Source: Rhizobium indicum
GTDB taxonomy: Bacteria; Pseudomonadota; Alphaproteobacteria; Rhizobiales; Rhizobiaceae
Assembly: GCF_005862305.2 (NCBI RefSeq)
Contig: NZ_CP054022.1
Coordinates: 1 to 64,000 of the forward strand
Direction: 5' to 3'
Length of the DNA stretch: 64,000 nucleotides
Translations under genes and position numbers: made by a program
Shown: positions 1 to 64,000 of the stretch, piece by piece
Position numbering within the stretch: position 1 is the stretch's first letter
Layout of the letters: each line of letters begins with the position of its first letter
Notes under the pieces: generated by a model
Database searches by the model: none
What the model was told of the DNA's origin: nothing
What the model saw: the letters and a program-made list of their open reading frames with translations, nothing else

Positions 1-268
1 AGTATCTCGCCTCGTTCTACGAGAAGCTGCTGTCGCAGGGCAGCGCATGCTCCACCTGCATTTCGAATATCTGGAGCGAACCCACGAGGGCTATCTGCTG
101 ACCGACGAACACACGCTCATGCTCAATGCGGTCAGGGACAAAAACGTGGAACTCGCCGACGAACTCGCCCACGCCCATACGCGCCAGTTCCAGGACAATT
201 TCATCAACTTCATGCGCGAGAACTATACGACGGATGTCGCGTTAGGCCCGCTGCGGGCTGCGGAGTAA
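1..268 (+). CDS. GntR-family regulator, C-terminal part, with apparent frameshift
   Basis: This is the left-truncated end of a helical ligand-binding (FCD-type) domain of a GntR transcription regulator; the DNA-binding part lies outside the window. The readable stretch from 47 has the FCD pattern of acidic and histidine residues (DEHTLMLNAV, then ELADELAHAHTRQF). Upstream of about position 40 the coding signal is in another frame: frame 3 reads YLASFYEKLLSQG with strong GC at third positions, whereas the frame used after 47 has poor codon usage there. One extra G near 40-44 would join them into one protein. The gene ends 4 bases before proC, so it may share a transcript with it. Family assignment is moderate; the frameshift is either a real lesion or a sequencing error. 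Confidence 0.6.
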   Translation, partial: VSRLVLREAAVAGQRMLHLHFEYLERTHEGYLLTDEHTLMLNAVRDKNVELADELAHAHTRQFQDNFINFMRENYTTDVALGPLRAAE

Positions 269-272
269 TCAA

Positions 273-1055
273 ATGAAAATCGACAGTATCGGCTTCGTCG
301 GAACCGGCGCAATTACCGAAGCGATGGTTCGCGGCCTTCTGGCCGAACCGGCCTATGCCTCCGAAATTCTCGTGTCTCCACGAAGCGCTCATATCGCCGC
401 GACGCTGGCCGACGAATTCGCCGCCGTCAGAATTGCCAAGGACAACCAGGACGTCGTCGAGCGCAGCGACATGGTGTTCCTGGCAATACGGCCGCAGGTC
501 GCCGAGGAGGTCGTGCGCGCACTATCGTTCAGGGATGGCCAAATGATCGTCAGCCTCGTTGCGGCGACGGAGCGCCAGGCCCTGTCCGAGTGGATCGCCG
601 CCGACGTGCATCTGGTGCAGGCGATCCCCTTGCCCTTCGTCGCAGGCCGGCAAGGCGTCACTGCCATCTATCCGCCCGATACCGCCGTCGCAGCGCTTTT
701 CGATGCGCTCGGAACGGCTGTCCAATGCCAATCGAGGAAGGAATATGATCTTCTCGCGGCAGCGAGCGCAATGATGTCGACCTATTTCGGCATCATGGAG
801 CAGGTTGCCGTCTGGCTGGAGAAAAGCGGCCTCGAAAAGGCGAAGGGACAGGCCTACATTGCCCCGCTCTTTGCAAGCCTCGCGCAGAAAGCGAACAGCC
901 CCGGCAACGAACCGTTCAGCGCGCTGAGCCGCGAATTCGCGACCAAGGGCGGGCTGAACGAGCAGGTTTTCTCAGACTTCGAGAAGAAGGGCGGCCTTGC
1001 CGCACTGACCGCCGCACTCGACGGCGTACTTGCCCGCATCGAGGGCAAGAACTAG
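273..1055 (+). CDS. proC: Pyrroline-5-carboxylate reductase family protein
   Basis: NAD(P)H-dependent reductase of the ProC family, which reduces 1-pyrroline-5-carboxylate to proline in the cytoplasm. The 260-residue length fits the family. The Rossmann motif GFVGTGAITEAM lies at residues 7-18. The C-terminal signature that is normally PGGTT-like reads TKGGLNEQVF (about residues 222-231), so the threonine-rich substrate loop is altered. This suggests a catabolic paralogue or a changed imine substrate rather than the housekeeping enzyme. It follows the GntR gene by 4 bases and overlaps the convergent XRE-cupin gene by 4 bases. Neighbouring genes handle amino groups (omega-aminotransferase, D-amino acid dehydrogenase, racemase), which fits cyclic imine or proline metabolism. 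Family is clear, exact substrate is not. Confidence 0.8.
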   Translation: MKIDSIGFVGTGAITEAMVRGLLAEPAYASEILVSPRSAHIAATLADEFAAVRIAKDNQDVVERSDMVFLAIRPQVAEEVVRALSFRDGQMIVSLVAATERQALSEWIAADVHLVQAIPLPFVAGRQGVTAIYPPDTAVAALFDALGTAVQCQSRKEYDLLAAASAMMSTYFGIMEQVAVWLEKSGLEKAKGQAYIAPLFASLAQKANSPGNEPFSALSREFATKGGLNEQVFSDFEKKGGLAALTAALDGVLARIEGKN

Positions 1056-1600
1056 AAAGTCGGCGGCGTGCAGGCGCTGATGACCTCGCAAGGCACCGGT
1101 CCGACGCAGCGGAAACGGTGCGGGCGCCGGCTTTCGAAATAGTAGGCGTCACCCGCTCCAAGGATCCGCCGCTCGTCATCGACCGTCACCTCGAGCCTTC
1201 CCGAAAGCACGATCCCGCCTTCTTCGCCCTCGTGAACAAGGGGAACCTTTCCAGTGTCGGCGCCCGGCTGGTAACATTCCTTGAGGATCTGCAGGCTGCG
1301 GCCGAACAGGTTTTCGCCAACCTGCCTGTAGGAAATGGCGCCCTTGCCGATCTCCACCAGTTCCTCGGCCGCATAGAAGGCCTTCCTTGGACGCTCGGGT
1401 TCGAAGGCGAAGAATTCCGCCAGACCGATGGGGATGCCGTCGAGAATTCGCTTCAAGGCCCCGACCGACGGATTGGAGGCGTTCGATTCGATCAGCGAGA
1501 TCGTCGAATTGGGCACTCCGGTGCGCTTGGCGAGCTCGCGCTGGGAAAGCTTATGGGCGATGCGGAGATGGCGAAGGCGACTGCCGATATCGACTGACAT
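1052..1600 (-). CDS. XRE-cupin transcriptional regulator (PuuR-like architecture)
   Basis: A 182-residue regulator with an N-terminal XRE helix-turn-helix (about 6-60, LSQRELAKRTGVPNSTIS) and a C-terminal cupin sensor (about 105-175, with GEEGGIVLSG and GDAYYFESRRPHRF). This layout is typical of regulators of polyamine and amine catabolism such as PuuR. It is transcribed away from the aminotransferase gene at 1744, whose substrate class (omega-amines) matches that role, so it probably represses or activates that gene through the shared 143-bp intergenic region. The 3' end overlaps the convergent proC by 4 bases. Family is secure; target and ligand are inferred from position only. Confidence 0.85.
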   Translation of the reverse strand: MSVDIGSRLRHLRIAHKLSQRELAKRTGVPNSTISLIESNASNPSVGALKRILDGIPIGLAEFFAFEPERPRKAFYAAEELVEIGKGAISYRQVGENLFGRSLQILKECYQPGADTGKVPLVHEGEEGGIVLSGRLEVTVDDERRILGAGDAYYFESRRPHRFRCVGPVPCEVISACTPPTF

Positions 1601-1743
1601 GATGCGGTTCGTTTGTGTTGTCCAGAATATCCAAATTAATATCTATCCAACCATTGTATTTCAATAGCTTGCACCAACAAAGAAAAGGACTTGTTTGAAA
1701 GTGAGAAATTGTCATTCTCGGCGCCATCCCAAAGGAGGCCAGA
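1601..1743. promoter_or_regulatory. Divergent promoter region, XRE-cupin regulator / aminotransferase
   Basis: AT-rich 143-bp gap between divergent genes. It holds the near direct repeats ATATCCAA (1627-1634) and CTATCCAA (1643-1650), offset by 16 bp, plausible operator half-sites for the adjacent XRE regulator. A strong ribosome site AAAGGAGG lies just upstream of the ATG at 1744. Confidence 0.45.
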
Positions 1744-3078
1744 ATGGACCAGCTCAGCAAAACGAACGCGCCCGCACTTGAAAATTTCTGGATGCCGTTC
1801 ACCGCGAACCGGCAGTTCAAGGCCACGCCGCGACTTCTCGCAGCAGCCGAGGGAATGTACTACACCGACATCGATGGAAATCAGGTGCTTGACGGCACCG
1901 CCGGGCTCTGGTGCTGCAACGCCGGCCATGGCCGCAAGAAGATCGCCCATGCCGTCGAGCGACAGCTTGCAACGCTGGACTATGCGCCGACCTTTCAGAT
2001 GGGGCATCCGATCGCCTTCGACTTCGCCTCGAAATTGGCTGCGAACGCGCCGGGCGGTCCAGAAGCCAAGCTCGACAGGATCTTCTTCACCGGCTCGGGC
2101 TCGGAATCGGTCGATACGGCGCTGAAGATCGCCATCGCCTATCAGCGGGCGATCGGCCAGGGCACCCGCACGCGGATCATCGGGCGCGAGAAGGGATATC
2201 ACGGCGTCGGGTTCGGCGGCATTTCCGTCGGCGGTCTCGTCAACAACAGGCGGGTCTTCCCGCAAATACCGGCCGACCACATGCGCCACACGCTCGACAT
2301 TGAGCGCAATGCGTTTTCGAAGGGCCTTCCCGCCCACGGCGTCGAATTAGCGGACGATCTCGAGCGGCTGGTACAGCTGCACGGCGCCGAGACCATCGCC
2401 GCCGTCATCGTCGAGCCGATGTCGGGATCGGCGGGCGTGGTGCTGCCTGCGAAGGGTTATCTGGAGAAGCTGCGCGCAACCGCCGACAAGCATGGCATCC
2501 TGCTGATCTTCGACGAGGTCATCACCGGATTCGGCCGTCTCGGCACTCCTTTCGCGACCGACTATTTCGGCGTCGTGCCCGACCTGATCACCACGGCAAA
2601 AGGCATCACCAACGGCACGATCCCGATGGGCGCGGTCTTTGCCAGCCGCAAGGTCTATGACGGCCTGATGGTCGGACCTGATAACGCGATCGAACTCTTT
2701 CATGGCTACACCTATTCCGGCCATCCGGTCGCCTGCGCGGCCGGGCTCGCGACGCTCGAGATCTACGAGGAGGAAGGTCTGCTGACCCGCGCATCCGAGC
2801 TCGCCGAATACTGGCAGGAGGCTCTCCATTCGCTGCGAGGCTCGCCCAACGTGGTGGACATCCGCAATCTCGGACTGGTCGGCGCGGTGGAGCTGGCGCC
2901 GAGAGCCGCAGCGCCGGGAACGCGCGCCTACGACATCTTCGTCGACTGCTTCAACAAGGGTCTGCTGATCCGGGTGACCGGTGACATCATCGCCCTCTCG
3001 CCGCCGCTCATCATCGAGAAAAGCCAGATCGACACGATCGTCTCGACGCTCAGTGATGCGTTGAAGCGCGCCGCATAA
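1744..3078 (+). CDS. Class III omega-amino acid:pyruvate aminotransferase
   Basis: PLP-dependent cytoplasmic aminotransferase of fold type I, subgroup III, 444 residues (normal length). Seen motifs are the phosphate-binding GSGSESVDTALK near residue 118, the PLP aspartate in DEVITGFGRLG near 256, and the Schiff-base lysine in TTAKGITNG near 285. The opening MPFTANRQFKATPR matches beta-alanine:pyruvate aminotransferases, which move a terminal amino group onto pyruvate to give alanine. The alanine could feed the dadA/racemase pair downstream. A consensus ribosome site precedes the chosen ATG. Divergent from the XRE-cupin regulator. Exact amine donor (beta-alanine, putrescine derivative, other) cannot be decided from sequence. 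Confidence 0.85.
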   Translation: MDQLSKTNAPALENFWMPFTANRQFKATPRLLAAAEGMYYTDIDGNQVLDGTAGLWCCNAGHGRKKIAHAVERQLATLDYAPTFQMGHPIAFDFASKLAANAPGGPEAKLDRIFFTGSGSESVDTALKIAIAYQRAIGQGTRTRIIGREKGYHGVGFGGISVGGLVNNRRVFPQIPADHMRHTLDIERNAFSKGLPAHGVELADDLERLVQLHGAETIAAVIVEPMSGSAGVVLPAKGYLEKLRATADKHGILLIFDEVITGFGRLGTPFATDYFGVVPDLITTAKGITNGTIPMGAVFASRKVYDGLMVGPDNAIELFHGYTYSGHPVACAAGLATLEIYEEEGLLTRASELAEYWQEALHSLRGSPNVVDIRNLGLVGAVELAPRAAAPGTRAYDIFVDCFNKGLLIRVTGDIIALSPPLIIEKSQIDTIVSTLSDALKRAA

Positions 3079-3162
3079 ATCCGCATCCCGCGTGCCGCTC
3101 CCGTCGGCGATCGGACGTCTGGTCCATCGTCGACGGAACCATCCGGCACACCGAGATGCAGC

Positions 3163-4185
3163 TCAGCGCTTCAAGGTCTGTGACGGCAGCTGACCGAAAC
3201 GCTTCCTGTATTCGGCTGCAAATCGCCCCAGATGCGTAAACCCCCATCGCAGTGCGACGTCGGCGATGGCCTGTCTCGCGTCAGATTCGAGCAAATCGCG
3301 ATGGGCGGCGGCCATCCGAAGATCATGCAGGTAGGACATCGGGGTCGTATCCCTGAACTGCCGGAAACCCTGTTGCAAAGTCCGAACGCTTACCTTCGCT
3401 GCCATCGCGATATCGTTGAGCGAAATCGGCTCGGCGATGTGTTCCTGCATGAAGTCGACGGCCCATTTCACATGGCGCGGGGCCGGCGCCGGAGCAGGGA
3501 GCGCAAGCTCGTTCGAATAACGATTGGGGCAGGTCTCCAGAAGCAGATAGATCGCCGCATCGCAGAGCGAGCTGGCGGCCAGCGGCGACCGCTGCAGCGG
3601 TCCGTTCCCGCTGAGGCCGCGATGGAGGCTCGAGACAAGTTGCTGGAATACAAGCCCGGGACCGGTCGTCAGATCGATGTGAGGATGAAAATCGACGTCG
3701 CCGCTGATGGTTCTCTCGAACATATGCGTCAGGTGGCTAATGATCTTCGCCTGATCGACGAAGAGGCCGAAATGACGGCGCGGCCCAAACAGGCGAGCAC
3801 CCGCGGCACGACCTGCCTCAAGGATCGTACCACGCGCGGGAACGGAATAGATTTGCTCCCGCATGCCTTCGAAGGAGGCGTTCCCTGCCATCGGCAGAAA
3901 AACGATCATCCTGTCGCTGGGCGCCTCCCGCCTGATCAGGATTGTGCCTTCGTAGGTACAGTCGGCTACCGTTACCTCTTCTCCCACGGAGACGAAATTG
4001 CAGTGGTATCCAATCGGCATATTGCCTTCGGCCGCAACCTTGATCGGGGAGGTTGGCGTCGACAATATTTCCGAGAGTTCATCCGGATCCGTTCCGCTGT
4101 GCGCCGTTTCCCGAAACAACATGCTCTGCACCGCCATCTGTCGGGTGAGGCTGCCATCGTTATGTATATGAGAATTAACGGACAT
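3163..4185 (-). CDS. AraC-family transcriptional regulator
   Basis: A 340-residue AraC/XylS regulator starting at the ATG for MSVNSHIHND; an upstream in-frame extension to 4233 lacks support. The N-terminal two thirds form the effector-binding part. The C-terminal part (about 240-340) has the two helix-turn-helix units: ISLNDIAMAAKVSVRTLQQ, then the second helix region ending GFTHLGRFAAEYRKRFGQLP, a good match to the AraC signature. It lies between the convergent aminotransferase gene and the co-directional dadA gene (87-bp gap). Whether it controls dadA or other amino-acid genes cannot be read from the sequence. Confidence 0.85.
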   Translation of the reverse strand: MSVNSHIHNDGSLTRQMAVQSMLFRETAHSGTDPDELSEILSTPTSPIKVAAEGNMPIGYHCNFVSVGEEVTVADCTYEGTILIRREAPSDRMIVFLPMAGNASFEGMREQIYSVPARGTILEAGRAAGARLFGPRRHFGLFVDQAKIISHLTHMFERTISGDVDFHPHIDLTTGPGLVFQQLVSSLHRGLSGNGPLQRSPLAASSLCDAAIYLLLETCPNRYSNELALPAPAPAPRHVKWAVDFMQEHIAEPISLNDIAMAAKVSVRTLQQGFRQFRDTTPMSYLHDLRMAAAHRDLLESDARQAIADVALRWGFTHLGRFAAEYRKRFGQLPSQTLKR

Positions 4186-4272
4186 TCGTGACCTCGAAAG
4201 ACGATGTACACAAGTGGTAATGGATTTGCGCAATCATGTTCATCCCTCTTTTTGTGTTGCCTCGGCGCGGTT

Positions 4273-5523
4273 TCAGCCGTAGCGGCTGATGGCGAGATCC
4301 CTCACATCGATTTCCGGCTGGCGGCCGCCGACGAGATCACCGATGAGCCGCGCCGAACCGGTGCTCATCGTCCAGCCGAGCGTGCCGTGGCCGGTATTGA
4401 GGAAGAGACCGGCGACCTTTGTCGGGCCGATGACCGGCGTGCCATCGGGCGTCATCGGGCGCAGGCCGGACCAGAAGGAGGCCTTGGAAATATCGCCGCC
4501 GGGGAAAAGATCGGTGACCGAATATTCCAGCGTGCTGCGGCGGGCCAGGCCGAGATCATTGGTGTAGCCTGATATTTCAGCCATGCCGCCGACGCGGATG
4601 CGATCGCCGAGCCGGGTGATCGCGATCTTGTAGGTCTCGTCCATGACGGTCGATTCCGGCGCGCGTGACGCATCGGCAATCGGGATGGTAAGCGAATAGC
4701 CCTTGACGGGATAGACCGGCAGCCTGATGCCGAGCGGCTTGAGCAGCAGCGGCGAATAGCTGCCGAGCGCGACCACCACCGCCTCCGCGCTCATCCGCTC
4801 ACGGTCGGTGATGACCCCGCGCACCCGGCCAGCCTCGACATCCAGCGCCTTGATCGTCGTCCCGTAAGCGAAACGGACGCCGAGCGCCTCGGCTTTGGCC
4901 GCCAGCGCATTGGTGAACTTGAAGCAGTCGCCGGTTTCGTCCTTCGGCGTCAGCAGACCACCGACGATCTTGTCGCGCACATGCTTCAGCGCTGGTTCGA
5001 AGCGGATGCAGCCGTCCCGGTCCAGCACCTCATAGGGAATGCCGTCGGCAGCCAGCGCCTTGACATCCTTAGCCGAGGCATCGAGCTGCTGCTGCGTGCG
5101 GAACAGCTGCAGGGTTCCCTGCATGCGTTCATCATAGGCGATGCCGGTCTCGGCGCGAAGATCGGCCAGCGCGATGCGGCTGTAATCGGCAAGGCGCAGC
5201 ATGCGGCTCTTGTTGATCGCGTAGCGCTCGGAGGTGCAGTTCGACAGCATCCTCGCCATCCAGGAGAGCATGGCCATGTCTAATTTCGGGCGCAGGATGA
5301 GCGGCGCGTGCTCCATGAACAGCCACTTCATGGCCTTCATAGGAATGCCGGGCGCTGCCCATGGCGAGCAATAGCCGAAGGAGACTTCGCCGGCATTGGC
5401 AAAGCTGGTCTCCAGCGCCGGACCCGGCTGCCGGTCGACGACCGTGACCTCATGGCCGGCCTTGGCGAGCTGATAAGCGGATGTGACGCCGACGATGCCG
5501 GCTCCTAGAACGATGACCTTCAT
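4273..5523 (-). CDS. dadA: D-amino acid dehydrogenase small subunit
   Basis: FAD-dependent dehydrogenase oxidising D-amino acids (typically D-alanine) to 2-oxo acids and passing electrons to the respiratory chain. It has 416 residues, the usual DadA length, starting [18 protein letters not shown] with the dinucleotide-binding GAGIVG at the N-terminus. The C-terminal region contains the family stretch [15 protein letters not shown] followed by [12 protein letters not shown]. The start is chosen at the ATG of this motif; a longer reading frame to 5796 overlaps the racemase gene and is not coding. The racemase gene lies 29 bases upstream on the same strand, the usual dadA-dadX pairing for L-alanine catabolism via D-alanine. 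Confidence 0.93.
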
Positions 5524-5552
5524 GATGTTCCCAATGATGGAGCCGCCGGCTC

Positions 5553-6686
5553 TTAGAGATATTGTCTGTCGTAACGATCGCCCAGGCCGGTTAGGATTTC
5601 GTAAGAAATGGTGCCGGCGTCGCGGGCGATGTCCTCGAGCGTCTGATGGCGGCCAAGCACTTCGACGAGACTGCCGAAGGTCAGCGCCCCTTCGGGCAGG
5701 GCTGTGATGTCGACGGTCGCACTGTCCATCGACACACGGCCGACGATCGGCAGGCGTATGCCCTTGAAATAGACGGCGCCGCGGTCGCCCAGGCATCGCG
5801 GCAGCCCATCTGCATAGCCGGCGGCAATGGTGGCGAGACGGGTGTCGCGCTGCGTGACATGCGCGCCGCCATAACCGACCTTCGCCCCCGCCGGCACGGT
5901 GCGCGTCTGCACGACGGCGACATCCAGGCTGACGACCGGCTCCATCGGGTTCTTCTCGCCGGCGTTCGAAGCGCCGCCATAAAGCGCGATGCCGGGGCGG
6001 GCGAGCACGCCGTGATAGGCCTCGCCCAGGAAAACGCCGCCGGAATTGGCGAAGGAAATATCGAAGCCCGGAAATTCATCGGCGATGCGGGACATCTCGG
6101 CAAATTGCTCGCCGTTCTGCTCACTGTCCATGTCATCGGCCGACGCCAGATGGCTCATGATGAACAGGATTTCGACATTGCTGCCATCGCCAAGAGCCGC
6201 CGCCAGCTCCGCTCGCTCTTCCCTGGGAAAACCGAGCCGCGACATGCCGGTGTCGAATTGCAGGACAGCAGGCAGGCAGCGCTTCAGAGCGCGCGCAGCC
6301 GCCGACCATTGCTGCCACTGCGCCAGCGAATTGAGAACCGGAACGATGCCCATCTCGGCGCAGGCGAGTTCGTTACCCGGCTGCAAGCCGTTCAACACGA
6401 AAATCTGGGCGTCGTGCGCAAGGGCCGGTCGGAGCCTCACGGCCTCGACAAACTGGGCGACGAAGAAATGCCTGCAACCTTCACTGTAAAGCGTTCTTGC
6501 GACCCGCTCGGCGCCGAGGCCATAGGCGTCGGCCTTGACGACGGCGCCTGCGCGGACCGGCGCCAGCATCGATAGCAGCTTGCGATAGTTACGGCCGAGG
6601 GCGGCAAGATCGATCGTCAGATAGCCCGTGGCTCCCTGCGTGGTCGTGGCAGTGCGTGAGCGGGAAACCAAAATATCGCTATCCAT
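5553..6686 (-). CDS. alr: Alanine racemase, catabolic (dadX type)
   Basis: PLP-dependent fold III racemase interconverting L- and D-alanine, 377 residues from ATG 6686 (a GTG two codons upstream is also possible). The Schiff-base lysine is in [11 protein letters not shown] (Lys about 51), and the conserved VGYGGAHVT and GRVSMD motifs are present in the C-terminal half. The ribosome site AAGGGG precedes the ATG. The gene is paired with dadA downstream and is divergent from an Lrp/AsnC-type regulator, the classic dad arrangement in which L-alanine induces racemisation and oxidation to pyruvate. High confidence in family and role. Confidence 0.93.
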
Positions 6687-6733
6687 GTCCACCCCTTCTC
6701 GATTTCAAGGAGTGTATGAAATAATGAGCGAAA

Positions 6734-6775
6734 TTGCCTATCATTTAGTAGTCGATTATTGTTTGATTTGCCTAT
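6734..6775. promoter_or_regulatory. Candidate Lrp/DadR operator: direct repeat in divergent promoter
   Basis: TTGCCTAT occurs at 6734-6741 and again at 6768-6775 in the AT-rich gap between the racemase gene and the Lrp-type gene. The copies are offset by 34 bp, close to three helical turns, the phasing expected for an Lrp-family octamer bending its own divergent promoter. Binding is inferred. Confidence 0.45.
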
Positions 6776-6812
6776 TAGTCGCATAATCAACGAAAATTTG
6801 GAACAATCTCTC

Positions 6813-7277
6813 ATGCCCGCTCTCGACGCGATCGATCGCAATATCCTGAGACTGCTGCGCCTCGATGCCCGCATGAGCAATGCCAAGCTCGCCGCCGAGA
6901 TCGGTCTCTCTCCATCGGCCTGTCTCAGGCGCATCAAAATCATGGAAAAATCAGGCGTGATCCGCGGCTATACGGTGCTGGTAGACACCGGCAATGCGGA
7001 TGAGATGATCGCCGTGATCATCAACATCACCCTAGAGCGGCAGACGGAGGACTATCTCGATCGCCTCGAGGCGGCGGTCCGCCGGCATCCAGAGATCCGG
7101 GAATGTTTTCTGATGACCGGTGGTTCGGACTACCTGCTTCGCGTGGAGGTCGCCAATGCCGGCGAGTTCGAGCGGATCCACAAAGAGATCCTTTCGACCT
7201 TGCCCGGCGTCCTCAGGATCCATTCCAGCTTCTCGATCCGCAATGTTCTGGCGACGCGCACGAGGGGCAGACGCTGA
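6813..7277 (+). CDS. Lrp/AsnC-family transcriptional regulator (DadR-like)
   Basis: A 154-residue Lrp/AsnC regulator starting MPALDAIDRNILRLLRLDAR. The winged helix-turn-helix fills residues 1-60 (AKLAAEIGLSPSACLRRIKIMEKSGVI) and the ligand-binding RAM domain about 70-150 (HPEIRECFLMTGGSDYLLRV). The ATG at 6813 is preferred to a TTG at 6759, giving the normal family length. Divergent from the alanine racemase/dadA pair, so it most likely is the alanine-responsive regulator of that operon, as for DadR/BkdR-type proteins. Confidence is high for family, good for target. Confidence 0.88.
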   Translation: MPALDAIDRNILRLLRLDARMSNAKLAAEIGLSPSACLRRIKIMEKSGVIRGYTVLVDTGNADEMIAVIINITLERQTEDYLDRLEAAVRRHPEIRECFLMTGGSDYLLRVEVANAGEFERIHKEILSTLPGVLRIHSSFSIRNVLATRTRGRR

Positions 7278-7357
7278 ACCGCGATCCAAGCTTATATTAA
7301 TTCGAGCGTCCCGCATGGCAGCCCAGCGTCAGCGAAGAAGGAAATCCACCCCGCCTG

Positions 7358-8059
7358 CTATCGCGCGATTGTCTGCCTGATGCCGGCAATCCCGCGGCGC
7401 AGGAAGGGGTCGGTGTGGATATAGAAGAACTGAACACCCTTCTGCAGCCAATGAGGCAGTTCATCAGCGGTGGCCAGCGTGCCTGCAACCTTGCCTGCTG
7501 CGCGGATCTTGTCGACCGCGACCGCGACCTTATCCGTGACTGCTTCAGGACGCGGCTCGCCGAAGGGTGGAGCCGGCGGATAGCCCATATTCTGCGAAAG
7601 ATCGCCGGGCCCGATGAAGAAGACGTCGATGCCATCGACCTTCAGCATCTCGTCGAGATTGTCGATGGCATCCACCGTCTCGATCATCGCCACCACCAGG
7701 CGCTTGTCGAAGTCGGACGGAAGAGCGTAACGGACGGCATCGACGACGGCGCGCGCCTGTTCGGCCGTGTCCACCATCGGGACCATGATGCCATCAGCTC
7801 CCGCATTCAGATACCTGATGATGATCGGGCGTTCGTGCGAATGTGGCCGGACGATTGCCGCCCCGCCGACAGAACGGACAATCTGTGCAGTCATGCGCAC
7901 ATCGTCGAAGCTCCAGGTTCCGTGTTCGCAGTCGACGAAGACGGAATCGGCGCCGAGTTCCACCAGCCGGGCTGCCAGACCCGACGAGGAGTGGTGCGGC
8001 GTATACATGGTGATCGCCTCGCCGGCCAACAGCCGCGCGCGCAACTTCGCTCCGTTCAT
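7358..8059 (-). CDS. HpcH/HpaI-family aldolase
   Basis: Class II, metal-dependent aldolase of the HpcH/HpaI/citrate lyase beta family, 233 residues, starting MNGAKLRARLLAGE. Family features are the N-terminal metal/pyruvate region FVDCEHGTWS, the loop DGIMVPMVDTAEQAR, and MIETVDAIDNLDEML followed by GPGDLSQNMGYP. Such enzymes cleave 4-hydroxy-2-oxo acids to pyruvate (or another 2-oxo acid) plus an aldehyde. It is the last gene of the leftward hyuAB-SDR-aldolase set, 16 bases after the SDR stop, so it probably performs the terminal carbon-carbon cleavage of that pathway. Substrate unknown. Confidence 0.85.
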   Translation of the reverse strand: MNGAKLRARLLAGEAITMYTPHHSSSGLAARLVELGADSVFVDCEHGTWSFDDVRMTAQIVRSVGGAAIVRPHSHERPIIIRYLNAGADGIMVPMVDTAEQARAVVDAVRYALPSDFDKRLVVAMIETVDAIDNLDEMLKVDGIDVFFIGPGDLSQNMGYPPAPPFGEPRPEAVTDKVAVAVDKIRAAGKVAGTLATADELPHWLQKGVQFFYIHTDPFLRRGIAGIRQTIAR

Positions 8060-8075
8060 CAATGTCCTCCCAATT

Positions 8076-8879
8076 CTATTTTTTCGGCATATCCGGCGTG
8101 TCGGCCGGCGCTCCGACCCAACGCGCAATTTCGATATCCGCTGACGTGTCCCGCATGAATGTCGGGCAGATGTGAAGCTCGGGGATCACGGCGCTCTTGC
8201 TCAGGCTGGCGCAGAGGACGATCGCACGGGCGACGTCATGAGGATCCATCATGACGGCACGTTCCTCCTCCAGAGGCGGCCGCGCGCGATTGTCCATGAT
8301 CGGCGTATTCGTCTCGCCGGGCAGGATCGTCGTCGCCCGGATCCCCTGATTGCGATAGGTGTTGTGCAGGAAGCTCATGAAGTTCTTCACGCCGGCCTTG
8401 GCCGCACCATAGGCCGCGCCACCGAGCAGGTTGGGGTTGATCACCGCGAGCGACGAGACCGTGATGATCGTTCCCTCGCCGCTCGCGATCATGTCGGGAA
8501 GGACTGCCTGGGTCAGGTTGAAGACGGCCGTCAGATTGACGTTGATGGTGGAGGTCCACTCGGCCTCGCTCAAGAAACGCGCGTTCAGCACCTTGCTGGC
8601 GCTGCCGGCATTGTTCACCAGGATATCGACGGGTCCGACGCTATCCTTGATCCACTTTATGGCCGCAAAGATCTCTTCACGCGTCTCGATATCGAGCGCA
8701 CGCGCGACGGCCTTGCCATTAGCCTCTTCGATCAGGGCCGCCACCTTGCACAGCGGTTCGATCCGCCGCCCGGTCAGCACGACGGTGGCGCCGTCCTTTG
8801 CCAGCAGCAGGGCGGTTTCGCGACCGATGCCGGAGCCGGCTCCCGTTACCAGAGCGATTTTTCCTTCGAGAAGTCCCAT
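8076..8879 (-). CDS. Short-chain dehydrogenase/reductase
   Basis: NAD(P)-dependent classical SDR of 267 residues. Seen are the cofactor motif TGAGSGIGRETA (about 12-23), NNAG (about 90), and a catalytic YxxxK as AYGAAKAGVKNF near 157. The catalytic serine is in VSSLAVINP. It lies 9 bases downstream of hyuB and 16 bases upstream of the aldolase gene. A likely role is redox adjustment of a hydroxy/oxo intermediate between ring opening by HyuAB and aldol cleavage. The C-terminus (MRDTSADIEIARWVG) is not informative. Family is certain; the reaction is inferred from context. Confidence 0.88.
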   Translation of the reverse strand: MGLLEGKIALVTGAGSGIGRETALLLAKDGATVVLTGRRIEPLCKVAALIEEANGKAVARALDIETREEIFAAIKWIKDSVGPVDILVNNAGSASKVLNARFLSEAEWTSTINVNLTAVFNLTQAVLPDMIASGEGTIITVSSLAVINPNLLGGAAYGAAKAGVKNFMSFLHNTYRNQGIRATTILPGETNTPIMDNRARPPLEEERAVMMDPHDVARAIVLCASLSKSAVIPELHICPTFMRDTSADIEIARWVGAPADTPDMPKK

Positions 8880-8888
8880 GGTTTTCCC

Positions 8889-10565
8889 CTATTCGGCCGC
8901 AGCAGCGATCGGGCCAGAATAGCCGTAAATTTCCTTCGCAGCCTTCGCCGTGATCAGGTTCTCGGAAAGATCCTGCTCGATCAGTGCAGACGAACGATCG
9001 CTCGCAGCTCCCCAACCGCCGCCGCCTGGCGTCTCAACCTCGAGGCGCTGGCCTGTCTTCAGCACCACCTTGCCCTTCGGGAACTGGGGCTTGCCGTCCT
9101 TCATGACCTTTCCGGCCGATCCGCTCTGCCCTTCGACGACACCGAAGCAGGGATGGCGAACACGCTCGGAAGCGAGGTAGATGTTCATCGGGTTCTTGCC
9201 GAGGTTCCGGAGCACGACACGCTGGCCGAGACCGCCGCGATGCTTGCCTGCTCCGCCCGAGTCCGCGATCAGTTCCTTCCGCTCCGTCAGCACGGGAACG
9301 GCAACCTCGAACATCTCGATGGCCGTTACCTTGCAGTTCGAGGGGAAGCTCAGCGTGTCCAGACCGTCGAGCTCGGCGCGCGCGCCCTGCCCGCCGTGGA
9401 AATTCTGGACGGAGCCATATTGCGAACCGTCATTGCGCTGGCCGACGCAATTGGCAGCCCAGATCGGAGCACCGCCGCTGTCGCCCATGACCTTGTCGGG
9501 CACCACGCCTTCGAGCGCCTTGAAGATCAGCGAAGGAATGACGTGCCCGATCAGGTTTCGCGAATTGCCCGCCGTCCAGTGCTGCGGATTGAGAATGCAG
9601 CCGAGCGGAGCCTCATCGGTGATCGGGACGATGCAACCCTCGTTGTTCGGTGTCTCAGGGTCGAGCAGGCATTTCAGAGCATAGACGGAATGGGCGTAGC
9701 GATAGTTCGTCCGGCAGTTGATCGAGTGCAGAACCTGGTCGGAGGTACCGGTGTAGTCGACATGGATAGAGTCGTCCTTGATGATGACCGAAGCCTTCAG
9801 CGTCACATCGACATCGTAACCGTCGAGCAGAACCTCGGCCGCGTAGCTGCCGTTCGGCCATTCGCGGATCGCCTTGCGGGTCTGCGCTTCCGAGCGGGAA
9901 TGAATGGCGGTCGCCAGGCCTTCGACGTCATCCAAACCGTATTCGTCCAGGAATTTGACGAGCTCGCGGCCCATGACGTTGTTGGCAGCGATCATCGACT
10001 CGAGGTCGCCGCGTACTTCGGTCGGGAGGCGGACCGACGCTTCGATGATGTCGAAGACGTCCTGGTTCGGAACGCCGGCCTTCAGCAGCTTGATAATCGG
10101 GAAGCGGATGCCTTCTTCGTAGATGTCGCTCGCTTCGGAATGCAGAGGGGCGCCGCCGATATCGGGAAGATGGGCGATTGACCCGGCATAGGCGACGACC
10201 TTGCCGTTCTTGAAGATCGGCGTGATCATCGTGACATCGGGAAGATGGCCGGTGCCGATCTCCGGATCGTTGGTCGCCAGCACGTCGCCTTCTTCGAGCT
10301 TGTCTGCCGAGAACTTCGGCAGGAAATAGTTCTGGGCCGCGGCCGGGAGAGAGGTGATGAAGACCGGGATCGACCAGGTGCATTGCGCCAGCGCCCGTCC
10401 CTTGCTGTCCAGCAGGACGGTGACGTAGTCGTGGTTCTCGCGGACGATCGGCGAGAATGCCGTCTTGCCAAGGACGTTGTCGGCCTGGTCTGCAATGAAG
10501 ATCAGGCGGTTCCACATGACCTGAAGGTTGATCGGGTCGTTGAAATCGGTGGCGGGTTTCGACAT
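8889..10565 (-). CDS. hyuB: Hydantoinase B / oxoprolinase beta-type subunit
   Basis: HyuB-family subunit (558 residues, normal for the family) of the ATP-dependent hydantoinase/5-oxoprolinase/acetone carboxylase superfamily. It works as a complex with the HyuA subunit encoded upstream. Recognisable are the N-terminal VMWNRLIFIADQADNVLGKTAFSP, the NDPEIGTGHLPDVTMITP segment, and the glycine-rich C-terminal region (SGGAGKHRGGLGQ, TPGGGGWG). The complexes hydrolyse or carboxylate cyclic amides or ketones with ATP. The hyuA-hyuB gap of 113 bp is filled by a RIME repeat. Downstream genes (SDR, aldolase) suggest that the opened product is degraded further. Confidence 0.88.
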   Translation of the reverse strand: MSKPATDFNDPINLQVMWNRLIFIADQADNVLGKTAFSPIVRENHDYVTVLLDSKGRALAQCTWSIPVFITSLPAAAQNYFLPKFSADKLEEGDVLATNDPEIGTGHLPDVTMITPIFKNGKVVAYAGSIAHLPDIGGAPLHSEASDIYEEGIRFPIIKLLKAGVPNQDVFDIIEASVRLPTEVRGDLESMIAANNVMGRELVKFLDEYGLDDVEGLATAIHSRSEAQTRKAIREWPNGSYAAEVLLDGYDVDVTLKASVIIKDDSIHVDYTGTSDQVLHSINCRTNYRYAHSVYALKCLLDPETPNNEGCIVPITDEAPLGCILNPQHWTAGNSRNLIGHVIPSLIFKALEGVVPDKVMGDSGGAPIWAANCVGQRNDGSQYGSVQNFHGGQGARAELDGLDTLSFPSNCKVTAIEMFEVAVPVLTERKELIADSGGAGKHRGGLGQRVVLRNLGKNPMNIYLASERVRHPCFGVVEGQSGSAGKVMKDGKPQFPKGKVVLKTGQRLEVETPGGGGWGAASDRSSALIEQDLSENLITAKAAKEIYGYSGPIAAAAE

Positions 10566-10578
10566 CAGAGTGCCCCTT

Positions 10579-10682
10579 AGAGCAATTCGAGGAAAAGTGC
10601 GAAGCGGTTTTCCGTCCGGAATTGCGTAAAAACAAAAGGATAGAGCGGTTCTGCGCTTCCGTTAAAAGCTGAACCGCTCTAG
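10579..10682. repeat. RIME-like intergenic palindromic element
   Basis: About 104 bp made of two imperfect palindromes. The first pairs GAGCAATTC with GGAATTGC around an inner GGAAAA/TTTTCC stem; the second pairs AGAGCGGTTC (10642-10651) with GAACCGCTCT (10671-10680). Size and two-palindrome design match the rhizobial RIME1 family. It fills the hyuA-hyuB gap, and the hyuA stop codon (10679-10681) lies inside its end. Confidence 0.75.
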
Positions 10683-12742
10683 CGAATGTTGATCACGAGG
10701 TTGCCATGGGCATCCACATGGAAGGCGCCGCTTGGCCCGACGACCGCAGTCGATTCACGCTGCTCGACGATTGCCGGACCCTTGACCTCTTCGCCGACGG
10801 GAAGCTTGTAATGGTCGTAGACCGCAGTTTCGGCAAAGCCGCCAATCTCCTGGAAATAGACCTTGCGGCTGCCCTTCTTCGCGTCGGCAACGACGGTGTC
10901 GTGCGGGCGCGTCACCTGATCTTTTTCGCCGCCGGCGCGCAGGCGCCAGGTGATGACCTCCAGCGGCGCGGCAACAGTCCGGCCGAACAGTTCGCGGTAC
11001 AGCTTGAAGAAATTGCCGCGGAGCTGACTGAGGAATTCCTCCTTCGGCAGGCTCCGGTCAGGCAGAACCACGGTGATTTCATGGCCCTGGCCGACATGGC
11101 GCATGTCGACGGTGTAGCGGTTGCTGATCGTATCCTTCGGCACGCCCGCCGCCGACACAACTTCGGCACCTTGGGCCGAGAGTTCGTCCAGCAGACGGTT
11201 CATGGCGTCCATATTCCAGGCGTCGAGTGCCATCGGATGGCTTGCGGACAGATCGACCGCCACGGGAGCGATCAACAGGCCGATCGCCGAGCTCACGCCT
11301 GCACCGGTCGGGCAGATGATACGGGAAATGCCGAGCTTGCGGGCGATGCCATAGGCATGGACCGGACCGGCGCCGCCGAACGCCACCATGGGCAGCGAAC
11401 GAGGATCGACGCCGAGATCGGTCGCATGCATGGCGGCCGCCTTGCTCATGGATTCGTTGACGAGGTCATGGATGCCCCATGCGCAGCGCTCGACCGAGAC
11501 CTCGAGTGAGGTGGCAAGTTTGGCCATCGCCTCGTGAGCGGCTTCCTTGGAAACTTTGAACGAGCCGCCGACGAAGGATTCGGTGCCCATATATCCGAGC
11601 AGGATGTCAGCATCCGTGACGGTCGGCTGGGTGCCGCCGCGCTGGTAGGCCGCCGGTCCTGGCATGGCGCCCGCGGAGTGCGGGCCGACGTCGAGCAGAC
11701 CGAGAGAGTTTTTAGCCGCAATCGAACCGCCGCCCGCGCCGATCTCGATCATCTGGATCGACTGGATCTTCAGCGGGAAACCGGATCCCTTGCGGAAGCG
11801 CTGATAATGGGCGACCTCGAGATCGGTGCCGACATTCGGCTCACCGTCGGGGATCAGGCAAAGCTTCGCGGTCGTGCCGCCCATGTCGAAGGAGAGGACG
11901 CTCGCCTCACCTGCCGTACGGCCGAACTCGGCGGCGGCCACCGCACCCGCCGCGGGGCCTGACTCGATCAGGCGCACCGGCAGTTCCGCGGCACGCCGGC
12001 TCGGCACCAGCCCGCCCGAGGACGTCATCCACAGGACCTGGCGATCGATGCCCTTGGCCGCGAATTCACGCTGGAGATGGGCGACGTGGCCGGCCATCTG
12101 CGGCCTGGTATAGGCGTTGACGACTGTCGTCGAGGCGCGGTCGAATTCGCGCATTTCAGGGCAGACTTCGGAGGAGAGCGAGACGAAGATATCGGGGTCT
12201 TCCTCGCGCAGCAGCGCTGCGACGCGCTGCTCGTGCTGCGGATATTTATAGGCATGGAGAAGGCAGACGGCGACGGAGCGGATGCCCTTCTCCTTCAGGC
12301 GGCCGGCGATTTCGCGCACCGTCTCTTCCTCAAGCTCGGTCACGACGGAACCGTCGGCGGCGATCCGTTCCCTGGCGCCGAAGCTGTTTGCACGGGTAAC
12401 CAGCGGGTCGGGATATTTTATGTTCAGGTCGTAGAGGTCGTAGCGTCCTTCGTTGCGGATACGCAGCATGTCCTGAAAGCCGTCGGTGGTGACGAACCCC
12501 GTCTCAACACCCTTGCGCTCGAGAACCGCATTGGTGACGACGGTGGTGGCGCCCAGCACCTGCAGGTTCTCGATGGCGATGGTGCCGCCGAATTTTTCCA
12601 GCAATTCTGACACACCCTGCACGACGGCTTCGGCAGGGTTCTTCGGCGTGCTTAGGACCTTGTGAAGGTGAAGGTCGCCCTTGTCGTCCAGGAGCGCGAA
12701 GTCGGTAAAGGTACCGCCCGTGTCGAAAGCCAGTTTTGCCAT
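10679..12742 (-). CDS. hyuA: Hydantoinase A / oxoprolinase alpha-type subunit
   Basis: ATP-binding subunit of a hydantoinase/5-oxoprolinase-type enzyme, 687 residues, full family length. It starts MAKLAFDTGGTFTDFAL, the actin-like ATPase phosphate-1 motif. The middle carries ESGPAAGAVAAAEFGR and SFDMGGTTAKLCL (phosphate 2), and FGGAGPVHAYGIARKLGI marks the adenosine motif. It pairs with HyuB downstream. Substrates known in the family include N-methylhydantoin, 5-oxoproline, caprolactam and acetophenone; sequence reading alone cannot choose. The neighbouring NAC-like regulator, aminotransferase and amino-acid-type importer point to a nitrogenous cyclic amide. A candidate operator lies 100-150 bp upstream. 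Confidence 0.9.
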   Translation of the reverse strand: MAKLAFDTGGTFTDFALLDDKGDLHLHKVLSTPKNPAEAVVQGVSELLEKFGGTIAIENLQVLGATTVVTNAVLERKGVETGFVTTDGFQDMLRIRNEGRYDLYDLNIKYPDPLVTRANSFGARERIAADGSVVTELEEETVREIAGRLKEKGIRSVAVCLLHAYKYPQHEQRVAALLREEDPDIFVSLSSEVCPEMREFDRASTTVVNAYTRPQMAGHVAHLQREFAAKGIDRQVLWMTSSGGLVPSRRAAELPVRLIESGPAAGAVAAAEFGRTAGEASVLSFDMGGTTAKLCLIPDGEPNVGTDLEVAHYQRFRKGSGFPLKIQSIQMIEIGAGGGSIAAKNSLGLLDVGPHSAGAMPGPAAYQRGGTQPTVTDADILLGYMGTESFVGGSFKVSKEAAHEAMAKLATSLEVSVERCAWGIHDLVNESMSKAAAMHATDLGVDPRSLPMVAFGGAGPVHAYGIARKLGISRIICPTGAGVSSAIGLLIAPVAVDLSASHPMALDAWNMDAMNRLLDELSAQGAEVVSAAGVPKDTISNRYTVDMRHVGQGHEITVVLPDRSLPKEEFLSQLRGNFFKLYRELFGRTVAAPLEVITWRLRAGGEKDQVTRPHDTVVADAKKGSRKVYFQEIGGFAETAVYDHYKLPVGEEVKGPAIVEQRESTAVVGPSGAFHVDAHGNLVINIR

Positions 12743-12842
12743 GTTGTCCTCGAAGCGAGTGTTCGGCGCGGCAGGCGCCGCTATGCGGATCCAATGCCCG
12801 GACCCGGTGTCTGCTCGGAGGTTAGGGGAATGCCCGGCGCGT

Positions 12843-12890
12843 TGGCTAACACAACTACAGTCTGCCGCTATAGGGTTTGCTTATGGCGGA
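12843..12890. promoter_or_regulatory. Candidate NAC-type operator upstream of hyuA
   Basis: This 48-bp block recurs almost unchanged at 19954-20000 upstream of livJ. It contains TGGCTAACACAACT, then CTGCCGCTATAG and an ATA-N9-TAT core (12870-12884) inside an inverted repeat CGCTATA/TTATGGCG. ATA-N9-TAT is the known NAC site, and a NAC-like gene starts just to the right. The identity of the binder is inferred. Confidence 0.6.
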
Positions 12891-12935
12891 GCGGAGCCAC
12901 GCCGTCGGACTGCCGTTGCGAGGATCGGCGGCCGG

Positions 12936-13874
12936 CTAAGCCGGCCTTATTCCGGGGTGATGACTGCTCATGAGCTTGCCCACGACATCGAGGAGAACCG
13001 ACCGCGCAGCGATGGCCGGTTCCGACAGGGGAAGATGATCGGCGACGCAGAGCGACACGGTCGCGTCGATCACCGGCTTCGTCAGCGCCCTCACCTGTGC
13101 GCCAGAAAAGATCGCAGTCTCCGTGACCACCGAAGCCGGGAGAATGGTCGATCCAAGCCCCTCGAGGACCGCGGCGCTGAGGGCCGGAACGGATTCGATT
13201 TCCGCGACGACATCAGGTGTGGCTCTCGCTCTCGCCAGGGCGTCGTCGATCAGCCGCCGGAGCAGATGTGCCTTGCTGGGAAGAAGCAGCGGGATGTCCT
13301 GGAGGGCAGAAAGGGGAAGCGGCGCGCTGCTATCCCCGGGGAGCTCAATGCCCGGCGGCGAGACGAGGAACATTTCCTCGCGAAACAATGGCTGTAGGGT
13401 GACGCCCTTGATCGGGGCAGCGGCATAGATCAGCGCCATATCCATCTTGCCCGTCATGATCAGTTCGCTGAGGATCTGGCCGAAACTGTCATTGATGTGG
13501 ACGACGATGTGGGGATGCCTCGCTTTCATCTCCTTCAGGATCGGCAGCGACAAGGCGCTTGACGAGGAATAGGTCGCAAGCCCGATCGAGACGCGGCCCG
13601 CCACCGACTTGGCGGACTGATCGATGTCGACCTGCGCCTGCTCGATCTGTTTCAACATCAATTGGGCGTGCCGATAGAGGATCAGCCCCGCCTCGGTCGG
13701 CGTAATGCCGACGTTGCTACGGATGAGAAGCTTGTGTTTGAAGTGCGCCTCGAGAGCGGCAATCTGCTGCGACAGAGCCGGCTGGGCCGTCCGCAGAAGG
13801 CTTGCCGCTCGCGATACGCTGCCCGTATCGACGATCTTGACGAAGCTCTTCAGTTTTCGGAAATCGACGCTCAT
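12936..13874 (-). CDS. LysR-family regulator, NAC-like
   Basis: LysR-type regulator of 312 residues (ATG at 13874; a GTG two codons upstream is possible). The helix-turn-helix is at 15-50 (GSVSRAASLLRTAQPALSQQ). The whole N-terminal half follows the nitrogen assimilation control protein NAC: FVKIVDTGS, RSNVGITPTEAG, LYRHAQ, then SIGLATYSS. NAC proteins need no small-molecule effector and act under nitrogen limitation; whether that holds here is unknown. The gene sits between aatA and hyuA on the same strand, with a hairpin separating it from aatA, and two ATA-N9-TAT repeats lie in front of hyuA and livJ. It is the obvious candidate regulator of this cluster. Confidence 0.85.
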   Translation of the reverse strand: MSVDFRKLKSFVKIVDTGSVSRAASLLRTAQPALSQQIAALEAHFKHKLLIRSNVGITPTEAGLILYRHAQLMLKQIEQAQVDIDQSAKSVAGRVSIGLATYSSSSALSLPILKEMKARHPHIVVHINDSFGQILSELIMTGKMDMALIYAAAPIKGVTLQPLFREEMFLVSPPGIELPGDSSAPLPLSALQDIPLLLPSKAHLLRRLIDDALARARATPDVVAEIESVPALSAAVLEGLGSTILPASVVTETAIFSGAQVRALTKPVIDATVSLCVADHLPLSEPAIAARSVLLDVVGKLMSSHHPGIRPA

Positions 13875-13915
13875 GGCCACCGGCTTCTTGTTTCACGAAA
13901 AAACGTAAAGCCTGC

Positions 13916-13943
13916 GGCCGGTGGGGCGCAAGTCCCACCGGCC
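13916..13943. terminator. Strong hairpin between aatA and the lysR gene
   Basis: Perfect 10-bp stem GGCCGGTGGG (13916-13925) with CCCACCGGCC (13934-13943) and an 8-base loop. It lies 10 bases past the aatA stop on the minus strand. There is no long T run, so it may be a weak terminator or an mRNA 3'-stabilising structure. Confidence 0.55.
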
Positions 13944-13952
13944 TCTTTGCAG

Positions 13953-15161
13953 TCAATACAGGTCGGCAACGGCCCGTTCGATGCGATCGCATGCTTGCGT
14001 GATCACCTCCATCGACGTCGCGATCGAGAGGCGGAAATGCGGCGATATCCCGTAGGCGGCACCCTGCAGCGCCGCGACCCCGACGCCATCCAGCAGATAG
14101 AGCACGAAATCGAGGTCCGTCTCGATTGTCTTGCCTTCGGGGGTCTTCTTGCCGATGACACCGGCGCAGTTCGGAAACAGATAGAAGGCCCCATCCGGTA
14201 CCAGGCAGGAGAGCCCGGGCACGGCATTGAGCCGTGAGCATGCATAATCCCGGCGCTCCTTGTAGACCTTCACGCTTTCCGAAACGAATGACTGGTCAGA
14301 AGACAGCGCATAGGCGGCTGCGGCCTGACTGACCGACGACGGGCAGGACGACATCTGCGACTGCAGCTTGTTGATGGCCGCAATCAGGGCGGCCGGACCC
14401 GCCGCGTAGCCGATACGCCATCCGGTCATAGCGTAGGATTTGGAGACGCCGTTGGTCAGCAGAACACGCTCCTTCAGTTCCGGGACGGCGGCAACCAGCG
14501 TCGTCATCGGCTCGTCCTTGAACCAGACCTGGTCGTAAATATCGTCGGAAAGCACGAGGACATGGGGATGGCGCAGCAGCACCTCGCCGAGGGCTTCGAG
14601 TTCGCTCCTGTCGTATGCCGCGCCCGTCGGATTGGACGGCGCGTTGAGGATCAGCCACAAGGTCTTCGGCGTGATCACCTTTTCCAAAGCCTCCGGCGTC
14701 AGCTTGAAGCCTGCTTCCTGCGGGCATTCGATGATGACCGGCTTGCCTTCGTTGGCAATGACCATATCGGGATAAGAAACCCAGTAGGGTGCGGGAATGA
14801 TCACCTCGGCATCGTTTTCCACGCTCGCCATCAGCGCCAGGAACAGAATCTGCTTGGCGCCGCCACCGACGCAGATTTCATTGTCCCCGTAGCTGAGGCC
14901 GAGCCGGCGCTTGATATCGCCGATGATTGCCTTGCGCAGCGCCGGCGTGCCGTTGACGGCGGTATATTTCGTTTCGCCCCTGTCGATGGCCGCATGCGCT
15001 GCTGCCTTGATATTGTCAGGCGTGTCGAAGTCCGGCTCGCCGACCGTCAGATCGACGATGTCGCGACCCGCTGCCTTCAGTTCGCGAGCACGGGCTGCCG
15101 CAGCCGTGCTTGGCGAAACCTTGATTCTGGACACACGCGATGCAGGCACGAAAGTGCTCAT
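13953..15161 (-). CDS. aatA: Class I aspartate-type aminotransferase
   Basis: PLP-dependent aminotransferase of subgroup I, 402 residues as usual for rhizobial AatA/AspC homologues. It has SPTVGEPDFDTP-like residues near 40 (DLTVGEPDFDTPDN), LNAPSNPTGAAYDR near 175, SDDIYDQV near 205, and the Schiff-base lysine in GVSKSYAMTGWRIGYAAGP near 240. It typically exchanges amino groups between aspartate (or a related dicarboxylic or aromatic amino acid) and 2-oxoglutarate. It lies directly downstream of livF in the importer operon, so it probably removes the amino group of the imported amino acid or of the HyuAB product. Family is certain, substrate uncertain. Confidence 0.88.
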   Translation of the reverse strand: MSTFVPASRVSRIKVSPSTAAAARARELKAAGRDIVDLTVGEPDFDTPDNIKAAAHAAIDRGETKYTAVNGTPALRKAIIGDIKRRLGLSYGDNEICVGGGAKQILFLALMASVENDAEVIIPAPYWVSYPDMVIANEGKPVIIECPQEAGFKLTPEALEKVITPKTLWLILNAPSNPTGAAYDRSELEALGEVLLRHPHVLVLSDDIYDQVWFKDEPMTTLVAAVPELKERVLLTNGVSKSYAMTGWRIGYAAGPAALIAAINKLQSQMSSCPSSVSQAAAAYALSSDQSFVSESVKVYKERRDYACSRLNAVPGLSCLVPDGAFYLFPNCAGVIGKKTPEGKTIETDLDFVLYLLDGVGVAALQGAAYGISPHFRLSIATSMEVITQACDRIERAVADLY

Positions 15162-15203
15162 TGAGATTTCCTCGATTGTGATTCCTTGAGAGGCGAGATC
15201 GCC

Positions 15204-15947
15204 TCAGTGGACGGCTTCGGTTTCGCCGCGCATCTTCCCGGTCAGGAAAAGTTCGCCCAGTTCGTCATGGGTGATGTCTTTCGGCAGGCCGTCCCAGATG
15301 ACCTTGCCAAGTCTCAGAATGACCGCGCGCTCCGCCACTTCCATGGCTTTCTTGGTGTTCTGTTCCACCAGCAGGATCGTCATGCCGTCTGCGTGAAGCC
15401 GAAGTAGCTCGTCGAACACGATGCCGATCGCAGCCGGCGACAGCCCGACCGAAGGCTCGTCGACCAACAACACCTTCGGCCGCTGCAGCACCGCCATCGC
15501 CACTTCGAGCAGCTGCTGCTCCCCGCCGGACATGTTGCCGGCGAGCGTCGCACGGCGTTTCTTGAGGATCGGAAAGAGGTCGTAGACGTAATCGCGGTCG
15601 GCCTTCACCTTGGCGTCGCGGATGGTATAGGCTGCCATCTGAAGATTTTCGTCGACGCTCATGACGGGGAAGTTGCAGCGCCCCTGAGGCACGAAGGAAA
15701 TCCCCTCGCCCAGAATGGATCTCGACTTGCTGCCGGCGATATTCTTGCCGCGCCAGTCGATGCTTCCCTGCTTGATGCTGGTCATGCCGTAGAGCGTCTT
15801 GAGAAGAGTGGACTTGCCCGCCCCGTTCGGCCCCATGAGCGCCACGAACTGTCCGGCGGGCACGTCGAGATCGACACCGTTCAGAATGTCCAGATTGCCG
15901 TAACCAGCGCGCAGGTCGCGGATTGAAAGGTTCGAATTACCCGCCAA
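15204..15947 (-). CDS. livF: Branched-chain amino acid-type ABC transporter ATP-binding protein (LivF)
   Basis: ABC ATPase of 247 residues, the LivF length. It has Walker A GPNGAGKST (about 38-46), signature LSGGEQQ-like as MSGGEQQLLEVAMA, Walker B VLLVDEPSVGLSP and the LivF end LFLTGKM. No ATG precedes the first conserved residues. The best start is TTG at 15947, with GGGAGG six bases upstream and overlapping the livG stop, giving MAGNSNLSIRDLRAG. This implies translational coupling to LivG. Part of livJHMGF, which imports hydrophobic amino acids, amides or related compounds across the inner membrane. Confidence 0.9.
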   Translation of the reverse strand: MAGNSNLSIRDLRAGYGNLDILNGVDLDVPAGQFVALMGPNGAGKSTLLKTLYGMTSIKQGSIDWRGKNIAGSKSRSILGEGISFVPQGRCNFPVMSVDENLQMAAYTIRDAKVKADRDYVYDLFPILKKRRATLAGNMSGGEQQLLEVAMAVLQRPKVLLVDEPSVGLSPAAIGIVFDELLRLHADGMTILLVEQNTKKAMEVAERAVILRLGKVIWDGLPKDITHDELGELFLTGKMRGETEAVH

Positions 15948-16710
15948 GATAGGCCTCCCTGACGCGCTGATCCTGAATGATGTCGCCCGGCAAGCCTTCG
16001 ACGAGCTTGGCTCCCTGGTCGAGCACGATGACGCGCTGGCAGATGCTCGTGACGACATCGATATTATGCTCGATCACCAGGAAGCTCACGCCAAGCGACT
16101 TGTTGGCGTAGAGGATGGTGTCGACGACGCGTTCGATGATCTTCGGATTGATCCCGGCCATCGGCTCGTCCAGCAGGATGAGCTTCGGTTCGGGCATCAG
16201 CATGGATGCGAACTGGATGAGCTTCTGCTGTCCGCCCGACAGATTGCCCGCCGGCTGGTGGCGCACATCCCAGAGACCCGCCATCTTGATCAGGTCGCGG
16301 GCCCTTTCCCTGAGACCATCAATGCGTTGGCGAGACATCTTTCCGAGGCCGAAGGTCGATGCAATGGACGGGAAGGTGAACATCTGACCGGCGATGACCA
16401 GGTTCTCCTCGACATCGAGCGACTTGAAGGTGACGGTTTTCTGGAAAGATCGCAGCATACGGCCTTCCCTGGCGATGCGGTTCAGGGACCAGCCGGTGAT
16501 GTCCTGTCCGTCCAGGACAACCGTGCCGGCGTCCGGCTTCGCAAGGCCGGTGCTGCAATCGAAGAAGGTCGATTTGCCGGAGCCGTTCGGTCCGATCAGG
16601 CCCGCGATCTCACCTCGGTCGATGTGAATGCTGACATCGTTGACAGCCTTCACCGCGCCGTAGGACTTGCTCAGATTCCTGATTTCGAGAAGAGGAAGAA
16701 GACTGGTCAT
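15937..16710 (-). CDS. livG: Branched-chain amino acid-type ABC transporter ATP-binding protein (LivG)
   Basis: ABC ATPase of 257 residues starting MTSLLPLLEIRNLSKSYGAVKA. Walker A is GPNGSGKST, the signature NLSGGQQKLIQFASML, and Walker B KLILLDEPMAGINP, followed by the LivG-type C-terminal extension REAYLGG. The start codon overlaps the livM stop by 4 bases (ATGA) and its end overlaps livF, so the genes are translationally coupled. Works with LivF as the ATPase pair of the importer. A larger upstream frame to 17325 is a shadow of livM. Confidence 0.93.
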   Translation of the reverse strand: MTSLLPLLEIRNLSKSYGAVKAVNDVSIHIDRGEIAGLIGPNGSGKSTFFDCSTGLAKPDAGTVVLDGQDITGWSLNRIAREGRMLRSFQKTVTFKSLDVEENLVIAGQMFTFPSIASTFGLGKMSRQRIDGLRERARDLIKMAGLWDVRHQPAGNLSGGQQKLIQFASMLMPEPKLILLDEPMAGINPKIIERVVDTILYANKSLGVSFLVIEHNIDVVTSICQRVIVLDQGAKLVEGLPGDIIQDQRVREAYLGG

Positions 16711-17693
16711 TTGGCGCCTCCGATCGCATTCCAGAAGCGATTGATCAGCGGCGCGCAGCCCTTCTTGAACCAGAAGACGAGGACGAGAAGGCAGACGCCA
16801 TAGGCGATCATCCGCAGTTCGGGTGTAATGCGCAGCGCCTCTGTCAGCCCGACGAAGAGCAGGCTTCCGAAGACAGTGCCGGAAATCATCCCTGCCCCGC
16901 CTCCGAGCACGATGATGAGCATCGTGGTCGAATAATACATCTGGAATGTCAGCGGGCTGACGACCGTCAGGTAATAGGCATAAAGGCAACCGCCCACCCC
17001 GGCAAACACCGCGCTGATCATGAAGACGATCAGCTTGTAGTGCCAGGTGGGAACGCCGAGAGATTCGGCGAGCGTTTCGTTCTCGCGGATCGCCACCATA
17101 TTGCGCCCGGCGGGCGAGCGGACGATTGCCCAGACGGCGAAGGTGGCAAGCGTCCCGATGATCAGGGCAAGATAGTAGAAGTTTGTCGTACCGGACACCG
17201 TGAACGACAGCGGGCCCAGCTCGAAGTATGGTTTTGGAATGCTCGATAGTCCCATGTCGCCGCGGGTGAGCGAGATCCAGTTCTTGGCGATTGCTTGGCC
17301 AATGATCACGAAACCCAGGGTACACATCACGAAGGACGTCGAGCGCAGACGCAAGGCGGGAATGCCGAGCGGAAGAGCAAGGGCTCCTGAGACGGCGCCC
17401 GCGGCGATCAGATTGACGTAGAACGGCGTTCCGTAGGTGACGGCGAGAAGACCTGCCGTATAGGCGCCGATACCGAAGAACGCGGCCTGAGCCAATGACA
17501 GAAGACCGGTATACCCTACAAGCAGATTGAGCCCATGGGCCGGAAGCATGAAAATCAGGGCGATGATCAGCGAATGGGTGATGTAACGGCTGCCAATGAA
17601 CGGCGCGGCGAGTGCCAGGACGACCAGGACTGCGGCGAGCGGTATGCGAAGATCGCGCCTGCGTGCCTGTTGAGCGGTTTCCGTCAGAGACAT
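16707..17693 (-). CDS. livM: Branched-chain amino acid-type ABC permease (LivM)
   Basis: Inner-membrane permease of 328 residues with about nine hydrophobic segments, starting MSLTETAQQARRRDLRIP. It carries the LivM family hallmarks NLLVGYTGLLSLAQAAFFGIGAY (first third) and ENETLAESLGVPTWHYK, the cytoplasmic EAA-like loop before the last helices. A ribosome site and the operon spacing (43 bases after livH) support the ATG at 17693. Forms the channel with LivH. A C-terminal cysteine-containing segment (FKKGCAPLI) is unremarkable. Confidence 0.92.
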   Translation of the reverse strand: MSLTETAQQARRRDLRIPLAAVLVVLALAAPFIGSRYITHSLIIALIFMLPAHGLNLLVGYTGLLSLAQAAFFGIGAYTAGLLAVTYGTPFYVNLIAAGAVSGALALPLGIPALRLRSTSFVMCTLGFVIIGQAIAKNWISLTRGDMGLSSIPKPYFELGPLSFTVSGTTNFYYLALIIGTLATFAVWAIVRSPAGRNMVAIRENETLAESLGVPTWHYKLIVFMISAVFAGVGGCLYAYYLTVVSPLTFQMYYSTTMLIIVLGGGAGMISGTVFGSLLFVGLTEALRITPELRMIAYGVCLLVLVFWFKKGCAPLINRFWNAIGGAK

Positions 17694-17736
17694 GTCGTAC
17701 CCTCGGTCGTTCGAGAAAGGTCGGCGGGCGCAGCTG

Positions 17737-18609
17737 CTAGAAGCGCGCCTGCGTCGAAAAGAGCCCATGCGGTCGCCACATCAGCATCAAGATCAGCGTG
17801 GCGAAGCCGACGGTGTCGCGGAATTGCAGGCCGACATAGGTAGCGACCAGGCTCTCGGCAACGCCAAGGATCATCGCCGCGACAAACGTGCCGCGCACAT
17901 TCCCCAAACCGCCCATGATGATGATCGGCAGCGTCTTGAACGTGATCAGTTCGCCCATGCCGCCATAGACACTGACATTGACCGGCGCCGTCAGAACACC
18001 TGAAAGTGCGGCGAGCGCCGCCCCCAGCATGAAGGTTCGAAGCACGACCTGCGGCACATCGATGCCGACGACGCTGCAGCACTCGACGTTCTGGGAAACG
18101 GCGCGCATCGCCATTCCCAAGCGGGTGTAGCTGACCATCAGTTCGAGGCCGATGAACACCAGCAAACAGACGACGAGAATGAGAATGCGCTGCTGGGCCA
18201 GGCTGAAGCCGAGGATGGAAACCGGCTCGATATAACCTCCGGCGAAGAACTTGTAGCCTCCGCCGAAGACGAGAATGATGGTGTTCTGCAGGATCAGCGC
18301 GATGCCGAGCGTGGCGAGCACGCCCGACTCCGCGGGCGCGCCGACCATCCGGCGCATGACGAGTTGCCCGACCACATAGGCGACGGCGATTGTCGCAAGA
18401 ACTCCCACGACAATCGACGCTTCATAGGACAAGCCGAGATAGTCGATCGAAAACCACGCCCCGAACGTGCCGAGCATGTAGTACTCGCCGTGAGCAAAAT
18501 TGATGGCTCTCAGCACCCCAAAAATCATGGTCATGCCGACGGCGACGATGGCGTAAACGGAACCGGTGACGATTCCATTCACAGATTGCTCAACTATGGT
18601 CGAGAGCAT
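17737..18609 (-). CDS. livH: Branched-chain amino acid-type ABC permease (LivH)
   Basis: Inner-membrane permease of 290 residues, normal LivH length. Features are GIVTGSVYAIVAVGMTMIFGVLRAINFAHGEYYMLG near residues 12-48 and the ABC-contact loop AMRAVSQNVECCSVVGIDV near 175. A third diagnostic segment is GGLGNVRGTFVAAMILGV. It lies between the binding-protein gene (20 bases upstream) and livM. Together with LivM it forms the translocation pore for the LivJ-type binding protein. Confidence 0.92.
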   Translation of the reverse strand: MLSTIVEQSVNGIVTGSVYAIVAVGMTMIFGVLRAINFAHGEYYMLGTFGAWFSIDYLGLSYEASIVVGVLATIAVAYVVGQLVMRRMVGAPAESGVLATLGIALILQNTIILVFGGGYKFFAGGYIEPVSILGFSLAQQRILILVVCLLVFIGLELMVSYTRLGMAMRAVSQNVECCSVVGIDVPQVVLRTFMLGAALAALSGVLTAPVNVSVYGGMGELITFKTLPIIIMGGLGNVRGTFVAAMILGVAESLVATYVGLQFRDTVGFATLILMLMWRPHGLFSTQARF

Positions 18610-18630
18610 GGGCGTACTCCTCCCGGCAGA

Positions 18631-19824
18631 TTAGTTGGCAGGATATTGAATGTCCGCCGTATATGCACCCTTGATGCTCGGCTTGCCGTTCTCGATCTGC
18701 AGCAGGATCATCGGCAATCGGGCCTGGTTGTGGTCGTCGAAAGTGACTTCGCCAACCGGGCTCTTATATTTGATCTTCGAAAGTGCATCGCGAACCTTCA
18801 CCTTATCCGCGCTGCCCGCCTGCTTGATCGCCGCTGCGAGGAGATTGACGGTATCCCAATGAACATAGGCGTGGTTGTTCGGGGCTTCGTTGTAGGTGGC
18901 CGTGAACTTCTCGACGAAAGCCTTGCTTTCGGGCGAGTCGAACTGCGGAAGCCATGCGGCGGCTTCGACGGCACCTTCGAGCGCCGACGGGGCTGACTTG
19001 ATGGTCTTTTCCGTGTTGAACTCGCCATTACCGATCAGCGCGACCTTGCCGGCTATTCCGAGTTCGATCATCTGGCGGGCGATGATGGGCGTCGTATCCG
19101 CAAGGCCGTACATGATGATGGCCTGGGCGCCATTGTCGCGGATCTTGGCGAGAACGCTGCGGAAGTCGACTTCGCCTTCCTTGTAGTAGTCTTCGCTGAG
19201 GATCTCTCCCTTGAAGTCAGGCAGGTACTTCTTCGTGAAGGTGATCGCCGAGCGGCCATAGTCGCTGTCGACCGAGAGCACGGCAAACTTGGTAAAACCG
19301 CGCTGCTCTGCGGCATACTTGGCGACGATCAGCGCCCGGTTCTCATCTGTCGGATAGTTGCGATAGGTCCATTTGAAGCCGCCGACGCCGGCCTGGTAGG
19401 TGATCTTCGGATTGGATGACGCTGCATTCAGGAGAAGCACTTCGGCATCTTCCGCGACGGGCTGGATGGCGAGCGTCACCGAGCTGGAAACATCGCCGAT
19501 GATGAAGTCGACGCCATCCTGGTCAATCAGACGACGGGCGGCCGAGACGCCTTCGACCGGGGTGCCCTGGCTGTCGGCATTGAGGAGTTCGATTTTCATC
19601 CCATCGATGCCGCCGGCATCATTAATGTCTTTGACGGCGAGTTCGGCTCCATGCATCGAAAATGCGCCGTAGCGCGCATTCGGGCCGCTCATCGGCGCAA
19701 CAAGTCCGAGCTTGATCGTCCCGTCCGCTGCCAGCGCGATAGTCGGCAGGCCGGAGACGGTCACTGCCAGTGAAAGGACTGCTGTAGAAAGGAAAAGTGC
19801 TCTGCGGCTTACGGTAAGTTTCAT
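18631..19824 (-). CDS. livJ: LivJ-type amino acid/amide substrate-binding protein
   Basis: Periplasmic type I binding protein of 397 residues starting MKLTVSRRALFLSTAVL with a signal peptide ending near ALAADG. The mature part begins with GTIKLGLVAPMSGPNARYG, the family opening, and contains GTPVEGVSAARRLIDQDGVDFIIGDVSSS, typical of branched-chain amino acid and amide (HAAT family) receptors. It heads the leftward livJHMGF-aatA operon. A NAC-type repeat lies about 150 bp upstream, shared with hyuA, suggesting that the ligand is the compound attacked by HyuAB. The ligand itself is unknown. Confidence 0.9.
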   Translation of the reverse strand: MKLTVSRRALFLSTAVLSLAVTVSGLPTIALAADGTIKLGLVAPMSGPNARYGAFSMHGAELAVKDINDAGGIDGMKIELLNADSQGTPVEGVSAARRLIDQDGVDFIIGDVSSSVTLAIQPVAEDAEVLLLNAASSNPKITYQAGVGGFKWTYRNYPTDENRALIVAKYAAEQRGFTKFAVLSVDSDYGRSAITFTKKYLPDFKGEILSEDYYKEGEVDFRSVLAKIRDNGAQAIIMYGLADTTPIIARQMIELGIAGKVALIGNGEFNTEKTIKSAPSALEGAVEAAAWLPQFDSPESKAFVEKFTATYNEAPNNHAYVHWDTVNLLAAAIKQAGSADKVKVRDALSKIKYKSPVGEVTFDDHNQARLPMILLQIENGKPSIKGAYTADIQYPAN

Positions 19825-19953
19825 GTTCCCACTCCATGTTCTCGGGTGCAAACGCTTGGGCATATGGCCCAGCGTACTCCTGACCGCTTTCCGCGGTTCT
19901 TATCGCGTCAGCCCAGCGCTGACACCGTCACAGTAGGTTCAGGGAAGCGTCGC

Positions 19954-20000
19954 TGGCCAACACAACTCCACTCTGCCGCTATAGCGTTTATTTATAGCGA
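19954..20000. promoter_or_regulatory. Candidate NAC-type operator upstream of livJ
   Basis: Near copy of 12843-12890: TGGCCAACACAACT, CTGCCGCTATAG, and an ATA-N9-TAT core (19981-19995) within the inverted repeat CGCTATA/TATAGCG, here a better palindrome. It lies about 130-170 bp upstream of the livJ start. Confidence 0.6.
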
Positions 20001-20085
20001 ACCGATCGATTTGGCATTGCCAGAACGGCTTACTGTCCCGGCCGGACGAGCCGTCGGTGATATAATGGTGACGTGTCGTCCCTCG

Positions 20086-21432
20086 TCACTCGGATCCTGC
20101 ACTCCACTCGCGATAGGCGAGGTGGATCTTTGCTCCGATCGTCGTGAACGGCTGCGGCGGCAATGCCGTCGGGGCAGCCAGGCGCGCGTAGACGCGGCCG
20201 AGTTCGGAATCGTGTCCGAGCGCCAGTTCCGCAGCCGCGATCCCTGACGCTGTCGAGTTCGACGCTCCAAGGCCGTTGCAGCCGCATGCCGCGAATACGC
20301 CGCGCTCGATCTCACCGAATGCCGGAACATGATTGCGTGTGAGTGCCATCGCGCCGGCCCAGCGGTACTGCATCCCGACGCCACCAAGGGTGGGAAAGCG
20401 ATTGGAGAACTTGCCGTCGTGGAGGCGGCCGGCTCGCTGGATCGCGGCGTCGCTGACTGCGATGCTCGGATTATAGCTGTAGCGCGAGCGCACCAGGATT
20501 CGGTCGCCCGCGCCGGTGCTGATGCGGCGGACAGTTGTTCCCATCGGCAGGGCGGGAGTGGCGGCCCACTTCCGTTCTCCGGCGAGGCGCGAGGGGTCGA
20601 ACTCTTCGGTGAGGGAGGCGTAGGTGAAGACGTGGAGCAGGCGTCCCCGGAAGAAGCCGAAGCTCTCCACATGTCCGTTGTTTGCCATGATGATCTTCGC
20701 CGCCTGCACAGAACCCTGCGGCGTCTTGACCAGCCAACCCGTACCGGAGCGCTCGAACGAGAGCGCCGGCGTGCGCTCGTAAAGGGTGACAGGCTCCTTC
20801 AGGCAGTCGGCGACCGCGCGAATGTAGGCGGCGGGCTGCACGATGACAGTGCCGGGCATGAACAGACCGGAGGTGTAAACCGGCGATCCCGTTACCGCCT
20901 CGATTTCCCCGGCGCTCAAGAGCCGATGGTCCTCGCCCATTTTCGTAAGCTGCTGCGCATAGTCATCGAGGTGCTTGTCGCCTTCCGCGCTGATGGCGAC
21001 GCTGTACCGGCCACAGGGATCGAACACATCCTTGCCCCAGCCGTTTTCGGTCGCCATCTCGCTCGCCAGAGCGATAGCCGAGCGCTGTATGAGCACGGAC
21101 TGCCTGAACTTGGCCTCCGACTCTCCGCTGAAATCGTCGGACGAGACCTCGTGCGGCAGGTCGATGATGAAACCCGAATTCGCGCCCGCCGGCCCCTCGC
21201 CGACGATACCCGCTTCCAGCACGGCGACCCGCGCGGTCGGCTCCAGGCGTGAGATGCGCCGGGCCGCGGAGAGGCCCGCGAAACCACCACCGATGATCGC
21301 GACGTCGGCAATGACCGATCCGTTCAGCGCGGGCTGTGGCGTGCGCGGCGCAAGTGTGGCCACCCAGCCCGAAACGCCTGCGCGTTTCGGAAGCCTGGAT
21401 GCAGTGAAGACGTCTTTTGCGGCCTGGGTCAC
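20086..21432 (-). CDS. FAD-dependent amine / D-amino acid oxidoreductase (DAO family)
   Basis: Flavoprotein of the DAO family (448 residues), resembling gamma-glutamylputrescine oxidase and related amine oxidases more than DadA. It has IADVAIIGGGFAGLSAARRI near residue 38 for FAD and a conserved end-region ACGCNGLGASNSTASGIAAAELALG. Possible starts are GTG codons. GTG 21432, one base after the stop of the DHDPS-family gene, is chosen because it gives the closest operon spacing; an upstream frame reaching 21561 overlaps that gene. With the adjacent DHDPS-family enzyme it probably oxidises an amino or imino acid whose product is then cleaved or dehydrated. Substrate unknown. Confidence 0.82.
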   Translation of the reverse strand: MTQAAKDVFTASRLPKRAGVSGWVATLAPRTPQPALNGSVIADVAIIGGGFAGLSAARRISRLEPTARVAVLEAGIVGEGPAGANSGFIIDLPHEVSSDDFSGESEAKFRQSVLIQRSAIALASEMATENGWGKDVFDPCGRYSVAISAEGDKHLDDYAQQLTKMGEDHRLLSAGEIEAVTGSPVYTSGLFMPGTVIVQPAAYIRAVADCLKEPVTLYERTPALSFERSGTGWLVKTPQGSVQAAKIIMANNGHVESFGFFRGRLLHVFTYASLTEEFDPSRLAGERKWAATPALPMGTTVRRISTGAGDRILVRSRYSYNPSIAVSDAAIQRAGRLHDGKFSNRFPTLGGVGMQYRWAGAMALTRNHVPAFGEIERGVFAACGCNGLGASNSTASGIAAAELALGHDSELGRVYARLAAPTALPPQPFTTIGAKIHLAYREWSAGSE

Positions 21433-21433
21433 G

Positions 21434-22321
21434 TCAGATCGCTTCACGCTCCATGAGCGTTTCGAGGGAACGCCGGATGGCCGGAAGCTTTTCCGGAGCA
21501 AGTCCGCGCAGCGGTTTTCGTGGAACGCCGGCGCCGTAGCCCACCTGATCTGCGGCCGCATAGACGGACTGCACGTAATCGCCTTCCCAAATCAGCCCCA
21601 TCGACGGCTCCAAGATTTTCCAGAGCGCGCGAACCTCGTCCCACTTGTGCTCGGCGGCGGCCTCGACGAGGGCGACGCAGGTTCTCGGAGCGAAGTTCGC
21701 CCCACCCCAGATCAGGCCGTCGCATCCGGCATAGAGCGCGTAGGGAACGAGAGGGTCAGCGCCGTTCATGACGAAACGGCCGGTGCGGATAAGTGCTGCC
21801 TGCTTGCCAAGATCGCCACTGCTGTCCTTGACGGCACAAAAGCCGGGGATTTCGCTCAGCTTGTCGAGAAGTTCGGGCGTAACGGCGACGCCGACCGCCT
21901 GGGGCACGTTGTAGCCGACCACCGGCAGACCGGCCTTTGCAACCTCGCTATAGAAATCGACGATGCCCTGATCGTCGGTCGGCCCTTCGAAGAAGGGCGG
22001 AAGAACCATGACACCTTCGGCGCCAGCGTCTCGCGCGCGAATGGTACGCTCGACGACGTCCTCCACCAGGAGCGCGGAGGTCTGTGCAATCACCTTCGCC
22101 CGGCCATTGACGATCCGCGCCCCGCGCCGGATCAGTTCCTCGGATTCGTCCTTGGAAAGGTAGACGTGCATGCCGGTTCCGGAGCTGAACAGGAAGCTCT
22201 TGACGCCTGCTGCGAGGTAGCGCTCGACATTGTATTCGAGCCTGCCGTAGTCGATGCGTCCGGCATGGTCGAACGGCGTGGTGATGGCAAGGTTAAGACC
22301 TGGAAATTGGAAGTCAGACAT
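21434..22321 (-). CDS. Dihydrodipicolinate synthase family protein
   Basis: TIM-barrel Schiff-base aldolase/dehydratase of the DapA/NAL family, 295 residues, starting MSDFQFPGLNLAITTPFD. The catalytic lysine is in GFCAVKDSSGD (about 162) and the proton-relay tyrosine in VVGYNVPQAVG (about 135). The GTGM sequence at about 48 stands where DapA has the GTTGE substrate loop, so it is unlikely to make dipicolinate. Such paralogues beside a DAO-family oxidoreductase act in hydroxyproline or other imino/oxo-acid catabolism. One base separates it from the downstream oxidoreductase gene; a GntR gene lies 48 bases upstream. Confidence 0.85.
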   Translation of the reverse strand: MSDFQFPGLNLAITTPFDHAGRIDYGRLEYNVERYLAAGVKSFLFSSGTGMHVYLSKDESEELIRRGARIVNGRAKVIAQTSALLVEDVVERTIRARDAGAEGVMVLPPFFEGPTDDQGIVDFYSEVAKAGLPVVGYNVPQAVGVAVTPELLDKLSEIPGFCAVKDSSGDLGKQAALIRTGRFVMNGADPLVPYALYAGCDGLIWGGANFAPRTCVALVEAAAEHKWDEVRALWKILEPSMGLIWEGDYVQSVYAAADQVGYGAGVPRKPLRGLAPEKLPAIRRSLETLMEREAI

Positions 22322-22369
22322 TCGTTTTGTGTCCCGCGTTGCGCTGCCGAAAGGTCGAGCCAAATGGCC

Positions 22370-23077
22370 CTAGAGGGTCGGCGTCTCCAGACCCTCTGGG
22401 GCCGCGTACATGGCCATGTTTCGTCGTGAAAGCTCAAGGTGAAGCCGCGCCAGTTCTCCGGCTGCGTCGGGATCGCGTTTCCCGATTGCGTCGATCATCT
22501 CGTCATGTTGTTGCGTGGCGAGTTCGAGCTCTTCCTGCATACGAGGCGTGTTCGGGTGCTTGTAGAAGACCTTGCCGATGCGCGCATGGTCGATCTGCAA
22601 TCGCCGCAGGCTCGGAACGAGATAGACGTTGTGGGCCATCTCGCCGATCTGTCGGTGGAACCGGTCGTTGTAGAAGACGCGCCCGTCGACGTCGCAATTG
22701 TCGACGGTCTTTCGAAATGATTTCTGAACCTGCTTGAGCACGTCAAGCTGCCCGCGCGTTCCGTTCTCGGCCGCCAGCTTGCTGGCGGTAATGTAGATCA
22801 TCGGCGCAAGGAGGAAGAAGTCATGCAGCGACTGGTGGCTCAGGGAACTGACGCGCGCAGCACGATTGGCTTCCAGCTCGATATAACCTTCGCCAGCCAT
22901 CTGCCGCATCAGCTCGCGAACCGGCGGGCGGGATAGCCCGAACTCCTCGCTCAGCGCCACCTCGTCCAACACCGCACCCGGCGGCAGCTCCATCGTCAGG
23001 ATGCGTCTGCGAAGCGTCAGGCTCAGATTCGTTTTACGATCGGGGTTACCGATCTCGGAGGCAATGCCATCGTCCAT
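22370..23077 (-). CDS. GntR-family regulator (FCD type)
   Basis: A 235-residue regulator starting MDDGIASEIGNPDRK. The winged helix (about 15-75) has AVLDEVALSEEFGLSRPPVRELMRQM. The C-terminal FCD domain follows with FYNDRFHRQIGEMAHN and RMQEELELATQQHDEMIDAI, containing the usual metal-binding histidines. It is the first gene of the leftward set with the DHDPS-family and DAO-family genes. The perfect palindrome TTATGTAGACATAA sits 23 bases upstream and is a likely autoregulatory operator. Effector unknown. Confidence 0.85.
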   Translation of the reverse strand: MDDGIASEIGNPDRKTNLSLTLRRRILTMELPPGAVLDEVALSEEFGLSRPPVRELMRQMAGEGYIELEANRAARVSSLSHQSLHDFFLLAPMIYITASKLAAENGTRGQLDVLKQVQKSFRKTVDNCDVDGRVFYNDRFHRQIGEMAHNVYLVPSLRRLQIDHARIGKVFYKHPNTPRMQEELELATQQHDEMIDAIGKRDPDAAGELARLHLELSRRNMAMYAAPEGLETPTL

Positions 23078-23099
23078 CTCATAATCCTTTTGAAAGACA

Positions 23100-23113
23100 T
23101 TATGTAGACATAA
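23100..23113. promoter_or_regulatory. Candidate GntR operator
   Basis: Perfect 14-bp palindrome TTATGTAGACATAA, centre 30 bases upstream of the GntR start. It contains the GT-N2-AC core common to FCD-type GntR sites. Binding is inferred. Confidence 0.55.
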
Positions 23114-23302
23114 GATAGACGTCAAGATTTTCTCTTGAGACTCCGGAATCGAATCCGTTCGCCCAGTCAGCGAGAAAGAAGGTTCGGGTCAGGAAAAGTT
23201 GCCGCCTTCACGGCGCAGCGAATGCTGCGTCGGCAAGTCGACCGGAGACCTCCGATCACTCATCGGGCCACCGGGCAACAGGTATGAGTTCGGCGACGCG
23301 CT

Positions 23303-24337
23303 CTAAAAGGTCAGTTGCACCTTACAGGCGGCCGCGCGGTCGCCGGCGAGAATGAAGGCTGCGGCGGCTTGTTCGAGCGGCAGGCTGTGGCTGATGATCG
23401 GCCGCACATCGATCTTGCGGCTGGAGATCAGCTCGACGGCAGTACCGAACTCCTCGTGGAAGCGCTGCGTTCCGTGGAGTTGAAGCTCCTTGCCGACGAT
23501 GGCGTTGAGAGGGATCGGGACGTCTCCCGTGACACCGACCTGCACGATCGTTCCGCGCGGCCTGATGGCGGCAATCGCGCCGCGGATGGCCGGAGCGGCG
23601 GCCGAGCATTCGAAGACGAGATCGAAATAGCCCTTTCCCGCCTCGTATTCCGCAAACGCCTGGGCATTTTTTGAAACATTGACCGTGCGGCTGGCGCCCA
23701 TCGCTCTGGCCCTGTCCAGCGCCGCATCAGCGAGATCGGTTACCACGATCTCGCTTGCGCCATGATAGGAGGCGACGGCAACCATCAGGGCGCCGATCGG
23801 GCCGGCTCCGGTGACCAGCACGCGTTTGCCTGTGATATCTCCAGCGCGCGATGCCGCGTGCAGGCAGACGGAGAGCGGTTCGCTGCAGGCCGCTTCTGCC
23901 GCCGTTGTCGCAGCTCCGACCGCGAAGCACTGCTTGGCCGGCACCACCATCCATTCCCGGAACATGCCCTGCTCATGCGGCAGGCGCATCGCACTGCCCA
24001 TGAAGCGCATGTCCAGGCAGTGGATCGGCATGTTTTTCTGACAATATTCGCAATGCCCGCAGGGTTGGCTGGGATTGACCGCCACCAGCGTCCCGGCCTT
24101 CAGATCGACCCCCTCGCCCGCTTGGCTCACAGTTCCTGATGCCTCGTGGCCTGGTATGATCGGCTCGCGAACCCGGACCGGCCCGAAGCCGCCGTCCTGA
24201 TAATAATGCAGGTCGGAGCCGCAGATGCCTGCGGCCGCCATTTTGAGAAGCACCTCGCCGGGACCAGGGGCCGCAACCGCGGCGGTCTCGATCCTGAGGT
24301 CGCCCTTTTGGTAAAGCCGTGCCACACGTGTCCGCAT
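23303..24337 (-). CDS. Zinc-dependent alcohol dehydrogenase (L-idonate 5-dehydrogenase-like)
   Basis: Medium-chain zinc dehydrogenase, 344 residues. Catalytic zinc ligands are in AAGICGSDLHYYQDGG and GHEASGTV (first 70 residues). The structural zinc set is NPSQPCGHCEYCQKNMPIHC (about 88-107, four cysteines), and the cofactor motif is VTGAGPIGALMVAVA (about 170). The CGSDLHYYQDGGFG segment matches L-idonate 5-dehydrogenases. It follows the TRAP permease gene by 9 bases, so it probably oxidises a hydroxyl of the imported sugar acid or polyol. The partner 5-ketogluconate reductase and gluconate kinase are not in this window, so idonate itself is only one possibility. Confidence 0.82.
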   Translation of the reverse strand: MRTRVARLYQKGDLRIETAAVAAPGPGEVLLKMAAAGICGSDLHYYQDGGFGPVRVREPIIPGHEASGTVSQAGEGVDLKAGTLVAVNPSQPCGHCEYCQKNMPIHCLDMRFMGSAMRLPHEQGMFREWMVVPAKQCFAVGAATTAAEAACSEPLSVCLHAASRAGDITGKRVLVTGAGPIGALMVAVASYHGASEIVVTDLADAALDRARAMGASRTVNVSKNAQAFAEYEAGKGYFDLVFECSAAAPAIRGAIAAIRPRGTIVQVGVTGDVPIPLNAIVGKELQLHGTQRFHEEFGTAVELISSRKIDVRPIISHSLPLEQAAAAFILAGDRAAACKVQLTF

Positions 24338-24346
24338 CTTCCGCTC

Positions 24347-25753
24347 CTATCTCAGCAGTCCAAGCTGCTGCGGCAGCCACAGCGATATGGCGGGCACGAA
24401 GGTGATCAGGATCAGCGCCAGGAAGAGCGGCACCAGCCAGGGCAGGATCGCCATGGTCGTGCGTTCGACGGAGAGTTTCGCGACCCTCGACAGCACGAAA
24501 AGCACCATGCCGAGCGGTGGGTGCAGCAGGCCGATCATCAGGTTCAGCGTCATGATGAGACCGAACTGGACCGGATCGATCCCGAACTTCAGGACGATCG
24601 GCAGAAGGATCGGCACGAGGATGGTGATGGCCGCGATCGTATCCAGGAAGCAGCCGACGAACAGCATCAGCAGGTTCACGAGGATCAGGAAAACCCATTT
24701 GTTGTCGGTGATCGACAGGATCGCATCGGACAAGAGTTGGGCCGCCTGGCTCACCGTCAGCAGCCATGCGAAGACCGATGCCGCGGTGACGATGAAGAGA
24801 ACCGATGCCGTCGTCTCGATCGTATCGAAACTTGCCTTGGCGAGCGTCGAGGGCGTCATCGTGCGGTAGCGCACCAGACCGAGGAAGAGAGACCAGAGGA
24901 CGGCTGCGACGGCCGCCTCCGTCGGCGTGAACCAGCCCATGGTCATGCCGCCGATCAGGATGACGGGCGTCATCAGCGCCATGACGGCGGAGAAGCGGAA
25001 ATACCAGTCAAGGGCGAGAAGCAGGGCAAGGGCAATGCCCGCCGCAACATTCATCGATACGCCCGCCTGCATCAGCAGATAGATGGCCAGCGGCACCGCC
25101 AGGACGACGACGATTTCCATCCCCGCCGATAGGAGCTCTCTGACATTAAACGGCGCATCCGAGCCCCACCGCTTCTTATAAGCAAAGGCGGCGACCGTGA
25201 CCATCATCAACAGCGTCATGACGATGCCGGGCAGGATGCCCGCCATGAAAAGAGCGCCGATCGAGACGTTCGCCATCATACCGTAAATCACGAAAGGCAG
25301 TGACGGCGGGAAGATCGGGCCAAGCGTTGCCGAGGCCGCCGTCACGCCGACCGCGGCCTCGACCGGATAGCCGTGATCCTTCATCGCCTTGATCTCGATC
25401 GTGCCGATGCCGGCCGCATCGGCGAGCGCGGTGCCGGACATGCCGGAGAAGATCACCGAACCGATGATGTTGACTTGCGCAAGACCGCCCTTCATCCAGC
25501 CGACGAGAGCGACGGCAAAGGAATAGATGCGGCCGGTGACGCCGGCCGAGTTCATCAGGTTGCCCGCGAGGATGAAGAAGGGCACGGCGAGCAGCGGGAA
25601 GCTTTCGACGCCGGCGATCATGCGCTGGGCGACGATGATGTCCGGCGCGACGCCATAAAGGACGATGTAGAGCACGGATGCGACCGCCATCGAAATGGCG
25701 ACGGGCACCCCGATCAGCATCAGCACCAGAAACGAACCAAGAAGCAGCAGCAT
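24347..25753 (-). CDS. TRAP transporter large permease (DctM)
   Basis: Inner-membrane subunit of a TRAP importer, which uses a sodium or proton gradient. It has 468 residues with about twelve hydrophobic segments, somewhat longer than the usual 425. DctM hallmarks are AVPFFILAGNLMNSAGVTGRI and GSVIFSGMSGTALADAAGIGTIEIKAMKDHGY, then GPIFPPSLPFVIYGMMA. Four bases separate it from the small permease gene and nine from the dehydrogenase gene. The substrate is set by the DctP protein, probably a sugar acid given the dehydrogenase. Confidence 0.93.
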   Translation of the reverse strand: MLLLLGSFLVLMLIGVPVAISMAVASVLYIVLYGVAPDIIVAQRMIAGVESFPLLAVPFFILAGNLMNSAGVTGRIYSFAVALVGWMKGGLAQVNIIGSVIFSGMSGTALADAAGIGTIEIKAMKDHGYPVEAAVGVTAASATLGPIFPPSLPFVIYGMMANVSIGALFMAGILPGIVMTLLMMVTVAAFAYKKRWGSDAPFNVRELLSAGMEIVVVLAVPLAIYLLMQAGVSMNVAAGIALALLLALDWYFRFSAVMALMTPVILIGGMTMGWFTPTEAAVAAVLWSLFLGLVRYRTMTPSTLAKASFDTIETTASVLFIVTAASVFAWLLTVSQAAQLLSDAILSITDNKWVFLILVNLLMLFVGCFLDTIAAITILVPILLPIVLKFGIDPVQFGLIMTLNLMIGLLHPPLGMVLFVLSRVAKLSVERTTMAILPWLVPLFLALILITFVPAISLWLPQQLGLLR

Positions 25754-25757
25754 CTGA

Positions 25758-26330
25758 TCAACCCTCGATGGTCTGGAATTCTTCGGGGCGCTCCAGAACG
25801 GAGTAGCCGCGGCGCATGTTGGCGATGAAGACGATAACCGCTCGGATCAGCATCAGCACGAAGGCGACGAGAACGCTGTAGAAGACGATGTTGCGCGGCA
25901 GGTCGATGGTGACCATCTGCTCGTCCGCTACGATGTCGACGTAACGCCACATCAGATGGCAGCCATAAGCGAAAAAGCCGATGCGGACGATATCGACGAA
26001 AGTGGCGAGCACGCGCGCGAGGCCTGCAGGCATATAGTGATAGAACACATCCACCTGGATATGCCGCGAGGTGCGCACGCACATGACGGAACCGAGAAAG
26101 ACGACACCGATCAGGCAGTTGATCGCAATCTCCTCGGTCCACGCGTAGCTGTCGTTCAGCACATAGCGCGTGAAGAACTGCAGGAAGACGCAACCCGCCA
26201 TCAGCCAGAAAACGATCAGCGTGATCCAGTCTTCGATGGCATAATCCGAGACGTTTGCGGTCGGCGCGTGCCCTTCGAACTCGTGACCGATTTCTTCGGC
26301 CGTGATTTGCGTATGAATTTCTTGCGACAT
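25758..26330 (-). CDS. TRAP transporter small permease (DctQ)
   Basis: Four-helix membrane subunit of the TRAP transporter, 190 residues from MSQEIHTQITAEEI. The extended frame to 26432 covers a repeat element and is not used. It has the conserved RYVLNDSYAWTEEIAINCLIGVVFLGS region and the CVRTSRHIQVDVFYHYMP loop. It binds DctM; gene order DctP-DctQ-DctM is standard. A 138-bp palindromic repeat separates it from the binding-protein gene. Confidence 0.9.
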   Translation of the reverse strand: MSQEIHTQITAEEIGHEFEGHAPTANVSDYAIEDWITLIVFWLMAGCVFLQFFTRYVLNDSYAWTEEIAINCLIGVVFLGSVMCVRTSRHIQVDVFYHYMPAGLARVLATFVDIVRIGFFAYGCHLMWRYVDIVADEQMVTIDLPRNIVFYSVLVAFVLMLIRAVIVFIANMRRGYSVLERPEEFQTIEG

Positions 26331-26423
26331 GATCGGCCTTGTTCCAGTTGGGGAAGGAGGAGCGCGCTTGGCGGCGCGCCCTTCAGTTGTCGACAAACAT
26401 CGTCCTTTGCTCGGCGGCACCTG

Positions 26424-26561
26424 GCCCCTCATCCGGCTGCCGCCACCTTCTCCCCGTAAACGGGGCGAAGGGGATATGCCGCGACCTCTCCGTTCCTCGC
26501 CAACCTCTCGCGGGGCACGTCCCCTCTCCCCGCGGGCGGGGAGAGGGTTAGGGTGAGGGGC
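26424..26561. repeat. Compound palindromic repeat element in TRAP operon
   Basis: Outer ends GCCCCTCATCC (26424-26434) and GGGTGAGGGGC (26551-26561) can pair. Inside are two more hairpins, CCTTCTCCCCG with CGGGGCGAAGG, and CCCCTCTCCCCGC with CGGGGAGAGGG. This CCCTCACCCTAACCC-type element is a familiar dispersed intergenic repeat in Rhizobium. It lies between dctP and dctQ, where it may process or attenuate the operon mRNA. Confidence 0.7.
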
Positions 26562-26579
26562 AACCGAAGTTGCCAGAGT

Positions 26580-27554
26580 TTACTGGATCGCGCGGATTGC
26601 TTCCCAATCGGCCTTCTCGTAGCCGAAGTCCTCGAACTTGACCTTTTCCATCACGGTCTTTTCGAAATCGGCCTTGTCGACCTCGGCGACGTTCAGGCCC
26701 TTTTCCTTGAAGGTCGCAATAAGACCGCTTTCCTTGCCGGCGATCGTCTTGCTCGTGCGCTCGGCGGCCTCCTGCATGACCTCGCCGAAGATCTTCTTGT
26801 CCTCGTCGGAAAGGCTCGCCCACCGCGTCTTCGAGACCACCGTGTTGAGGTGATCGACGATGTGGCCGGTGAGGATGATGTTCTTCTGGACTTCGTAGAA
26901 CTTCTTCGCCTCGATTGTCGTCAGCGGGTTTTCCTGTGCCTCGACCGTGCCGTTCTGCAAAGCGAGATAGACTTCGGCAAAGGCGATCGGCGTCGTGTTG
27001 GCGCCGCATGCGCGCGGCATGGCGAGATAGGCCGGAACGTCAGGCACGCGGATCTTCAAGCCCTGCATATCGGCGCATTTGGCGATCGGCTTGTTTGATG
27101 TCGTGTGGCGCGTGCCGTAATAGCTGACGGCGGCGATGTGGTTGCCGGTCTTGTCTTCATAGCCTTTGGCAAGGCGCTTGAAGACATCGCTCTTGGTATA
27201 GGCGATCAGGTGATCGGGACCGCGGAAGATATAGGGGAAGTAAGTCACGCCGATCGGCTTGTAGTCGCGCGCCGCAAAGCTCGATCCCGAGATGATAACA
27301 TCGACGGTCCCGAGCTTGAGGCCCTGGTTGATGTCGGCTTCCTTGCCGAGCTGCGATGCCGGATAGACCTCGATCTTGTAGCGCCCGTCGGTGCGTTTGT
27401 TGATCTCTTCTGCGGCCCAGACGGAATCCGTGTGGAAGGGCTCGGACGTTTCATAGACATGCGCCCATTTCAGCACTGTCTGGGCCTGCGTGATTGCGCT
27501 ACTCGCCATGATCACGGCTGCGGTGCAAAGTATCGTTGCCAGTCTGCTTTTCAT
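26580..27554 (-). CDS. TRAP transporter solute-binding protein (DctP)
   Basis: Periplasmic binding protein of 324 residues starting MKSRLATILCTAAVIMASS with a signal peptide cleaved near ITQAQT. Family features include LKWAHVYETSEPFHTDSVWAAEEIN, PASQLGKEADINQGLKLGTVDVI and the substrate-arginine region LKIRVPDVPAYLAMPRA. The arginine that grips a carboxylate in TRAP receptors is conserved, so the ligand is an organic or sugar acid. It is 23 bases downstream of the GntR gene. The frame extension to 27776 is rejected because it overlaps that gene. Confidence 0.92.
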   Translation of the reverse strand: MKSRLATILCTAAVIMASSAITQAQTVLKWAHVYETSEPFHTDSVWAAEEINKRTDGRYKIEVYPASQLGKEADINQGLKLGTVDVIISGSSFAARDYKPIGVTYFPYIFRGPDHLIAYTKSDVFKRLAKGYEDKTGNHIAAVSYYGTRHTTSNKPIAKCADMQGLKIRVPDVPAYLAMPRACGANTTPIAFAEVYLALQNGTVEAQENPLTTIEAKKFYEVQKNIILTGHIVDHLNTVVSKTRWASLSDEDKKIFGEVMQEAAERTSKTIAGKESGLIATFKEKGLNVAEVDKADFEKTVMEKVKFEDFGYEKADWEAIRAIQ

Positions 27555-27577
27555 TGCTCTCTCCTCCCGAGCTTGGG

Positions 27578-28336
27578 TTAAGTCTTGGTACTTCCTTTCG
27601 CCGGACGCTTGTTGCGTCCGCGCTCCTCTTCCCCCGAAAACTCCTCCCCGAAGCTCTCGGAAAACCTCTTCTGCGACATGGTCAGATGGGCGCGCATCGC
27701 AGCCTTGGCGCCAGCCGCATCGCCGGCGGCGATCGCGTCGCGAATGGCGCGATGCTCGTCCAGGGCGCTGCGCCATGTTGTCGGCCCTTCGAAGTGGCTG
27801 GCGAGCCTTGCGAAATAAGGGGTCATGCGCATGTCGAACATCTCGCCCGTTACACGGATCAATGTTGCATTGCCGACGATGGCGGCAATGCCGGTGTGGA
27901 AGGCGCGATCGGCATCGAGCACTGCGATTGCATCGTTGACCACGCCACCCATGCGCGTCAGAGCTTCATCGAGCAGGGCGATATCGTCCGGCTTGGCGCG
28001 GCCGGCAGCTTCTTCGGCGATGGCGCATTCGATGAGGGCCCGCGCCTGCAGCAGTTCGAAAGGCCCCTCCACCGGCTCGCGCTCGGCCCCAGTGACGGTC
28101 GCAGCATGCTGGCGCACCACATAGATGCCGGATCCCATGCGGATGTTGATGAGGCCTTCGACCTCCAGGACGATCAACGCCTCGCGGACGGTCGGGCGTG
28201 AAACCGACAGTTGCTCCGCCAGGTCGCGCTCGGCCGGCAGCCGCTGGCCGACGGCAAGCTCGCCGCTGGCGATCATCAGGCGAATCTGATCCGCAACCTG
28301 CCGATAAAGACGGCGTGATTCAACAGGCGAAAACAT
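27578..28336 (-). CDS. GntR-family regulator (FadR/FCD type)
   Basis: A 252-residue regulator with an N-terminal winged helix (about 8-72, GQRLPAERDLAEQLSVSRPTVREALIVLEVEGLI) and a C-terminal FCD domain (about 95-225: DRAFHTGIAAIVGN and DEHRAIRDAIAAGDAAGAKAAMRAHL). The C-terminus is basic and low-complexity. It heads the TRAP/dehydrogenase operon, in line with GntR control of sugar-acid uptake. An inverted repeat TGGTCA-N7-TGACCA lies 39 bases upstream of its start, a likely operator for the whole operon. Confidence 0.88.
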   Translation of the reverse strand: MFSPVESRRLYRQVADQIRLMIASGELAVGQRLPAERDLAEQLSVSRPTVREALIVLEVEGLINIRMGSGIYVVRQHAATVTGAEREPVEGPFELLQARALIECAIAEEAAGRAKPDDIALLDEALTRMGGVVNDAIAVLDADRAFHTGIAAIVGNATLIRVTGEMFDMRMTPYFARLASHFEGPTTWRSALDEHRAIRDAIAAGDAAGAKAAMRAHLTMSQKRFSESFGEEFSGEEERGRNKRPAKGSTKT

Positions 28337-28374
28337 CGTGGGCCTCCCGGCGGCTTCTCCTCAAGCCGCACAGC

Positions 28375-28393
28375 TGGTCAACTGGCCTGACCA
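28375..28393. promoter_or_regulatory. Candidate GntR operator of TRAP operon
   Basis: Perfect inverted repeat TGGTCA-N7-TGACCA in the promoter region of the GntR-TRAP operon. Half-site sequence suits an FCD-type GntR protein. Binding is inferred. Confidence 0.55.
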
Positions 28394-28517
28394 ATTAGTA
28401 CCTGAATAGCATTGCTTGAGTTGTGCGTCAATCCGCCGCACAAACGCAAGACACGAGTATCTATGAAGGCGTCCGCCCTCTCTACCCGGAGGGTGGCGGG
28501 CGTTTGTGAGTTCGCTG

Positions 28518-28542
28518 GGAACCTTCGTTGTCATTCGGGGTT
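28518..28542 (+). promoter_or_regulatory. EcfG-type sigma promoter motif
   Basis: GGAAC (28518-28522), 16-base spacer, GGTT (28539-28542), 28 bases upstream of the small membrane protein start. This matches the alphaproteobacterial general stress response promoter pattern GGAAC-N16/17-NGTT. The same spacing recurs at 30747-30771, and an EcfG-like sigma gene lies between. Confidence 0.55.
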
Positions 28543-28569
28543 CGGTGGCCGACATCTGGAGTAGAGCCG

Positions 28570-28830
28570 ATGAATTACCTCTGGCTTTTTGCAGTAGCGG
28601 GCGGAGCAGTTCTCCTGGGAATTGCTCTTGGCTTTGGAATGATCAAACAGGATGGACAGCGGTCGGCCGCGGCCATCGCAGGTGCCTTCGTGGTTGCGCT
28701 CGGCGCCCTCGGACTCGGCCTCTATGTCGCCAGTGCACCCACGGCCCCTCTTCGAGCGTCCGACAGAGAAGGGTCGCAGAACAGGCTTCCGGCGGCTGCG
28801 ACGACCGAAAAGGATTTGCCTGGAAAGTAA
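28570..28830 (+). CDS. Small membrane protein, unknown function
   Basis: An 86-residue protein with two hydrophobic segments, about residues 4-22 (LWLFAVAGGAVLLGIALG) and 35-55 (AAIAGAFVVALGALGLGLYV), then a polar tail. It starts at ATG 28570; an in-frame upstream extension to 28528 would read through the promoter motif. A GGAAC-N16-GGTT motif 28 bases upstream suggests induction by the general stress sigma factor. Similar short two-helix proteins are common in rhizobial stress regulons. Real coding is likely because of codon bias and promoter; no function can be given. Confidence 0.6.
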   Translation: MNYLWLFAVAGGAVLLGIALGFGMIKQDGQRSAAAIAGAFVVALGALGLGLYVASAPTAPLRASDREGSQNRLPAAATTEKDLPGK

Positions 28831-28901
28831 CCGAGAAGCAAACCGCCGTGAGCGTGCTGTGCATTGAGGGCACAGACGCCGTCCTCGGCAGGAGGTGCAC
28901 T

Positions 28902-29153
28902 GTGACATATTTTGTGGCTGTCGCGGAGCGGGCGTTTGCCTCCGCTCTCGAGGCGATGACGGATGAAGAGCTCTTCGCAATGATGGCTGATCTGGAAATC
29001 CGCGGTGAAGCCTGGGTTAAGCCTTCGCCTCATGACGAAGACTTCGCAAAAATCGTCCTTACCGAAAGCGCCATAGAAAGACGTTTCCCGGGACAGATGT
29101 TTAAGCCGTACAAGGAGTGGCAAATCCGCCGAACACGTCGAAATTGCGCCTGA
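28902..29153 (+). CDS. Small hypothetical protein
   Basis: An 83-residue soluble protein from GTG 28902, supported by GGAGG six bases upstream. The same frame stays open to the left but without coding character. Sequence: an alpha-helical acidic part (EAMTDEELFAMMADLEIRGEAW) followed by a basic C-terminus (KPYKEWQIRRTRRN). No domain recognised. Lies between the small membrane protein and the convergent ECF sigma gene, so it may belong to the same stress locus. An alternative is that the long open frame is chance. Confidence 0.5.
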   Translation: MTYFVAVAERAFASALEAMTDEELFAMMADLEIRGEAWVKPSPHDEDFAKIVLTESAIERRFPGQMFKPYKEWQIRRTRRNCA

Positions 29154-29387
29154 AACGCATCGGGCCGGGAGCCCCATTGTTTGGCTGGCCGGCCCCGTGC
29201 GCGGGCGACTGAGCCCAGCAATCGCCTCGCATACAACGAAGTTGGTAGGCATCAGCCGTGACGGCTCTGGGGGACGCGTGGTGCGGATTCACAGCCTGAG
29301 GTGGAATAAGGAAGTGCCCACTTCCAAGGATGTGCAAAGCCTCGGTGACGCTGGCTCGCCGAGCGAATCGCCTGGCAGCAAGCGTGG

Positions 29388-29915
29388 TCAGTCGAGGAGT
29401 TGGTTTCCCAGCATCAACAGCAAGGACTCGCGGGCGCGACTCACGCGGCTTTTCAATGTGCCGATCCGGCACCCGCACATCCTGGCGGCGTCCACGTAAC
29501 TCGTTCCGGTAGCCACCAGTGTTAGGGCGCGGCGCCTGTCGTCGGGAAGAAGCGTTAGTGCCTGTTGCAACTCCCGCTCCCGCAGCGCCCACTCCTGGGT
29601 TGGCGCGATCGACACCTGGTCCATCGCCACGCCCATTCCAGCTGGTTCCCGTCTTTGCTTGCGATAATTGGTGCAGAACGTGTTTCGAAGGATGGTGAAA
29701 AGCCAGGATTTGAGCGAGGTGCCTGGGTGATAGAGATGGAGCGAGTTCAATGCCTTCATCAGTGTTTCTTGCACGAGATCATCGATATCGTCGTCGCTGC
29801 GCAGGAACCTTCTGGCAAAGGCGCGTAATGCCGGCGTCAATTCAACGATCTCTAACTCGATTGCGGAAGTTTTTTTGCTGTGAGAAGCAGAGTGTACTGT
29901 AGATAAAGACGTCAT
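29388..29915 (-). CDS. ECF sigma factor, EcfG-like
   Basis: Extracytoplasmic-function sigma-70 of 175 residues starting MTSLSTVHSASHSKK. Region 2 (about 35-90) contains IDDLVQETLMKALNSL and the stretch HPGTSLKSWLFTILRNTFC, very like the EcfG group, which directs the alphaproteobacterial general stress response. Region 4 (about 115-165) is LLPDDRRRALTLVATGTSYVDAARMCGCRIGTLKSRVSRARE. A ribosome site GAGGAGAGG precedes the start. No phyR or nepR gene is nearby, so this may be an extra plasmid-borne EcfG copy. Two small genes flanking it carry GGAAC-N16-GGTT motifs. Group assignment is moderate. Confidence 0.82.
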   Translation of the reverse strand: MTSLSTVHSASHSKKTSAIELEIVELTPALRAFARRFLRSDDDIDDLVQETLMKALNSLHLYHPGTSLKSWLFTILRNTFCTNYRKQRREPAGMGVAMDQVSIAPTQEWALRERELQQALTLLPDDRRRALTLVATGTSYVDAARMCGCRIGTLKSRVSRARESLLLMLGNQLLD

Positions 29916-30291
29916 TTTCCTCTCCTCTTGGATGAAAAGGAAAGTTCTGGACGTCCTAATCGTTGCCGTACGATACCGGACCAATACAATTGCCACCGTT
30001 TGCGTGGAACTCAGCCGATCTCACGAAATAATGGCTTTCGGTCGCCGTCGAAGGCCGGCTGGTTTTCTTCCAGCGCGGGCGGGCACTATGGATCGCCCGC
30101 TACGGCAGTTGATCGCGTGAGCAAAGCAGCACGACACTTCCGTAGCCGCAGGCAACACTCGCCGAAGAAGAGGCAACCGACAGGGAAACTCACGCAGCGC
30201 GCACGTCGTCCGCAAATGCCAGGAAGAGGCGGCCTAAAACCCATCATGCCGGCACCGCCTCGGCGGCCGTGCTTCCTTTAGTTCCCCACGC
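29916..30291. other. Intergenic stretch without recognised gene
   Basis: Upstream region of the ECF sigma gene. Short open frames here lack ribosome sites and codon bias. A GGAAC at 30007-30011 has no GTT at the right distance. Nothing else recognised. Confidence 0.5.
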
Positions 30292-30368
30292 AAAAACCCC
30301 GCCGGATGAACTGACCCCGTAAAGTTGGACATCCAACCTCGGGGTCAGTTCACGGAGCGGGGTTTTTT
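30292..30368. terminator. Bidirectional terminator with IS3-family-like ends in its loop
   Basis: Outer stem AAAAACCCCGC (30292-30302) with GCGGGGTTTTT (30357-30367), giving a T run on either strand and serving the minus-strand gene at 30383. Inside it, TGAACTGACCCCG (30307-30319) and CGGGGTCAGTTCA (30340-30352) form a perfect 13-bp inverted repeat, with an inner GTTGGA/TCCAAC pair. The TGAACTGACCCC ends resemble terminal repeats of IS3-family (IS150-group) elements, but there is no room for a transposase. Confidence 0.65.
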
Positions 30369-30382
30369 CGTGAAGCGGCCGA

Positions 30383-30703
30383 TCAATTATTATGCGCAGC
30401 GCAGGCCTCATCCATCGGGGTCGCGTTGCTCGTGCCGCCTTGTGTCTGGAGCTTGGCGGAATTGTTGACCGGGTTGGGGCACTTGGTCTTATCCGTTTTC
30501 ATCGTGCCGCCGGTCGTGGAATTCGTCGTGGTGGAATCCGTTGCCATCGGCTTCTTGGCCTTCATGTCGCTGGTGGCGCCGCCACCCTGATCGGCCTGGT
30601 TTTTGTCGATTGTGGCACCGGCCGGCGCCGGATTGGACTGGGCGAAAGCAGACGTGGCCATGCCGATAGCGAAAAGAGAAGCTGCTACGAGTTTCATATG
30701 CAT
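30383..30703 (-). CDS. Small secreted protein, unknown function
   Basis: A 106-residue protein with a clear signal peptide (MHMKLVAASLFAIGMATSAFA, about 1-21) and a short, disordered, Thr/Ser/Lys-rich mature part containing two cysteines (TKCPNP and DEACAAH) that could form a disulfide in the periplasm. GGAGG is 8 bases upstream of ATG 30703. A GGAAC-N16-GGTT motif lies 44-68 bases upstream, suggesting expression by the EcfG-like sigma factor next door. Such small exported proteins are typical of rhizobial stress regulons. No enzyme function visible. Confidence 0.7.
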   Translation of the reverse strand: MHMKLVAASLFAIGMATSAFAQSNPAPAGATIDKNQADQGGGATSDMKAKKPMATDSTTTNSTTGGTMKTDKTKCPNPVNNSAKLQTQGGTSNATPMDEACAAHNN

Positions 30704-30746
30704 TTTGATATCCTCCTTGGGATCTTTGCGTGGTTCGCCTAGCCAC

Positions 30747-30771
30747 AACCTCACCGTCACATCATTGTTCC
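30747..30771 (-). promoter_or_regulatory. EcfG-type sigma promoter motif
   Basis: On the minus strand GGAAC (30771-30767), 16-base spacer, GGTT (30750-30747), then 43 bases to the start of the secreted protein. Same spacer length and -10 sequence as at 28518-28542. Confidence 0.55.
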
Positions 30772-30904
30772 GCAGTCGCTGTTTACAAATATGCCATAGG
30801 CTCGTGAGCAGCCGGCACGCCGAGTCAAGGCGTGAGGCAGGATCAGGAGATGGGTGATAATGCCCAGGTGTGCCGGCCAGCGGCGAACACTGTGCTCGCG
30901 AAGA

Positions 30905-31627
30905 TTACTTCGCGTAAAGTGCTCGCGACCGCTCGAGATGCTTGAGGAGTGCCGTTTCCGAGCCATCGACGTCGTTTGCGGCCAGACGGTCGACGATTTC
31001 GTCGTGTTCGGCGAGCGTGAATTTTTCCTTGCCGGTCCAGATCAGCATCTCAGTATGATATTCCTTCAGCCAGGCAAGCATCGCTTCGCTGACGGCGACG
31101 TAGATCGGGTTGCCTGATATCTGCGCGATGCGGGTGTGAAACTCCATGTCCGCGTCGATGAACTCTTCGGCCCGCCCAAGCGACATTCGCTGGCGCTCGA
31201 TGACGTTCCTGAGATCGGCAATATCATTTGCCGAGGCCCGCTGCGCGGCTTCCCGTGCCATGCCCCGCTCGAAGAAGATGCGCGCGCTCTTGAGGTATTC
31301 CAACGAGTCCGACGATTGCGACAGCATGATCTTGGCAGTGAGATCGACCTGGCGGAATATCGACTTTGCCGTCAGCCTGAGGACCTTCGCCCGCTCGCCA
31401 TGTGAAATGCTGACCAGACCTTTGTTGGCAAGGGATTGCATGGCCTCCCTGATCGCCGGCCGGCCGACGCCGAAGCGTTCCATCAGCACCCGCTCGGAGG
31501 GCATTTCGTCGCCGGGCTGAAGCTCGCCGGAGGTAATCATTCGTTCAAGTCGATCAAACACTTCGTCAGAGAGTTTCCGGCGGACGATTTGTTCGAGGGG
31601 CTGGGTCATCACATCTCGCTGGCTCAA
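30905..31627 (-). CDS. GntR-family regulator of the apiose cluster (FCD type)
   Basis: A 240-residue FCD-type GntR regulator. TTG 31627 is chosen as start because AGGAGG lies six bases upstream; ATG 31609 has no ribosome site. The winged helix (about 12-80) reads GDEMPSERVLMERFGVGRPAIREAMQSLANKGLV, and the FCD domain contains DADMEFHTRIAQISGN and LAEHDEIVDRLAANDVDGSETALLKHL. The helix region resembles NanR/UxuR-type proteins, whose sites contain TGGTAT. It is divergent from the oiaX operon, and the complement of the shared 13-mer in front of three nearby operons reads CTGGTATRATGAG, so it probably represses the apiose regulon. Ligand unknown, likely a pathway intermediate. Confidence 0.85.
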   Translation of the reverse strand: MSQRDVMTQPLEQIVRRKLSDEVFDRLERMITSGELQPGDEMPSERVLMERFGVGRPAIREAMQSLANKGLVSISHGERAKVLRLTAKSIFRQVDLTAKIMLSQSSDSLEYLKSARIFFERGMAREAAQRASANDIADLRNVIERQRMSLGRAEEFIDADMEFHTRIAQISGNPIYVAVSEAMLAWLKEYHTEMLIWTGKEKFTLAEHDEIVDRLAANDVDGSETALLKHLERSRALYAK

Positions 31628-31717
31628 ATGTTTCCTCCTAACAGTTTCCGGGTCGAGAACAAAGCTGTCGGCGAAAATTTGCGGATCCGAAGATTCTACT
31701 TTTCATGAGTTGGAATA

Positions 31718-31730
31718 CTCATTATACCAG
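31718..31730. promoter_or_regulatory. Apiose-regulon operator, copy 1 (oiaX / gntR)
   Basis: CTCATTATACCAG between the divergent GntR and oiaX genes, embedded next to the inverted repeat ATGAGT-N6-ACTCAT (31705-31722). The same 13-mer (C or T at position 6) stands at 34455 and 44278. The complement contains TGGTAT, a half-site of the NanR/ExuR/UxuR branch. Confidence 0.65.
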
Positions 31731-31785
31731 ATCACAAGTTGACGCCATGGTAATCTGCGTGGCGAGAGGAGCAACCGTCCGTTTC

Positions 31786-33042
31786 ATGATAATTACCCTG
31801 ACCTACCGTATCGAAACGCCCGGCAGCGTCGAGGCGATGGCGGAAAAGATCGCGAGCGACCAGTCGACCGGTACCTTCGTACCCGTTCCCGGTGAAACCG
31901 AAGAGCTGAAATCACGTGTCGCCGCCCGCGTCCTGGCGATCCGTCCGCTCGAAGATGCGCGTCATCCGACCTGGCCCGAGATCGCCCCTGGCACGTTGCT
32001 TCATCGCGCCGATGTCAACATCGCCTTTCCGCTGGATGCGATCGGCACCGACCTCTCGGCATTGATGACCATTGCGATCGGCGGCGTCTACTCCATCAAG
32101 GGCATGACCGGTATCCGCATCGTCGACATGACGCTGCCCGAAGCCTTCAAAAGCGCGCATCCCGGACCGCAGTTCGGCATTCCTGGAAGCCGGCGCCTCA
32201 CCGGCGTCGAAGGCCGGCCCATCATCGGAACGATCGTCAAGCCGGCGCTTGGTCTCAGACCGCACGAGACGGCGGAACTCGTCGGCGAGCTGATCTCATC
32301 TGGCGTCGACTTCATCAAGGATGACGAAAAACTGATGAGCCCGGCCTATTCGCCGCTCAAGGACCGCGTTGCGGCGATCATGCCGCGCATTCTCGATCAC
32401 GAGCAGAAGACCGGCAGGAAGGTCATGTATGCCTTCGGCATCTCGCATGCCGACCCCGACGAGATGATGCGCAACCACGACATCGTCGCCAAGGCCGGCG
32501 GCAACTGCGCCGTCGTCAACATCAACTCGATCGGCTTCGGCGGCATGAGCTTTCTGCGCAAGCGCTCCAATCTGGTGCTGCACGCGCATCGAAACGGTTG
32601 GGACGTGCTGACGCGCGACCCCGGCGCCGGCATGGATTTCAAGGTCTACCAGCAATTCTGGCGGCTGCTCGGGGTCGATCAGTTTCAGATCAACGGTATC
32701 AGGGTCAAATATTGGGAGCCGGACGACAGCTTCGTCTCATCCTTCAAGGCCGTCAGCACGCCGCTGTTTAATGCCTCCGATTGCCCGCTTCCGGTTGCCG
32801 GTTCGGGCCAGTGGGGAGGACAGGCCCCCGAGACCTATCAACGGACCGGCCGCACCGTCGATCTTCTCTATCTCTGCGGCGGCGGCATCGTCAGCCACCC
32901 CGGCGGCCCGGCGGCCGGCGTTCGGGCCGTGCAGCAGGCCTGGCAGGCCGCGGTCGCGGACATCCCGTTGGAGACCTATGCGAAAGATCATCCGGAGCTC
33001 GCCGCCTCGATTGCAAAATTCAGCGACGGCAAGGGCGCGTGA
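31786..33042 (+). CDS. oiaX: RuBisCO-like protein, 3-oxo-isoapionate-4-phosphate decarboxylase
   Basis: A form IV RuBisCO-like protein of 418 residues from ATG 31786 (MIITLTYRIETPG); the ATG lacks a close ribosome site and an ATG at 31747 cannot be excluded. The RuBisCO large-chain fold is shown by VKPALGLRPHE (Lys152), the metal/carbamate motif FIKDDEKL (Lys178, Asp180, Glu181), HAHRNGW (His266, His268) and the phosphate-loop CGGGIVSHPGG near the C-terminus. In the D-apiose pathway, OiaX-type proteins decarboxylate 3-oxo-isoapionate 4-phosphate to L-erythrulose 1-phosphate. The next genes encode the matching kinase and oxidoisomerase, which supports this over enolase-type methionine-salvage RLPs. 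A related RLP, OiaT, has a transcarboxylase/hydrolase activity and cannot be excluded. Confidence 0.85.
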   Translation: MIITLTYRIETPGSVEAMAEKIASDQSTGTFVPVPGETEELKSRVAARVLAIRPLEDARHPTWPEIAPGTLLHRADVNIAFPLDAIGTDLSALMTIAIGGVYSIKGMTGIRIVDMTLPEAFKSAHPGPQFGIPGSRRLTGVEGRPIIGTIVKPALGLRPHETAELVGELISSGVDFIKDDEKLMSPAYSPLKDRVAAIMPRILDHEQKTGRKVMYAFGISHADPDEMMRNHDIVAKAGGNCAVVNINSIGFGGMSFLRKRSNLVLHAHRNGWDVLTRDPGAGMDFKVYQQFWRLLGVDQFQINGIRVKYWEPDDSFVSSFKAVSTPLFNASDCPLPVAGSGQWGGQAPETYQRTGRTVDLLYLCGGGIVSHPGGPAAGVRAVQQAWQAAVADIPLETYAKDHPELAASIAKFSDGKGA

Positions 33043-33047
33043 GCACG

Positions 33048-34385
33048 ATGGATGGACCTCTCGTCAGCTATTACGGGGATGACTTCACCGGCTCCACCGA
33101 TGTCATGGAGGCGCTGGCCTCGAACGGTGTGTCGACCGTGCTCTTCCTCGACGTTCCGACGCCGGAACTGTTCGCGCGCTTCAGGGATTGCCGGGCAATC
33201 GGCATTGCCGGAACAAGCCGCAGCGAGTCGCCCGCCTGGATGCAAGAGCACCTTGCGCGCGCTTTCGAATGGCTGAAGTCGCTCGGCGCCGACATCTGCC
33301 ACTACAAGGTCTGTTCGACTTTCGATTCCAGCCCCGAGATCGGCAATATCGGCAAGGCGATCGAAATCGGCCGCTCGGTATTCGGGCAATCCGTCGTGCC
33401 CGTCATCGTCGGCGCGCCGCAACTGAAGCGCTATACGGCATTCGGCAACCTCTTTGCCGCTTACCAGGGCCGGATCTTTCGCATCGACCGCCATCCCGTC
33501 ATGAGCCGCCATCCGGTGACCCCGATGGACGAGGCGGACCTTGCGGTGCATCTGTCGAAGCAGACCCGCCTTCCCGTCATGCTCGCCGATCTTGTCGCCA
33601 TCACCGCGCCGGATGCCGATGCGCGGATCGACGAACTGGCGTCGCCTTCGGAAGGGATCCTGCTCATCGATGTCGACTCCGAGGCGACGCAGGAGGCCGC
33701 GGGTCGGCAGTTGCTTCGTGCCACCGGCCGTTCCGGAAGCTTCGTCGCCGGCTCCTCGGGTGTCGAATATGCCCTGCTCAGCGCGTGGCGGCGGAGCGGT
33801 TTCATCGGCGCGAACAGCGCCGAGTTTCCCGATATCGGCCCGGTTGATCGCCTCGCCGTCGTCTCGGGCAGCGTATCGCCAACGACCGAGCGCCAGATCC
33901 GGACGGCTCTCGACAACGGCTTCGAGAGTATCGCGCTCGATCCGCTTGCACTGGTCTCGGAGCACGGCGAAGGCGCGATGGATGCAGCGGTAGAGGCCGG
34001 CATCCAGATGCTCCGGCAAGGCAAGAGCGTCATCCTCTATACCGCGCTTGGACCGTCCGCAGACCGCGGCGCCGACATCGACAGGCTTCCGGGTGCGCGT
34101 CACCGGCTCGGCAGCGCGCTCGGCACGATCTTGCGCCGCCTGATCGAGAGCGAAGCACTTTCACGTGCGGTCGTCGCCGGCGGCGACACATCCAGTCACG
34201 CACTGAGACAGTTGAAGATCGACGCGCTGACGACGCTTCTTCCGCTGCCCCAGACGCCGGGTTCTCCGCTTTGCCTTGCGCATGGCGACTATCAGCCGAC
34301 CAACGGCCTGCAGATCGCGCTTAAAGGCGGTCAGGTCGGGACGGACGGCTATTTCACGCAGATCCGCGACGGAAGGAAACACTGA
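33048..34385 (+). CDS. oiaK: Four-carbon acid sugar kinase family, 3-oxo-isoapionate kinase
   Basis: DUF1537-family kinase of 445 residues. The N-terminal substrate domain opens LVSYYGDDFTGSTDVMEAL, and the C-terminal nucleotide domain has SGSVSPTTERQI and VVAGGDTSSHALRQL (about 375-390), the glycine-rich ATP loop. It starts at ATG 33048, or at GTG 33039, which overlaps the oiaX stop (GTGA); both imply coupling. In the apiose pathway OiaK phosphorylates 3-oxo-isoapionate to its 4-phosphate, the substrate of the RuBisCO-like protein encoded immediately upstream. Family is certain; the specific substrate rests on gene context. Confidence 0.85.
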   Translation: MDGPLVSYYGDDFTGSTDVMEALASNGVSTVLFLDVPTPELFARFRDCRAIGIAGTSRSESPAWMQEHLARAFEWLKSLGADICHYKVCSTFDSSPEIGNIGKAIEIGRSVFGQSVVPVIVGAPQLKRYTAFGNLFAAYQGRIFRIDRHPVMSRHPVTPMDEADLAVHLSKQTRLPVMLADLVAITAPDADARIDELASPSEGILLIDVDSEATQEAAGRQLLRATGRSGSFVAGSSGVEYALLSAWRRSGFIGANSAEFPDIGPVDRLAVVSGSVSPTTERQIRTALDNGFESIALDPLALVSEHGEGAMDAAVEAGIQMLRQGKSVILYTALGPSADRGADIDRLPGARHRLGSALGTILRRLIESEALSRAVVAGGDTSSHALRQLKIDALTTLLPLPQTPGSPLCLAHGDYQPTNGLQIALKGGQVGTDGYFTQIRDGRKH

Positions 34386-34454
34386 TGGTTTCCCCGATCC
34401 GGCTTGGCGCAGAAAAACGTGTGGATCAGATGAATTAAGTGATATGGTGATTGA

Positions 34455-34467
34455 CTCATCATACCAG
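34455..34467. promoter_or_regulatory. Apiose-regulon operator, copy 2 (apnO)
   Basis: CTCATCATACCAG, 40 bases upstream of apnO, overlapping a candidate -35 TTGACT (34451-34456). A flanking ATGGTGA to the left makes the site partly dyad-symmetric. It implies an internal promoter for apnO and the ABC transporter genes. Confidence 0.65.
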
Positions 34468-34506
34468 TATATGATCCTATCCAGAAACGGAAAAGGTGAG
34501 GAAAAC

Positions 34507-35334
34507 ATGACTAAGATTGCCCTCTTCGGCGCAGGCGGGAAAATGGGATACCGGCTCGCCAAAAATATCAAAGGCTCGCGTTTCCAAGTGCGCCATGTCG
34601 AGGTGAGCGACGCAGGCAAGGCCCGTTTGAAGAATGATCTCGGTGTCGATTGCGTACCCGTCGATGTCGGGCTCGACGGGGCCGACGTGGTGATCCTGGC
34701 CGTGCCGGACACGGCGATCGGCAAAGTCGCGGCAGGCATCGTCGACAAGCTCGCATCAGGCACCATGGTGATCGCGCTGGACGCTGCGGCTCCCTTTGCC
34801 GGCCACCTGCCGAAGCGTGACGATCTCACCTATTTCGTCACCCATCCCTGCCATCCGCCGATCTTCAATGACGAGACGGACATGCAGGCGAAAAAGGACC
34901 ACTTCGGCGGCCTCTTCGCCAAGCAGCATATCGTTTCGGCGCTGATGCAAGGCCCCGAAAGCGCCTACGCGCTCGGCGAGGAAATCGCCAAGCTGATCTG
35001 GGCCCCGGTCATGCGCTCGCACCGGGTCACGGTCGACCAGCTTGCCATGCTCGAACCGGGCTTGTCGGAAACCGTCTGCGCATCGCTGCTCGTCGTCATG
35101 CGACAGGCCATGGACGAATGCGTGGCACGCGGCGTGCCGGAACAGGCCGCCCGCGACTTCCTGCTCGGCCATATGAACGTGCTCGGCGCGGTCATCTTCA
35201 AGGAAGTCGACGGCGTGTTCTCGGATGCCTGCAACAAGGCGATCGAGTTCGGCATCCCGGCGCTGATGCGCGACGACTGGAAAAAGGTATTCGAACCGCA
35301 GGAGATCGCCGAAAGCATCCGGCGCATCACCTGA
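34507..35334 (+). CDS. apnO: D-apionate oxidoisomerase-like (phosphogluconate dehydrogenase C-domain family)
   Basis: A 275-residue NAD(P)-dependent enzyme with the Rossmann motif KIALFGAGGKMGYRLA (3-18), IALDAAAPF after the cofactor domain, and a helical 6-phosphogluconate-dehydrogenase-like C-terminal part. AAGGTGAGG precedes ATG 34507. In apiose catabolism ApnO converts D-apionate to 3-oxo-isoapionate by oxidation with carbon-skeleton isomerisation, the step that makes the OiaK substrate. Its place beside oiaX, oiaK, apsD and apnL supports this name. The motif THPCHPPIFNDE (about 115) is notable for possible metal ligands. It starts the second transcription unit, with its own copy of the shared operator. 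Confidence 0.82.
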   Translation: MTKIALFGAGGKMGYRLAKNIKGSRFQVRHVEVSDAGKARLKNDLGVDCVPVDVGLDGADVVILAVPDTAIGKVAAGIVDKLASGTMVIALDAAAPFAGHLPKRDDLTYFVTHPCHPPIFNDETDMQAKKDHFGGLFAKQHIVSALMQGPESAYALGEEIAKLIWAPVMRSHRVTVDQLAMLEPGLSETVCASLLVVMRQAMDECVARGVPEQAARDFLLGHMNVLGAVIFKEVDGVFSDACNKAIEFGIPALMRDDWKKVFEPQEIAESIRRIT

Positions 35335-36351
<1,017 letters not shown>

Positions 36352-36365
36352 TCAGCCGCGAATTG

Positions 36366-36391
36366 CGGAGGGCGCAGCGCTGCGCCCTCCG
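36366..36391 (+). terminator. Intercistronic hairpin after the binding-protein gene
   Basis: Perfect 12-bp stem CGGAGGGCGCAG (36366-36377) with CTGCGCCCTCCG (36380-36391). No U run directly after, so it probably attenuates or stabilises rather than ending transcription, giving excess binding protein over permease. Confidence 0.7.
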
Positions 36392-36424
36392 TAATGCATT
36401 TTGCAAGACGTCGAGGTTTAAAGC

Positions 36425-37069
36425 ATGTTGAGAGTGAAGGGCGCCCTGCTCGCTGCCGTCGTGGCGGCCGCCTTGCCCGGTTGCAAGATCATCAAGACGC
36501 CGACGGCTGAGGAAAAGGCGGCGGCAGCGGCCAAGACCGCCTTCGATCCGAATGCCAAGGTCGAGGCAATCTGGCAGTCCGAGGCAGTGCCCTATTTCGA
36601 AAAGCGCGCCGGCGACCTCAAGGACGTCATGCAACTGGCAGCCTCCAGCCCCGACGCCGCAGGCGAGAAATACGGTAATCCCCGCAAGCAGAGCAGCTCG
36701 CCATGGACCTATGCGGTGAAGATCACCGGCAAGGTTGTCGCGGCCGATACAGGCTCGCGCGCGGCAACGCTCGATGTCGACGCCGATGGCGACGGCAAGG
36801 CCGACGCCAAGGTCCAGATCGGCCCGGCGCTGCGCGGCACGGCGCTGCGCGACACGTTGGAGTTCGTCAATTTCAACGAATTCAAGAACCAGATCGAATG
36901 GGCGCAGTTCGGCAAAGCCTTCAACGAGAAGGCCAATACCACCTTTCTCTCCGCCATCCCGCGTGAGGGCCTCGCCGGCAAGACGGTGACCGCGATCGGC
37001 GCTTTTCCGCTGCCGAAAAGCGGCGAGCTGCCGCTCGTCACGCCCTCGGAACTGAAGGTCGGCCCATGA
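36425..37069 (+). CDS. DUF2291 family lipoprotein
   Basis: A 214-residue protein with a lipoprotein signal (MLRVKGALLAAVVAAALPGC, lipobox LPGC, cysteine at 20). The mature part has the DUF2291 pattern: AFDPNAKVEAIWQSEAVPYFEKRAGDL, DVDADGDGKADAKVQIGPALRGTALRD and FVNFNEFKNQIEWAQFGKAFN. The DUF2291 family is found inside sugar ABC operons, where its role is not settled; a periplasmic accessory to the importer is likely. Its stop overlaps the ATPase start by 4 bases. Confidence 0.85.
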   Translation: MLRVKGALLAAVVAAALPGCKIIKTPTAEEKAAAAAKTAFDPNAKVEAIWQSEAVPYFEKRAGDLKDVMQLAASSPDAAGEKYGNPRKQSSSPWTYAVKITGKVVAADTGSRAATLDVDADGDGKADAKVQIGPALRGTALRDTLEFVNFNEFKNQIEWAQFGKAFNEKANTTFLSAIPREGLAGKTVTAIGAFPLPKSGELPLVTPSELKVGP

Positions 37070-38616
37070 CCACGGGAGAGGCACAAAAGGACGACATCAT
37101 CCTGCGCCTCGACGAGGTGTCGAAGGTCTATTCTGGCATCGTCGCCGTCAAGCGCGCCAATCTCGAGCTTCGCCGCGGCGCAGTGAACGTCCTTGTCGGC
37201 GAAAACGGTGCAGGCAAGTCGACGCTGATGAAGATCATCGCCGGTGTCGAACGTCCAACGCTCGGCCGCATCATTCTGGACGGCAAGCCCATATCCTTCG
37301 ACAGCCCGGCGCACGCGCAGGCGCACGGCATCGGCATGATCTTCCAGGAACTCAATCTCTTCGCCAACATGTCGGTCGCTGAGAATATCTTCACCACGCG
37401 TGAGATCACACGCGGCATCCTCGGCATCGATCACAAGGCACAAGTGCAAAAGGCCAATGCGTTTTTGAAGCGTCTCGATGCCGGCATCGAGGCCGGCACG
37501 ATGGTCGAGGATTTGCCGATCGGCCAGCAGCAGCTCGTCGAGATCGCCAAGGCGATGTCGTTGAATGCCCGGATCCTGATCATGGACGAGCCGACGTCGG
37601 CGCTTTCGGCAGCCGAAGTCGAGATCCTGTTCAAGGTGATCGCGGAACTGAAGGCCCAGGGTGTGGCAATCGTCTATATCTCGCACCGGCTCGAAGAGCT
37701 GATGCGGATCGGCGATTACATCACGGTGCTGCGTGACGGCCAGGTCACCGGCGAGGCGATGGTCCGCGACATCGACACGCGCTGGATCGTGCGCTCCATG
37801 ATCGGCTCGGATGCCAAGGATTTTGCAAAATCCGTGGACCACGCCGTCGGAGCCGAGGTCTTTCGCGCCGAAAACATCAGTCTGCCGCGGCCGACGGGTG
37901 GGCTTTCTGTCAACGATGTCTCGCTGTCGGTCAGGGCAGGTGAAATCCTCGGCATCTACGGCCTGATGGGGGCCGGGCGCAGCGAATTCTTCGAATGCGT
38001 GATCGGGCGGCACACACACTCGACCGGCAAGATCTTCATCGACGGCAAGCATGTTCGCGCCCGCGACACCACGCGGCGCATCCGCCGTGGCCTTGCGCTC
38101 ATTCCGGAAGATCGGCAGCGGGAAGGTCTCGTCCAGGTGCTCTCGATCGCCTCCAACCTGACGCTGGCGAGTCTTGGCCGCTTCACCCGGCTCTTCCATA
38201 TCGACAGGGGTGCGGAGAAGAGTGCCATTCGCGATGCAATCCGCGATCTTTCGATCAAGGCGCCGAACCCGGATTTCGAGGTGACCTCGATGTCGGGCGG
38301 CAACCAGCAGAAGGTCGTCATCGGTAAGGCGTTGATGACTAATCCGAAGGTGCTTCTGATGGACGAGCCGAGCCGTGGCATCGATGTCGGTGCCAAGGCC
38401 GACGTCTTTCGCACCATGCGGCGGCTGGCGGCAAACGGGCTCGCCATTCTGTTTTCGACTTCCGACCTCGAAGAGGTCATGGCGCTTTCCGATCGCATCG
38501 CGGTCTTGAGCAACGGCCAGCTGATCGCCGTCTTCGACCGCAACGAGGCCACGGAAGAAGCCATTATCGCGGCTTCGGCCAAGGGACACGGACATCAAGG
38601 GAAACTCGCGTCATGA
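37066..38616 (+). CDS. Sugar ABC transporter double ATP-binding protein (RbsA type)
   Basis: Tandem ABC ATPase of 516 residues. The first half has Walker A GENGAGKSTLMK (about 46) and LPIGQQQLVEIAKAM with Walker B ILIMDEPTSAL. The second half has the degenerate P-loop YGLMGAGRSEFFE, the signature MSGGNQQKVVIGKAL and KVLLMDEPSRGID. This is the ribose/monosaccharide type. It overlaps the DUF2291 gene by 4 bases at the start and the permease gene by 4 at the end, so all three are coupled. Confidence 0.93.
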   Translation: MTTGEAQKDDIILRLDEVSKVYSGIVAVKRANLELRRGAVNVLVGENGAGKSTLMKIIAGVERPTLGRIILDGKPISFDSPAHAQAHGIGMIFQELNLFANMSVAENIFTTREITRGILGIDHKAQVQKANAFLKRLDAGIEAGTMVEDLPIGQQQLVEIAKAMSLNARILIMDEPTSALSAAEVEILFKVIAELKAQGVAIVYISHRLEELMRIGDYITVLRDGQVTGEAMVRDIDTRWIVRSMIGSDAKDFAKSVDHAVGAEVFRAENISLPRPTGGLSVNDVSLSVRAGEILGIYGLMGAGRSEFFECVIGRHTHSTGKIFIDGKHVRARDTTRRIRRGLALIPEDRQREGLVQVLSIASNLTLASLGRFTRLFHIDRGAEKSAIRDAIRDLSIKAPNPDFEVTSMSGGNQQKVVIGKALMTNPKVLLMDEPSRGIDVGAKADVFRTMRRLAANGLAILFSTSDLEEVMALSDRIAVLSNGQLIAVFDRNEATEEAIIAASAKGHGHQGKLAS

Positions 38617-39677
38617 TGGCGGCTACATCAACCACTCTTGCGCCGAAGGGCGCCAACGGCTCGGCGCTTCTGACGCTGATGAAGCTCAGGACGTTCATCG
38701 CGCTATTCGCGGTCATCATCTTCTTTGCGATCTTCGCCCCGAACTTCACCTCGACGGCGAACATGATCCTGATGTCGAAGCATGTGGCGCTGAACGCCTT
38801 CCTGGCGATGGGCATGACCTTCGTCATCATCACCGGCGGCATCGATCTCTCGGTCGGATCGATCGTCGGGCTTTGCGGCATGGTCGCCGGCGGCCTGATC
38901 CTTTACGGCATCGAATTGCCGATCGGCTACACGATCTTTTTTAATCTCTTCGAGATCGTGCTGATCACCTTGTCGATCGGCTTGCTTATCGGTCTGATCA
39001 ACGGCCTGCTGATCACCAAGCTCAACGTCGCGCCCTTCATTGCCACACTCGGCACGCTCTATATCGCCCGCGGCCTCGCTTTGCTGTCGTCGGACGGCCA
39101 GACGTTTCCGAACCTTGTCGGCCGGCCTGAATATGCCACGACCGGCTTCGATTTCTTCGGCGCGGGGCGCATCCTCGGTCTGCCGGTATCGATCTGGATT
39201 CTGATCGTGCTTGCGCTGCTGGCCGCCTATGTCGCCCGCTCGACGCCGATCGGCCGTCACATCTTCGCCGTCGGCGGCAATGAGCGGGCCGCGCGCATGT
39301 CCGGTATCCGGGTCGATGTCGTGAAGATCTTCGTCTACATGTTCTCCGGACTTTGCGCCGCCATCGTCGGCGTCATCATCTCCTCCGAACTGATGGCAGC
39401 CCATCCGGCGACCGGTGAAAGTTTCGAACTCAATGCGATTGCCGCAGCCGTGCTTGGCGGCACCTCGATGTCGGGCGGACGCGGCACGATCGGCGGCACG
39501 ATCATCGGCGCCTTCGTCATCGGCATCCTCTCCGACGGATTGGTGATGATGGGCGTTTCCTCCTTCTGGCAGATGGTCATCAAGGGCCTCGTCATCATCA
39601 TTGCTGTCGTCGTCGACCAGGCCCAGCGCCGCCTGCAGCAGCGCGTTACCCTCATGCAGATGGCAAAGGCAGGTTGA
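38613..39677 (+). CDS. Sugar ABC transporter permease (RbsC type)
   Basis: Inner-membrane permease of 354 residues with about ten hydrophobic segments. Family hallmarks are GMTFVIITGGIDLSVGSIVGLCGM (about 70-93), LNVAPFIATLGTLYIARGLALL, and the cytoplasmic loop GGNERAARMSGIRVDVVKIFVYMFSGL. Probably homodimeric in the monosaccharide importer. Only one base separates its stop from the apsD start, linking uptake to the first catabolic step. Confidence 0.93.
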   Translation: MMAATSTTLAPKGANGSALLTLMKLRTFIALFAVIIFFAIFAPNFTSTANMILMSKHVALNAFLAMGMTFVIITGGIDLSVGSIVGLCGMVAGGLILYGIELPIGYTIFFNLFEIVLITLSIGLLIGLINGLLITKLNVAPFIATLGTLYIARGLALLSSDGQTFPNLVGRPEYATTGFDFFGAGRILGLPVSIWILIVLALLAAYVARSTPIGRHIFAVGGNERAARMSGIRVDVVKIFVYMFSGLCAAIVGVIISSELMAAHPATGESFELNAIAAAVLGGTSMSGGRGTIGGTIIGAFVIGILSDGLVMMGVSSFWQMVIKGLVIIIAVVVDQAQRRLQQRVTLMQMAKAG

Positions 39678-39678
39678 G

Positions 39679-40713
39679 ATGACGGAATTGAAAGGGGCTT
39701 TGATCGGTTGCGGTTTCTTTGCGGTCAACCAGATGCACGCCTGGAATGACGTTCGGGGTGCCCGCGTCGTCGCGATCTGCGACCGCGACCCGGAACGGCT
39801 GAAGATCGTCGGCGATCAGTTCGGCATCGATCGCCGCTATAGCGATGCCGAGGCGTTGTTCGCCGATGGCGGTTTTGATTTCGTCGATATTGCCACGACT
39901 GTCCAAAGCCACCGCACCCTCGTCGAAATGGCGGCTCGGAACAAGGTGCCGGCCATCTGCCAGAAGCCGTTCGCCAAAACCTTGTCGGACGCGAAGGCGA
40001 TGGTCGAGGCGTGTCGCAATGCCGGCATACCGCTGATGGTGCACGAGAACTTTCGCTGGCAGACGCCGATCCAGGCGGTGCGGAAGGCGCTCGAGGAGGA
40101 TGGCATCGGCACGCCCTTCTGGGGGCGCTTCTCCTTCCGTTCGGCCTACGACGTATTTTCCGGCCAGCCCTATCTGGCCGAGGGCGAGCGGTTCATCATT
40201 GAAGACCTCGGCATCCATACGCTCGACATCGCCCGCTATATCCTAGGCGACGTTCGCTCGCTCACGGCCCGCACCAAGCGGGTCAATCCCGGAATCAAGG
40301 GCGAGGATGTCGCGACCATTCTGCTCGATCATGAAAACGGCGCCACATCGGTCGTCGACGTCAGCTACGCCACCAGGCTTTCCAGGGAGCCATTCCCCGA
40401 GACCTTGATCGAGCTCGACGGTTCTGAGGGCACGATCCGTCTGACCCAGGGTTACCGCCTGGAAATCACCAACGCCAGGGGCACCATCACCACTGACGTA
40501 TCGCCGAAGCTGCTGTCATGGGCCTCGCGGCCCTGGCACAATATCCAGGAGAGCGTCTACGCGATCCAGCAGCATTGGGTTGATAAGTTGGAGCGCGGCG
40601 CGGAGCACTCGACATCAGGGGCCGACAATCTGAAGACTTTCGCGCTCGTCGAGGCCGCTTATGACAGTGCGGTCAGGGGACAGACGATCGATGTCGGAGC
40701 GATGCTGCGATGA
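39679..40713 (+). CDS. apsD: Gfo/Idh/MocA oxidoreductase, D-apiose dehydrogenase
   Basis: NAD(P)-dependent Gfo/Idh/MocA-family dehydrogenase of 344 residues. The Rossmann motif is LIGCGFFAVNQMHAW (about 7-21). The catalytic lysine is in AICQKPFAKTL (about 95, replacing the common EKP), and the substrate-side motif is EDLGIHTLDIARYILGD (about 178). ApsD oxidises D-apiose to D-apionolactone. The lactonase gene follows with a 4-base overlap, matching that product. Start chosen at ATG 39679, right after the permease stop; an upstream frame is a permease shadow. Confidence 0.85.
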   Translation: MTELKGALIGCGFFAVNQMHAWNDVRGARVVAICDRDPERLKIVGDQFGIDRRYSDAEALFADGGFDFVDIATTVQSHRTLVEMAARNKVPAICQKPFAKTLSDAKAMVEACRNAGIPLMVHENFRWQTPIQAVRKALEEDGIGTPFWGRFSFRSAYDVFSGQPYLAEGERFIIEDLGIHTLDIARYILGDVRSLTARTKRVNPGIKGEDVATILLDHENGATSVVDVSYATRLSREPFPETLIELDGSEGTIRLTQGYRLEITNARGTITTDVSPKLLSWASRPWHNIQESVYAIQQHWVDKLERGAEHSTSGADNLKTFALVEAAYDSAVRGQTIDVGAMLR

Positions 40714-42569
40714 CGGTCGATGCGTTCCAGCTCTACGGCACTCGCCTCGTCGAAACGCCGCCGGTTCGGCTGAGAGCCGGAAAACTGGAAGCCGATCTCA
40801 CCAATGGCAACCTCCGCACCATCCGCTACGATGGGACCGAGGTGCTGCGAGCGATTTCATACCTCGTTCGCGACCGGGACTGGGGCACCTACAGCCCTGA
40901 AATTGTTGATCTCCGGATCGAGCAGAGTGACGATCGTTTCGCGGTCGCCTATCGGGCCCGCTGCGAAGGACCGGATGATACGAGGCTTGCCATTGACGTT
41001 CGCATCACCGGAAGCGCGGACCGGCTCGACTTCGAGGCCGAAGCCATCACGGAGACCGGCTTCGAGACCAATCGCTGCGGCTTCTGCATCCTGCATCCGA
41101 TTGTCGGCGTGGCGGGCTCGCCGGCAACGGTCGAGCATGTCGACGGCCGGATAGTGGCAACGCAGTTTCCCGATGTCATCGAGCCCTGGCAGCCTTTCAA
41201 GGACATGCGCGCCATCACCCACGCGGTCATGCCTGACGTTCAGGCGGAATGCCGGATGGAGGGCGACACTTTTGAAATGGAAGATCAGAGGAACTGGTCG
41301 GACGCATCCTATAAGACCTATGTCAGGCCGCTCGCCCTGCCCTGGCCCTACCAGATTGCCGCCAATCAGCCTGTCCGGCAGAAAACGTCGCTTGTTATCA
41401 GGGATATCGGCGGCTCGACACGGCATTCTCCTGGGGTGTCAGGCGGCGCCATAAAACTTGAACTTGGGTCCTGCACCGGCACCATGCCTGATATCGGCGT
41501 GATCATTACACCCGAAGAGGCCGATGCGAGCCTCTCGGCAAAGTCCGTCCTGACGGAGATCGCTCCCCAGGAACTCCTCTTCCATTTCGATCCCGATGCC
41601 GGGCACGGCGTCGAGGCGTTCAGGCGGTTTGCTGCGATCGCCACACTCCATCGCGGCCGCTCGACGCTGGAGATCGCCCTTGCCTGCAAATCGGTCCCGG
41701 CGAGCGAGACCTCCGAGATTGCCCGCCAGATGCAGCTCGCGGAATTCAGGCCCGATGCGATCATGATATCGCCATCCGTCGACCGGCAATCGACGCCGCC
41801 CGGCAGCACATGGCCGGAATGCCCGCCGCTGGATGAAGTCTATACCGCCGCCCGCGCCGCCTTTCCCGGCATTCGCATCGGCGGCGGCATGCTGAGCTAT
41901 TTCACCGAACTCAACCGGAAGCGCGTCCCCGATGGACAGCTCGACTTCGTCAGCCACTGCACCAACCCGATCGTGCATGCTGCCGACGATCTCAGCATCA
42001 TGCAGACATTAGAAGCGCTGCCCTTCATCACGCGGTCGGTGCGTGCGATCTACGGCGACAAACCCTACCGGATCGGCCCGTCGACCATCCCGATGCGGCA
42101 GAACCCCTATGGCAGCCGCACGATGGACAATCCTGTGAGCGCACGCATCCCGATGGCCAATCGTGACCCGCGCCATAATGGACGCTTCGGACAGGCCTTC
42201 GCGTTCGGATATGCAATACGAGTGCTGGATGCCGATCTGGAATGCCTGACGTTATCAGCCTTGACCGGTCCGTTCGGCCTGATCGCTGGTCCGGGGGAAC
42301 CGATCGAACCGGGGGGGCGTCGTCCGCTGTTCGATACCGTGCGGACACTGTGTCAATTGGCTGGTGCAACCTGGCGGGAATGCGTCTCCTCCTCTCCCTC
42401 CGAGGTCCTGTCTTTCGTTGCAAGGGATACTACAGGCGCCAGGCTTTACGTCGTCAATCTGACGAGCGAAGAACGAAAGGTCGATTGCGGCGCATGCGGG
42501 CCGGCAGATGCGGGCAAAGAGTTGCTGCTCGCGCCGTTTGCGACCGCAGCATTGCCGCTGGCGGATTGA
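40710..42569 (+). CDS. apnL: D-apionate lactonase
   Basis: A 619-residue cytoplasmic protein without signal peptide, in the position and size of ApnL, which hydrolyses D-apionolactone to D-apionate. I recognise no standard lactonase motif. The first 200 residues look beta-rich (VRLRAGKLEADLTNGNLRTIRYDGTEVLRAI); the middle part looks like an alpha/beta barrel (SYFTELNRKRVPDGQLDFVS, HAADDLSIMQTLEALPFI) and resembles glycoside-hydrolase clan proteins. Overlaps apsD by 4 bases (ATGA). Name rests on context with apsD, apnO, oiaK and oiaX; confidence moderate to good. Confidence 0.8.
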   Translation: MTVDAFQLYGTRLVETPPVRLRAGKLEADLTNGNLRTIRYDGTEVLRAISYLVRDRDWGTYSPEIVDLRIEQSDDRFAVAYRARCEGPDDTRLAIDVRITGSADRLDFEAEAITETGFETNRCGFCILHPIVGVAGSPATVEHVDGRIVATQFPDVIEPWQPFKDMRAITHAVMPDVQAECRMEGDTFEMEDQRNWSDASYKTYVRPLALPWPYQIAANQPVRQKTSLVIRDIGGSTRHSPGVSGGAIKLELGSCTGTMPDIGVIITPEEADASLSAKSVLTEIAPQELLFHFDPDAGHGVEAFRRFAAIATLHRGRSTLEIALACKSVPASETSEIARQMQLAEFRPDAIMISPSVDRQSTPPGSTWPECPPLDEVYTAARAAFPGIRIGGGMLSYFTELNRKRVPDGQLDFVSHCTNPIVHAADDLSIMQTLEALPFITRSVRAIYGDKPYRIGPSTIPMRQNPYGSRTMDNPVSARIPMANRDPRHNGRFGQAFAFGYAIRVLDADLECLTLSALTGPFGLIAGPGEPIEPGGRRPLFDTVRTLCQLAGATWRECVSSSPSEVLSFVARDTTGARLYVVNLTSEERKVDCGACGPADAGKELLLAPFATAALPLAD

Positions 42570-42624
42570 CGTCCCACGCGCCAGCCGCATCTATGCAATC
42601 GGAGTTCGTTCCGTGGAGGATTGC

Positions 42625-43629
42625 ATGAAGACGAAGAAGCTTATCAATGCCGGCGCAGATGCCGTCGATGAGATGCTGCAAGGGGTGTTGGCGGCGCATC
42701 CGCGCCACCTGTACGCCGTGGAGGACATGCCCCGCGCGATCATTGCCAGAAACGGGCCGCGCAGGGGCAAGGTCGGGCTGGTCATCGGCGGTGGATCCGG
42801 GCACGAACCGACATTTCTGGGGTTTGTCGGCAAAGGCCTCGCAGACGCGGCCGCGATCGGCAACGTCTTCGCCTCGCCGCCGCCCGATCCGATCGTCGCC
42901 TGCGCCATGGCGGTCGACGGCGGCGCCGGTGTCCTGTTCATGTATGGCAATTATGCCGGCGACGTGATGAACTTCGACATGGCTGCCGAGATGCTTGCGC
43001 TTGACGAGATCGAGGTACGCACGGTGCTCACCACGGATGACGTGGCGTCTGCCCCTGCCGATCAGAGGGACAAGCGACGAGGCGTGGCGGGCAACGTCTT
43101 CATCTTCAAGGCTGCCGGCGCGGCCTGCGATCTTCTCTATTCCTTTGACGATGTCGAGCGTGTCGCCCGCCATGCCAATGCGCGAACCTATACGATGGGT
43201 GTCGCGATTTCGCCCTGTTCGCTGCCCCAGACCCTCCGACCAAACTTCCTGATCGGCGAAGGCGAGATGGAGATCGGAATGGGTATCCATGGGGAGCCTG
43301 GCGTGGCGCGCGAGCCGCTGAGGCCGGCCGACGCGGTGACCGACGAACTCATGGACCGCATTCTTCGCGAAATGAAAGCAGACCGGGGCGATCGTGTCGC
43401 TGTGCTCGTCAATTCGCTGGGTTCGACGCCGATGATGGAACTCTACATCATGATGCGGCGCGTGAAGTCCCGGCTCGACGATGCCGGGCTCGTCATCCAT
43501 ACATCGCTTGTCGGAAACTACTGCACCTCTCTCGAAATGGCAGGCGCGTCGATCACGATCATGCATCTCGACGACGAACTTCAGCGATTGATCGACCACC
43601 CCTGTGATTGCGCGATGTTTGCGAGGTAA
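42625..43629 (+). CDS. dhaK: Dihydroxyacetone/erythrulose kinase, DhaK subunit
   Basis: Substrate-binding subunit of a DhaK-type kinase, 334 residues, start ATG 42625 with GGAGGA four bases upstream. The glycine-rich region VIGGGSGHEPTFLGFVGKGL (about 53-72) and the histidine that forms a hemiaminal with the ketose (IGMGIHGEPG, His222) are present. DhaK proteins phosphorylate short ketoses such as dihydroxyacetone or, in several pathways, L-erythrulose. Here it follows apnL, suggesting action on C3/C4 ketoses from apiose breakdown. No DhaM (PTS) gene is nearby, so ATP is the likely phosphate donor with DhaL. Confidence 0.88.
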   Translation: MKTKKLINAGADAVDEMLQGVLAAHPRHLYAVEDMPRAIIARNGPRRGKVGLVIGGGSGHEPTFLGFVGKGLADAAAIGNVFASPPPDPIVACAMAVDGGAGVLFMYGNYAGDVMNFDMAAEMLALDEIEVRTVLTTDDVASAPADQRDKRRGVAGNVFIFKAAGAACDLLYSFDDVERVARHANARTYTMGVAISPCSLPQTLRPNFLIGEGEMEIGMGIHGEPGVAREPLRPADAVTDELMDRILREMKADRGDRVAVLVNSLGSTPMMELYIMMRRVKSRLDDAGLVIHTSLVGNYCTSLEMAGASITIMHLDDELQRLIDHPCDCAMFAR

Positions 43630-43632
43630 TCG

Positions 43633-44277
43633 ATGACGTTTACCACCGAAGACCTGCAGCGTTTGTTTGCCGGGATTGCCGAGGATATCGCGGCGGAACG
43701 AGATCATCTTTGCGAGCTGGACGGTGCCATCGGCGATGGAGATCACGGCCTTGCCATGGATGCAGGCTGCCAGGCCGCGGCGAAGGCGGTCGGCGAACTT
43801 GACGCCGGAATTGCCCCAACAACCGCATTCAACGTCGCGGCTAAGGCATTCCTGAATGCGGTCGGCGCTTCGTCCGGCCCGCTCTACGCCACGGCCTTCA
43901 TGCGCGCCGGAGCAGCCGCCAAAGACAAGCAGACATTGAGCGATGACGACTTCCTCAGCGTCTTTGCGGCAATGGCGCAGGGAATCCAGGAACGCGGAAA
44001 GGCCGAACCCGGTGAAAAGACGATGGTTGACGCCTGGAAACCCGCGGCTGACGCAGCTCTCGATGCCCGTCAGTCGGGAAAGCCCCTCCCCCAATGCTTC
44101 GAGACGGCCGAGCGGGCAGCGCGCGCGGGCTGCGAAGCGACCAGCAGCATGACGGCGGCCAAGGGACGGGCTTCGCGATTGGGGGACCGTGTGATCGGGC
44201 ACATCGATCCCGGCGCCGCCTCGGCCGTCATCATCATCGCCGCGATGGCCAAATTTGCCCAACATCACGATGGTTAG
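43633..44277 (+). CDS. dhaL: Dihydroxyacetone/erythrulose kinase, DhaL subunit
   Basis: Nucleotide-binding subunit of 214 residues. The metal/phosphate motif DGAIGDGDHG (aspartates 35 and 37, His38), ASSGPLYATAFM and GEKTMVDAWKPA are diagnostic of DhaL. The GRASRLGDRVIGHIDPGAAS loop closes the nucleotide site. It lies 3 bases after dhaK and forms the kinase with it. The stop codon abuts the third copy of the shared operator, so the apiose unit and the next transporter operon are separated only by that control region. Confidence 0.9.
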   Translation: MTFTTEDLQRLFAGIAEDIAAERDHLCELDGAIGDGDHGLAMDAGCQAAAKAVGELDAGIAPTTAFNVAAKAFLNAVGASSGPLYATAFMRAGAAAKDKQTLSDDDFLSVFAAMAQGIQERGKAEPGEKTMVDAWKPAADAALDARQSGKPLPQCFETAERAARAGCEATSSMTAAKGRASRLGDRVIGHIDPGAASAVIIIAAMAKFAQHHDG

Positions 44278-44302
44278 CTCATCATACCAGTTGACATGTC
44301 AA
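44278..44302. promoter_or_regulatory. Apiose-regulon operator, copy 3 (second ABC importer)
   Basis: CTCATCATACCAG (44278-44290) directly followed by the palindrome TTGACATGTCAA (44291-44302), whose first six bases are a consensus -35. It sits 47 bases upstream of the second binding-protein gene. Confidence 0.65.
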
Positions 44303-44348
44303 TGACTATCTGCAACAAGGGGCCCGGCTTTACAAGAGGAGGACGGTA

Positions 44349-45602
44349 ATGCTGACCCTTTCTGCGAAATTGAAGACCGCGAGCATCGTTGCGATCGCCG
44401 TGGCGTCACTATCGGCCACGCCGGTTCTTGCTGAAGACATCACGCTCTGGACCCTCAACTTCGACAACAATGCCGCCAATACGGCCCTGAAGAAGGTGGC
44501 GACGGACTTCGAAGCGGCAAACCCCGGGACGCATGTCGAGATCGTTCAGCGCGCCGTCGACGAGCACAAGACCGCCTTGCGTGTCGCTGCTGGCTCCGAC
44601 AAGGGACCCGATATTTATTTCAGCTGGGCCGGCCTCGGTCTCGGTGGTGAATATGTGAAGGCCGGTCTGTCCCTACCCCTCGACAAATACTATGCCGAGT
44701 ATAAGTGGAACGACGAATTGCTGCCCTCGGCAGCGGCTTTTGCCGACCTCTATCCCGGCGGCAAACACGGCGTCCCCTTCACCTTCAAGGGTGAGGCCGT
44801 CTATTACAACAAGAAGCTTTTCGAACAGGCCGGCATCAAGGAAGAGCCCAAGACCTACGAGGAATTCCTTGCCGCGGCCGATAAGCTGAAGGCTGCCGGC
44901 ATCCCTGCCTTCACCTTCGGCGGCACGGTCAACTGGCACGTCATGCGCCTCATGGACGTCATCCTTGAAACGAAGTGCGGTGCTGAGAAACACGATGCAC
45001 TGAAGGCGATGACGCTGGACTGGACCAAGGAACCCTGTGCGACGGAATCCTTCGCGGAGTTTGCGAAGTGGACGAAGGACTATACGCTGCAGCCGTTCAT
45101 GGGCATCGACAACAAACAGTCCTATAGCCTCTTCACCGCAGGCCGTGCGGCGATGATGCTCGAAGGCGACTGGCTGGTCAGCCAGCTCGACGGCTCCGGC
45201 GCTAATCTCGACGACTACGGCATTTTCCCCTTCCCGACCAACACCGATCGTCTCTACGGTTTCGCCGAGTACAATTACATCAGCACCAAGAGCAAGAGCC
45301 CTGACGTAGCGGCGAAGTTCCTCGACTACTTCCTCTCGACGAAAGTCCAGCAGGACCTGCTCGGCCAGCTGAGTTCGACCTCCGTCAACAAGAACGTACA
45401 ATATGCCAACCAGAAGCCGCTCGAGGCGGAATGGCTGGGGATCTTCCAGAAATACGGCAAAGTGTACATGAACGGCGACCAGGCGTTCCCGCTCGACGTC
45501 ACGACGGAGTACTTCCGGGTCATCAACGATGTTGCTTCCGGCAACACCGAGCCGGCCGATGCCGCCAAGCAACTGCAGAGCTTCATCGCAAGCCGAACCT
45601 GA
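44349..45602 (+). CDS. Oligosaccharide ABC transporter substrate-binding protein (family 1)
   Basis: Extracellular solute-binding protein family 1 (UgpB/MalE-like), 417 residues, start supported by AGAGGAGG. The signal peptide MLTLSAKLKTASIVAIAVASLSATPVLA ends near residue 28. Mature features are WTLNFDNNAANTALKKVATDFEAANPG, DIYFSWAGLGLGGEYVKAG and GVPFTFKGEAVYYNKKLFEQAGI. It heads an operon of two permeases, a glycosidase and an ATPase. Given the shared operator with the apiose genes and the apiosidase-like enzyme, its ligand may be an apiose-containing glycoside or oligosaccharide (inference). Confidence 0.88.
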   Translation: MLTLSAKLKTASIVAIAVASLSATPVLAEDITLWTLNFDNNAANTALKKVATDFEAANPGTHVEIVQRAVDEHKTALRVAAGSDKGPDIYFSWAGLGLGGEYVKAGLSLPLDKYYAEYKWNDELLPSAAAFADLYPGGKHGVPFTFKGEAVYYNKKLFEQAGIKEEPKTYEEFLAAADKLKAAGIPAFTFGGTVNWHVMRLMDVILETKCGAEKHDALKAMTLDWTKEPCATESFAEFAKWTKDYTLQPFMGIDNKQSYSLFTAGRAAMMLEGDWLVSQLDGSGANLDDYGIFPFPTNTDRLYGFAEYNYISTKSKSPDVAAKFLDYFLSTKVQQDLLGQLSSTSVNKNVQYANQKPLEAEWLGIFQKYGKVYMNGDQAFPLDVTTEYFRVINDVASGNTEPADAAKQLQSFIASRT

Positions 45603-45695
45603 TTCCTCCCGAGGTGCCAGTCGATCGACCCAGCTGTCGATCGACCGGCACATTCTTTCATCAGCTGGCAGCCGCTTCACTGCCAGGAGGAAAGC

Positions 45696-46595
45696 ATGTC
45701 ACTTCGACAATCGACACATGATCCGCGCGTACAAGCGCTCATCCTGCTCGTGCCAGCACTCGCGATTTACGCGGTCTTCGCGCTCTACCCGATGCTCAAC
45801 GTCGTGATCCTGAGCTTTCAGAAATGGAACGGGCTCGATCCCAATCGACAATTCGTGGGGATTGCGAACTACCAGGCGATTTTCACAAGAGATCCTGTGT
45901 TCTGGGTTGCCTTTCGCAACACGGTGATCTGGACCTTGATGAGCCTGATCTTCCCGCCGATGGTCGGACTGCTGCTGGCGCTCAGCCTCAACCAGAAGAT
46001 ATTCGGCCGAAATGGCCTCAGGGCCATCTTCTATCTGCCTGTCATCATCGCGCCGATCGCGGTGGCCACCATGTGGAAGTGGATGTACGATCCGTTCTTC
46101 GGCCTTTTCAGCCAGTTGCTCACCTCGTGGGGCATGCAAGGCTGGATCAATGACTGGCTGGGCAACCGGGATATCGCCCTTTATTCGGTCTTCGTCGCCT
46201 ATCTCTGGCAGACGGTCGGCTTCTCGATGGTCCTGTTCCTGGCGGGCCTGCAGAACGTCTCCCAGACACTCGTCGAGGCCGCCCGCATCGATGGCGCCGG
46301 CCGCTGGGCGGTGTTCAAGCATGTGACATTGCCGGCCTTGCGCCCGACGATCACGATCGTTCTCGTTCTTTCCGTTATCTCCTCCTTGAAGGCCTTCGAC
46401 ATCGTCTACGGCCTGACCGGCGGCGGGCCGGCGCAGTCCACTCAGATGCTGGCGCTCTGGGCATTCACGCAGGCGATGCAGATCTTCGATTTCGGACGAG
46501 GCGCGGCGATTTCGGTCGTGCTGCTGCTGATCACCATGGCCGTCGTCATTCCCTATCTCAAATGGACCCAGAAGCACGAGGAGGTTGAATCGTGA
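45696..46595 (+). CDS. Oligosaccharide ABC transporter permease (MalF/UgpA type)
   Basis: Inner-membrane permease of 299 residues with six hydrophobic segments. It has the EAA loop QTLVEAARIDGAGRWAVFKHVTLPALRPT (about 188-216) that contacts the ATPase, and the segment YGLTGGGPAQSTQMLALWAF typical of sugar permeases. A 93-base gap separates it from the binding-protein gene; AGGAGG precedes the ATG. It overlaps the next permease gene (GTGA). Confidence 0.92.
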   Translation: MSLRQSTHDPRVQALILLVPALAIYAVFALYPMLNVVILSFQKWNGLDPNRQFVGIANYQAIFTRDPVFWVAFRNTVIWTLMSLIFPPMVGLLLALSLNQKIFGRNGLRAIFYLPVIIAPIAVATMWKWMYDPFFGLFSQLLTSWGMQGWINDWLGNRDIALYSVFVAYLWQTVGFSMVLFLAGLQNVSQTLVEAARIDGAGRWAVFKHVTLPALRPTITIVLVLSVISSLKAFDIVYGLTGGGPAQSTQMLALWAFTQAMQIFDFGRGAAISVVLLLITMAVVIPYLKWTQKHEEVES

Positions 46596-47476
46596 CAGCA
46601 GTACCGACCGACCAGACCGCAGTGCATCTGCAGGTCGAACCATCGTCGATGAAGCGGGATCCGATTCTGATCGGCCTCTGGATCACGCTTGTTATCGTGG
46701 CGCTCGTCTGGGTCGCGCCATTCGTCTTCATCGTCTTCACCTCCTTGAAGACGCCGGCGGCGGTGACAGGTACGGGCGCCTTCGTGCCGCCAACCGAGCT
46801 CGCTTTCGAAAACTACAGCGCCGCATGGAGCCGCGGCAACTTCGCAAACTCCTTCTTCAACAGCGTCATCATCACCGTCATCAAGGTGCCGCTCGGGCTG
46901 TTCCTTTCGGCGATGGCTGCCTATGCCTTGGCCAAGATCAAGCTGAAAATCACCAAGGCCCTGCTGCTGCTTGTGGTGTTCGGCACGATGATCCCCTTCC
47001 AGGTGATGCTTGCGCCGCTCTTCACCCTGGTGAATTCACTCGGCCTGATCGACACCTACCCCGGCGTCATCCTTCCCTACATCGCCTTCGGCGTTCCCTA
47101 TCAGGTTTTCATCCTGCACGGCTTCTTCAAGAGCATCCCCAAGGAGCTGTCGGAAGCAGCGCTGATCGACGGTGCCAGCCACTTCATCATCTTCAGACGG
47201 ATCTTTCTGCCGGTGTGCCTGCCCGTGCTCGCCGCACTGCTCATCCTCGACTTCGTCTCCACCTGGAACGAATTCGCCATGGCGCTGGTGCTGCTCCAGG
47301 ATCAGCACATGTGGACCTTGCCGCTCGGCCTGATGTCGTTTCAGGGGCAGTTCTCGAGCAATTACGGCCAGCTCAATGCGGCCATCGTGATGACCGTCCT
47401 GCCGGCGACGATCGTCTATCTCATCTTCCAGCGTTATTTCGTCTCTGGCCTGACCTCCGGCGCCGTCAAAGGCTAG
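46592..47476 (+). CDS. Oligosaccharide ABC transporter permease (MalG/UgpE type)
   Basis: Inner-membrane permease of 294 residues beginning at GTG 46592, overlapping the previous stop by 4 bases. Features are a first helix at about 30-50, and the EAA loop PKELSEAALIDGASHFIIFRRIFLPVCLP (about 180-208). The C-terminal YLIFQRYFVSGLTSGAVKG is the MalG-type end. Pairs with the upstream permease. The 34-base gap to the glycosidase gene includes an AGGAGAAT ribosome site. Confidence 0.92.
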   Translation: MTAVPTDQTAVHLQVEPSSMKRDPILIGLWITLVIVALVWVAPFVFIVFTSLKTPAAVTGTGAFVPPTELAFENYSAAWSRGNFANSFFNSVIITVIKVPLGLFLSAMAAYALAKIKLKITKALLLLVVFGTMIPFQVMLAPLFTLVNSLGLIDTYPGVILPYIAFGVPYQVFILHGFFKSIPKELSEAALIDGASHFIIFRRIFLPVCLPVLAALLILDFVSTWNEFAMALVLLQDQHMWTLPLGLMSFQGQFSSNYGQLNAAIVMTVLPATIVYLIFQRYFVSGLTSGAVKG

Positions 47477-47510
47477 GGCCACGAATAGCATTCCACGAGG
47501 AGAATATTCT

Positions 47511-49031
47511 ATGTCTGATGCAACAGTCGAAAAATGGGGCGTGTTCGAGGCCTCCTTTGATGGACCCTCCAGCGACAATCCCTATCTCGACGTGGCATTC
47601 GATGCCGTGTTCACCCATAAGAGCCGCGAAGTCCGCGTGCCGGGCTTCTATGACGGCGACGGGACCTACCGTATCCGCTTCATGCCGGACATAGAAGGCG
47701 AGTGGTCGTTTCTGACCCGCTCCAAGACTGCCGCACTCGACGGCAAGGCCGGCGCATTGATCGCGACCGAGCCCTTGGCCGGCAATCACGGCCCGGTGCG
47801 CGTGCGCAACAAATTCCACTTCGCCTATGCCGACGGAACCCCGTTCCTGTCCTTCGGAACGACCTGCTACGCTTGGACGCACCAGCCGCTCGACATGCAG
47901 AAGCAGACCCTCGAAACCCTCAAGAAAGCCCGTTTCAACAAGATGCGGATGGGCGTGTTTCCGAAGGACTATCCCTACAACGTCAACGAGCCGCTGCACG
48001 CCTCCTTCGAACGCGGAGCGGACGGGAAGGAAGACTTCGATCGTCCGAACCCCGCCTCGTTCCAGCACTTCGAGAAGCAGGTCGCAGCCCTCTGCGAATT
48101 GGGGATCGAAGCGGATATTATCATTTTCCACCCCTATGACCGGTGGGGTTATGCCGACATGTCGGCCGAACAGGATTTTCGCTATGTCGAATATCTGGCC
48201 GCTCGTCTCGCCGCCTACCGGAACGTCTGGTGGTCGCTTGCCAATGAATATGATTTCCTCATCGATACAAAGCCGATGGAGCAGTGGGATCGCTACTTCC
48301 ACATCCTGGAAGAGAACGACCCCTACCAGCACCTGCGCTCCATCCATAATGGCGACGTGACGGCGAATTTCGATCATCGCAAGCCGTGGGTGACGCACAC
48401 CTGCATTCAAAACCCTGACGTCAAGCGGACGCAGGAATGGCGCGATGCCTACGGCAAGCCTGTCGTCAACGACGAGCCCGAATATGAGGGCGACATCCTG
48501 CAGTCATGGGGCAACCTCAATGCGCAGGAGCTCGTGCATCGCTTCTGGATCACCATGGCGCGCGGCGGCTATGCCGGGCATGGCGAAACCTATTCTCATC
48601 CCGAGGACCTGATTTGGTGGGCCAAAGGCGGGGAACTGCGCGGCGAAGCGTGGAAGCGCATCGCCTTCCTCCGCGACCTTCTGGAAGCCGATGTCAAGCA
48701 CGGCCTCGAGCCGCTGGGCATCATCGGCGAATGGCCCTGGTCTCGCGTGTCGGGCGCGCGCGACGGCGACGGCGATTTCCGCCTGATCTATTTCGGCGAG
48801 CATCAGCCGGTGATCTGGTCCACGGGCCTGCCCGTGGACGGTGACTATTATGATGTCGATCTCATCGACACATGGGAGATGACGATCACGCCGGTGGAGA
48901 AGGTGGCGGCTCCCGTTCCGCATCCGACGCGCCATGGCTCGGTCGTGCGCGGCGGCAAGCCGGACGCTGCCTTCGGCGTGAAAATTCCGCGCAAGCCGTA
49001 CCAGGCGCTGCGCGTGCGCAGGAAGCTCTAG
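47511..49031 (+). CDS. Cytoplasmic apiosidase-like glycosidase (DUF5060-DUF4038 type)
   Basis: A 506-residue protein without signal peptide. N-terminal beta domain (about 5-80, DUF5060-like: WGVFEASFDGP, FYDGDGTYRIRFMPDIEGEWSF). Then a TIM-barrel (about 100-400) of the DUF4038/apiosidase type: FLSFGTTCYAWTHQ, FNKMRMGVFPKDY, and candidate catalytic acids Glu246 in WSLANEYDF and Glu322/Glu324 in VVNDEPEYEGD. The C-terminal beta part is DUF5605-like. Enzymes of this fold (GH140) release apiose from plant pectin. Placed inside a sugar ABC operon that shares an operator with the D-apiose genes, it probably cleaves imported apiosides in the cytoplasm. Family is good, substrate inferred. Confidence 0.75.
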   Translation: MSDATVEKWGVFEASFDGPSSDNPYLDVAFDAVFTHKSREVRVPGFYDGDGTYRIRFMPDIEGEWSFLTRSKTAALDGKAGALIATEPLAGNHGPVRVRNKFHFAYADGTPFLSFGTTCYAWTHQPLDMQKQTLETLKKARFNKMRMGVFPKDYPYNVNEPLHASFERGADGKEDFDRPNPASFQHFEKQVAALCELGIEADIIIFHPYDRWGYADMSAEQDFRYVEYLAARLAAYRNVWWSLANEYDFLIDTKPMEQWDRYFHILEENDPYQHLRSIHNGDVTANFDHRKPWVTHTCIQNPDVKRTQEWRDAYGKPVVNDEPEYEGDILQSWGNLNAQELVHRFWITMARGGYAGHGETYSHPEDLIWWAKGGELRGEAWKRIAFLRDLLEADVKHGLEPLGIIGEWPWSRVSGARDGDGDFRLIYFGEHQPVIWSTGLPVDGDYYDVDLIDTWEMTITPVEKVAAPVPHPTRHGSVVRGGKPDAAFGVKIPRKPYQALRVRRKL

Positions 49032-49051
49032 AAGATGACAAGGGGTACGAA

Positions 49052-50122
49052 ATGTCTGGCTTGAGCATCAGAAACGTCAAGAAATCCTTCGGCCCGGTCG
49101 ATATCATTCATGGTGTCGACGTCGAGATCGCCGACGGTGAATTCACCATTCTCGTCGGCCCCTCCGGCTGCGGCAAGTCGACATTGCTGCGCATGATTGC
49201 CGGGCTCGAGGATATCACCGCCGGTCAAATCAGCATTGACGGCCGGGTCGTGAACAATCTGCAGCCGAAGGATCGCGATATCGCGATGGTCTTCCAGAAC
49301 TATGCGTTGTACCCGCAGATGACGGTCTCCCAGAACATGGGATTTGCGCTCGAGCTCGCCGGGGCCAAGCGGCCGGAAATAGAACAGAAGGTCGGTGAGG
49401 CTGCGGCAATTCTCGGATTGCAGCCGCTTCTCGATCGAAAGCCGGCTCAGCTGTCGGGCGGACAGCGACAGCGCGTCGCCATGGGCCGGGCCATCGTTCG
49501 CGATCCGAAAGTCTTTCTCTTCGACGAGCCGCTCTCCAATCTGGATGCGAAACTGCGCGTGAAGATGAGAGCGGAGATCAAGGCTCTGCACCAGCGCCTG
49601 AAGACCACGATCGTTTACGTCACCCACGACCAGATCGAGGCCATGACCATGGCTGACAAGATCGTCGTGCTCCACGGCGGTCGCGTCGAACAGATCGGCA
49701 GTCCGCTCGAGCTCTACGACCGACCGCGCAATATGTTTGTCGCCGGCTTCCTCGGTTCCCCCGCGATGAACTTTCTCGAGGGAACTCTTGAGGGCGCAGG
49801 CAAGCCGGCATTGTCGCTGCCGGGTGGGTCACGCGTAGCGCTTTCGCGGGCTCCAGCCAATTCCGCCAACAGACCGCTGACGCTGGGTATCCGTCCCGAA
49901 GACATCACCTTCGGTGGCGAAAACGGTGTGGATGCCGTGGTCAAGGTGGTCGAACCCACGGGATCGGAAACCCATGTCGCCGTGGAACTCGAAGGCAGGG
50001 AGCTGACATGGGTCGTTCGCGAACGTGTCGAGCTGGTGCCGGAACAGCCGGTAAAGCTTTCTTTCGAAACGGCCAAGGTTCACTTCTTCGATCGGCAGAC
50101 GCAGCAGCGCCTGAACGCCTGA
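49052..50122 (+). CDS. Sugar ABC transporter ATP-binding protein (UgpC/MalK type)
   Basis: ABC ATPase of 356 residues starting MSGLSIRNVKKSFGPVDIIHG, with AAGGGG upstream. Walker A is GPSGCGKSTLLR (about 36), the signature LSGGQRQRVAMGRAI, Walker B VFLFDEPLSNLDAKLR, and the C-terminal regulatory TOBE part contains LTLGIRPEDITF. It completes the second importer with the binding protein and permeases upstream. Being the last gene, it could also energise related importers elsewhere, as MalK-type subunits sometimes do. Confidence 0.93.
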   Translation: MSGLSIRNVKKSFGPVDIIHGVDVEIADGEFTILVGPSGCGKSTLLRMIAGLEDITAGQISIDGRVVNNLQPKDRDIAMVFQNYALYPQMTVSQNMGFALELAGAKRPEIEQKVGEAAAILGLQPLLDRKPAQLSGGQRQRVAMGRAIVRDPKVFLFDEPLSNLDAKLRVKMRAEIKALHQRLKTTIVYVTHDQIEAMTMADKIVVLHGGRVEQIGSPLELYDRPRNMFVAGFLGSPAMNFLEGTLEGAGKPALSLPGGSRVALSRAPANSANRPLTLGIRPEDITFGGENGVDAVVKVVEPTGSETHVAVELEGRELTWVVRERVELVPEQPVKLSFETAKVHFFDRQTQQRLNA

Positions 50123-50270
50123 ACAAGGCGCGTCAGCAGGTCCGTCGAACGCGGAACCGGAATTTGACGGCATGGAGTTCTTGATGATTCCTCGTCTTCG
50201 GAGCGAATTGGTGACTTGTAATCTCTGATCTCGCCGATAGGCTGTTCTTCCAAGACGAGGTAGCCAAGAC

Positions 50271-50780
50271 ATGCACATTCGAAGAGCCCTCTCCGCCGAC
50301 GCGGAGGAGCTGAGCAGTCTTTTGAACGAAATCATCCTTGCCGGCGGAACCACCGCACTCGAGACGCCGCTTTCGGCTGCCGAGTTCGCGGACTGGTTCA
50401 TCGACGGCGAGTTTCCTCTTACCTGCCATGTTGCAGAGCACGATCAGTCGCTCGTCGGCTTTCAATCGCTCAGCTTATACGGCGACCCGCCGAAAGGCGT
50501 TGCCGACATCGCGACCTTTGCCCGCTTGAACCCAAGAACCCCAGGCGTCGGCAGCGCTCTCTTCCCCGCAACCCGAGCCGCAGCGGAGGAGTTCGGGCTC
50601 GAATTCATCAATGCGACCATTCGGGCCGACAATGTCAGCGGCCTTGGCTATTACACAAAGATGGGCTTCGAGACCTATGACCGGCTGGTCCAGGTTCCGC
50701 TTCAAGATGGAACGCCCGTCGACAGGATCAAGAAGCGTTTCAGAGTGGACGCCAGGCACCACACGATGCCCGACGCCTGA
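50271..50780 (+). CDS. GNAT-family N-acetyltransferase
   Basis: A 169-residue acetyltransferase. The acetyl-CoA motif is degenerate (NPRTPGVGSALFPATRAAAEEFG, about 91-112, in place of the R/Q-x-x-G-x-G/A loop), followed by INATIRADNVSGLGYYTKMGFETYDRL, which fits motif B of the family. It starts MHIRRALSADAEELSSLLNEII. It stands alone, 148 bp after the sugar ABC ATPase gene, which is on the same strand. Substrate unknown. Family fairly sure. Confidence 0.8.
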   Translation: MHIRRALSADAEELSSLLNEIILAGGTTALETPLSAAEFADWFIDGEFPLTCHVAEHDQSLVGFQSLSLYGDPPKGVADIATFARLNPRTPGVGSALFPATRAAAEEFGLEFINATIRADNVSGLGYYTKMGFETYDRLVQVPLQDGTPVDRIKKRFRVDARHHTMPDA

Positions 50781-51094
50781 AACTTGGTCGATGGCGCTGC
50801 GGGAGCGCTGGGCATCCAAGGACCGGCCCGGTTCAGCCTTGCCCAGCGTCCCCTGTTTGCAAGGGACCGACAAGCCGATGCAGCCTCTTTGCAGCTACAC
50901 TTTGATGTCCGGCGACGAAGTTAAATTTTGCCGCCTGCGGAATATTAACCTCATGAAGTAACAACGTAGTTTTCCATAATGGAAGAAAAGTGTGCGTTAG
51001 CTTCCGTCACGAGTTCCTTCCCCCATGAATCAATCATTCGGGGTAAAGATGGATTTGGAGCCGCAAGGACGTAAAAAAGGAACAGGTCAAAGCC

Positions 51095-52006
51095 ATGCCC
51101 GGAGATTTGCCCATGCCGACTGCGATGTTTACGGCCGACGAACTGGCGGTGATCCGCCGCGCTTACGCCCATCAGGTGGCGGCAACCGCGGCAACGACGA
51201 ACCCGCGGATCGAAGCTGCCTTTGCCACCGTCCCGCGCGAAAAATTTCTCGGTGCTCCGCCATGGCAGATCGCCAATCTGGGCGGCGGGTATCGCCCCCT
51301 CACCTCCTCCGACTTGGTTCTGGCCTATCAGGACGTGCTATTCGCGCTGCAGTCCGAGAAGGGTGTCAACAATGGTAGTCCCTCGCTGCATGCCCGACTC
51401 CTGGCGGAGCTGGACATACAAATCGGCGATCGCATAACCCATATCGGTGCCGGCACCGGCTATTACAGCGCCATTCTTTCAGAGCTTGTCGGCGCTTCCG
51501 GTCATGTCTACGCCGTCGAGATGGATCCCGATCTGGCTGCGCACGCTCAAACAGCGCTTGCCGATCGGGCCAATGTCAGCGTCATTAACGCCGACGGCAG
51601 CCAATGGCCGCAGCAAGAGATGGATGCGATCTATGTGAATTTCGCCGTCGCGCGGCCCGCGGAACCCTGGATCGAAAGGCTTCGGCCTGGAGGGCGCCTC
51701 GTGCTGCCACTCGGCGTACCGCGCCTGGACCGACCGCCAAAGGGCGGCCGTCATGCATCCCACGGTGCTGCACTTCGGATTGAGCGCGGCGAGAGTGGAT
51801 TTGCGGCGCGTTGGATCGGCGCGGCCTACTTCGTCTGCGCCAATGGTGGATTGTCGATCGACGACAACGAGATCGAGGCGCTGACAGCCGCATTCAGGCG
51901 CGGCGGCATCGAGTTCGTCAAAAGCCTGCTCTGGAAAACGGAACCGCGGATAGGACGCTGCTGGTATATCGGCGATCAATGGGCGCTCTGCTATGATGAC
52001 GTCTGA
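51095..52006 (+). CDS. Protein-L-isoaspartate O-methyltransferase-like protein
   Basis: SAM-dependent methyltransferase of 303 residues, resembling PCMT, which repairs isoaspartyl residues in aged proteins. Motif I is ITHIGAGTGYYSAILSEL (about 114-131), then VYAVEMDPDLAAHAQ and the post-motif AVARPAEPWIERLRPGGRLVLPLG. It is longer than typical PCMT (about 210), with an 80-residue C-terminal extension, and lacks the usual DGSPFD-type loop, so the substrate may differ. The upstream region has the palindrome TTCCATAATGGAA (50972-50984). No operon partner; the gene-poor stretch follows. Confidence 0.8.
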   Translation: MPGDLPMPTAMFTADELAVIRRAYAHQVAATAATTNPRIEAAFATVPREKFLGAPPWQIANLGGGYRPLTSSDLVLAYQDVLFALQSEKGVNNGSPSLHARLLAELDIQIGDRITHIGAGTGYYSAILSELVGASGHVYAVEMDPDLAAHAQTALADRANVSVINADGSQWPQQEMDAIYVNFAVARPAEPWIERLRPGGRLVLPLGVPRLDRPPKGGRHASHGAALRIERGESGFAARWIGAAYFVCANGGLSIDDNEIEALTAAFRRGGIEFVKSLLWKTEPRIGRCWYIGDQWALCYDDV

Positions 52007-52656
52007 ACCATCCGCGCCGCGAAAGTCGCCTGCCTGATCTCCGCGAGGAACGAGAGCAATATGGCGCAACGCGCTCAAAAGCCGGCTCGGAACTTGGCCA
52101 TCTCGAAGCCCCTTGCAAGCTCGCCACCGGCGCCCTGCCCTCTCCCACGCCGGAAAGTCTGCTGCTGAATTTTTGCCGGCCTTCATCTTTAATGATCGGA
52201 CCAAGGGCGCCAAGGATCCGAGCGACGGCCACGCCGGCGGAGGTCGAGACGGGATTGAGCGCCGACGGCCTGTTGAAATCTGTGGTCCGCATTCGCGGGA
52301 TACAGTGCACCGACAGCAGACCTGCTGTTTCCGCGACGCTGACGCGATCCGACCAGGGCATTTGACATATCCTCCTGGAAGGCGCCGCTCAGACCGGCGG
52401 CAAAGATCAGCAAGCGGCCGCGGCCACACCATAGCTGATCGGCAGTGCCTTGGCCCATGCTCGCCAGCGACCCCATGAAACAAGCACTCATGGCTCTACT
52501 GCTGAAGGCGGCGGCGCCGCCGCGGCACAAATTGGCGACACAGATAACCAATCGTCGGGCCTCGGACACCCCGATGCCGACACATCTCGCCAGAACCGGA
52601 TCGATACGAATGGAAAATGAGGATTCGTTGCCCGTCCGGCGGCGATTGCCAGAATG

Positions 52657-52770
52657 ACAAAAGCCCGGCGCGGGAGAGATGCGCCGGGCTTCGATAGTGA
52701 CCGACAGCCTGGGAGGAGGAGGGCTGTCCGTCGCACCGAAGCGGCTCGGAGGGGTTAAGCGCTTCGGTCT
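52657..52770 (-). ncRNA. Candidate anti-Shine-Dalgarno sRNA (cuckoo/ar14-like)
   Basis: About 114 nt read on the minus strand. Three hairpins follow one another. Stem 1 is ACCGAAGCG/CGCTTCGGT (plus-strand 52735-52743 and 52760-52768), with loop containing CCCCTCC. Stem 2 is GACAGCC/GGCTGTC (52703-52709, 52722-52728), with loop CTCCTCCTCCCA. Stem 3 is a perfect 11-bp GC-rich stem (52661-52671, 52681-52691) followed by TTTT, a Rho-independent terminator. Exposed CCUCCUCCC anti-Shine-Dalgarno loops plus a terminator are the hallmark of the rhizobial ar14/cuckoo sRNAs, usually near 115 nt. A promoter of the right spacing lies just upstream. Expression is not shown by sequence alone. Confidence 0.72.
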
Positions 52771-52776
52771 GTCACG

Positions 52777-52805
52777 AGGTAGCGTTGCGATGCGACAAAT
52801 TCAAG
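52777..52805 (-). promoter_or_regulatory. Promoter of the candidate sRNA
   Basis: On the minus strand CTTGAA (52805-52800), 17-base spacer, CTACCT (52782-52777), close to the alphaproteobacterial housekeeping consensus CTTGAC-N17-CTATAT. Predicted transcription start near 52770. Confidence 0.6.
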
Positions 52806-52884
52806 CCTGGTGGCTGCGCGGATGTCGCAGACGAAGTGCCAGACAAATGCAGCCTCACTCGCACGCGATCAGGGCTAGCGAGGG

Positions 52885-52900
52885 GTTGTCCGCGGACAAC
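52885..52900. other. parS-like palindrome, copy 1
   Basis: GTTGTCCGCGGACAAC, a perfect 16-bp palindrome matching the RepB-binding consensus GTTNNCNGCNGNNAAC of repABC plasmids. Identical copy at 53918-53933. Confidence 0.6.
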
Positions 52901-52968
52901 TTGCCGAGTAAAGGACCCGGCGGAGGGAGTTTCCCCGACCTTCAGCGGGCCGACCTGCCCACCACGAA

Positions 52969-53127
52969 ATGATTGAAGTGGCACAGGAGATCGCGCGGCT
53001 GGTGCGCCTAGAGCCGGACGCGCGAATGGAGATTGCCTCAATGATCGACGACGGTCCGCCTTGGACCTGGCTTGCCCAACCCTTCGCCCGAGCAAGAGCA
53101 TGGCCTTGCTTATCTCCACCTGACTGA
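52969..53127 (+). CDS. Possible small ORF, 52 residues
   Basis: Starts MIEVAQEIARLVRLEPDARM and ends PCLSPPD. Third-position GC is high over the first 35 codons, and the N-terminal part is amphipathic, but there is no clear ribosome site and the proline-rich end looks non-native, as if truncated. It lies just to the right of a parS-like site. Either a small gene or the remnant start of a decayed one; no family recognised. Confidence 0.3.
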   Translation: MIEVAQEIARLVRLEPDARMEIASMIDDGPPWTWLAQPFARARAWPCLSPPD

Positions 53128-53917
53128 CGGCCGAGTTGGCCGAGATGTCGAACAAGGCGATCGCCAAGCCGACCGATCGGACGCCGATGACCAACGACGG
53201 CGACAGCATCCAACCATCCGCCCCAGCACATGCGGATGCTGCCGTCAGCTTTCAGCCATCCGCTGCACCATTCGAGACTTCGTCCTCCGGCCAGCAAAGC
53301 TCAGGATGGAGGACCAACAGGCATAGCTTGGACGGCCGAACCGATCGATGCACCGCGAACTGACAGACTGCTGGAGTCGCCGCCCTCACCTGCCGCCCTC
53401 TCTCCAGCCTTTGCCTGAGCCGCGCCGCAGGAGCCTCGAAGCACGGAGCCGCACGCTTACCGATCTGGCCGGACCGAAGCATTGCCGTTAGCCAATGCCG
53501 AGCGATAGGCGGTCTCGATTGCCACCTCATCAAGGAGGCGCAAGAGCGGCGAGGATGACCCCGCCGCGGCGTCCCACCGACCTTGCCGCGGATCCCTTTC
53601 GGTGAGCGAAGCCGCAGCGTCGGCAGCCTCGCAGCCTCTTCGAACGGGCGGCGCTCTGCTCCTCTTAGACGGGAGCAGGTTCTCGGCATTGCGAAACTGC
53701 CGGCAGACCCGGCGGAACTCTTGGAGCCGAATACGCCGCGCCTGTTCGGCAAGACGCATGAAAGCGCGACTCTACGATACTAGGCAGAGCCATCGAGGCG
53801 GCCCTAATACCGCAAATCAGTACGGCGATATCAGGGATATTTTCCCGGCGCGAACCCAGTTGCTGCGGAGATCAGTTCATGCGCAAACGACCTGGCGACT
53901 ACCACGTTGATGATCCG

Positions 53918-53933
53918 GTTGTCCGCGGACAAC
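53918..53933. other. parS-like palindrome, copy 2
   Basis: GTTGTCCGCGGACAAC, identical to 52885-52900, 1,033 bp away in the same gene-poor stretch. Confidence 0.6.
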
Positions 53934-55250
53934 GGCATGAGCAGGCAACGTTCGGCCTTGCAGCTAGGGTTTGCGGATTCGTCTGGGAAAGGCCGCAGGG
54001 TCGGTTGCCCATCCGGCATAAAGCCGGCTTCTGTGTAGTAGTCAGCCGACAGTACCGCTGTCTCGCTATCATCCGGTGCTACATAAGACCGAGCGGAGGG
54101 ATCTCGCGGAAGGGGAGGGGACGCCCTTCGATCTTGGAGGATCCGCAGTTCACGGCCGAATTCTTCCGGCGCATCCGCCCGTTGCGAAAGGGCGGTCGCT
54201 GACGTCGATCGGCGGGCCGTCAGCGCACCTGACGCAGCGACGACTACCGCCGATCTGCTTGCAGCAGCGAGCCGCGCATGGGGAACGGCAGCGTCGGGTC
54301 CGCTTTGTCCTGAGATTGCCGGCCGTAGTACCAAGACCGCACCATCATGTCAGACAGGCCGCGCCCGTCATCAATGCACGTTATTTGATGACGTGCAGCC
54401 CTCACTGTCAGCCAGTGTAGAAGACCTGCGTTCATCCCGGCCGATATGTCGGAAGATGTTCCTGCGCCTTGTGAACGGGATGCCGAGCAGCGCTTGCGGT
54501 GGCGGCCGGGGAGGGCGCCTATTGCAAAATAACGCCGGGCTATGAACTGGCCGACGTTCGGAGCGGCGCGCGTCGTATATCCACCTCCTCGCCGCGCGGC
54601 TGGCTACGCGTAGCCACTTGATCGATCGCGGCGCGTTCTGCCGATTGCCGCCCCGCTATCAAGCAACCACCGAGGCCATCGAGATCGCGTCCGTGGGCAG
54701 GGCAGGGGCTCGGTCTCGACGGCGCTTGGCATGAGGCGCGCTGAGCGAAAGCAATCGGATCGCAGGGGCGAAACCCGCTATTTGCCCGTTGATAACGCAA
54801 ACGGCTATTGCAGGCCATTGTCACCGGCGCTATTATTTTGGCGGGCTCGTTGCACAGTGCATAGGCTGGTGCGGGTCGCCGACAGGCGCCGGTGTCGAAT
54901 GGAGGCAGGCGGAATTCAGGTCCAAGTCGCGCTTTCGATATGAGCCGCACACCAATCTACCGCTTCGCGGCTACCAAGCCGCCCCCATCGGTAGACCTGT
55001 CGAAAGACTCCCACCACAGCAGTAACGAAACTAAAGTCTGGATTTGCTTCCGTAGCAGGATGTGACTGCAGCGATATCAACGACTTATGGGCGCAGCGGC
55101 GGAGCGGCTCCATCGTTCTAATCCCTGCTTCCTGGCCCGATTGGGGAAACGGACCATCTCGGTCCTGCATGAAATGTCCGCAGGAAAGCAACGGCTTGCA
55201 TCCTTTAGCGGCACCCTGCGTTATCTCCGCACGAGACCGGAGACCAGCTC

Positions 55251-56330
55251 ATGCCTGATGTGCTTCACCTCAAGAGATTCTCCATTGCGGCGACAATGAT
55301 GGCCGCAGCGATTGGCGCACTTGTGTTGATGCAGGCGACTGAGCGCAGGTCGGTCGCTCGGTCTGGGGATACCGGCCGCGCACCTGCCGATCATGGTCGC
55401 AGCGCCAGCGTGCCCGAGGCTATCCCTTTCAGCGGCCTTCGCGACGTGTTCTGGCGCGTCTTCCACGAGGTCCTCGCCGACCGGGTCACTTTGATTGCCG
55501 CGGGTGTGACGTTTTATCTGCTGCTGGCACTCTTCCCAGCCATGGCGGCTTTGGTGTCACTTTACGGGCTGGTTGCAGATCCGGCCACCATATCCGAACA
55601 TCTTCGCGAATTGGCCGGCCTCATGCCATCAGGAGCGTTCGATCTTCTTGCCAATCAGATCAAGGAGCTCGTCGATCGGCGCGACGCGACGCTCGGCATC
55701 ACCTTCTTCGTCGGCCTCGGCATCGCCCTCTGGAGCACGCATAGCGGCACTCTGGCGATCTTCGACGCGATGAACGTCGCCTATGAGGAGGAAGAGAAGC
55801 GGGGGCTTGTCCGGTTGAACCTGATCGGCCTCTGCTTCACCTTGTGCGCGATGCTTTTGACGGTTGTCATGGTGGCGCTCGTCGGGGTCATGCCGGTTGT
55901 TCTCTCCTATCTCTGGCTCGATCAGTTCAAGGAGCACATGGCCCTTCTCCTGCGATGGCCGCTGCTTCTGCTGGTCGTCGCAGTGGCCGTTACATCGGTC
56001 TACCGCTTCGGCCCCAGCCGCGAGCCTGCCAAGCTCCGGTGGATGACGTGGGGCGCGGTTCTGACCACGATCGCCTGGGCCGCCATGTCCCTCGGCTTTT
56101 CTTTCTATCTGGACCATTTCGCCAACTACAACGCGACATACGGCACGCTCGGCGCGCTGATCGGCTTCCTTATCTGGATCTGGCTTTCCGTCGTCATTCT
56201 CATCGTCGGAGGGGAGCTTAACGCCGAACTGGAGCATCAGACCGCAAAGGACACGACGACGGGAACGCCACTGCCAATGGGGGCGCGCGGCGCCTATGTC
56301 GCGGACACTCTGGGCGAGACCATGAGCTAA
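55251..56330 (+). CDS. YihY/ribonuclease BN-family inner membrane protein
   Basis: Integral membrane protein of 359 residues with about six or seven hydrophobic segments. The YihY hallmarks are present: [33 protein letters not shown] (about 76-108), [29 protein letters not shown] and [37 protein letters not shown]. The family is often called ribonuclease BN by old annotation, but it is a membrane protein of unknown function. An extra N-terminal hydrophobic segment (about 10-27) precedes the usual domain. GGAG lies 8 bases before the ATG. It is monocistronic next to the gene-poor stretch. Confidence 0.88.
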
Positions 56331-56403
56331 CCGCGATGATTGCTCCTCTTATATGGTTTTGATGTATTCTGCCATTTCGCCAGTCCCGAAACAGGAGACG
56401 ATG

Positions 56404-57687
56404 ATGACCGCCCCGCATCCTTCCAAAACCCATATCGGCAATCATGCCCTGCATCCCGAAACACAGATGCTGAACTACGGCTACGATCCGGAGCTCTCGG
56501 AAGGGGCGGTCAAGCCGCCGGTATTCCTCACCTCCACTTTCGTCTTCAACACGGCCGAGGATGGCCGCGATTTCTTCGATTACGTGTCGGGCCGCCGCGA
56601 GCCGCCCGAGGGGAAGGGGGCGGGCCTCGTCTATTCGCGCTTCAACCATCCAAACAGCGAGATCGTCGAGGACAGGCTCGCCGTCTACGAACGGACGGAA
56701 AGCGGCGTGCTGTTTTCATCCGGCATGGCGGCGATCGCCACCACTCTGCTCGCCTTCGTCCGGCCGGGCGATGCGATCCTGCATTCGCAGCCGCTCTACG
56801 GGGGAACGGAAACGTTGCTGGCGAAGACCTTCCTGAACCTCGGCGCCGCCGCCGTCGGCTTTGCCGACGGCGTCAGCGAAGGATCGGTGCAAAAGGCGGC
56901 TGAAGAGGCAATGGCCAAGGGCCGCGTTTCCGTCATCCTGATCGAGACGCCTGCCAATCCGACCAACAGCCTGGTCGATGTCGCGATGATCCGACGCGTG
57001 GCCGACGCGATCGGTGCAAGACAGGGTCATATGCCGATTATCGTCTGCGACAATACCCTGCTCGGACCAGTCTTCCAGCGGCCGATCGAGCACGGCGCCG
57101 ATATCTCGCTCTATTCGCTGACGAAATATGTCGGCGGCCATTCCGACCTGATCGCCGGCGCCGTTCTTGGTCGCAAGGCGGTGATCAAGCAGATCAAGGC
57201 CCTGCGCGGCGCAATCGGCACACAGCTCGATCCACATTCCTGCTGGATGCTCGGCCGCTCGCTGGAAACGCTGCAGCTCCGCATGGAACGGGCAAACAGC
57301 AACGCGCGGGCCGTCGCCGACTTTCTGCGCGATCACCCGAAGGTCGAGAAGGTTCACTACCTGCCCTACCACGATCCGGAATCGCCGGCCGGGCGGACCT
57401 TCATCGCGCAATGCACCGGCGCCGGCTCGACTTTCTCTTTCGACATCCGCGGCGGTCAGCCAGCCTCGTTCAAATTCCTGAACGCGCTGCAGATCTTCAA
57501 GCTTGCGGTCAGCCTGGGGGGCACGGAATCGCTTGCGAGCCATCCGGCCGCCATGACGCATTCCGGCGTGCCCGCCGATGTCCGCCAGCGCATCGGTGTT
57601 CTGGAATCGACGATCCGTCTTTCGATCGGCATCGAGCATCCGGACGATCTGATCGCCGACCTCGAGATAGCGCTGCAGGCTGCGTGA
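56404..57687 (+). CDS. Cystathionine gamma-synthase family PLP enzyme (methionine gamma-lyase-like)
   Basis: Fold type I PLP enzyme of the Cys/Met metabolism family, 427 residues from ATG 56404 (AGGAG six bases upstream; ATG 56401 also possible). Seen are [31 protein letters not shown] (about 107-137), [33 protein letters not shown] and the Schiff-base lysine in [17 protein letters not shown] (about 238). Members make cystathionine or O-acetylhomoserine-derived thiols, or cleave methionine. The [15 protein letters not shown] segment and length fit lyase or sulfhydrylase members; the exact reaction is open. A strong bidirectional terminator follows. Confidence 0.86.
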
Positions 57688-57698
57688 TTGGGGGAACC

Positions 57699-57721
57699 GA
57701 TGCCCGGCGGCGCCGGGCATC
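57699..57721. terminator. Bidirectional terminator
   Basis: GATGCCCGGC (57699-57708) pairs with GCCGGGCATC (57712-57721) around a 3-base loop, followed by T-rich GTTTACCATTTTATTT. It separates the convergent PLP-enzyme gene and cupin gene. Confidence 0.8.
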
Positions 57722-57731
57722 GTTTACCATT

Positions 57732-58145
57732 TTATTTGTCGTCGATCGTCAGTTCCGTCTCGTCGGTGTCCAGCACGAAGACCGCAAGCAGGCGCGCCGG
57801 CTTGGTATCACTGGCGTTTGCGCTGACGCTGTGGTGATCGCCTGGAAATTCGGCGAAGCTTTCTCCAGCCTTATACGTTTTCACCGGGCCGTCGTTCACC
57901 GCGCTGCGGATCGCCCCTTCGAGAACGGTGGCGTAGATGAAGGCCGAATCCGGATGGGTATGGCCGGGCGACAGGCCGCCGGGCTCATATTCCACCATCA
58001 CAGCCTTCATGCTCTTGCCGGGAACATTGGGAAGCTTCTGGTCGAAAACGACGCTCACCTTCGCTTTCCCACCTCCGGCGTGAGCCTGAGTACCGGCGGC
58101 AAGTACAAGGGCGAACGCCGCTGCCGAGATCATTTTCCTGAGCAT
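57732..58145 (-). CDS. Secreted cupin-domain protein
   Basis: A 137-residue protein starting MLRKMISAAAFALVLAAGTQAHAGG with a signal peptide (cleavage after AHA, about residue 23). The rest is one small cupin barrel: PGGLSPGHTHPDSAFIYATVLEGAI carries the metal histidines GHTHP, and GESFAEFPGDHHSVSAN carries the second motif. Likely a periplasmic metal-binding protein or isomerase. The close co-directional NmrA-like gene upstream (49 bases) may share a transcript. Function unknown. Confidence 0.8.
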   Translation of the reverse strand: MLRKMISAAAFALVLAAGTQAHAGGGKAKVSVVFDQKLPNVPGKSMKAVMVEYEPGGLSPGHTHPDSAFIYATVLEGAIRSAVNDGPVKTYKAGESFAEFPGDHHSVSANASDTKPARLLAVFVLDTDETELTIDDK

Positions 58146-58194
58146 GTCTGGTCTCCTCAATTGATAGAATGGGTCGACAGGCGCAGCCTCGCTG

Positions 58195-58959
58195 TCAGGC
58201 GCTCTTTTTCTGCGGTGGCTGACGGCTGAGCCAATCGTCGAAACGGATCCGGCCGAGCCGAGCCTTGGGGCCGGTCACGAGCGAATTGTCCTCGAGTTCG
58301 ACCCCGAAATAGCGGGCATGCGGATCGGTGACCACCTGGCGCGGATCGCTCGTGGCCTTGAAGAGACGCGTCACGATCTCGGTGAGGCGGACTTTCTCCG
58401 GCCCGCCGATCTCGATCGTGCCATTCACAGGCGTGCCGAGCGCCACCTCGGCCATGACGTCGGCAACGTCGTCCGAGGCGATCGGCTGCACGTAGGCGGG
58501 CGACAGATGCACCGTCTGGCCGACGGTACCCGACTGGGCGATGCCAGCCATGAATTCGTGGAACTGCGTCGAGTGCACGATGGTGTAGGGTATGCCGGAC
58601 GTCTTGATCAGCTCTTCCTGGGCCATCTTGGCGCGCATGTAGCCGCTGCCCTGCAGCCGCTCCATGCCGACGATCGACAGCGCGATATGATGCTTGACGC
58701 CGGCGGCAGCCCCTGCCTTGAGCAGATTGCGGCCCGACGTCTGGAAGAATTCCAGGACGGCCTTGTCCTCGAATGAGGGCGAGTTTGCGAGATCGAGCAC
58801 GACCTGCGCGCCAGCGAGCGCTTCGGCCACGCCCTTGCCGGTGATCGTGTCGACGCCCGAATTCGGCGAAGCCGCCAACACCTCATGCCCCTTGCTGCGC
58901 AATCTTTCCACGGTCTTCGAGCCGATGAGGCCGGTACCGCCGATAACGACGATTTTCAT
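58195..58959 (-). CDS. NmrA-like NAD(P)-binding protein (atypical SDR)
   Basis: A 254-residue atypical SDR of the NmrA/NAD(P)H-binding class, starting MKIVVIGGTGLIGSKTVERLRSKG with the glycine motif GGTGLIG (7-13). Further conserved parts are AAGVKHHIALSIVGMERLQGSGYMRAK (about 88-114) and the region YTIVHSTQFHEFM. Such proteins act as redox sensors or quinone/nucleoside-sugar reductases. It is divergent from the AhpD-like gene at 59344, a pairing that suggests a redox-stress role. Reaction unknown. Confidence 0.84.
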   Translation of the reverse strand: MKIVVIGGTGLIGSKTVERLRSKGHEVLAASPNSGVDTITGKGVAEALAGAQVVLDLANSPSFEDKAVLEFFQTSGRNLLKAGAAAGVKHHIALSIVGMERLQGSGYMRAKMAQEELIKTSGIPYTIVHSTQFHEFMAGIAQSGTVGQTVHLSPAYVQPIASDDVADVMAEVALGTPVNGTIEIGGPEKVRLTEIVTRLFKATSDPRQVVTDPHARYFGVELEDNSLVTGPKARLGRIRFDDWLSRQPPQKKSA

Positions 58960-59343
58960 GGGTAGTCTCCTTGTCCTTTACGAGGAGTTTCCTCTGTTGA
59001 CCTGAAAGCGAGCAGGCAACTGCTCGGCATGCCCCCGCGCCCTCGATGAGCGAAGCGACTTCATCGGGACCGTCGCCGGTGCGGCCGGTTGAAACCGATG
59101 AGCAGGAGAATGCGCCGGATCGCGGTGCCAAACTATTCTCCCTCGGTCGCTGTCACCCTATGCGAACGCAGTAGGAAAGCTGGCTCTGCGGTCGAGGAAT
59201 CCGGCCAAAATGGAGGAACATGACGTCGACAGGCATCGGCCTGATCTACCGTTGGGGCAGATAGTCGACCTGGAAGGCAAGGCGTATTAACTGGCCTGCA
59301 AGCCGAGGCTTGCGTCATCAATCCTCTCACGGTGGAGATAAGA
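58960..59343. other. Intergenic region between divergent NmrA-like and AhpD-like genes
   Basis: 384 bp presumably holding both promoters. A GGAAC at 59216-59220 has no GTT at EcfG spacing. No palindrome or open frame with support was noticed. Confidence 0.4.
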
Positions 59344-59802
59344 ATGATCAAGCGTCTGAACTTCATGGCCCATAAGAACAGCGGCATCGACGGCCTCTTT
59401 TCCGTTGAAGGCTGGATTGCCAAAAGCTTCGATCCGAAGTTGCTCGAACTTGTCAAAGTGCGCGTTTCCCAGATGAACGGATGCGCTCACTGCCTGCACA
59501 TGCACCGCCAGGACGCGCTGAAGCTCGGCGAAACGGATGACCGGCTGCTGCTTCTGAACGCGTGGCGGGAGTCACAGCTCTTCACCACTCGGGAGCGGGC
59601 CGCACTCGCCTGGGCCGAGGCTCTCACTCAGATCGCGAAAAGCCATGCGCCGGATGATGTTTATGAAGAGGCGCACGCCAACTTCTCGGATGACGAGCTC
59701 GTGGCCCTTTCAATCGGTGTTGCGATGATCAACGCCTGGAACAGGCTGGCGATCGGCTTCCGGCTTCAGCATCCGGCCGATCACAAACGCGCCGCCGCCT
59801 GA
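59344..59802 (+). CDS. AhpD-like / carboxymuconolactone decarboxylase family protein
   Basis: A 152-residue peroxidase-like protein from ATG 59344 with GGAG six bases upstream. The redox motif is NGCAHCLHMH (Cys47, Cys50, His54), exactly the CxxC-x3-H of alkylhydroperoxidase AhpD-type proteins. An all-helical fold is evident (ALAWAEALTQIAK, VALSIGVAMINAWNRLAIGFR). It probably reduces peroxides with thiol cofactors. It stands alone, convergent with the thiolase gene 15 bases away, and divergent from the NmrA-like gene. Confidence 0.88.
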   Translation: MIKRLNFMAHKNSGIDGLFSVEGWIAKSFDPKLLELVKVRVSQMNGCAHCLHMHRQDALKLGETDDRLLLLNAWRESQLFTTRERAALAWAEALTQIAKSHAPDDVYEEAHANFSDDELVALSIGVAMINAWNRLAIGFRLQHPADHKRAAA

Positions 59803-59817
59803 CGGGCTGCACCTTGG

Positions 59818-61023
59818 TCAGGAAAGCTTGGCAGCCTCGAACATGGCGCTCAGCCCGATGCCTCCGCCGATGCCGATCATCGCCAAGGCAGTCGCACCCG
59901 GCGCCCAGCCTTCCCCGGTGTCGCGGATCAGTTGGCTGTACAGCCGGGTCACGAGGATTGCGCCGGAGGCTCCGAATGGATGGCCGAGCGCAATGGCTCC
60001 GCCGTCCTTGTTGATCGCGTCGGCAGGGATAGCGAGCTGGTCCAGCGATGCCAGAACCTGGGCCGCGAAAGCCTCGTTGAATTCGATGGCATCGATGCCC
60101 AAGAGCGAAAGCCCGGGCTGACGCTGCAGCAGCTTTCTGGTCGAGGCGACCGGGCCGATGCCGAGCAGGTTGGGATCCACACCGGCAGCGGCGCTGTCGA
60201 TGAAGGCTAGTCCCTTTTCGATGCCCATGCTTCTCGACATTGCGCGACTCATGACCAGCACCAGGCAGGCGCCGTCGTTCAGCGGGCAGGCATTGCCGGC
60301 TGTCACCGAACCATCGGCCAGGAAGACCGGCCGGAGGTTTGCGAGCGCCTCAAGAGATGTGGACGCGCGTGGACATTCGTCCCGTTCGATCTGACCGTAG
60401 CTGGTGGGAATTTCAACGATCTCAGGCCGAAAGATGCCTGCCTCGGCCGCTTGCACGGCGAGCCTATGGCTGCGCAGGGCGAATTCATCCTGTCTCTGGC
60501 GCGATATGCCGAACTGCCGCGCGACGTTTTCGGCGGCAATTCCCATTTCCGGATCGCCGATCGTTTCAGGCGAAAACCGGGCGCGCCCGTAAAATCGCGG
60601 CGGCATCCCATTCGTCTTTGGTCTTTCGACGCGCCATGGCGCGGTGCTGACACTCTCCACGCCGCCGGCCAGAAAGCACGAACCGGCTTTCGCTTGGATC
60701 AGCCGGGCTGCCATGATGATCGCTTCCAGGCCCGAGCCGCATTGCCGATCGATCGCAACACCCGGAACTGACATGGGCAGACCTGCTGTGAGCGCTGCCA
60801 GCCGCGCGATGTTTCCACCGCCACCGGCGGCATTACCCACCAGCACATCATCGATGTTTTCCGGCGCAATTCCCGCTTCGGAAACAATGCGACGGATGAT
60901 CGGCGCAAGCAGATCTTCCGCCGCGACAGTAGCAAGCGATCCGAACGCCCGGCCGATCGGCGACCGGTAGGCGGCAACCACGACCGGCTGCCAATCCTCC
61001 TCAGGCTGATAGGCGTAGGACAA
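59818..61023 (-). CDS. Thiolase-family protein with missing second catalytic cysteine
   Basis: Thiolase fold protein of 401 residues. The nucleophilic cysteine is present in VAIDRQCGSGLEAI (Cys95), and the histidine in GGAIALGHPFGASGAI. The C-terminal motif that normally reads M-C-I-G-G-G is ALAMIGIGGG, so the acid/base cysteine is replaced by glycine. Thiolases cleave 3-oxoacyl-CoA with CoA or condense acyl-CoAs. Loss of this cysteine, if real, would impair standard catalysis and suggests an altered reaction. Overlaps the upstream acyl-CoA ligase gene by 23 bases and forms an operon with it and the thioesterase gene. Confidence 0.85.
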   Translation of the reverse strand: MSYAYQPEEDWQPVVVAAYRSPIGRAFGSLATVAAEDLLAPIIRRIVSEAGIAPENIDDVLVGNAAGGGGNIARLAALTAGLPMSVPGVAIDRQCGSGLEAIIMAARLIQAKAGSCFLAGGVESVSTAPWRVERPKTNGMPPRFYGRARFSPETIGDPEMGIAAENVARQFGISRQRQDEFALRSHRLAVQAAEAGIFRPEIVEIPTSYGQIERDECPRASTSLEALANLRPVFLADGSVTAGNACPLNDGACLVLVMSRAMSRSMGIEKGLAFIDSAAAGVDPNLLGIGPVASTRKLLQRQPGLSLLGIDAIEFNEAFAAQVLASLDQLAIPADAINKDGGAIALGHPFGASGAILVTRLYSQLIRDTGEGWAPGATALAMIGIGGGIGLSAMFEAAKLS

Positions 61024-62530
61024 GATCGTCTCCTGAGATCACCGATGTCTCCACTTGCCCCCTCGAGATCTTGCCGCTGCTCGTCATCGGCCAGAACTCG
61101 ATATGGTAGAATTGCTTAGGGATCTTGTACCTAGAGAGCATCCGCGCGCAATGATCGGCCAGGATTTTCGGGTCTCTCGTCTCTCCCGAGACGACGGCAA
61201 CGATCCGTTGGCCCAAATAGGCGTCCGGCAGCCCGAAGACAACGGCATCTTCTACCCCGGGGCAGACTTTGAGCGCGCTCTCGACTTCTGCGGGATAAAC
61301 GTTGTTGCCGCCTGATATCATCATGCCGCCGGCCCTGCCGATCACCCGCAGCATGCCATCGGCATCGAGTTCACCGAGATCTCCGACCGTCGCCCCGGCT
61401 TTTGTGACCCGGAAGGCCTGACCATCGTCGCCCCAAAGATATCCATCAGCGATCAGGTCGCTGTCGACGAATATAGTTCCCGCCACATCGGTCCCGACGT
61501 CGTTTTCATCGGGATCGCGAATGGAAATTCCCACGCCGGGATAGGCTTGTCCTACCCGGTCGATCGGAAAATCGATCTCGCTCCCGACAAGGGTCGAGAC
61601 GGTCATGAATCCAATCTCGGATGCGCCGTAATATTCCCGGATGCGCGCCTTCGGAAAAAGGCGACGCATGGACTCGACCCCGTTCCTGTCAAGCTTTGCG
61701 CCGGCGCTGAGGACGTCGCGCAGGGAGGTCAGAGCGGGTTCACCCGCCCACGCTCTTGCAATGCCGGCTATATGCGTGGGTACGGCAACCAGCCGTTCGA
61801 CTTGCCGGGAGGAGAGCGTGCGTGCCACCACGCCAGGATCCCATTTCCTGATCGAATGAAAGGTTGCCCCGGCATCGAAAGCTTCGACCAATGCATAAAG
61901 CGCCAGGCCATGCGCGAGCGCTCCCGGGCACATTGTCGACGGCGCGTCTTCGAGTTCGAAAACAACGCGTCCGCGATCGAGGCTCCGGCGCCATTGTTCG
62001 CGCGAGCGATAATAGGCTTTCGGTTCGGCGGTGGTCCCCGAGGTGAAACCGATCAGAAAGATCTTGTCGGTATCGGCCGGCAGCTCGGCTTCACCTTCCG
62101 CCGCGGCAAGGTCGAAAGCCTCGGCTCCGGCAGCGACAACGGGAATGCCGAGTCTTCGGGCAATTTCAGCACTCGGCCCGGCATCGTCGTCGACAATCAG
62201 AACGTCAGGCGCCAGGCGCTCGATTATGCGTTCGATCCTTTCCGCCGGCATCATCGGGTCGATGACCGCGCAGGCATTCGGGAAAGCGGTGGCCGCCGCA
62301 AAATACTCGGCAAAGCCGATATGGTTGCCAAGGCTGAGAGCGGCAAGCTTCTCCACACCGGGCAGATCGAGCGAGCGGCGATTCGAGCGAGGGAGATCTT
62401 GGAGAAACCGATAAATTGCCTTGGCGCGCACATAGAGCTCGCCATAGCTGAGCGAGTGCCCGTCGATCACCAGCGCCGGCTTGTCCGGTGTTTCCGTTGC
62501 ATGTCGAAGAAGCTGCGCATGGATCGGCAT
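61001..62530 (-). CDS. AMP-dependent acyl-CoA synthetase/ligase
   Basis: ANL-superfamily ligase of 509 residues starting MPIHAQLLRHATETPDKPALV. The adenylation motif is IGFTSGTTAEPKAYY (about 172), the A5-type motif YYGASEIGFMTVS, and the catalytic lysine at the C-terminus is in WPMTSSGKISRGQ. It activates a carboxylic acid (aromatic or aliphatic) as acyl-CoA via acyl-AMP. The frame continues upstream to 62659 but overlaps the thioesterase gene and is not used. Lies between the thioesterase gene and the thiolase-like gene. Substrate unknown. Confidence 0.87.
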   Translation of the reverse strand: MPIHAQLLRHATETPDKPALVIDGHSLSYGELYVRAKAIYRFLQDLPRSNRRSLDLPGVEKLAALSLGNHIGFAEYFAAATAFPNACAVIDPMMPAERIERIIERLAPDVLIVDDDAGPSAEIARRLGIPVVAAGAEAFDLAAAEGEAELPADTDKIFLIGFTSGTTAEPKAYYRSREQWRRSLDRGRVVFELEDAPSTMCPGALAHGLALYALVEAFDAGATFHSIRKWDPGVVARTLSSRQVERLVAVPTHIAGIARAWAGEPALTSLRDVLSAGAKLDRNGVESMRRLFPKARIREYYGASEIGFMTVSTLVGSEIDFPIDRVGQAYPGVGISIRDPDENDVGTDVAGTIFVDSDLIADGYLWGDDGQAFRVTKAGATVGDLGELDADGMLRVIGRAGGMMISGGNNVYPAEVESALKVCPGVEDAVVFGLPDAYLGQRIVAVVSGETRDPKILADHCARMLSRYKIPKQFYHIEFWPMTSSGKISRGQVETSVISGDDLVLRLSA

Positions 62531-62559
62531 GGACACCCGCTGGTTTGAACGATCGGCAA

Positions 62560-62976
62560 TCAGCCTGGAGACAGAGCGGCTCTGGTCGCTTCGGGAATCG
62601 GCGTCGGGCGGCTGTCGGAGAGGCCGACGCAGACCCAGACGAAATGCGCCGATGCGCAATGGGCGCCATCGCGCTGGCGAAAGAGTTCTATGGCAAAGGA
62701 CAGACTCGTGCGCCCGATTTTCTCTATGTTCACCTTCACTTCCACGACATCGTCAAGGTCGATTGGGCTGTGAAAGGTGATCTCCGCCTTCTTCACGTGA
62801 TAGGCAACGCCGGAGGAAGTGTGACGGAAATGGCTGAGAATTTGCCGTTGCCGCAGGAACTCGATGACCGCATCCTCGCAATAATCGAGATAACGGGAAT
62901 TGTGGACATGACCATAGATGTCGATGTCTCGCATCGAGACCCGGAACGATGCTAAAGGCCTGTCGTCAACGCTCAT
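62560..62976 (-). CDS. Acyl-CoA thioesterase (4HBT hot-dog fold)
   Basis: A 138-residue hot-dog thioesterase starting MSVDDRPLASFRVSMRDIDIYGHVHNSRYLDYCEDAVIEF. The DIDIYGHVHN stretch is the catalytic aspartate motif of 4-hydroxybenzoyl-CoA thioesterase/YbgC proteins. It releases CoA from acyl-CoA. First gene of the leftward thioesterase-ligase-thiolase operon, 29 bases before the ligase, and divergent from the quinone-oxidoreductase gene. Having a thioesterase and a ligase together suggests control of the CoA pool during catabolism of a particular acid. Confidence 0.87.
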   Translation of the reverse strand: MSVDDRPLASFRVSMRDIDIYGHVHNSRYLDYCEDAVIEFLRQRQILSHFRHTSSGVAYHVKKAEITFHSPIDLDDVVEVKVNIEKIGRTSLSFAIELFRQRDGAHCASAHFVWVCVGLSDSRPTPIPEATRAALSPG

Positions 62977-63026
62977 TCGATCACCAATTCGACGGGGTGA
63001 TCTAACCGCAGTGTGTGGGGGATGCA

Positions 63027-64000
63027 ATGCAATATCAGGCGGTCGTGCGAAAATTCGGCCCGGCTCAGGATGTCGTTGAGCTCGAGCAGGCTGCGCTGCC
63101 GCCGCTGGCGCGCGACGAGGTGAGGGTACGTCTGCTGGCGCGGGCGATCAATCCGTCCGATATCATCACCATATCAGGAGCCTATAGCGGACGCACGACA
63201 TTACCTTTCATTCCCGGCTTCGAAGCATTCGGCGTGGTCGAACAGTGCGGTGAGGAGGTTCATGGGCTTTCCCCCGGGACACGCGTGCTGCCGGTGCGCA
63301 GCGCCGGCGGGTGGCAGGAATTCAAGGATACCGATCCCGGCTGGTGCCTTCGTGTTCCAGACGAGCTTACCGACTTCGAAGCTGCAACGAGCTACGTCAA
63401 TCCGATGACGGCCTGGTTGATGCTGCGTGCCAAGATCGGGCTGAGGCCAGGCATGCGCATCGCCATCAATGCCGCCGCCTCTTCGATCGGAGCGATATTG
63501 ATCGGTCTCGCCAATGCCGCCGGCGTGGAGCCGGTCGCCATCGTCCGCAGCGAAGGATCACTTGAGCGCCTGCGCGGCCGGGTCGAGGCTATCATCATCG
63601 ATAGAGAGGAAAGCGAAAGCGATCTGGTCGCCGGGCTCACCGGCCGGCATGGGCTCGACGCTGTGCTTGACTGCGTCGGAGGAGCGCGCGCATCCGTCCT
63701 CGCCGATGCGCTCAAGCCCGGCGGGCATTTCGTGCATTACGGCCTGCTTTCGGGCCAAAGCATTCCGGCTTCCTTCTGGGCCTCCCATCCCGATATCGCC
63801 TTTTCCTATTGTCACCTCCGTGAATGGGTTCATTCGCAAGCGATGGGCGACGTCCAGCGGGCCTATTCCGAGATCGCGGCGCATATCGTTTCGAAGGTCA
63901 TAGCGACCGAGGTGCGGGAGGTATTCCCCTTGGAAAATGTCCGGCAAGCCCTGCACTCCGCTCTTCCCTTTCGAACGGGCGGCAAGGTGCTCTTGGCCTG
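63027..64000 (+). CDS. Quinone oxidoreductase/MDR-family dehydrogenase, right end cut
   Basis: A medium-chain reductase running off the right edge with 324 residues visible from ATG 63027 (MQYQAVVRKFGPAQDVVELEQ). The last bases are TG after LLA, so the stop may be the very next codon. The nucleotide site is IAINAAASSIGAILIGLA (about 149-166). Earlier motifs RAINPSDIITISGAYS and PFIPGFEAFGVVEQCG are typical. No zinc ligands, so it belongs to the zinc-free quinone oxidoreductase/trans-2-enoyl-CoA reductase (MECR-like) branch. Divergent from the thioesterase operon, which makes an enoyl-thioester reductase role plausible. Confidence 0.85.
   Translation, partial: MQYQAVVRKFGPAQDVVELEQAALPPLARDEVRVRLLARAINPSDIITISGAYSGRTTLPFIPGFEAFGVVEQCGEEVHGLSPGTRVLPVRSAGGWQEFKDTDPGWCLRVPDELTDFEAATSYVNPMTAWLMLRAKIGLRPGMRIAINAAASSIGAILIGLANAAGVEPVAIVRSEGSLERLRGRVEAIIIDREESESDLVAGLTGRHGLDAVLDCVGGARASVLADALKPGGHFVHYGLLSGQSIPASFWASHPDIAFSYCHLREWVHSQAMGDVQRAYSEIAAHIVSKVIATEVREVFPLENVRQALHSALPFRTGGKVLLA

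Follow-up and report, generated by a model that had tools for sequence, protein, structure and literature searches.

A proposed apioside importer joined to a cytoplasmic DUF5060 glycoside hydrolase beside a D-apiose catabolic cluster in Rhizobium indicum

The window analysed here is a 64,000-nucleotide stretch of the plant-associated Rhizobium indicum (contig NZ_CP054022.1, positions 1 to 64,000). A profile scan of the window placed five importer-block genes within 44349-50122, all on the plus strand and in the order given by the sequence-only reading, which had described an ABC importer with an embedded DUF5060 gene. A D-apiose catabolic cluster lies directly upstream of the block and is contiguous with it. 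Apiose is a branched sugar that is rare and of plant origin.

30905..31627, minus strand: GntR/FCD (NanR-like) regulator, divergent from oiaX (GntR and FCD domains; NCBIfam NanR subfamily 364 bits, cut-off 260)
31718..31730, plus strand: operator copy 1, CTCATTATACCAG, regulator/oiaX intergenic region
31786..33042, plus strand: OiaX, RuBisCO-like 3-oxo-isoapionate-4-phosphate decarboxylase (NF042437 783.5 bits, cut-off 700)
33048..34385, plus strand: OiaK-like 3-oxo-isoapionate kinase (NF042436 486.6 bits, under the cut-off of 700)
34455..34467, plus strand: operator copy 2, CTCATCATACCAG, before the apnO-like gene
34507..35334, plus strand: phosphogluconate-dehydrogenase-like protein, proposed D-apionate oxidoisomerase (ApnO) (PF16896 240.9 bits)
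35410..36351, plus strand: ribose-type solute-binding protein, proposed D-apiose binding protein (99% identity to 4ry0)
36425..37069, plus strand: DUF2291 lipoprotein of the monosaccharide importer (PF10054 208 bits; 29% identity to the E. coli SE15 apiose-cluster DUF2291 protein)
37066..38616, plus strand: sugar ABC ATPase of the monosaccharide importer (48% identity to the SE15 apiose-cluster ATPase)
38613..39677, plus strand: permease of the monosaccharide importer (56% identity to the SE15 apiose-cluster permease)
39679..40713, plus strand: Gfo/Idh/MocA dehydrogenase, proposed D-apiose dehydrogenase (PF01408, PF22725; scanned from 39676, start set by the 3841 gene length)
40710..42569, plus strand: ApnL, D-apionate lactonase (NF049900 1051.5 bits, cut-off 750)
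42625..43629, plus strand: DhaK-like kinase subunit (Dak1 401.7 bits; scanned from 42628, ATG at 42625)
43633..44277, plus strand: DhaL-like kinase subunit (Dak2 169.8 bits; TIGR02365 188.3 bits, cut-off 138.3)
44278..44290, plus strand: operator copy 3, CTCATCATACCAG, immediately 5' of the importer block
44349..45602, plus strand: family-1 solute-binding protein, proposed apioside binding protein (SBP_bac_1 113.6 bits; signal peptide by hydropathy)
45696..46595, plus strand: importer permease 1 (BPD_transp_1)
46592..47476, plus strand: importer permease 2 (BPD_transp_1)
47511..49031, plus strand: DUF5060/PF13204/DUF5605 cytoplasmic glycoside hydrolase, proposed apiosidase (domain matches, sequence alignment)
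49052..50122, plus strand: UgpC/MalK-type ATPase (NF008653 504.9 bits, cut-off 432; ABC_tran, OB_MalK, TOBE_2; scanned from 49049, first ATG 49052)

The block has the composition of a CUT1 ABC importer, namely SBP_bac_1, two BPD_transp_1 proteins and a MalK-type ATPase with OB/TOBE domains. The solved relatives of the 44349 binding protein (E 1.6e-25 to 7.5e-12) are mostly oligosaccharide binders, including those of xylo-, chito-, manno- and malto-oligosaccharides. Rhizobium johnstonii 3841 has the same genes on its pRL12 (RL_RS34820 to RL_RS34840), with RL_RS34825 as the enzyme and RL_RS34840 as the binding protein; the ribose-type binding protein of this strain is RL_RS34880. A limited term search (pRL12 gene numbers, apiose and others) of PMC3333776 and PMC11103875 found no passage on these counterparts.

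In the catabolic cluster, the oxidative D-apiose pathway markers ApnL and OiaX both score above their curated cut-offs. The candidates for D-apiose dehydrogenase and ApnO match superfamily domains, with no specific model above its cut-off, and the ApnO-like protein gave no NCBIfam match at 1e-20; both names are presumptive, taken from general knowledge and, for ApnO, from gene position as well. The entry 4ry0 is RHE_PF00037 of Rhizobium etli CFN 42, and the ribose-type binding protein also matches 5ibq, whose ligand we take to be apiose. The R. johnstonii 3841 homologue of OiaX carries that name in RefSeq, and its annotated start would map to 31747.

The shared operator of the sequence-only reading was borne out, as exact copies of CTCATYATACCAG occur at three sites in the 7.53-Mb genome, all in this cluster (31718, 34455 and 44278), with oiaX, the apnO-like gene and the 44349 binding-protein gene behind them. 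When one mismatch was allowed, the whole genome held seven sites versus four for the reversed control, so that the four non-exact sites are at noise level. Up to two mismatches gave five matches in the window versus 1.23 expected, and five were reached in one of 100 shuffles. In the related loci (the best 80 of 589 enzyme relatives, a set that consequently leans towards close kin), 42 of the 43 sites that have no more than one mismatch precede a binding-protein or apiose gene, and the reversed pattern yielded one site. Of 66 loci, 35 have the operator, again with one mismatch at most, in front of the binding-protein gene. Chance as the origin of the motif was rejected by the shuffles, the genome-wide control and the reversed-pattern control in related loci. 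The GntR/FCD regulator (30905..31627) is proposed to act on the operator, a pairing suggested by its position.

Pathway classes of the same 80 loci were called by tblastn (1e-25, half coverage), the oxidative class by a match to ApnL or OiaX and the transketolase class by AptA, or by ApsI-like/FucIso together with riboSBP at 60% or AptB. Apiose genes lie within 10 kb of the block in 54 of these best 80 of 589 loci (35 oxidative, 19 transketolase-type) and 26 are unlinked to them; the block order is identical in 64, and an Opp-type importer is the replacement in 10. On a quick enzyme tree, in which long branches were flagged and a DUF5060 paralogue (L152, with a stop in the matched stretch) was left out, at least six switches between the oxidative and transketolase pathways are needed. 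Among 394 genomes of the family Rhizobiaceae, the enzyme was found in 25, of which 22 carry ApnL or an apiose-type binding protein and the remaining three a transketolase set adjoining the block; ApnL is present in 21 of the 25 versus 89 of the 369 genomes without the enzyme (P 2e-9, with no correction for relatedness). AptA alone was rejected as an apiose marker, having matches in 107 of the 394 genomes, and an AptA homologue (84%) is also found in R. indicum, away from the importer block; a riboSBP homologue (10 of 19) or several pathway genes jointly are the stronger marker in transketolase loci.

A common regulon could also be expected if the enzyme acted on an apiose-free glycoside, such as a mannoside, since both substrates meet in plant material. 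This explanation is very improbable, as the association survives at least six pathway switches and the exchange of importer type, and the operator is retained where the block is separated from the apiose cluster: six blocks classed as unlinked keep it, with ApnL elsewhere in all six genomes (five above cut-off). A grouping with non-apiose DUF5060 hydrolases, which the sequence-only reading had held to count against its proposal, was not found among the 80 closest loci.

The 47511-49031 enzyme consists of DUF5060 (91.1 bits), PF13204 'Apiosidase' (73.6 bits, cut-off 26.5) and a C-terminal DUF5605 (55.2 bits), each above cut-off, and is the sole PF13204 protein of the R. indicum genome. The absence of a signal peptide, asserted earlier, agrees with a peak 15-residue hydropathy of only 0.2 in the first 40 residues, compared with 2.17 for the binding protein, and by the same measure no signal peptide was found in any of 45 aligned enzymes, the window's included. 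In this alignment 28 rows start at Met and 17 at the database match start, and extension of the latter upstream by up to 121 residues gave hydropathy of at most 0.96 from every start codon. Its fold is that of a TIM-barrel glycosidase, and both catalytic positions are occupied by an invariant Glu. Among the catalytic residues suggested beforehand, Glu246 and Glu322 are retained in 45 of 45 sequences, whereas Glu324 was discarded, being conserved in just 37 of 45 and replaced by Gly in 4n0r, which makes Glu322 the candidate of the pair. By the usual GH-A layout, Glu246 is most likely the acid/base and Glu322 the nucleophile. The most frequent motif form in the family, KPVxxxEPxYE (P323 in 34 of 45), is found in the GH140 apiosidase 8t9w as well.

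To our knowledge, the characterised GH140 apiosidases are exported, in contrast to this signal-less family (45 of 45). The PF13204 catalytic barrel is a GH140 trait, and in a weak profile alignment (E 0.0015, probability 16%) Glu246 aligns with an Asp of a GH140-like protein, which in turn aligns with the GGD Asp of 3kzs; Glu322 aligns, likewise weakly, with the conserved Glu of the second GH140 catalytic position. The Asp opposite Glu246 is taken to be Asp187 of BT1012. Where the GH140 apiosidases BT1012 (3kzs/5msy) and 8t9w have Asp, the aligned enzymes of the present family have Glu (45 of 45). A 2014 paper on PF13204 and BT1012 designated Asp187 as nucleophile/base and Glu284 as proton donor, the reverse of the roles assigned here to Glu246 and Glu322; it gave Glu instead of Asp at the Asp187 position in 17.3% of PF13204 and made no mention of DUF5060. 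BT1012 also bears PF12904, whereas the Rhizobium enzyme combines the barrel with DUF5060 and DUF5605 and gave no PF12904 match, nor did anything else in the R. indicum genome; one of 327 genomes of the class Alphaproteobacteria has a match.

Identity to the GH140 apiosidases is 16-17%, and that to the GH5 mannanase ManDH5 is about 16-17%; the fold is no nearer to one than to the other, and the latter identity value speaks against a mannoside substrate too. The closest solved relative is 4n0r (BVU_0362, Bacteroides vulgatus, solved as a 'putative glycoside hydrolase'), whose aligned chain numbering begins at residue 23, suggesting that an export signal was removed, unlike in the signal-less Rhizobium enzyme. 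The classical GH140 assignment was rejected on the absence of PF12904 and the replacement of Asp by Glu. An ordinary GH140 apiosidase that has merely lost its signal peptide is scarcely conceivable in view of these differences, the additional domains, the low identity and the lack of a signal in all 45 aligned sequences, which together look like a separate lineage. The enzyme is probably a cytoplasmic apiosidase that works together with an importer and falls outside classical GH140.

Linkage, operator and co-occurrence fit any apiose-containing substrate, and the imported substrate could contain apiose while the enzyme cuts another bond, for instance by taking another sugar off an apiose residue; apiose would then be released at the reducing end or through the action of an additional enzyme. 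RG-II contains rhamnose linked to apiose. In L. jensenii, a published cluster has DUF5060/DUF4038 genes adjoining an alpha-rhamnosidase (PMC10711310). Cleavage of another bond is nevertheless unlikely, given the membership of the enzyme in PF13204, the catalytic-loop motif common to 8t9w and the lack of a second PF13204 protein in the genome to release apiose.

In the preferred reading, considered quite probable, the block couples the import of small plant apiosides to a cytoplasmic apiosidase. Import of intact apiosides with release of apiose inside the cell, the central proposal of the earlier reading, is supported by the contiguity of the block and its operator in common with apnL/oiaX-type genes, by an association that recurs in many genomes with either of two alternative apiose pathways, and by the TIM-barrel glycosidase fold and its two invariant Glu. 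In the periplasm, the 44349 binding protein would capture an oligosaccharide or glycoside that contains apiose, which may be either an RG-II fragment or a flavonoid apioside. The permease pair and the MalK-type ATPase would import it intact, and the DUF5060/PF13204/DUF5605 enzyme, cytoplasmic by its sequence, would hydrolyse it to D-apiose, which the neighbouring dehydrogenase, ApnL, ApnO-like, OiaK-like and OiaX proteins would oxidise. Free apiose would enter via the separate ribose-type importer, and three transcription units are probably controlled by the NanR-like GntR protein via the one 13-bp operator.

With somewhat less assurance, DUF5060/PF13204/DUF5605 proteins can be regarded as a separate intracellular beta-apiosidase lineage, in effect a new GH family or subfamily, forming a portable import module in two unrelated apiose pathways, combined with no fewer than two kinds of importer (MalK-type, Opp-type) and with a variety of regulators (GntR operator, ROK, DeoR-type). 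The range of the proposed module may extend to four bacterial phyla, of which three were represented by metagenome-assembled contigs alone. If true, an intracellular importer-coupled route would account for the way in which rhizobia and other bacteria of the soil acquire apiose while keeping it to themselves, and would provide a function for the 'DUF5060 domain-containing protein', the database name of at least 8000 relatives. R. johnstonii 3841, with the same genes on pRL12, is a model strain suited to testing, and legume flavonoid apiosides are a possible substrate source (PMC10589286). No description of an importer-coupled intracellular apiosidase was found in titles and abstract openings of the open-licence literature among the matches listed.

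We know of apiose catabolism as described from the free sugar onwards. The D-apiose pathways of Carter et al. 2018, which reportedly start from free apiose, resemble the present loci in ApnL, OiaX, the ribose-type binding protein and DUF2291, and in the alternative AptA/AptB/kinase set, whereas in R. indicum they are preceded by an intracellular glycosidase and another importer. Growth on D-apiose was observed for a Rhodobacteraceae strain whose annotation includes the same five enzyme activities (PMC11747546). The E. coli SE15 apiose cluster (PMC13001218) likewise has a ribose-type importer with DUF2291, and its aptA, aptB and kinase are homologous to genes adjoining the block in other genomes, but neither a DUF5060 enzyme nor a MalK-type importer is among its 10 annotated genes. 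CUT1 (MalFGK-type) oligosaccharide importers with intracellular glycosidases share the binding protein, two permeases, MalK-type ATPase and cytoplasmic hydrolase, and the Rhizobium block differs from them in the proposed substrate class, apiosides, and in the hydrolase family.

Directly upstream of the importer block, on the same strand, lies a D-apiose catabolic cluster that is absent from the sequence-only reading. Both are located on the 1.13-Mb contig 2 of the 7.53-Mb genome (G000):

44349-50122, + strand: five-gene importer block (family-1 binding protein, two permeases, DUF5060/PF13204/DUF5605 enzyme, MalK/UgpC ATPase)
42625-44277, upstream cluster: DhaK/DhaL-like kinase genes, between apnL and the block
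upstream cluster: ApnL (1051.5 bits, cut-off 750)
upstream cluster: OiaX, RuBisCO-like decarboxylase (783.5 bits, cut-off 700)
upstream cluster: OiaK-like kinase (486.6 bits, cut-off 700)
upstream cluster: phosphogluconate-dehydrogenase-like protein, a putative ApnO
upstream cluster: ribose-type importer with DUF2291
upstream cluster: Gfo/Idh dehydrogenase

The kinase is unconfirmed as OiaK because its score falls below the cut-off. A solved R. etli protein, RHE_PF00037 (4ry0), shares 99% identity with the ribose-type binding protein, which also matches 5ibq, a structure presumably holding apiose; such binding proteins were reportedly used by Carter et al. in 2018 to find apiose pathways. Between the gene for the ribose-type binding protein and DUF2291, a perfect 24-base palindrome (36367-36390) is probably an intercistronic stem-loop. 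In R. johnstonii 3841, the plasmid record annotates the gene occupying the position of ApnL (RL_RS34855, L167:11359-13221) simply as "hypothetical protein". Away from the block, G000 encodes an AptA-like half transketolase (contig 1, 5021570-5022385) with 84% identity to the copy in L065.

The claim that the DUF5060/DUF4038 enzyme lacks a signal peptide and is encoded among a family-1 binding protein, two permeases and a MalK-type ATPase was borne out, as all five genes are on the + strand and an export signal is present in the binding protein and absent from the enzyme, also when upstream starts are considered. The block sequence is 95-99% identical in the best 17 plasmid records, including R. 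indicum, R. leguminosarum and R. johnstonii, which places the host Rhizobium near the R. leguminosarum group. The enzyme departs from two of the GH140 criteria tested, though it probably works like an apiosidase.

The shared operator was likewise confirmed: the genome has only three exact copies of CTCATYATACCAG, at 31718, 34455 and 44278; one-mismatch sites numbered four more, versus four for the reversed control. We infer that the neighbouring GntR regulator binds it. Scanning one genome from each species yielded 589 relatives, of which the best 80 were analysed. In 66 of these 80 loci the binding-protein gene exceeded 45% identity, and the motif (at most one mismatch) preceded it in 35, while random 280-base windows from the same loci held it in 10 of 2000. 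It was found in 29 of 34 loci beside oxidative apiose genes (ApnL, OiaX), in none of the eight beside AptA of the transketolase-type pathway, and in six of 13 with neither of these nor a ROK regulator nearby (L096, L097, L099, L122, L126, L142). All six of the latter genomes encode ApnL elsewhere (five over the cut-off, one below). In total, 42 of 43 motif sites in the 80 loci stand before the block or an apiose gene (reversed pattern, one site), and in 14 family-genome loci extracted for their apiose genes each of the 13 sites lies before a gene of this kind, three loci having none. The motif-bearing unlinked blocks therefore still seem to belong to the apiose regulon.

A ROK regulator gene is near the block in 16 of the 66 loci (e.g., L108, L110, L111, L129, L146, L149), five of them among the 34 oxidative ones; the GntR-type operator precedes the binding-protein gene in one and is absent in 15, which we read as a regulator swap. 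Downstream of the block in L096, L097, L099 and L122 is an FGGY kinase, 39-40% identical to an apulose-kinase homologue, beside a protein family from which a single member of 576 residues was scanned, giving no Pfam match.

Within the host's family, 394 genomes were searched, revealing the enzyme in 25, ApnL in 110 and the apiose-type binding protein in 91. ApnL occurs in 21 of the 25 genomes with the enzyme versus 89 of the 369 others (P 2e-9, ignoring kinship), and either marker in 22 of the 25, in 17 of 20 once the own genus is excluded (P 1e-7, ignoring kinship) and in 12 of 13 counted by genus. In the three genomes without either marker (G117, G222, G245), and in G295 as well, homologues of AptA, AptB and the kinase of E. 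coli SE15 (38-46% identity) adjoin the block. Neighbours within about 10 kb of the 25 loci were oxidative in eight (own genome included), the transketolase set in four and neither in 13; the five-gene block is present in all 24 other family loci.

Among the best 80 of 589, ApnL or OiaX lay within 10 kb in 35, the transketolase-type set in 19 and neither in 26; nine stretches are shorter than 19 kb, and the remaining 71 split into 33, 18 and 20, respectively. ApnL is encoded elsewhere in 17 of the 26 unlinked genomes (14 over the cut-off). Eight of the other nine carry AptA homologues (45-54% identity), which says little because these are common in the family (107/394), and in the genome of the last, a Tardiphaga MAG, neither an ApnL nor an AptA homologue was found. 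A quick tree with 90 enzyme rows requires six or more switches between oxidative and transketolase neighbours, so the enzyme has apparently been linked anew to an apiose pathway on several occasions.

Three particularly informative loci come from metagenome bins: L164 (Anaerolineae) has the enzyme twice, an Opp-type importer, a regulator, AptA, AptB, the kinase and an isomerase in one row, L151 (Acidobacteriota) the block with a dehydrogenase and ApnL, and L153 (Planctomycetota) the block together with a ribose-type importer and an isomerase. L151 and L153 may reflect wrong binning or transfer, since their enzymes are 64-65% identical to that of the window and fall among alphaproteobacteria in the tree.

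All four transport genes are present in 64 of the 80 loci, invariably in the window's order; 10 have an Opp-type importer and a second DUF5060 gene, and six are truncated or diverged. The Opp-type call is based on the SBP_bac_5 matches and oligopeptide-type ATPases of those representatives that were scanned, and this importer replaces the MalK-type one in nine Devosia loci and the Anaerolineae locus (L125, L127, L128, L132, L133, L137, L139, L152, L162, L164). A Rubellimicrobium MAG (L156:4025-11500) apparently clusters three DUF5060-type genes with ApnL; of the two additional genes, one was scanned. DhaK/DhaL-like kinase genes are both near the enzyme in 23 of the 80 loci.

With the apiose cluster upstream, the shared operator and the recurrent apiose neighbours, import of intact apiosides and release of apiose inside the cell, as originally proposed, is the best explanation and a likely one. 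E. coli SE15 belongs to an ST131 lineage in which tested strains grew on D-apiose (PMC13001218). Like the window, the SE15 apiose cluster includes a ribose-type importer with a DUF2291 protein.
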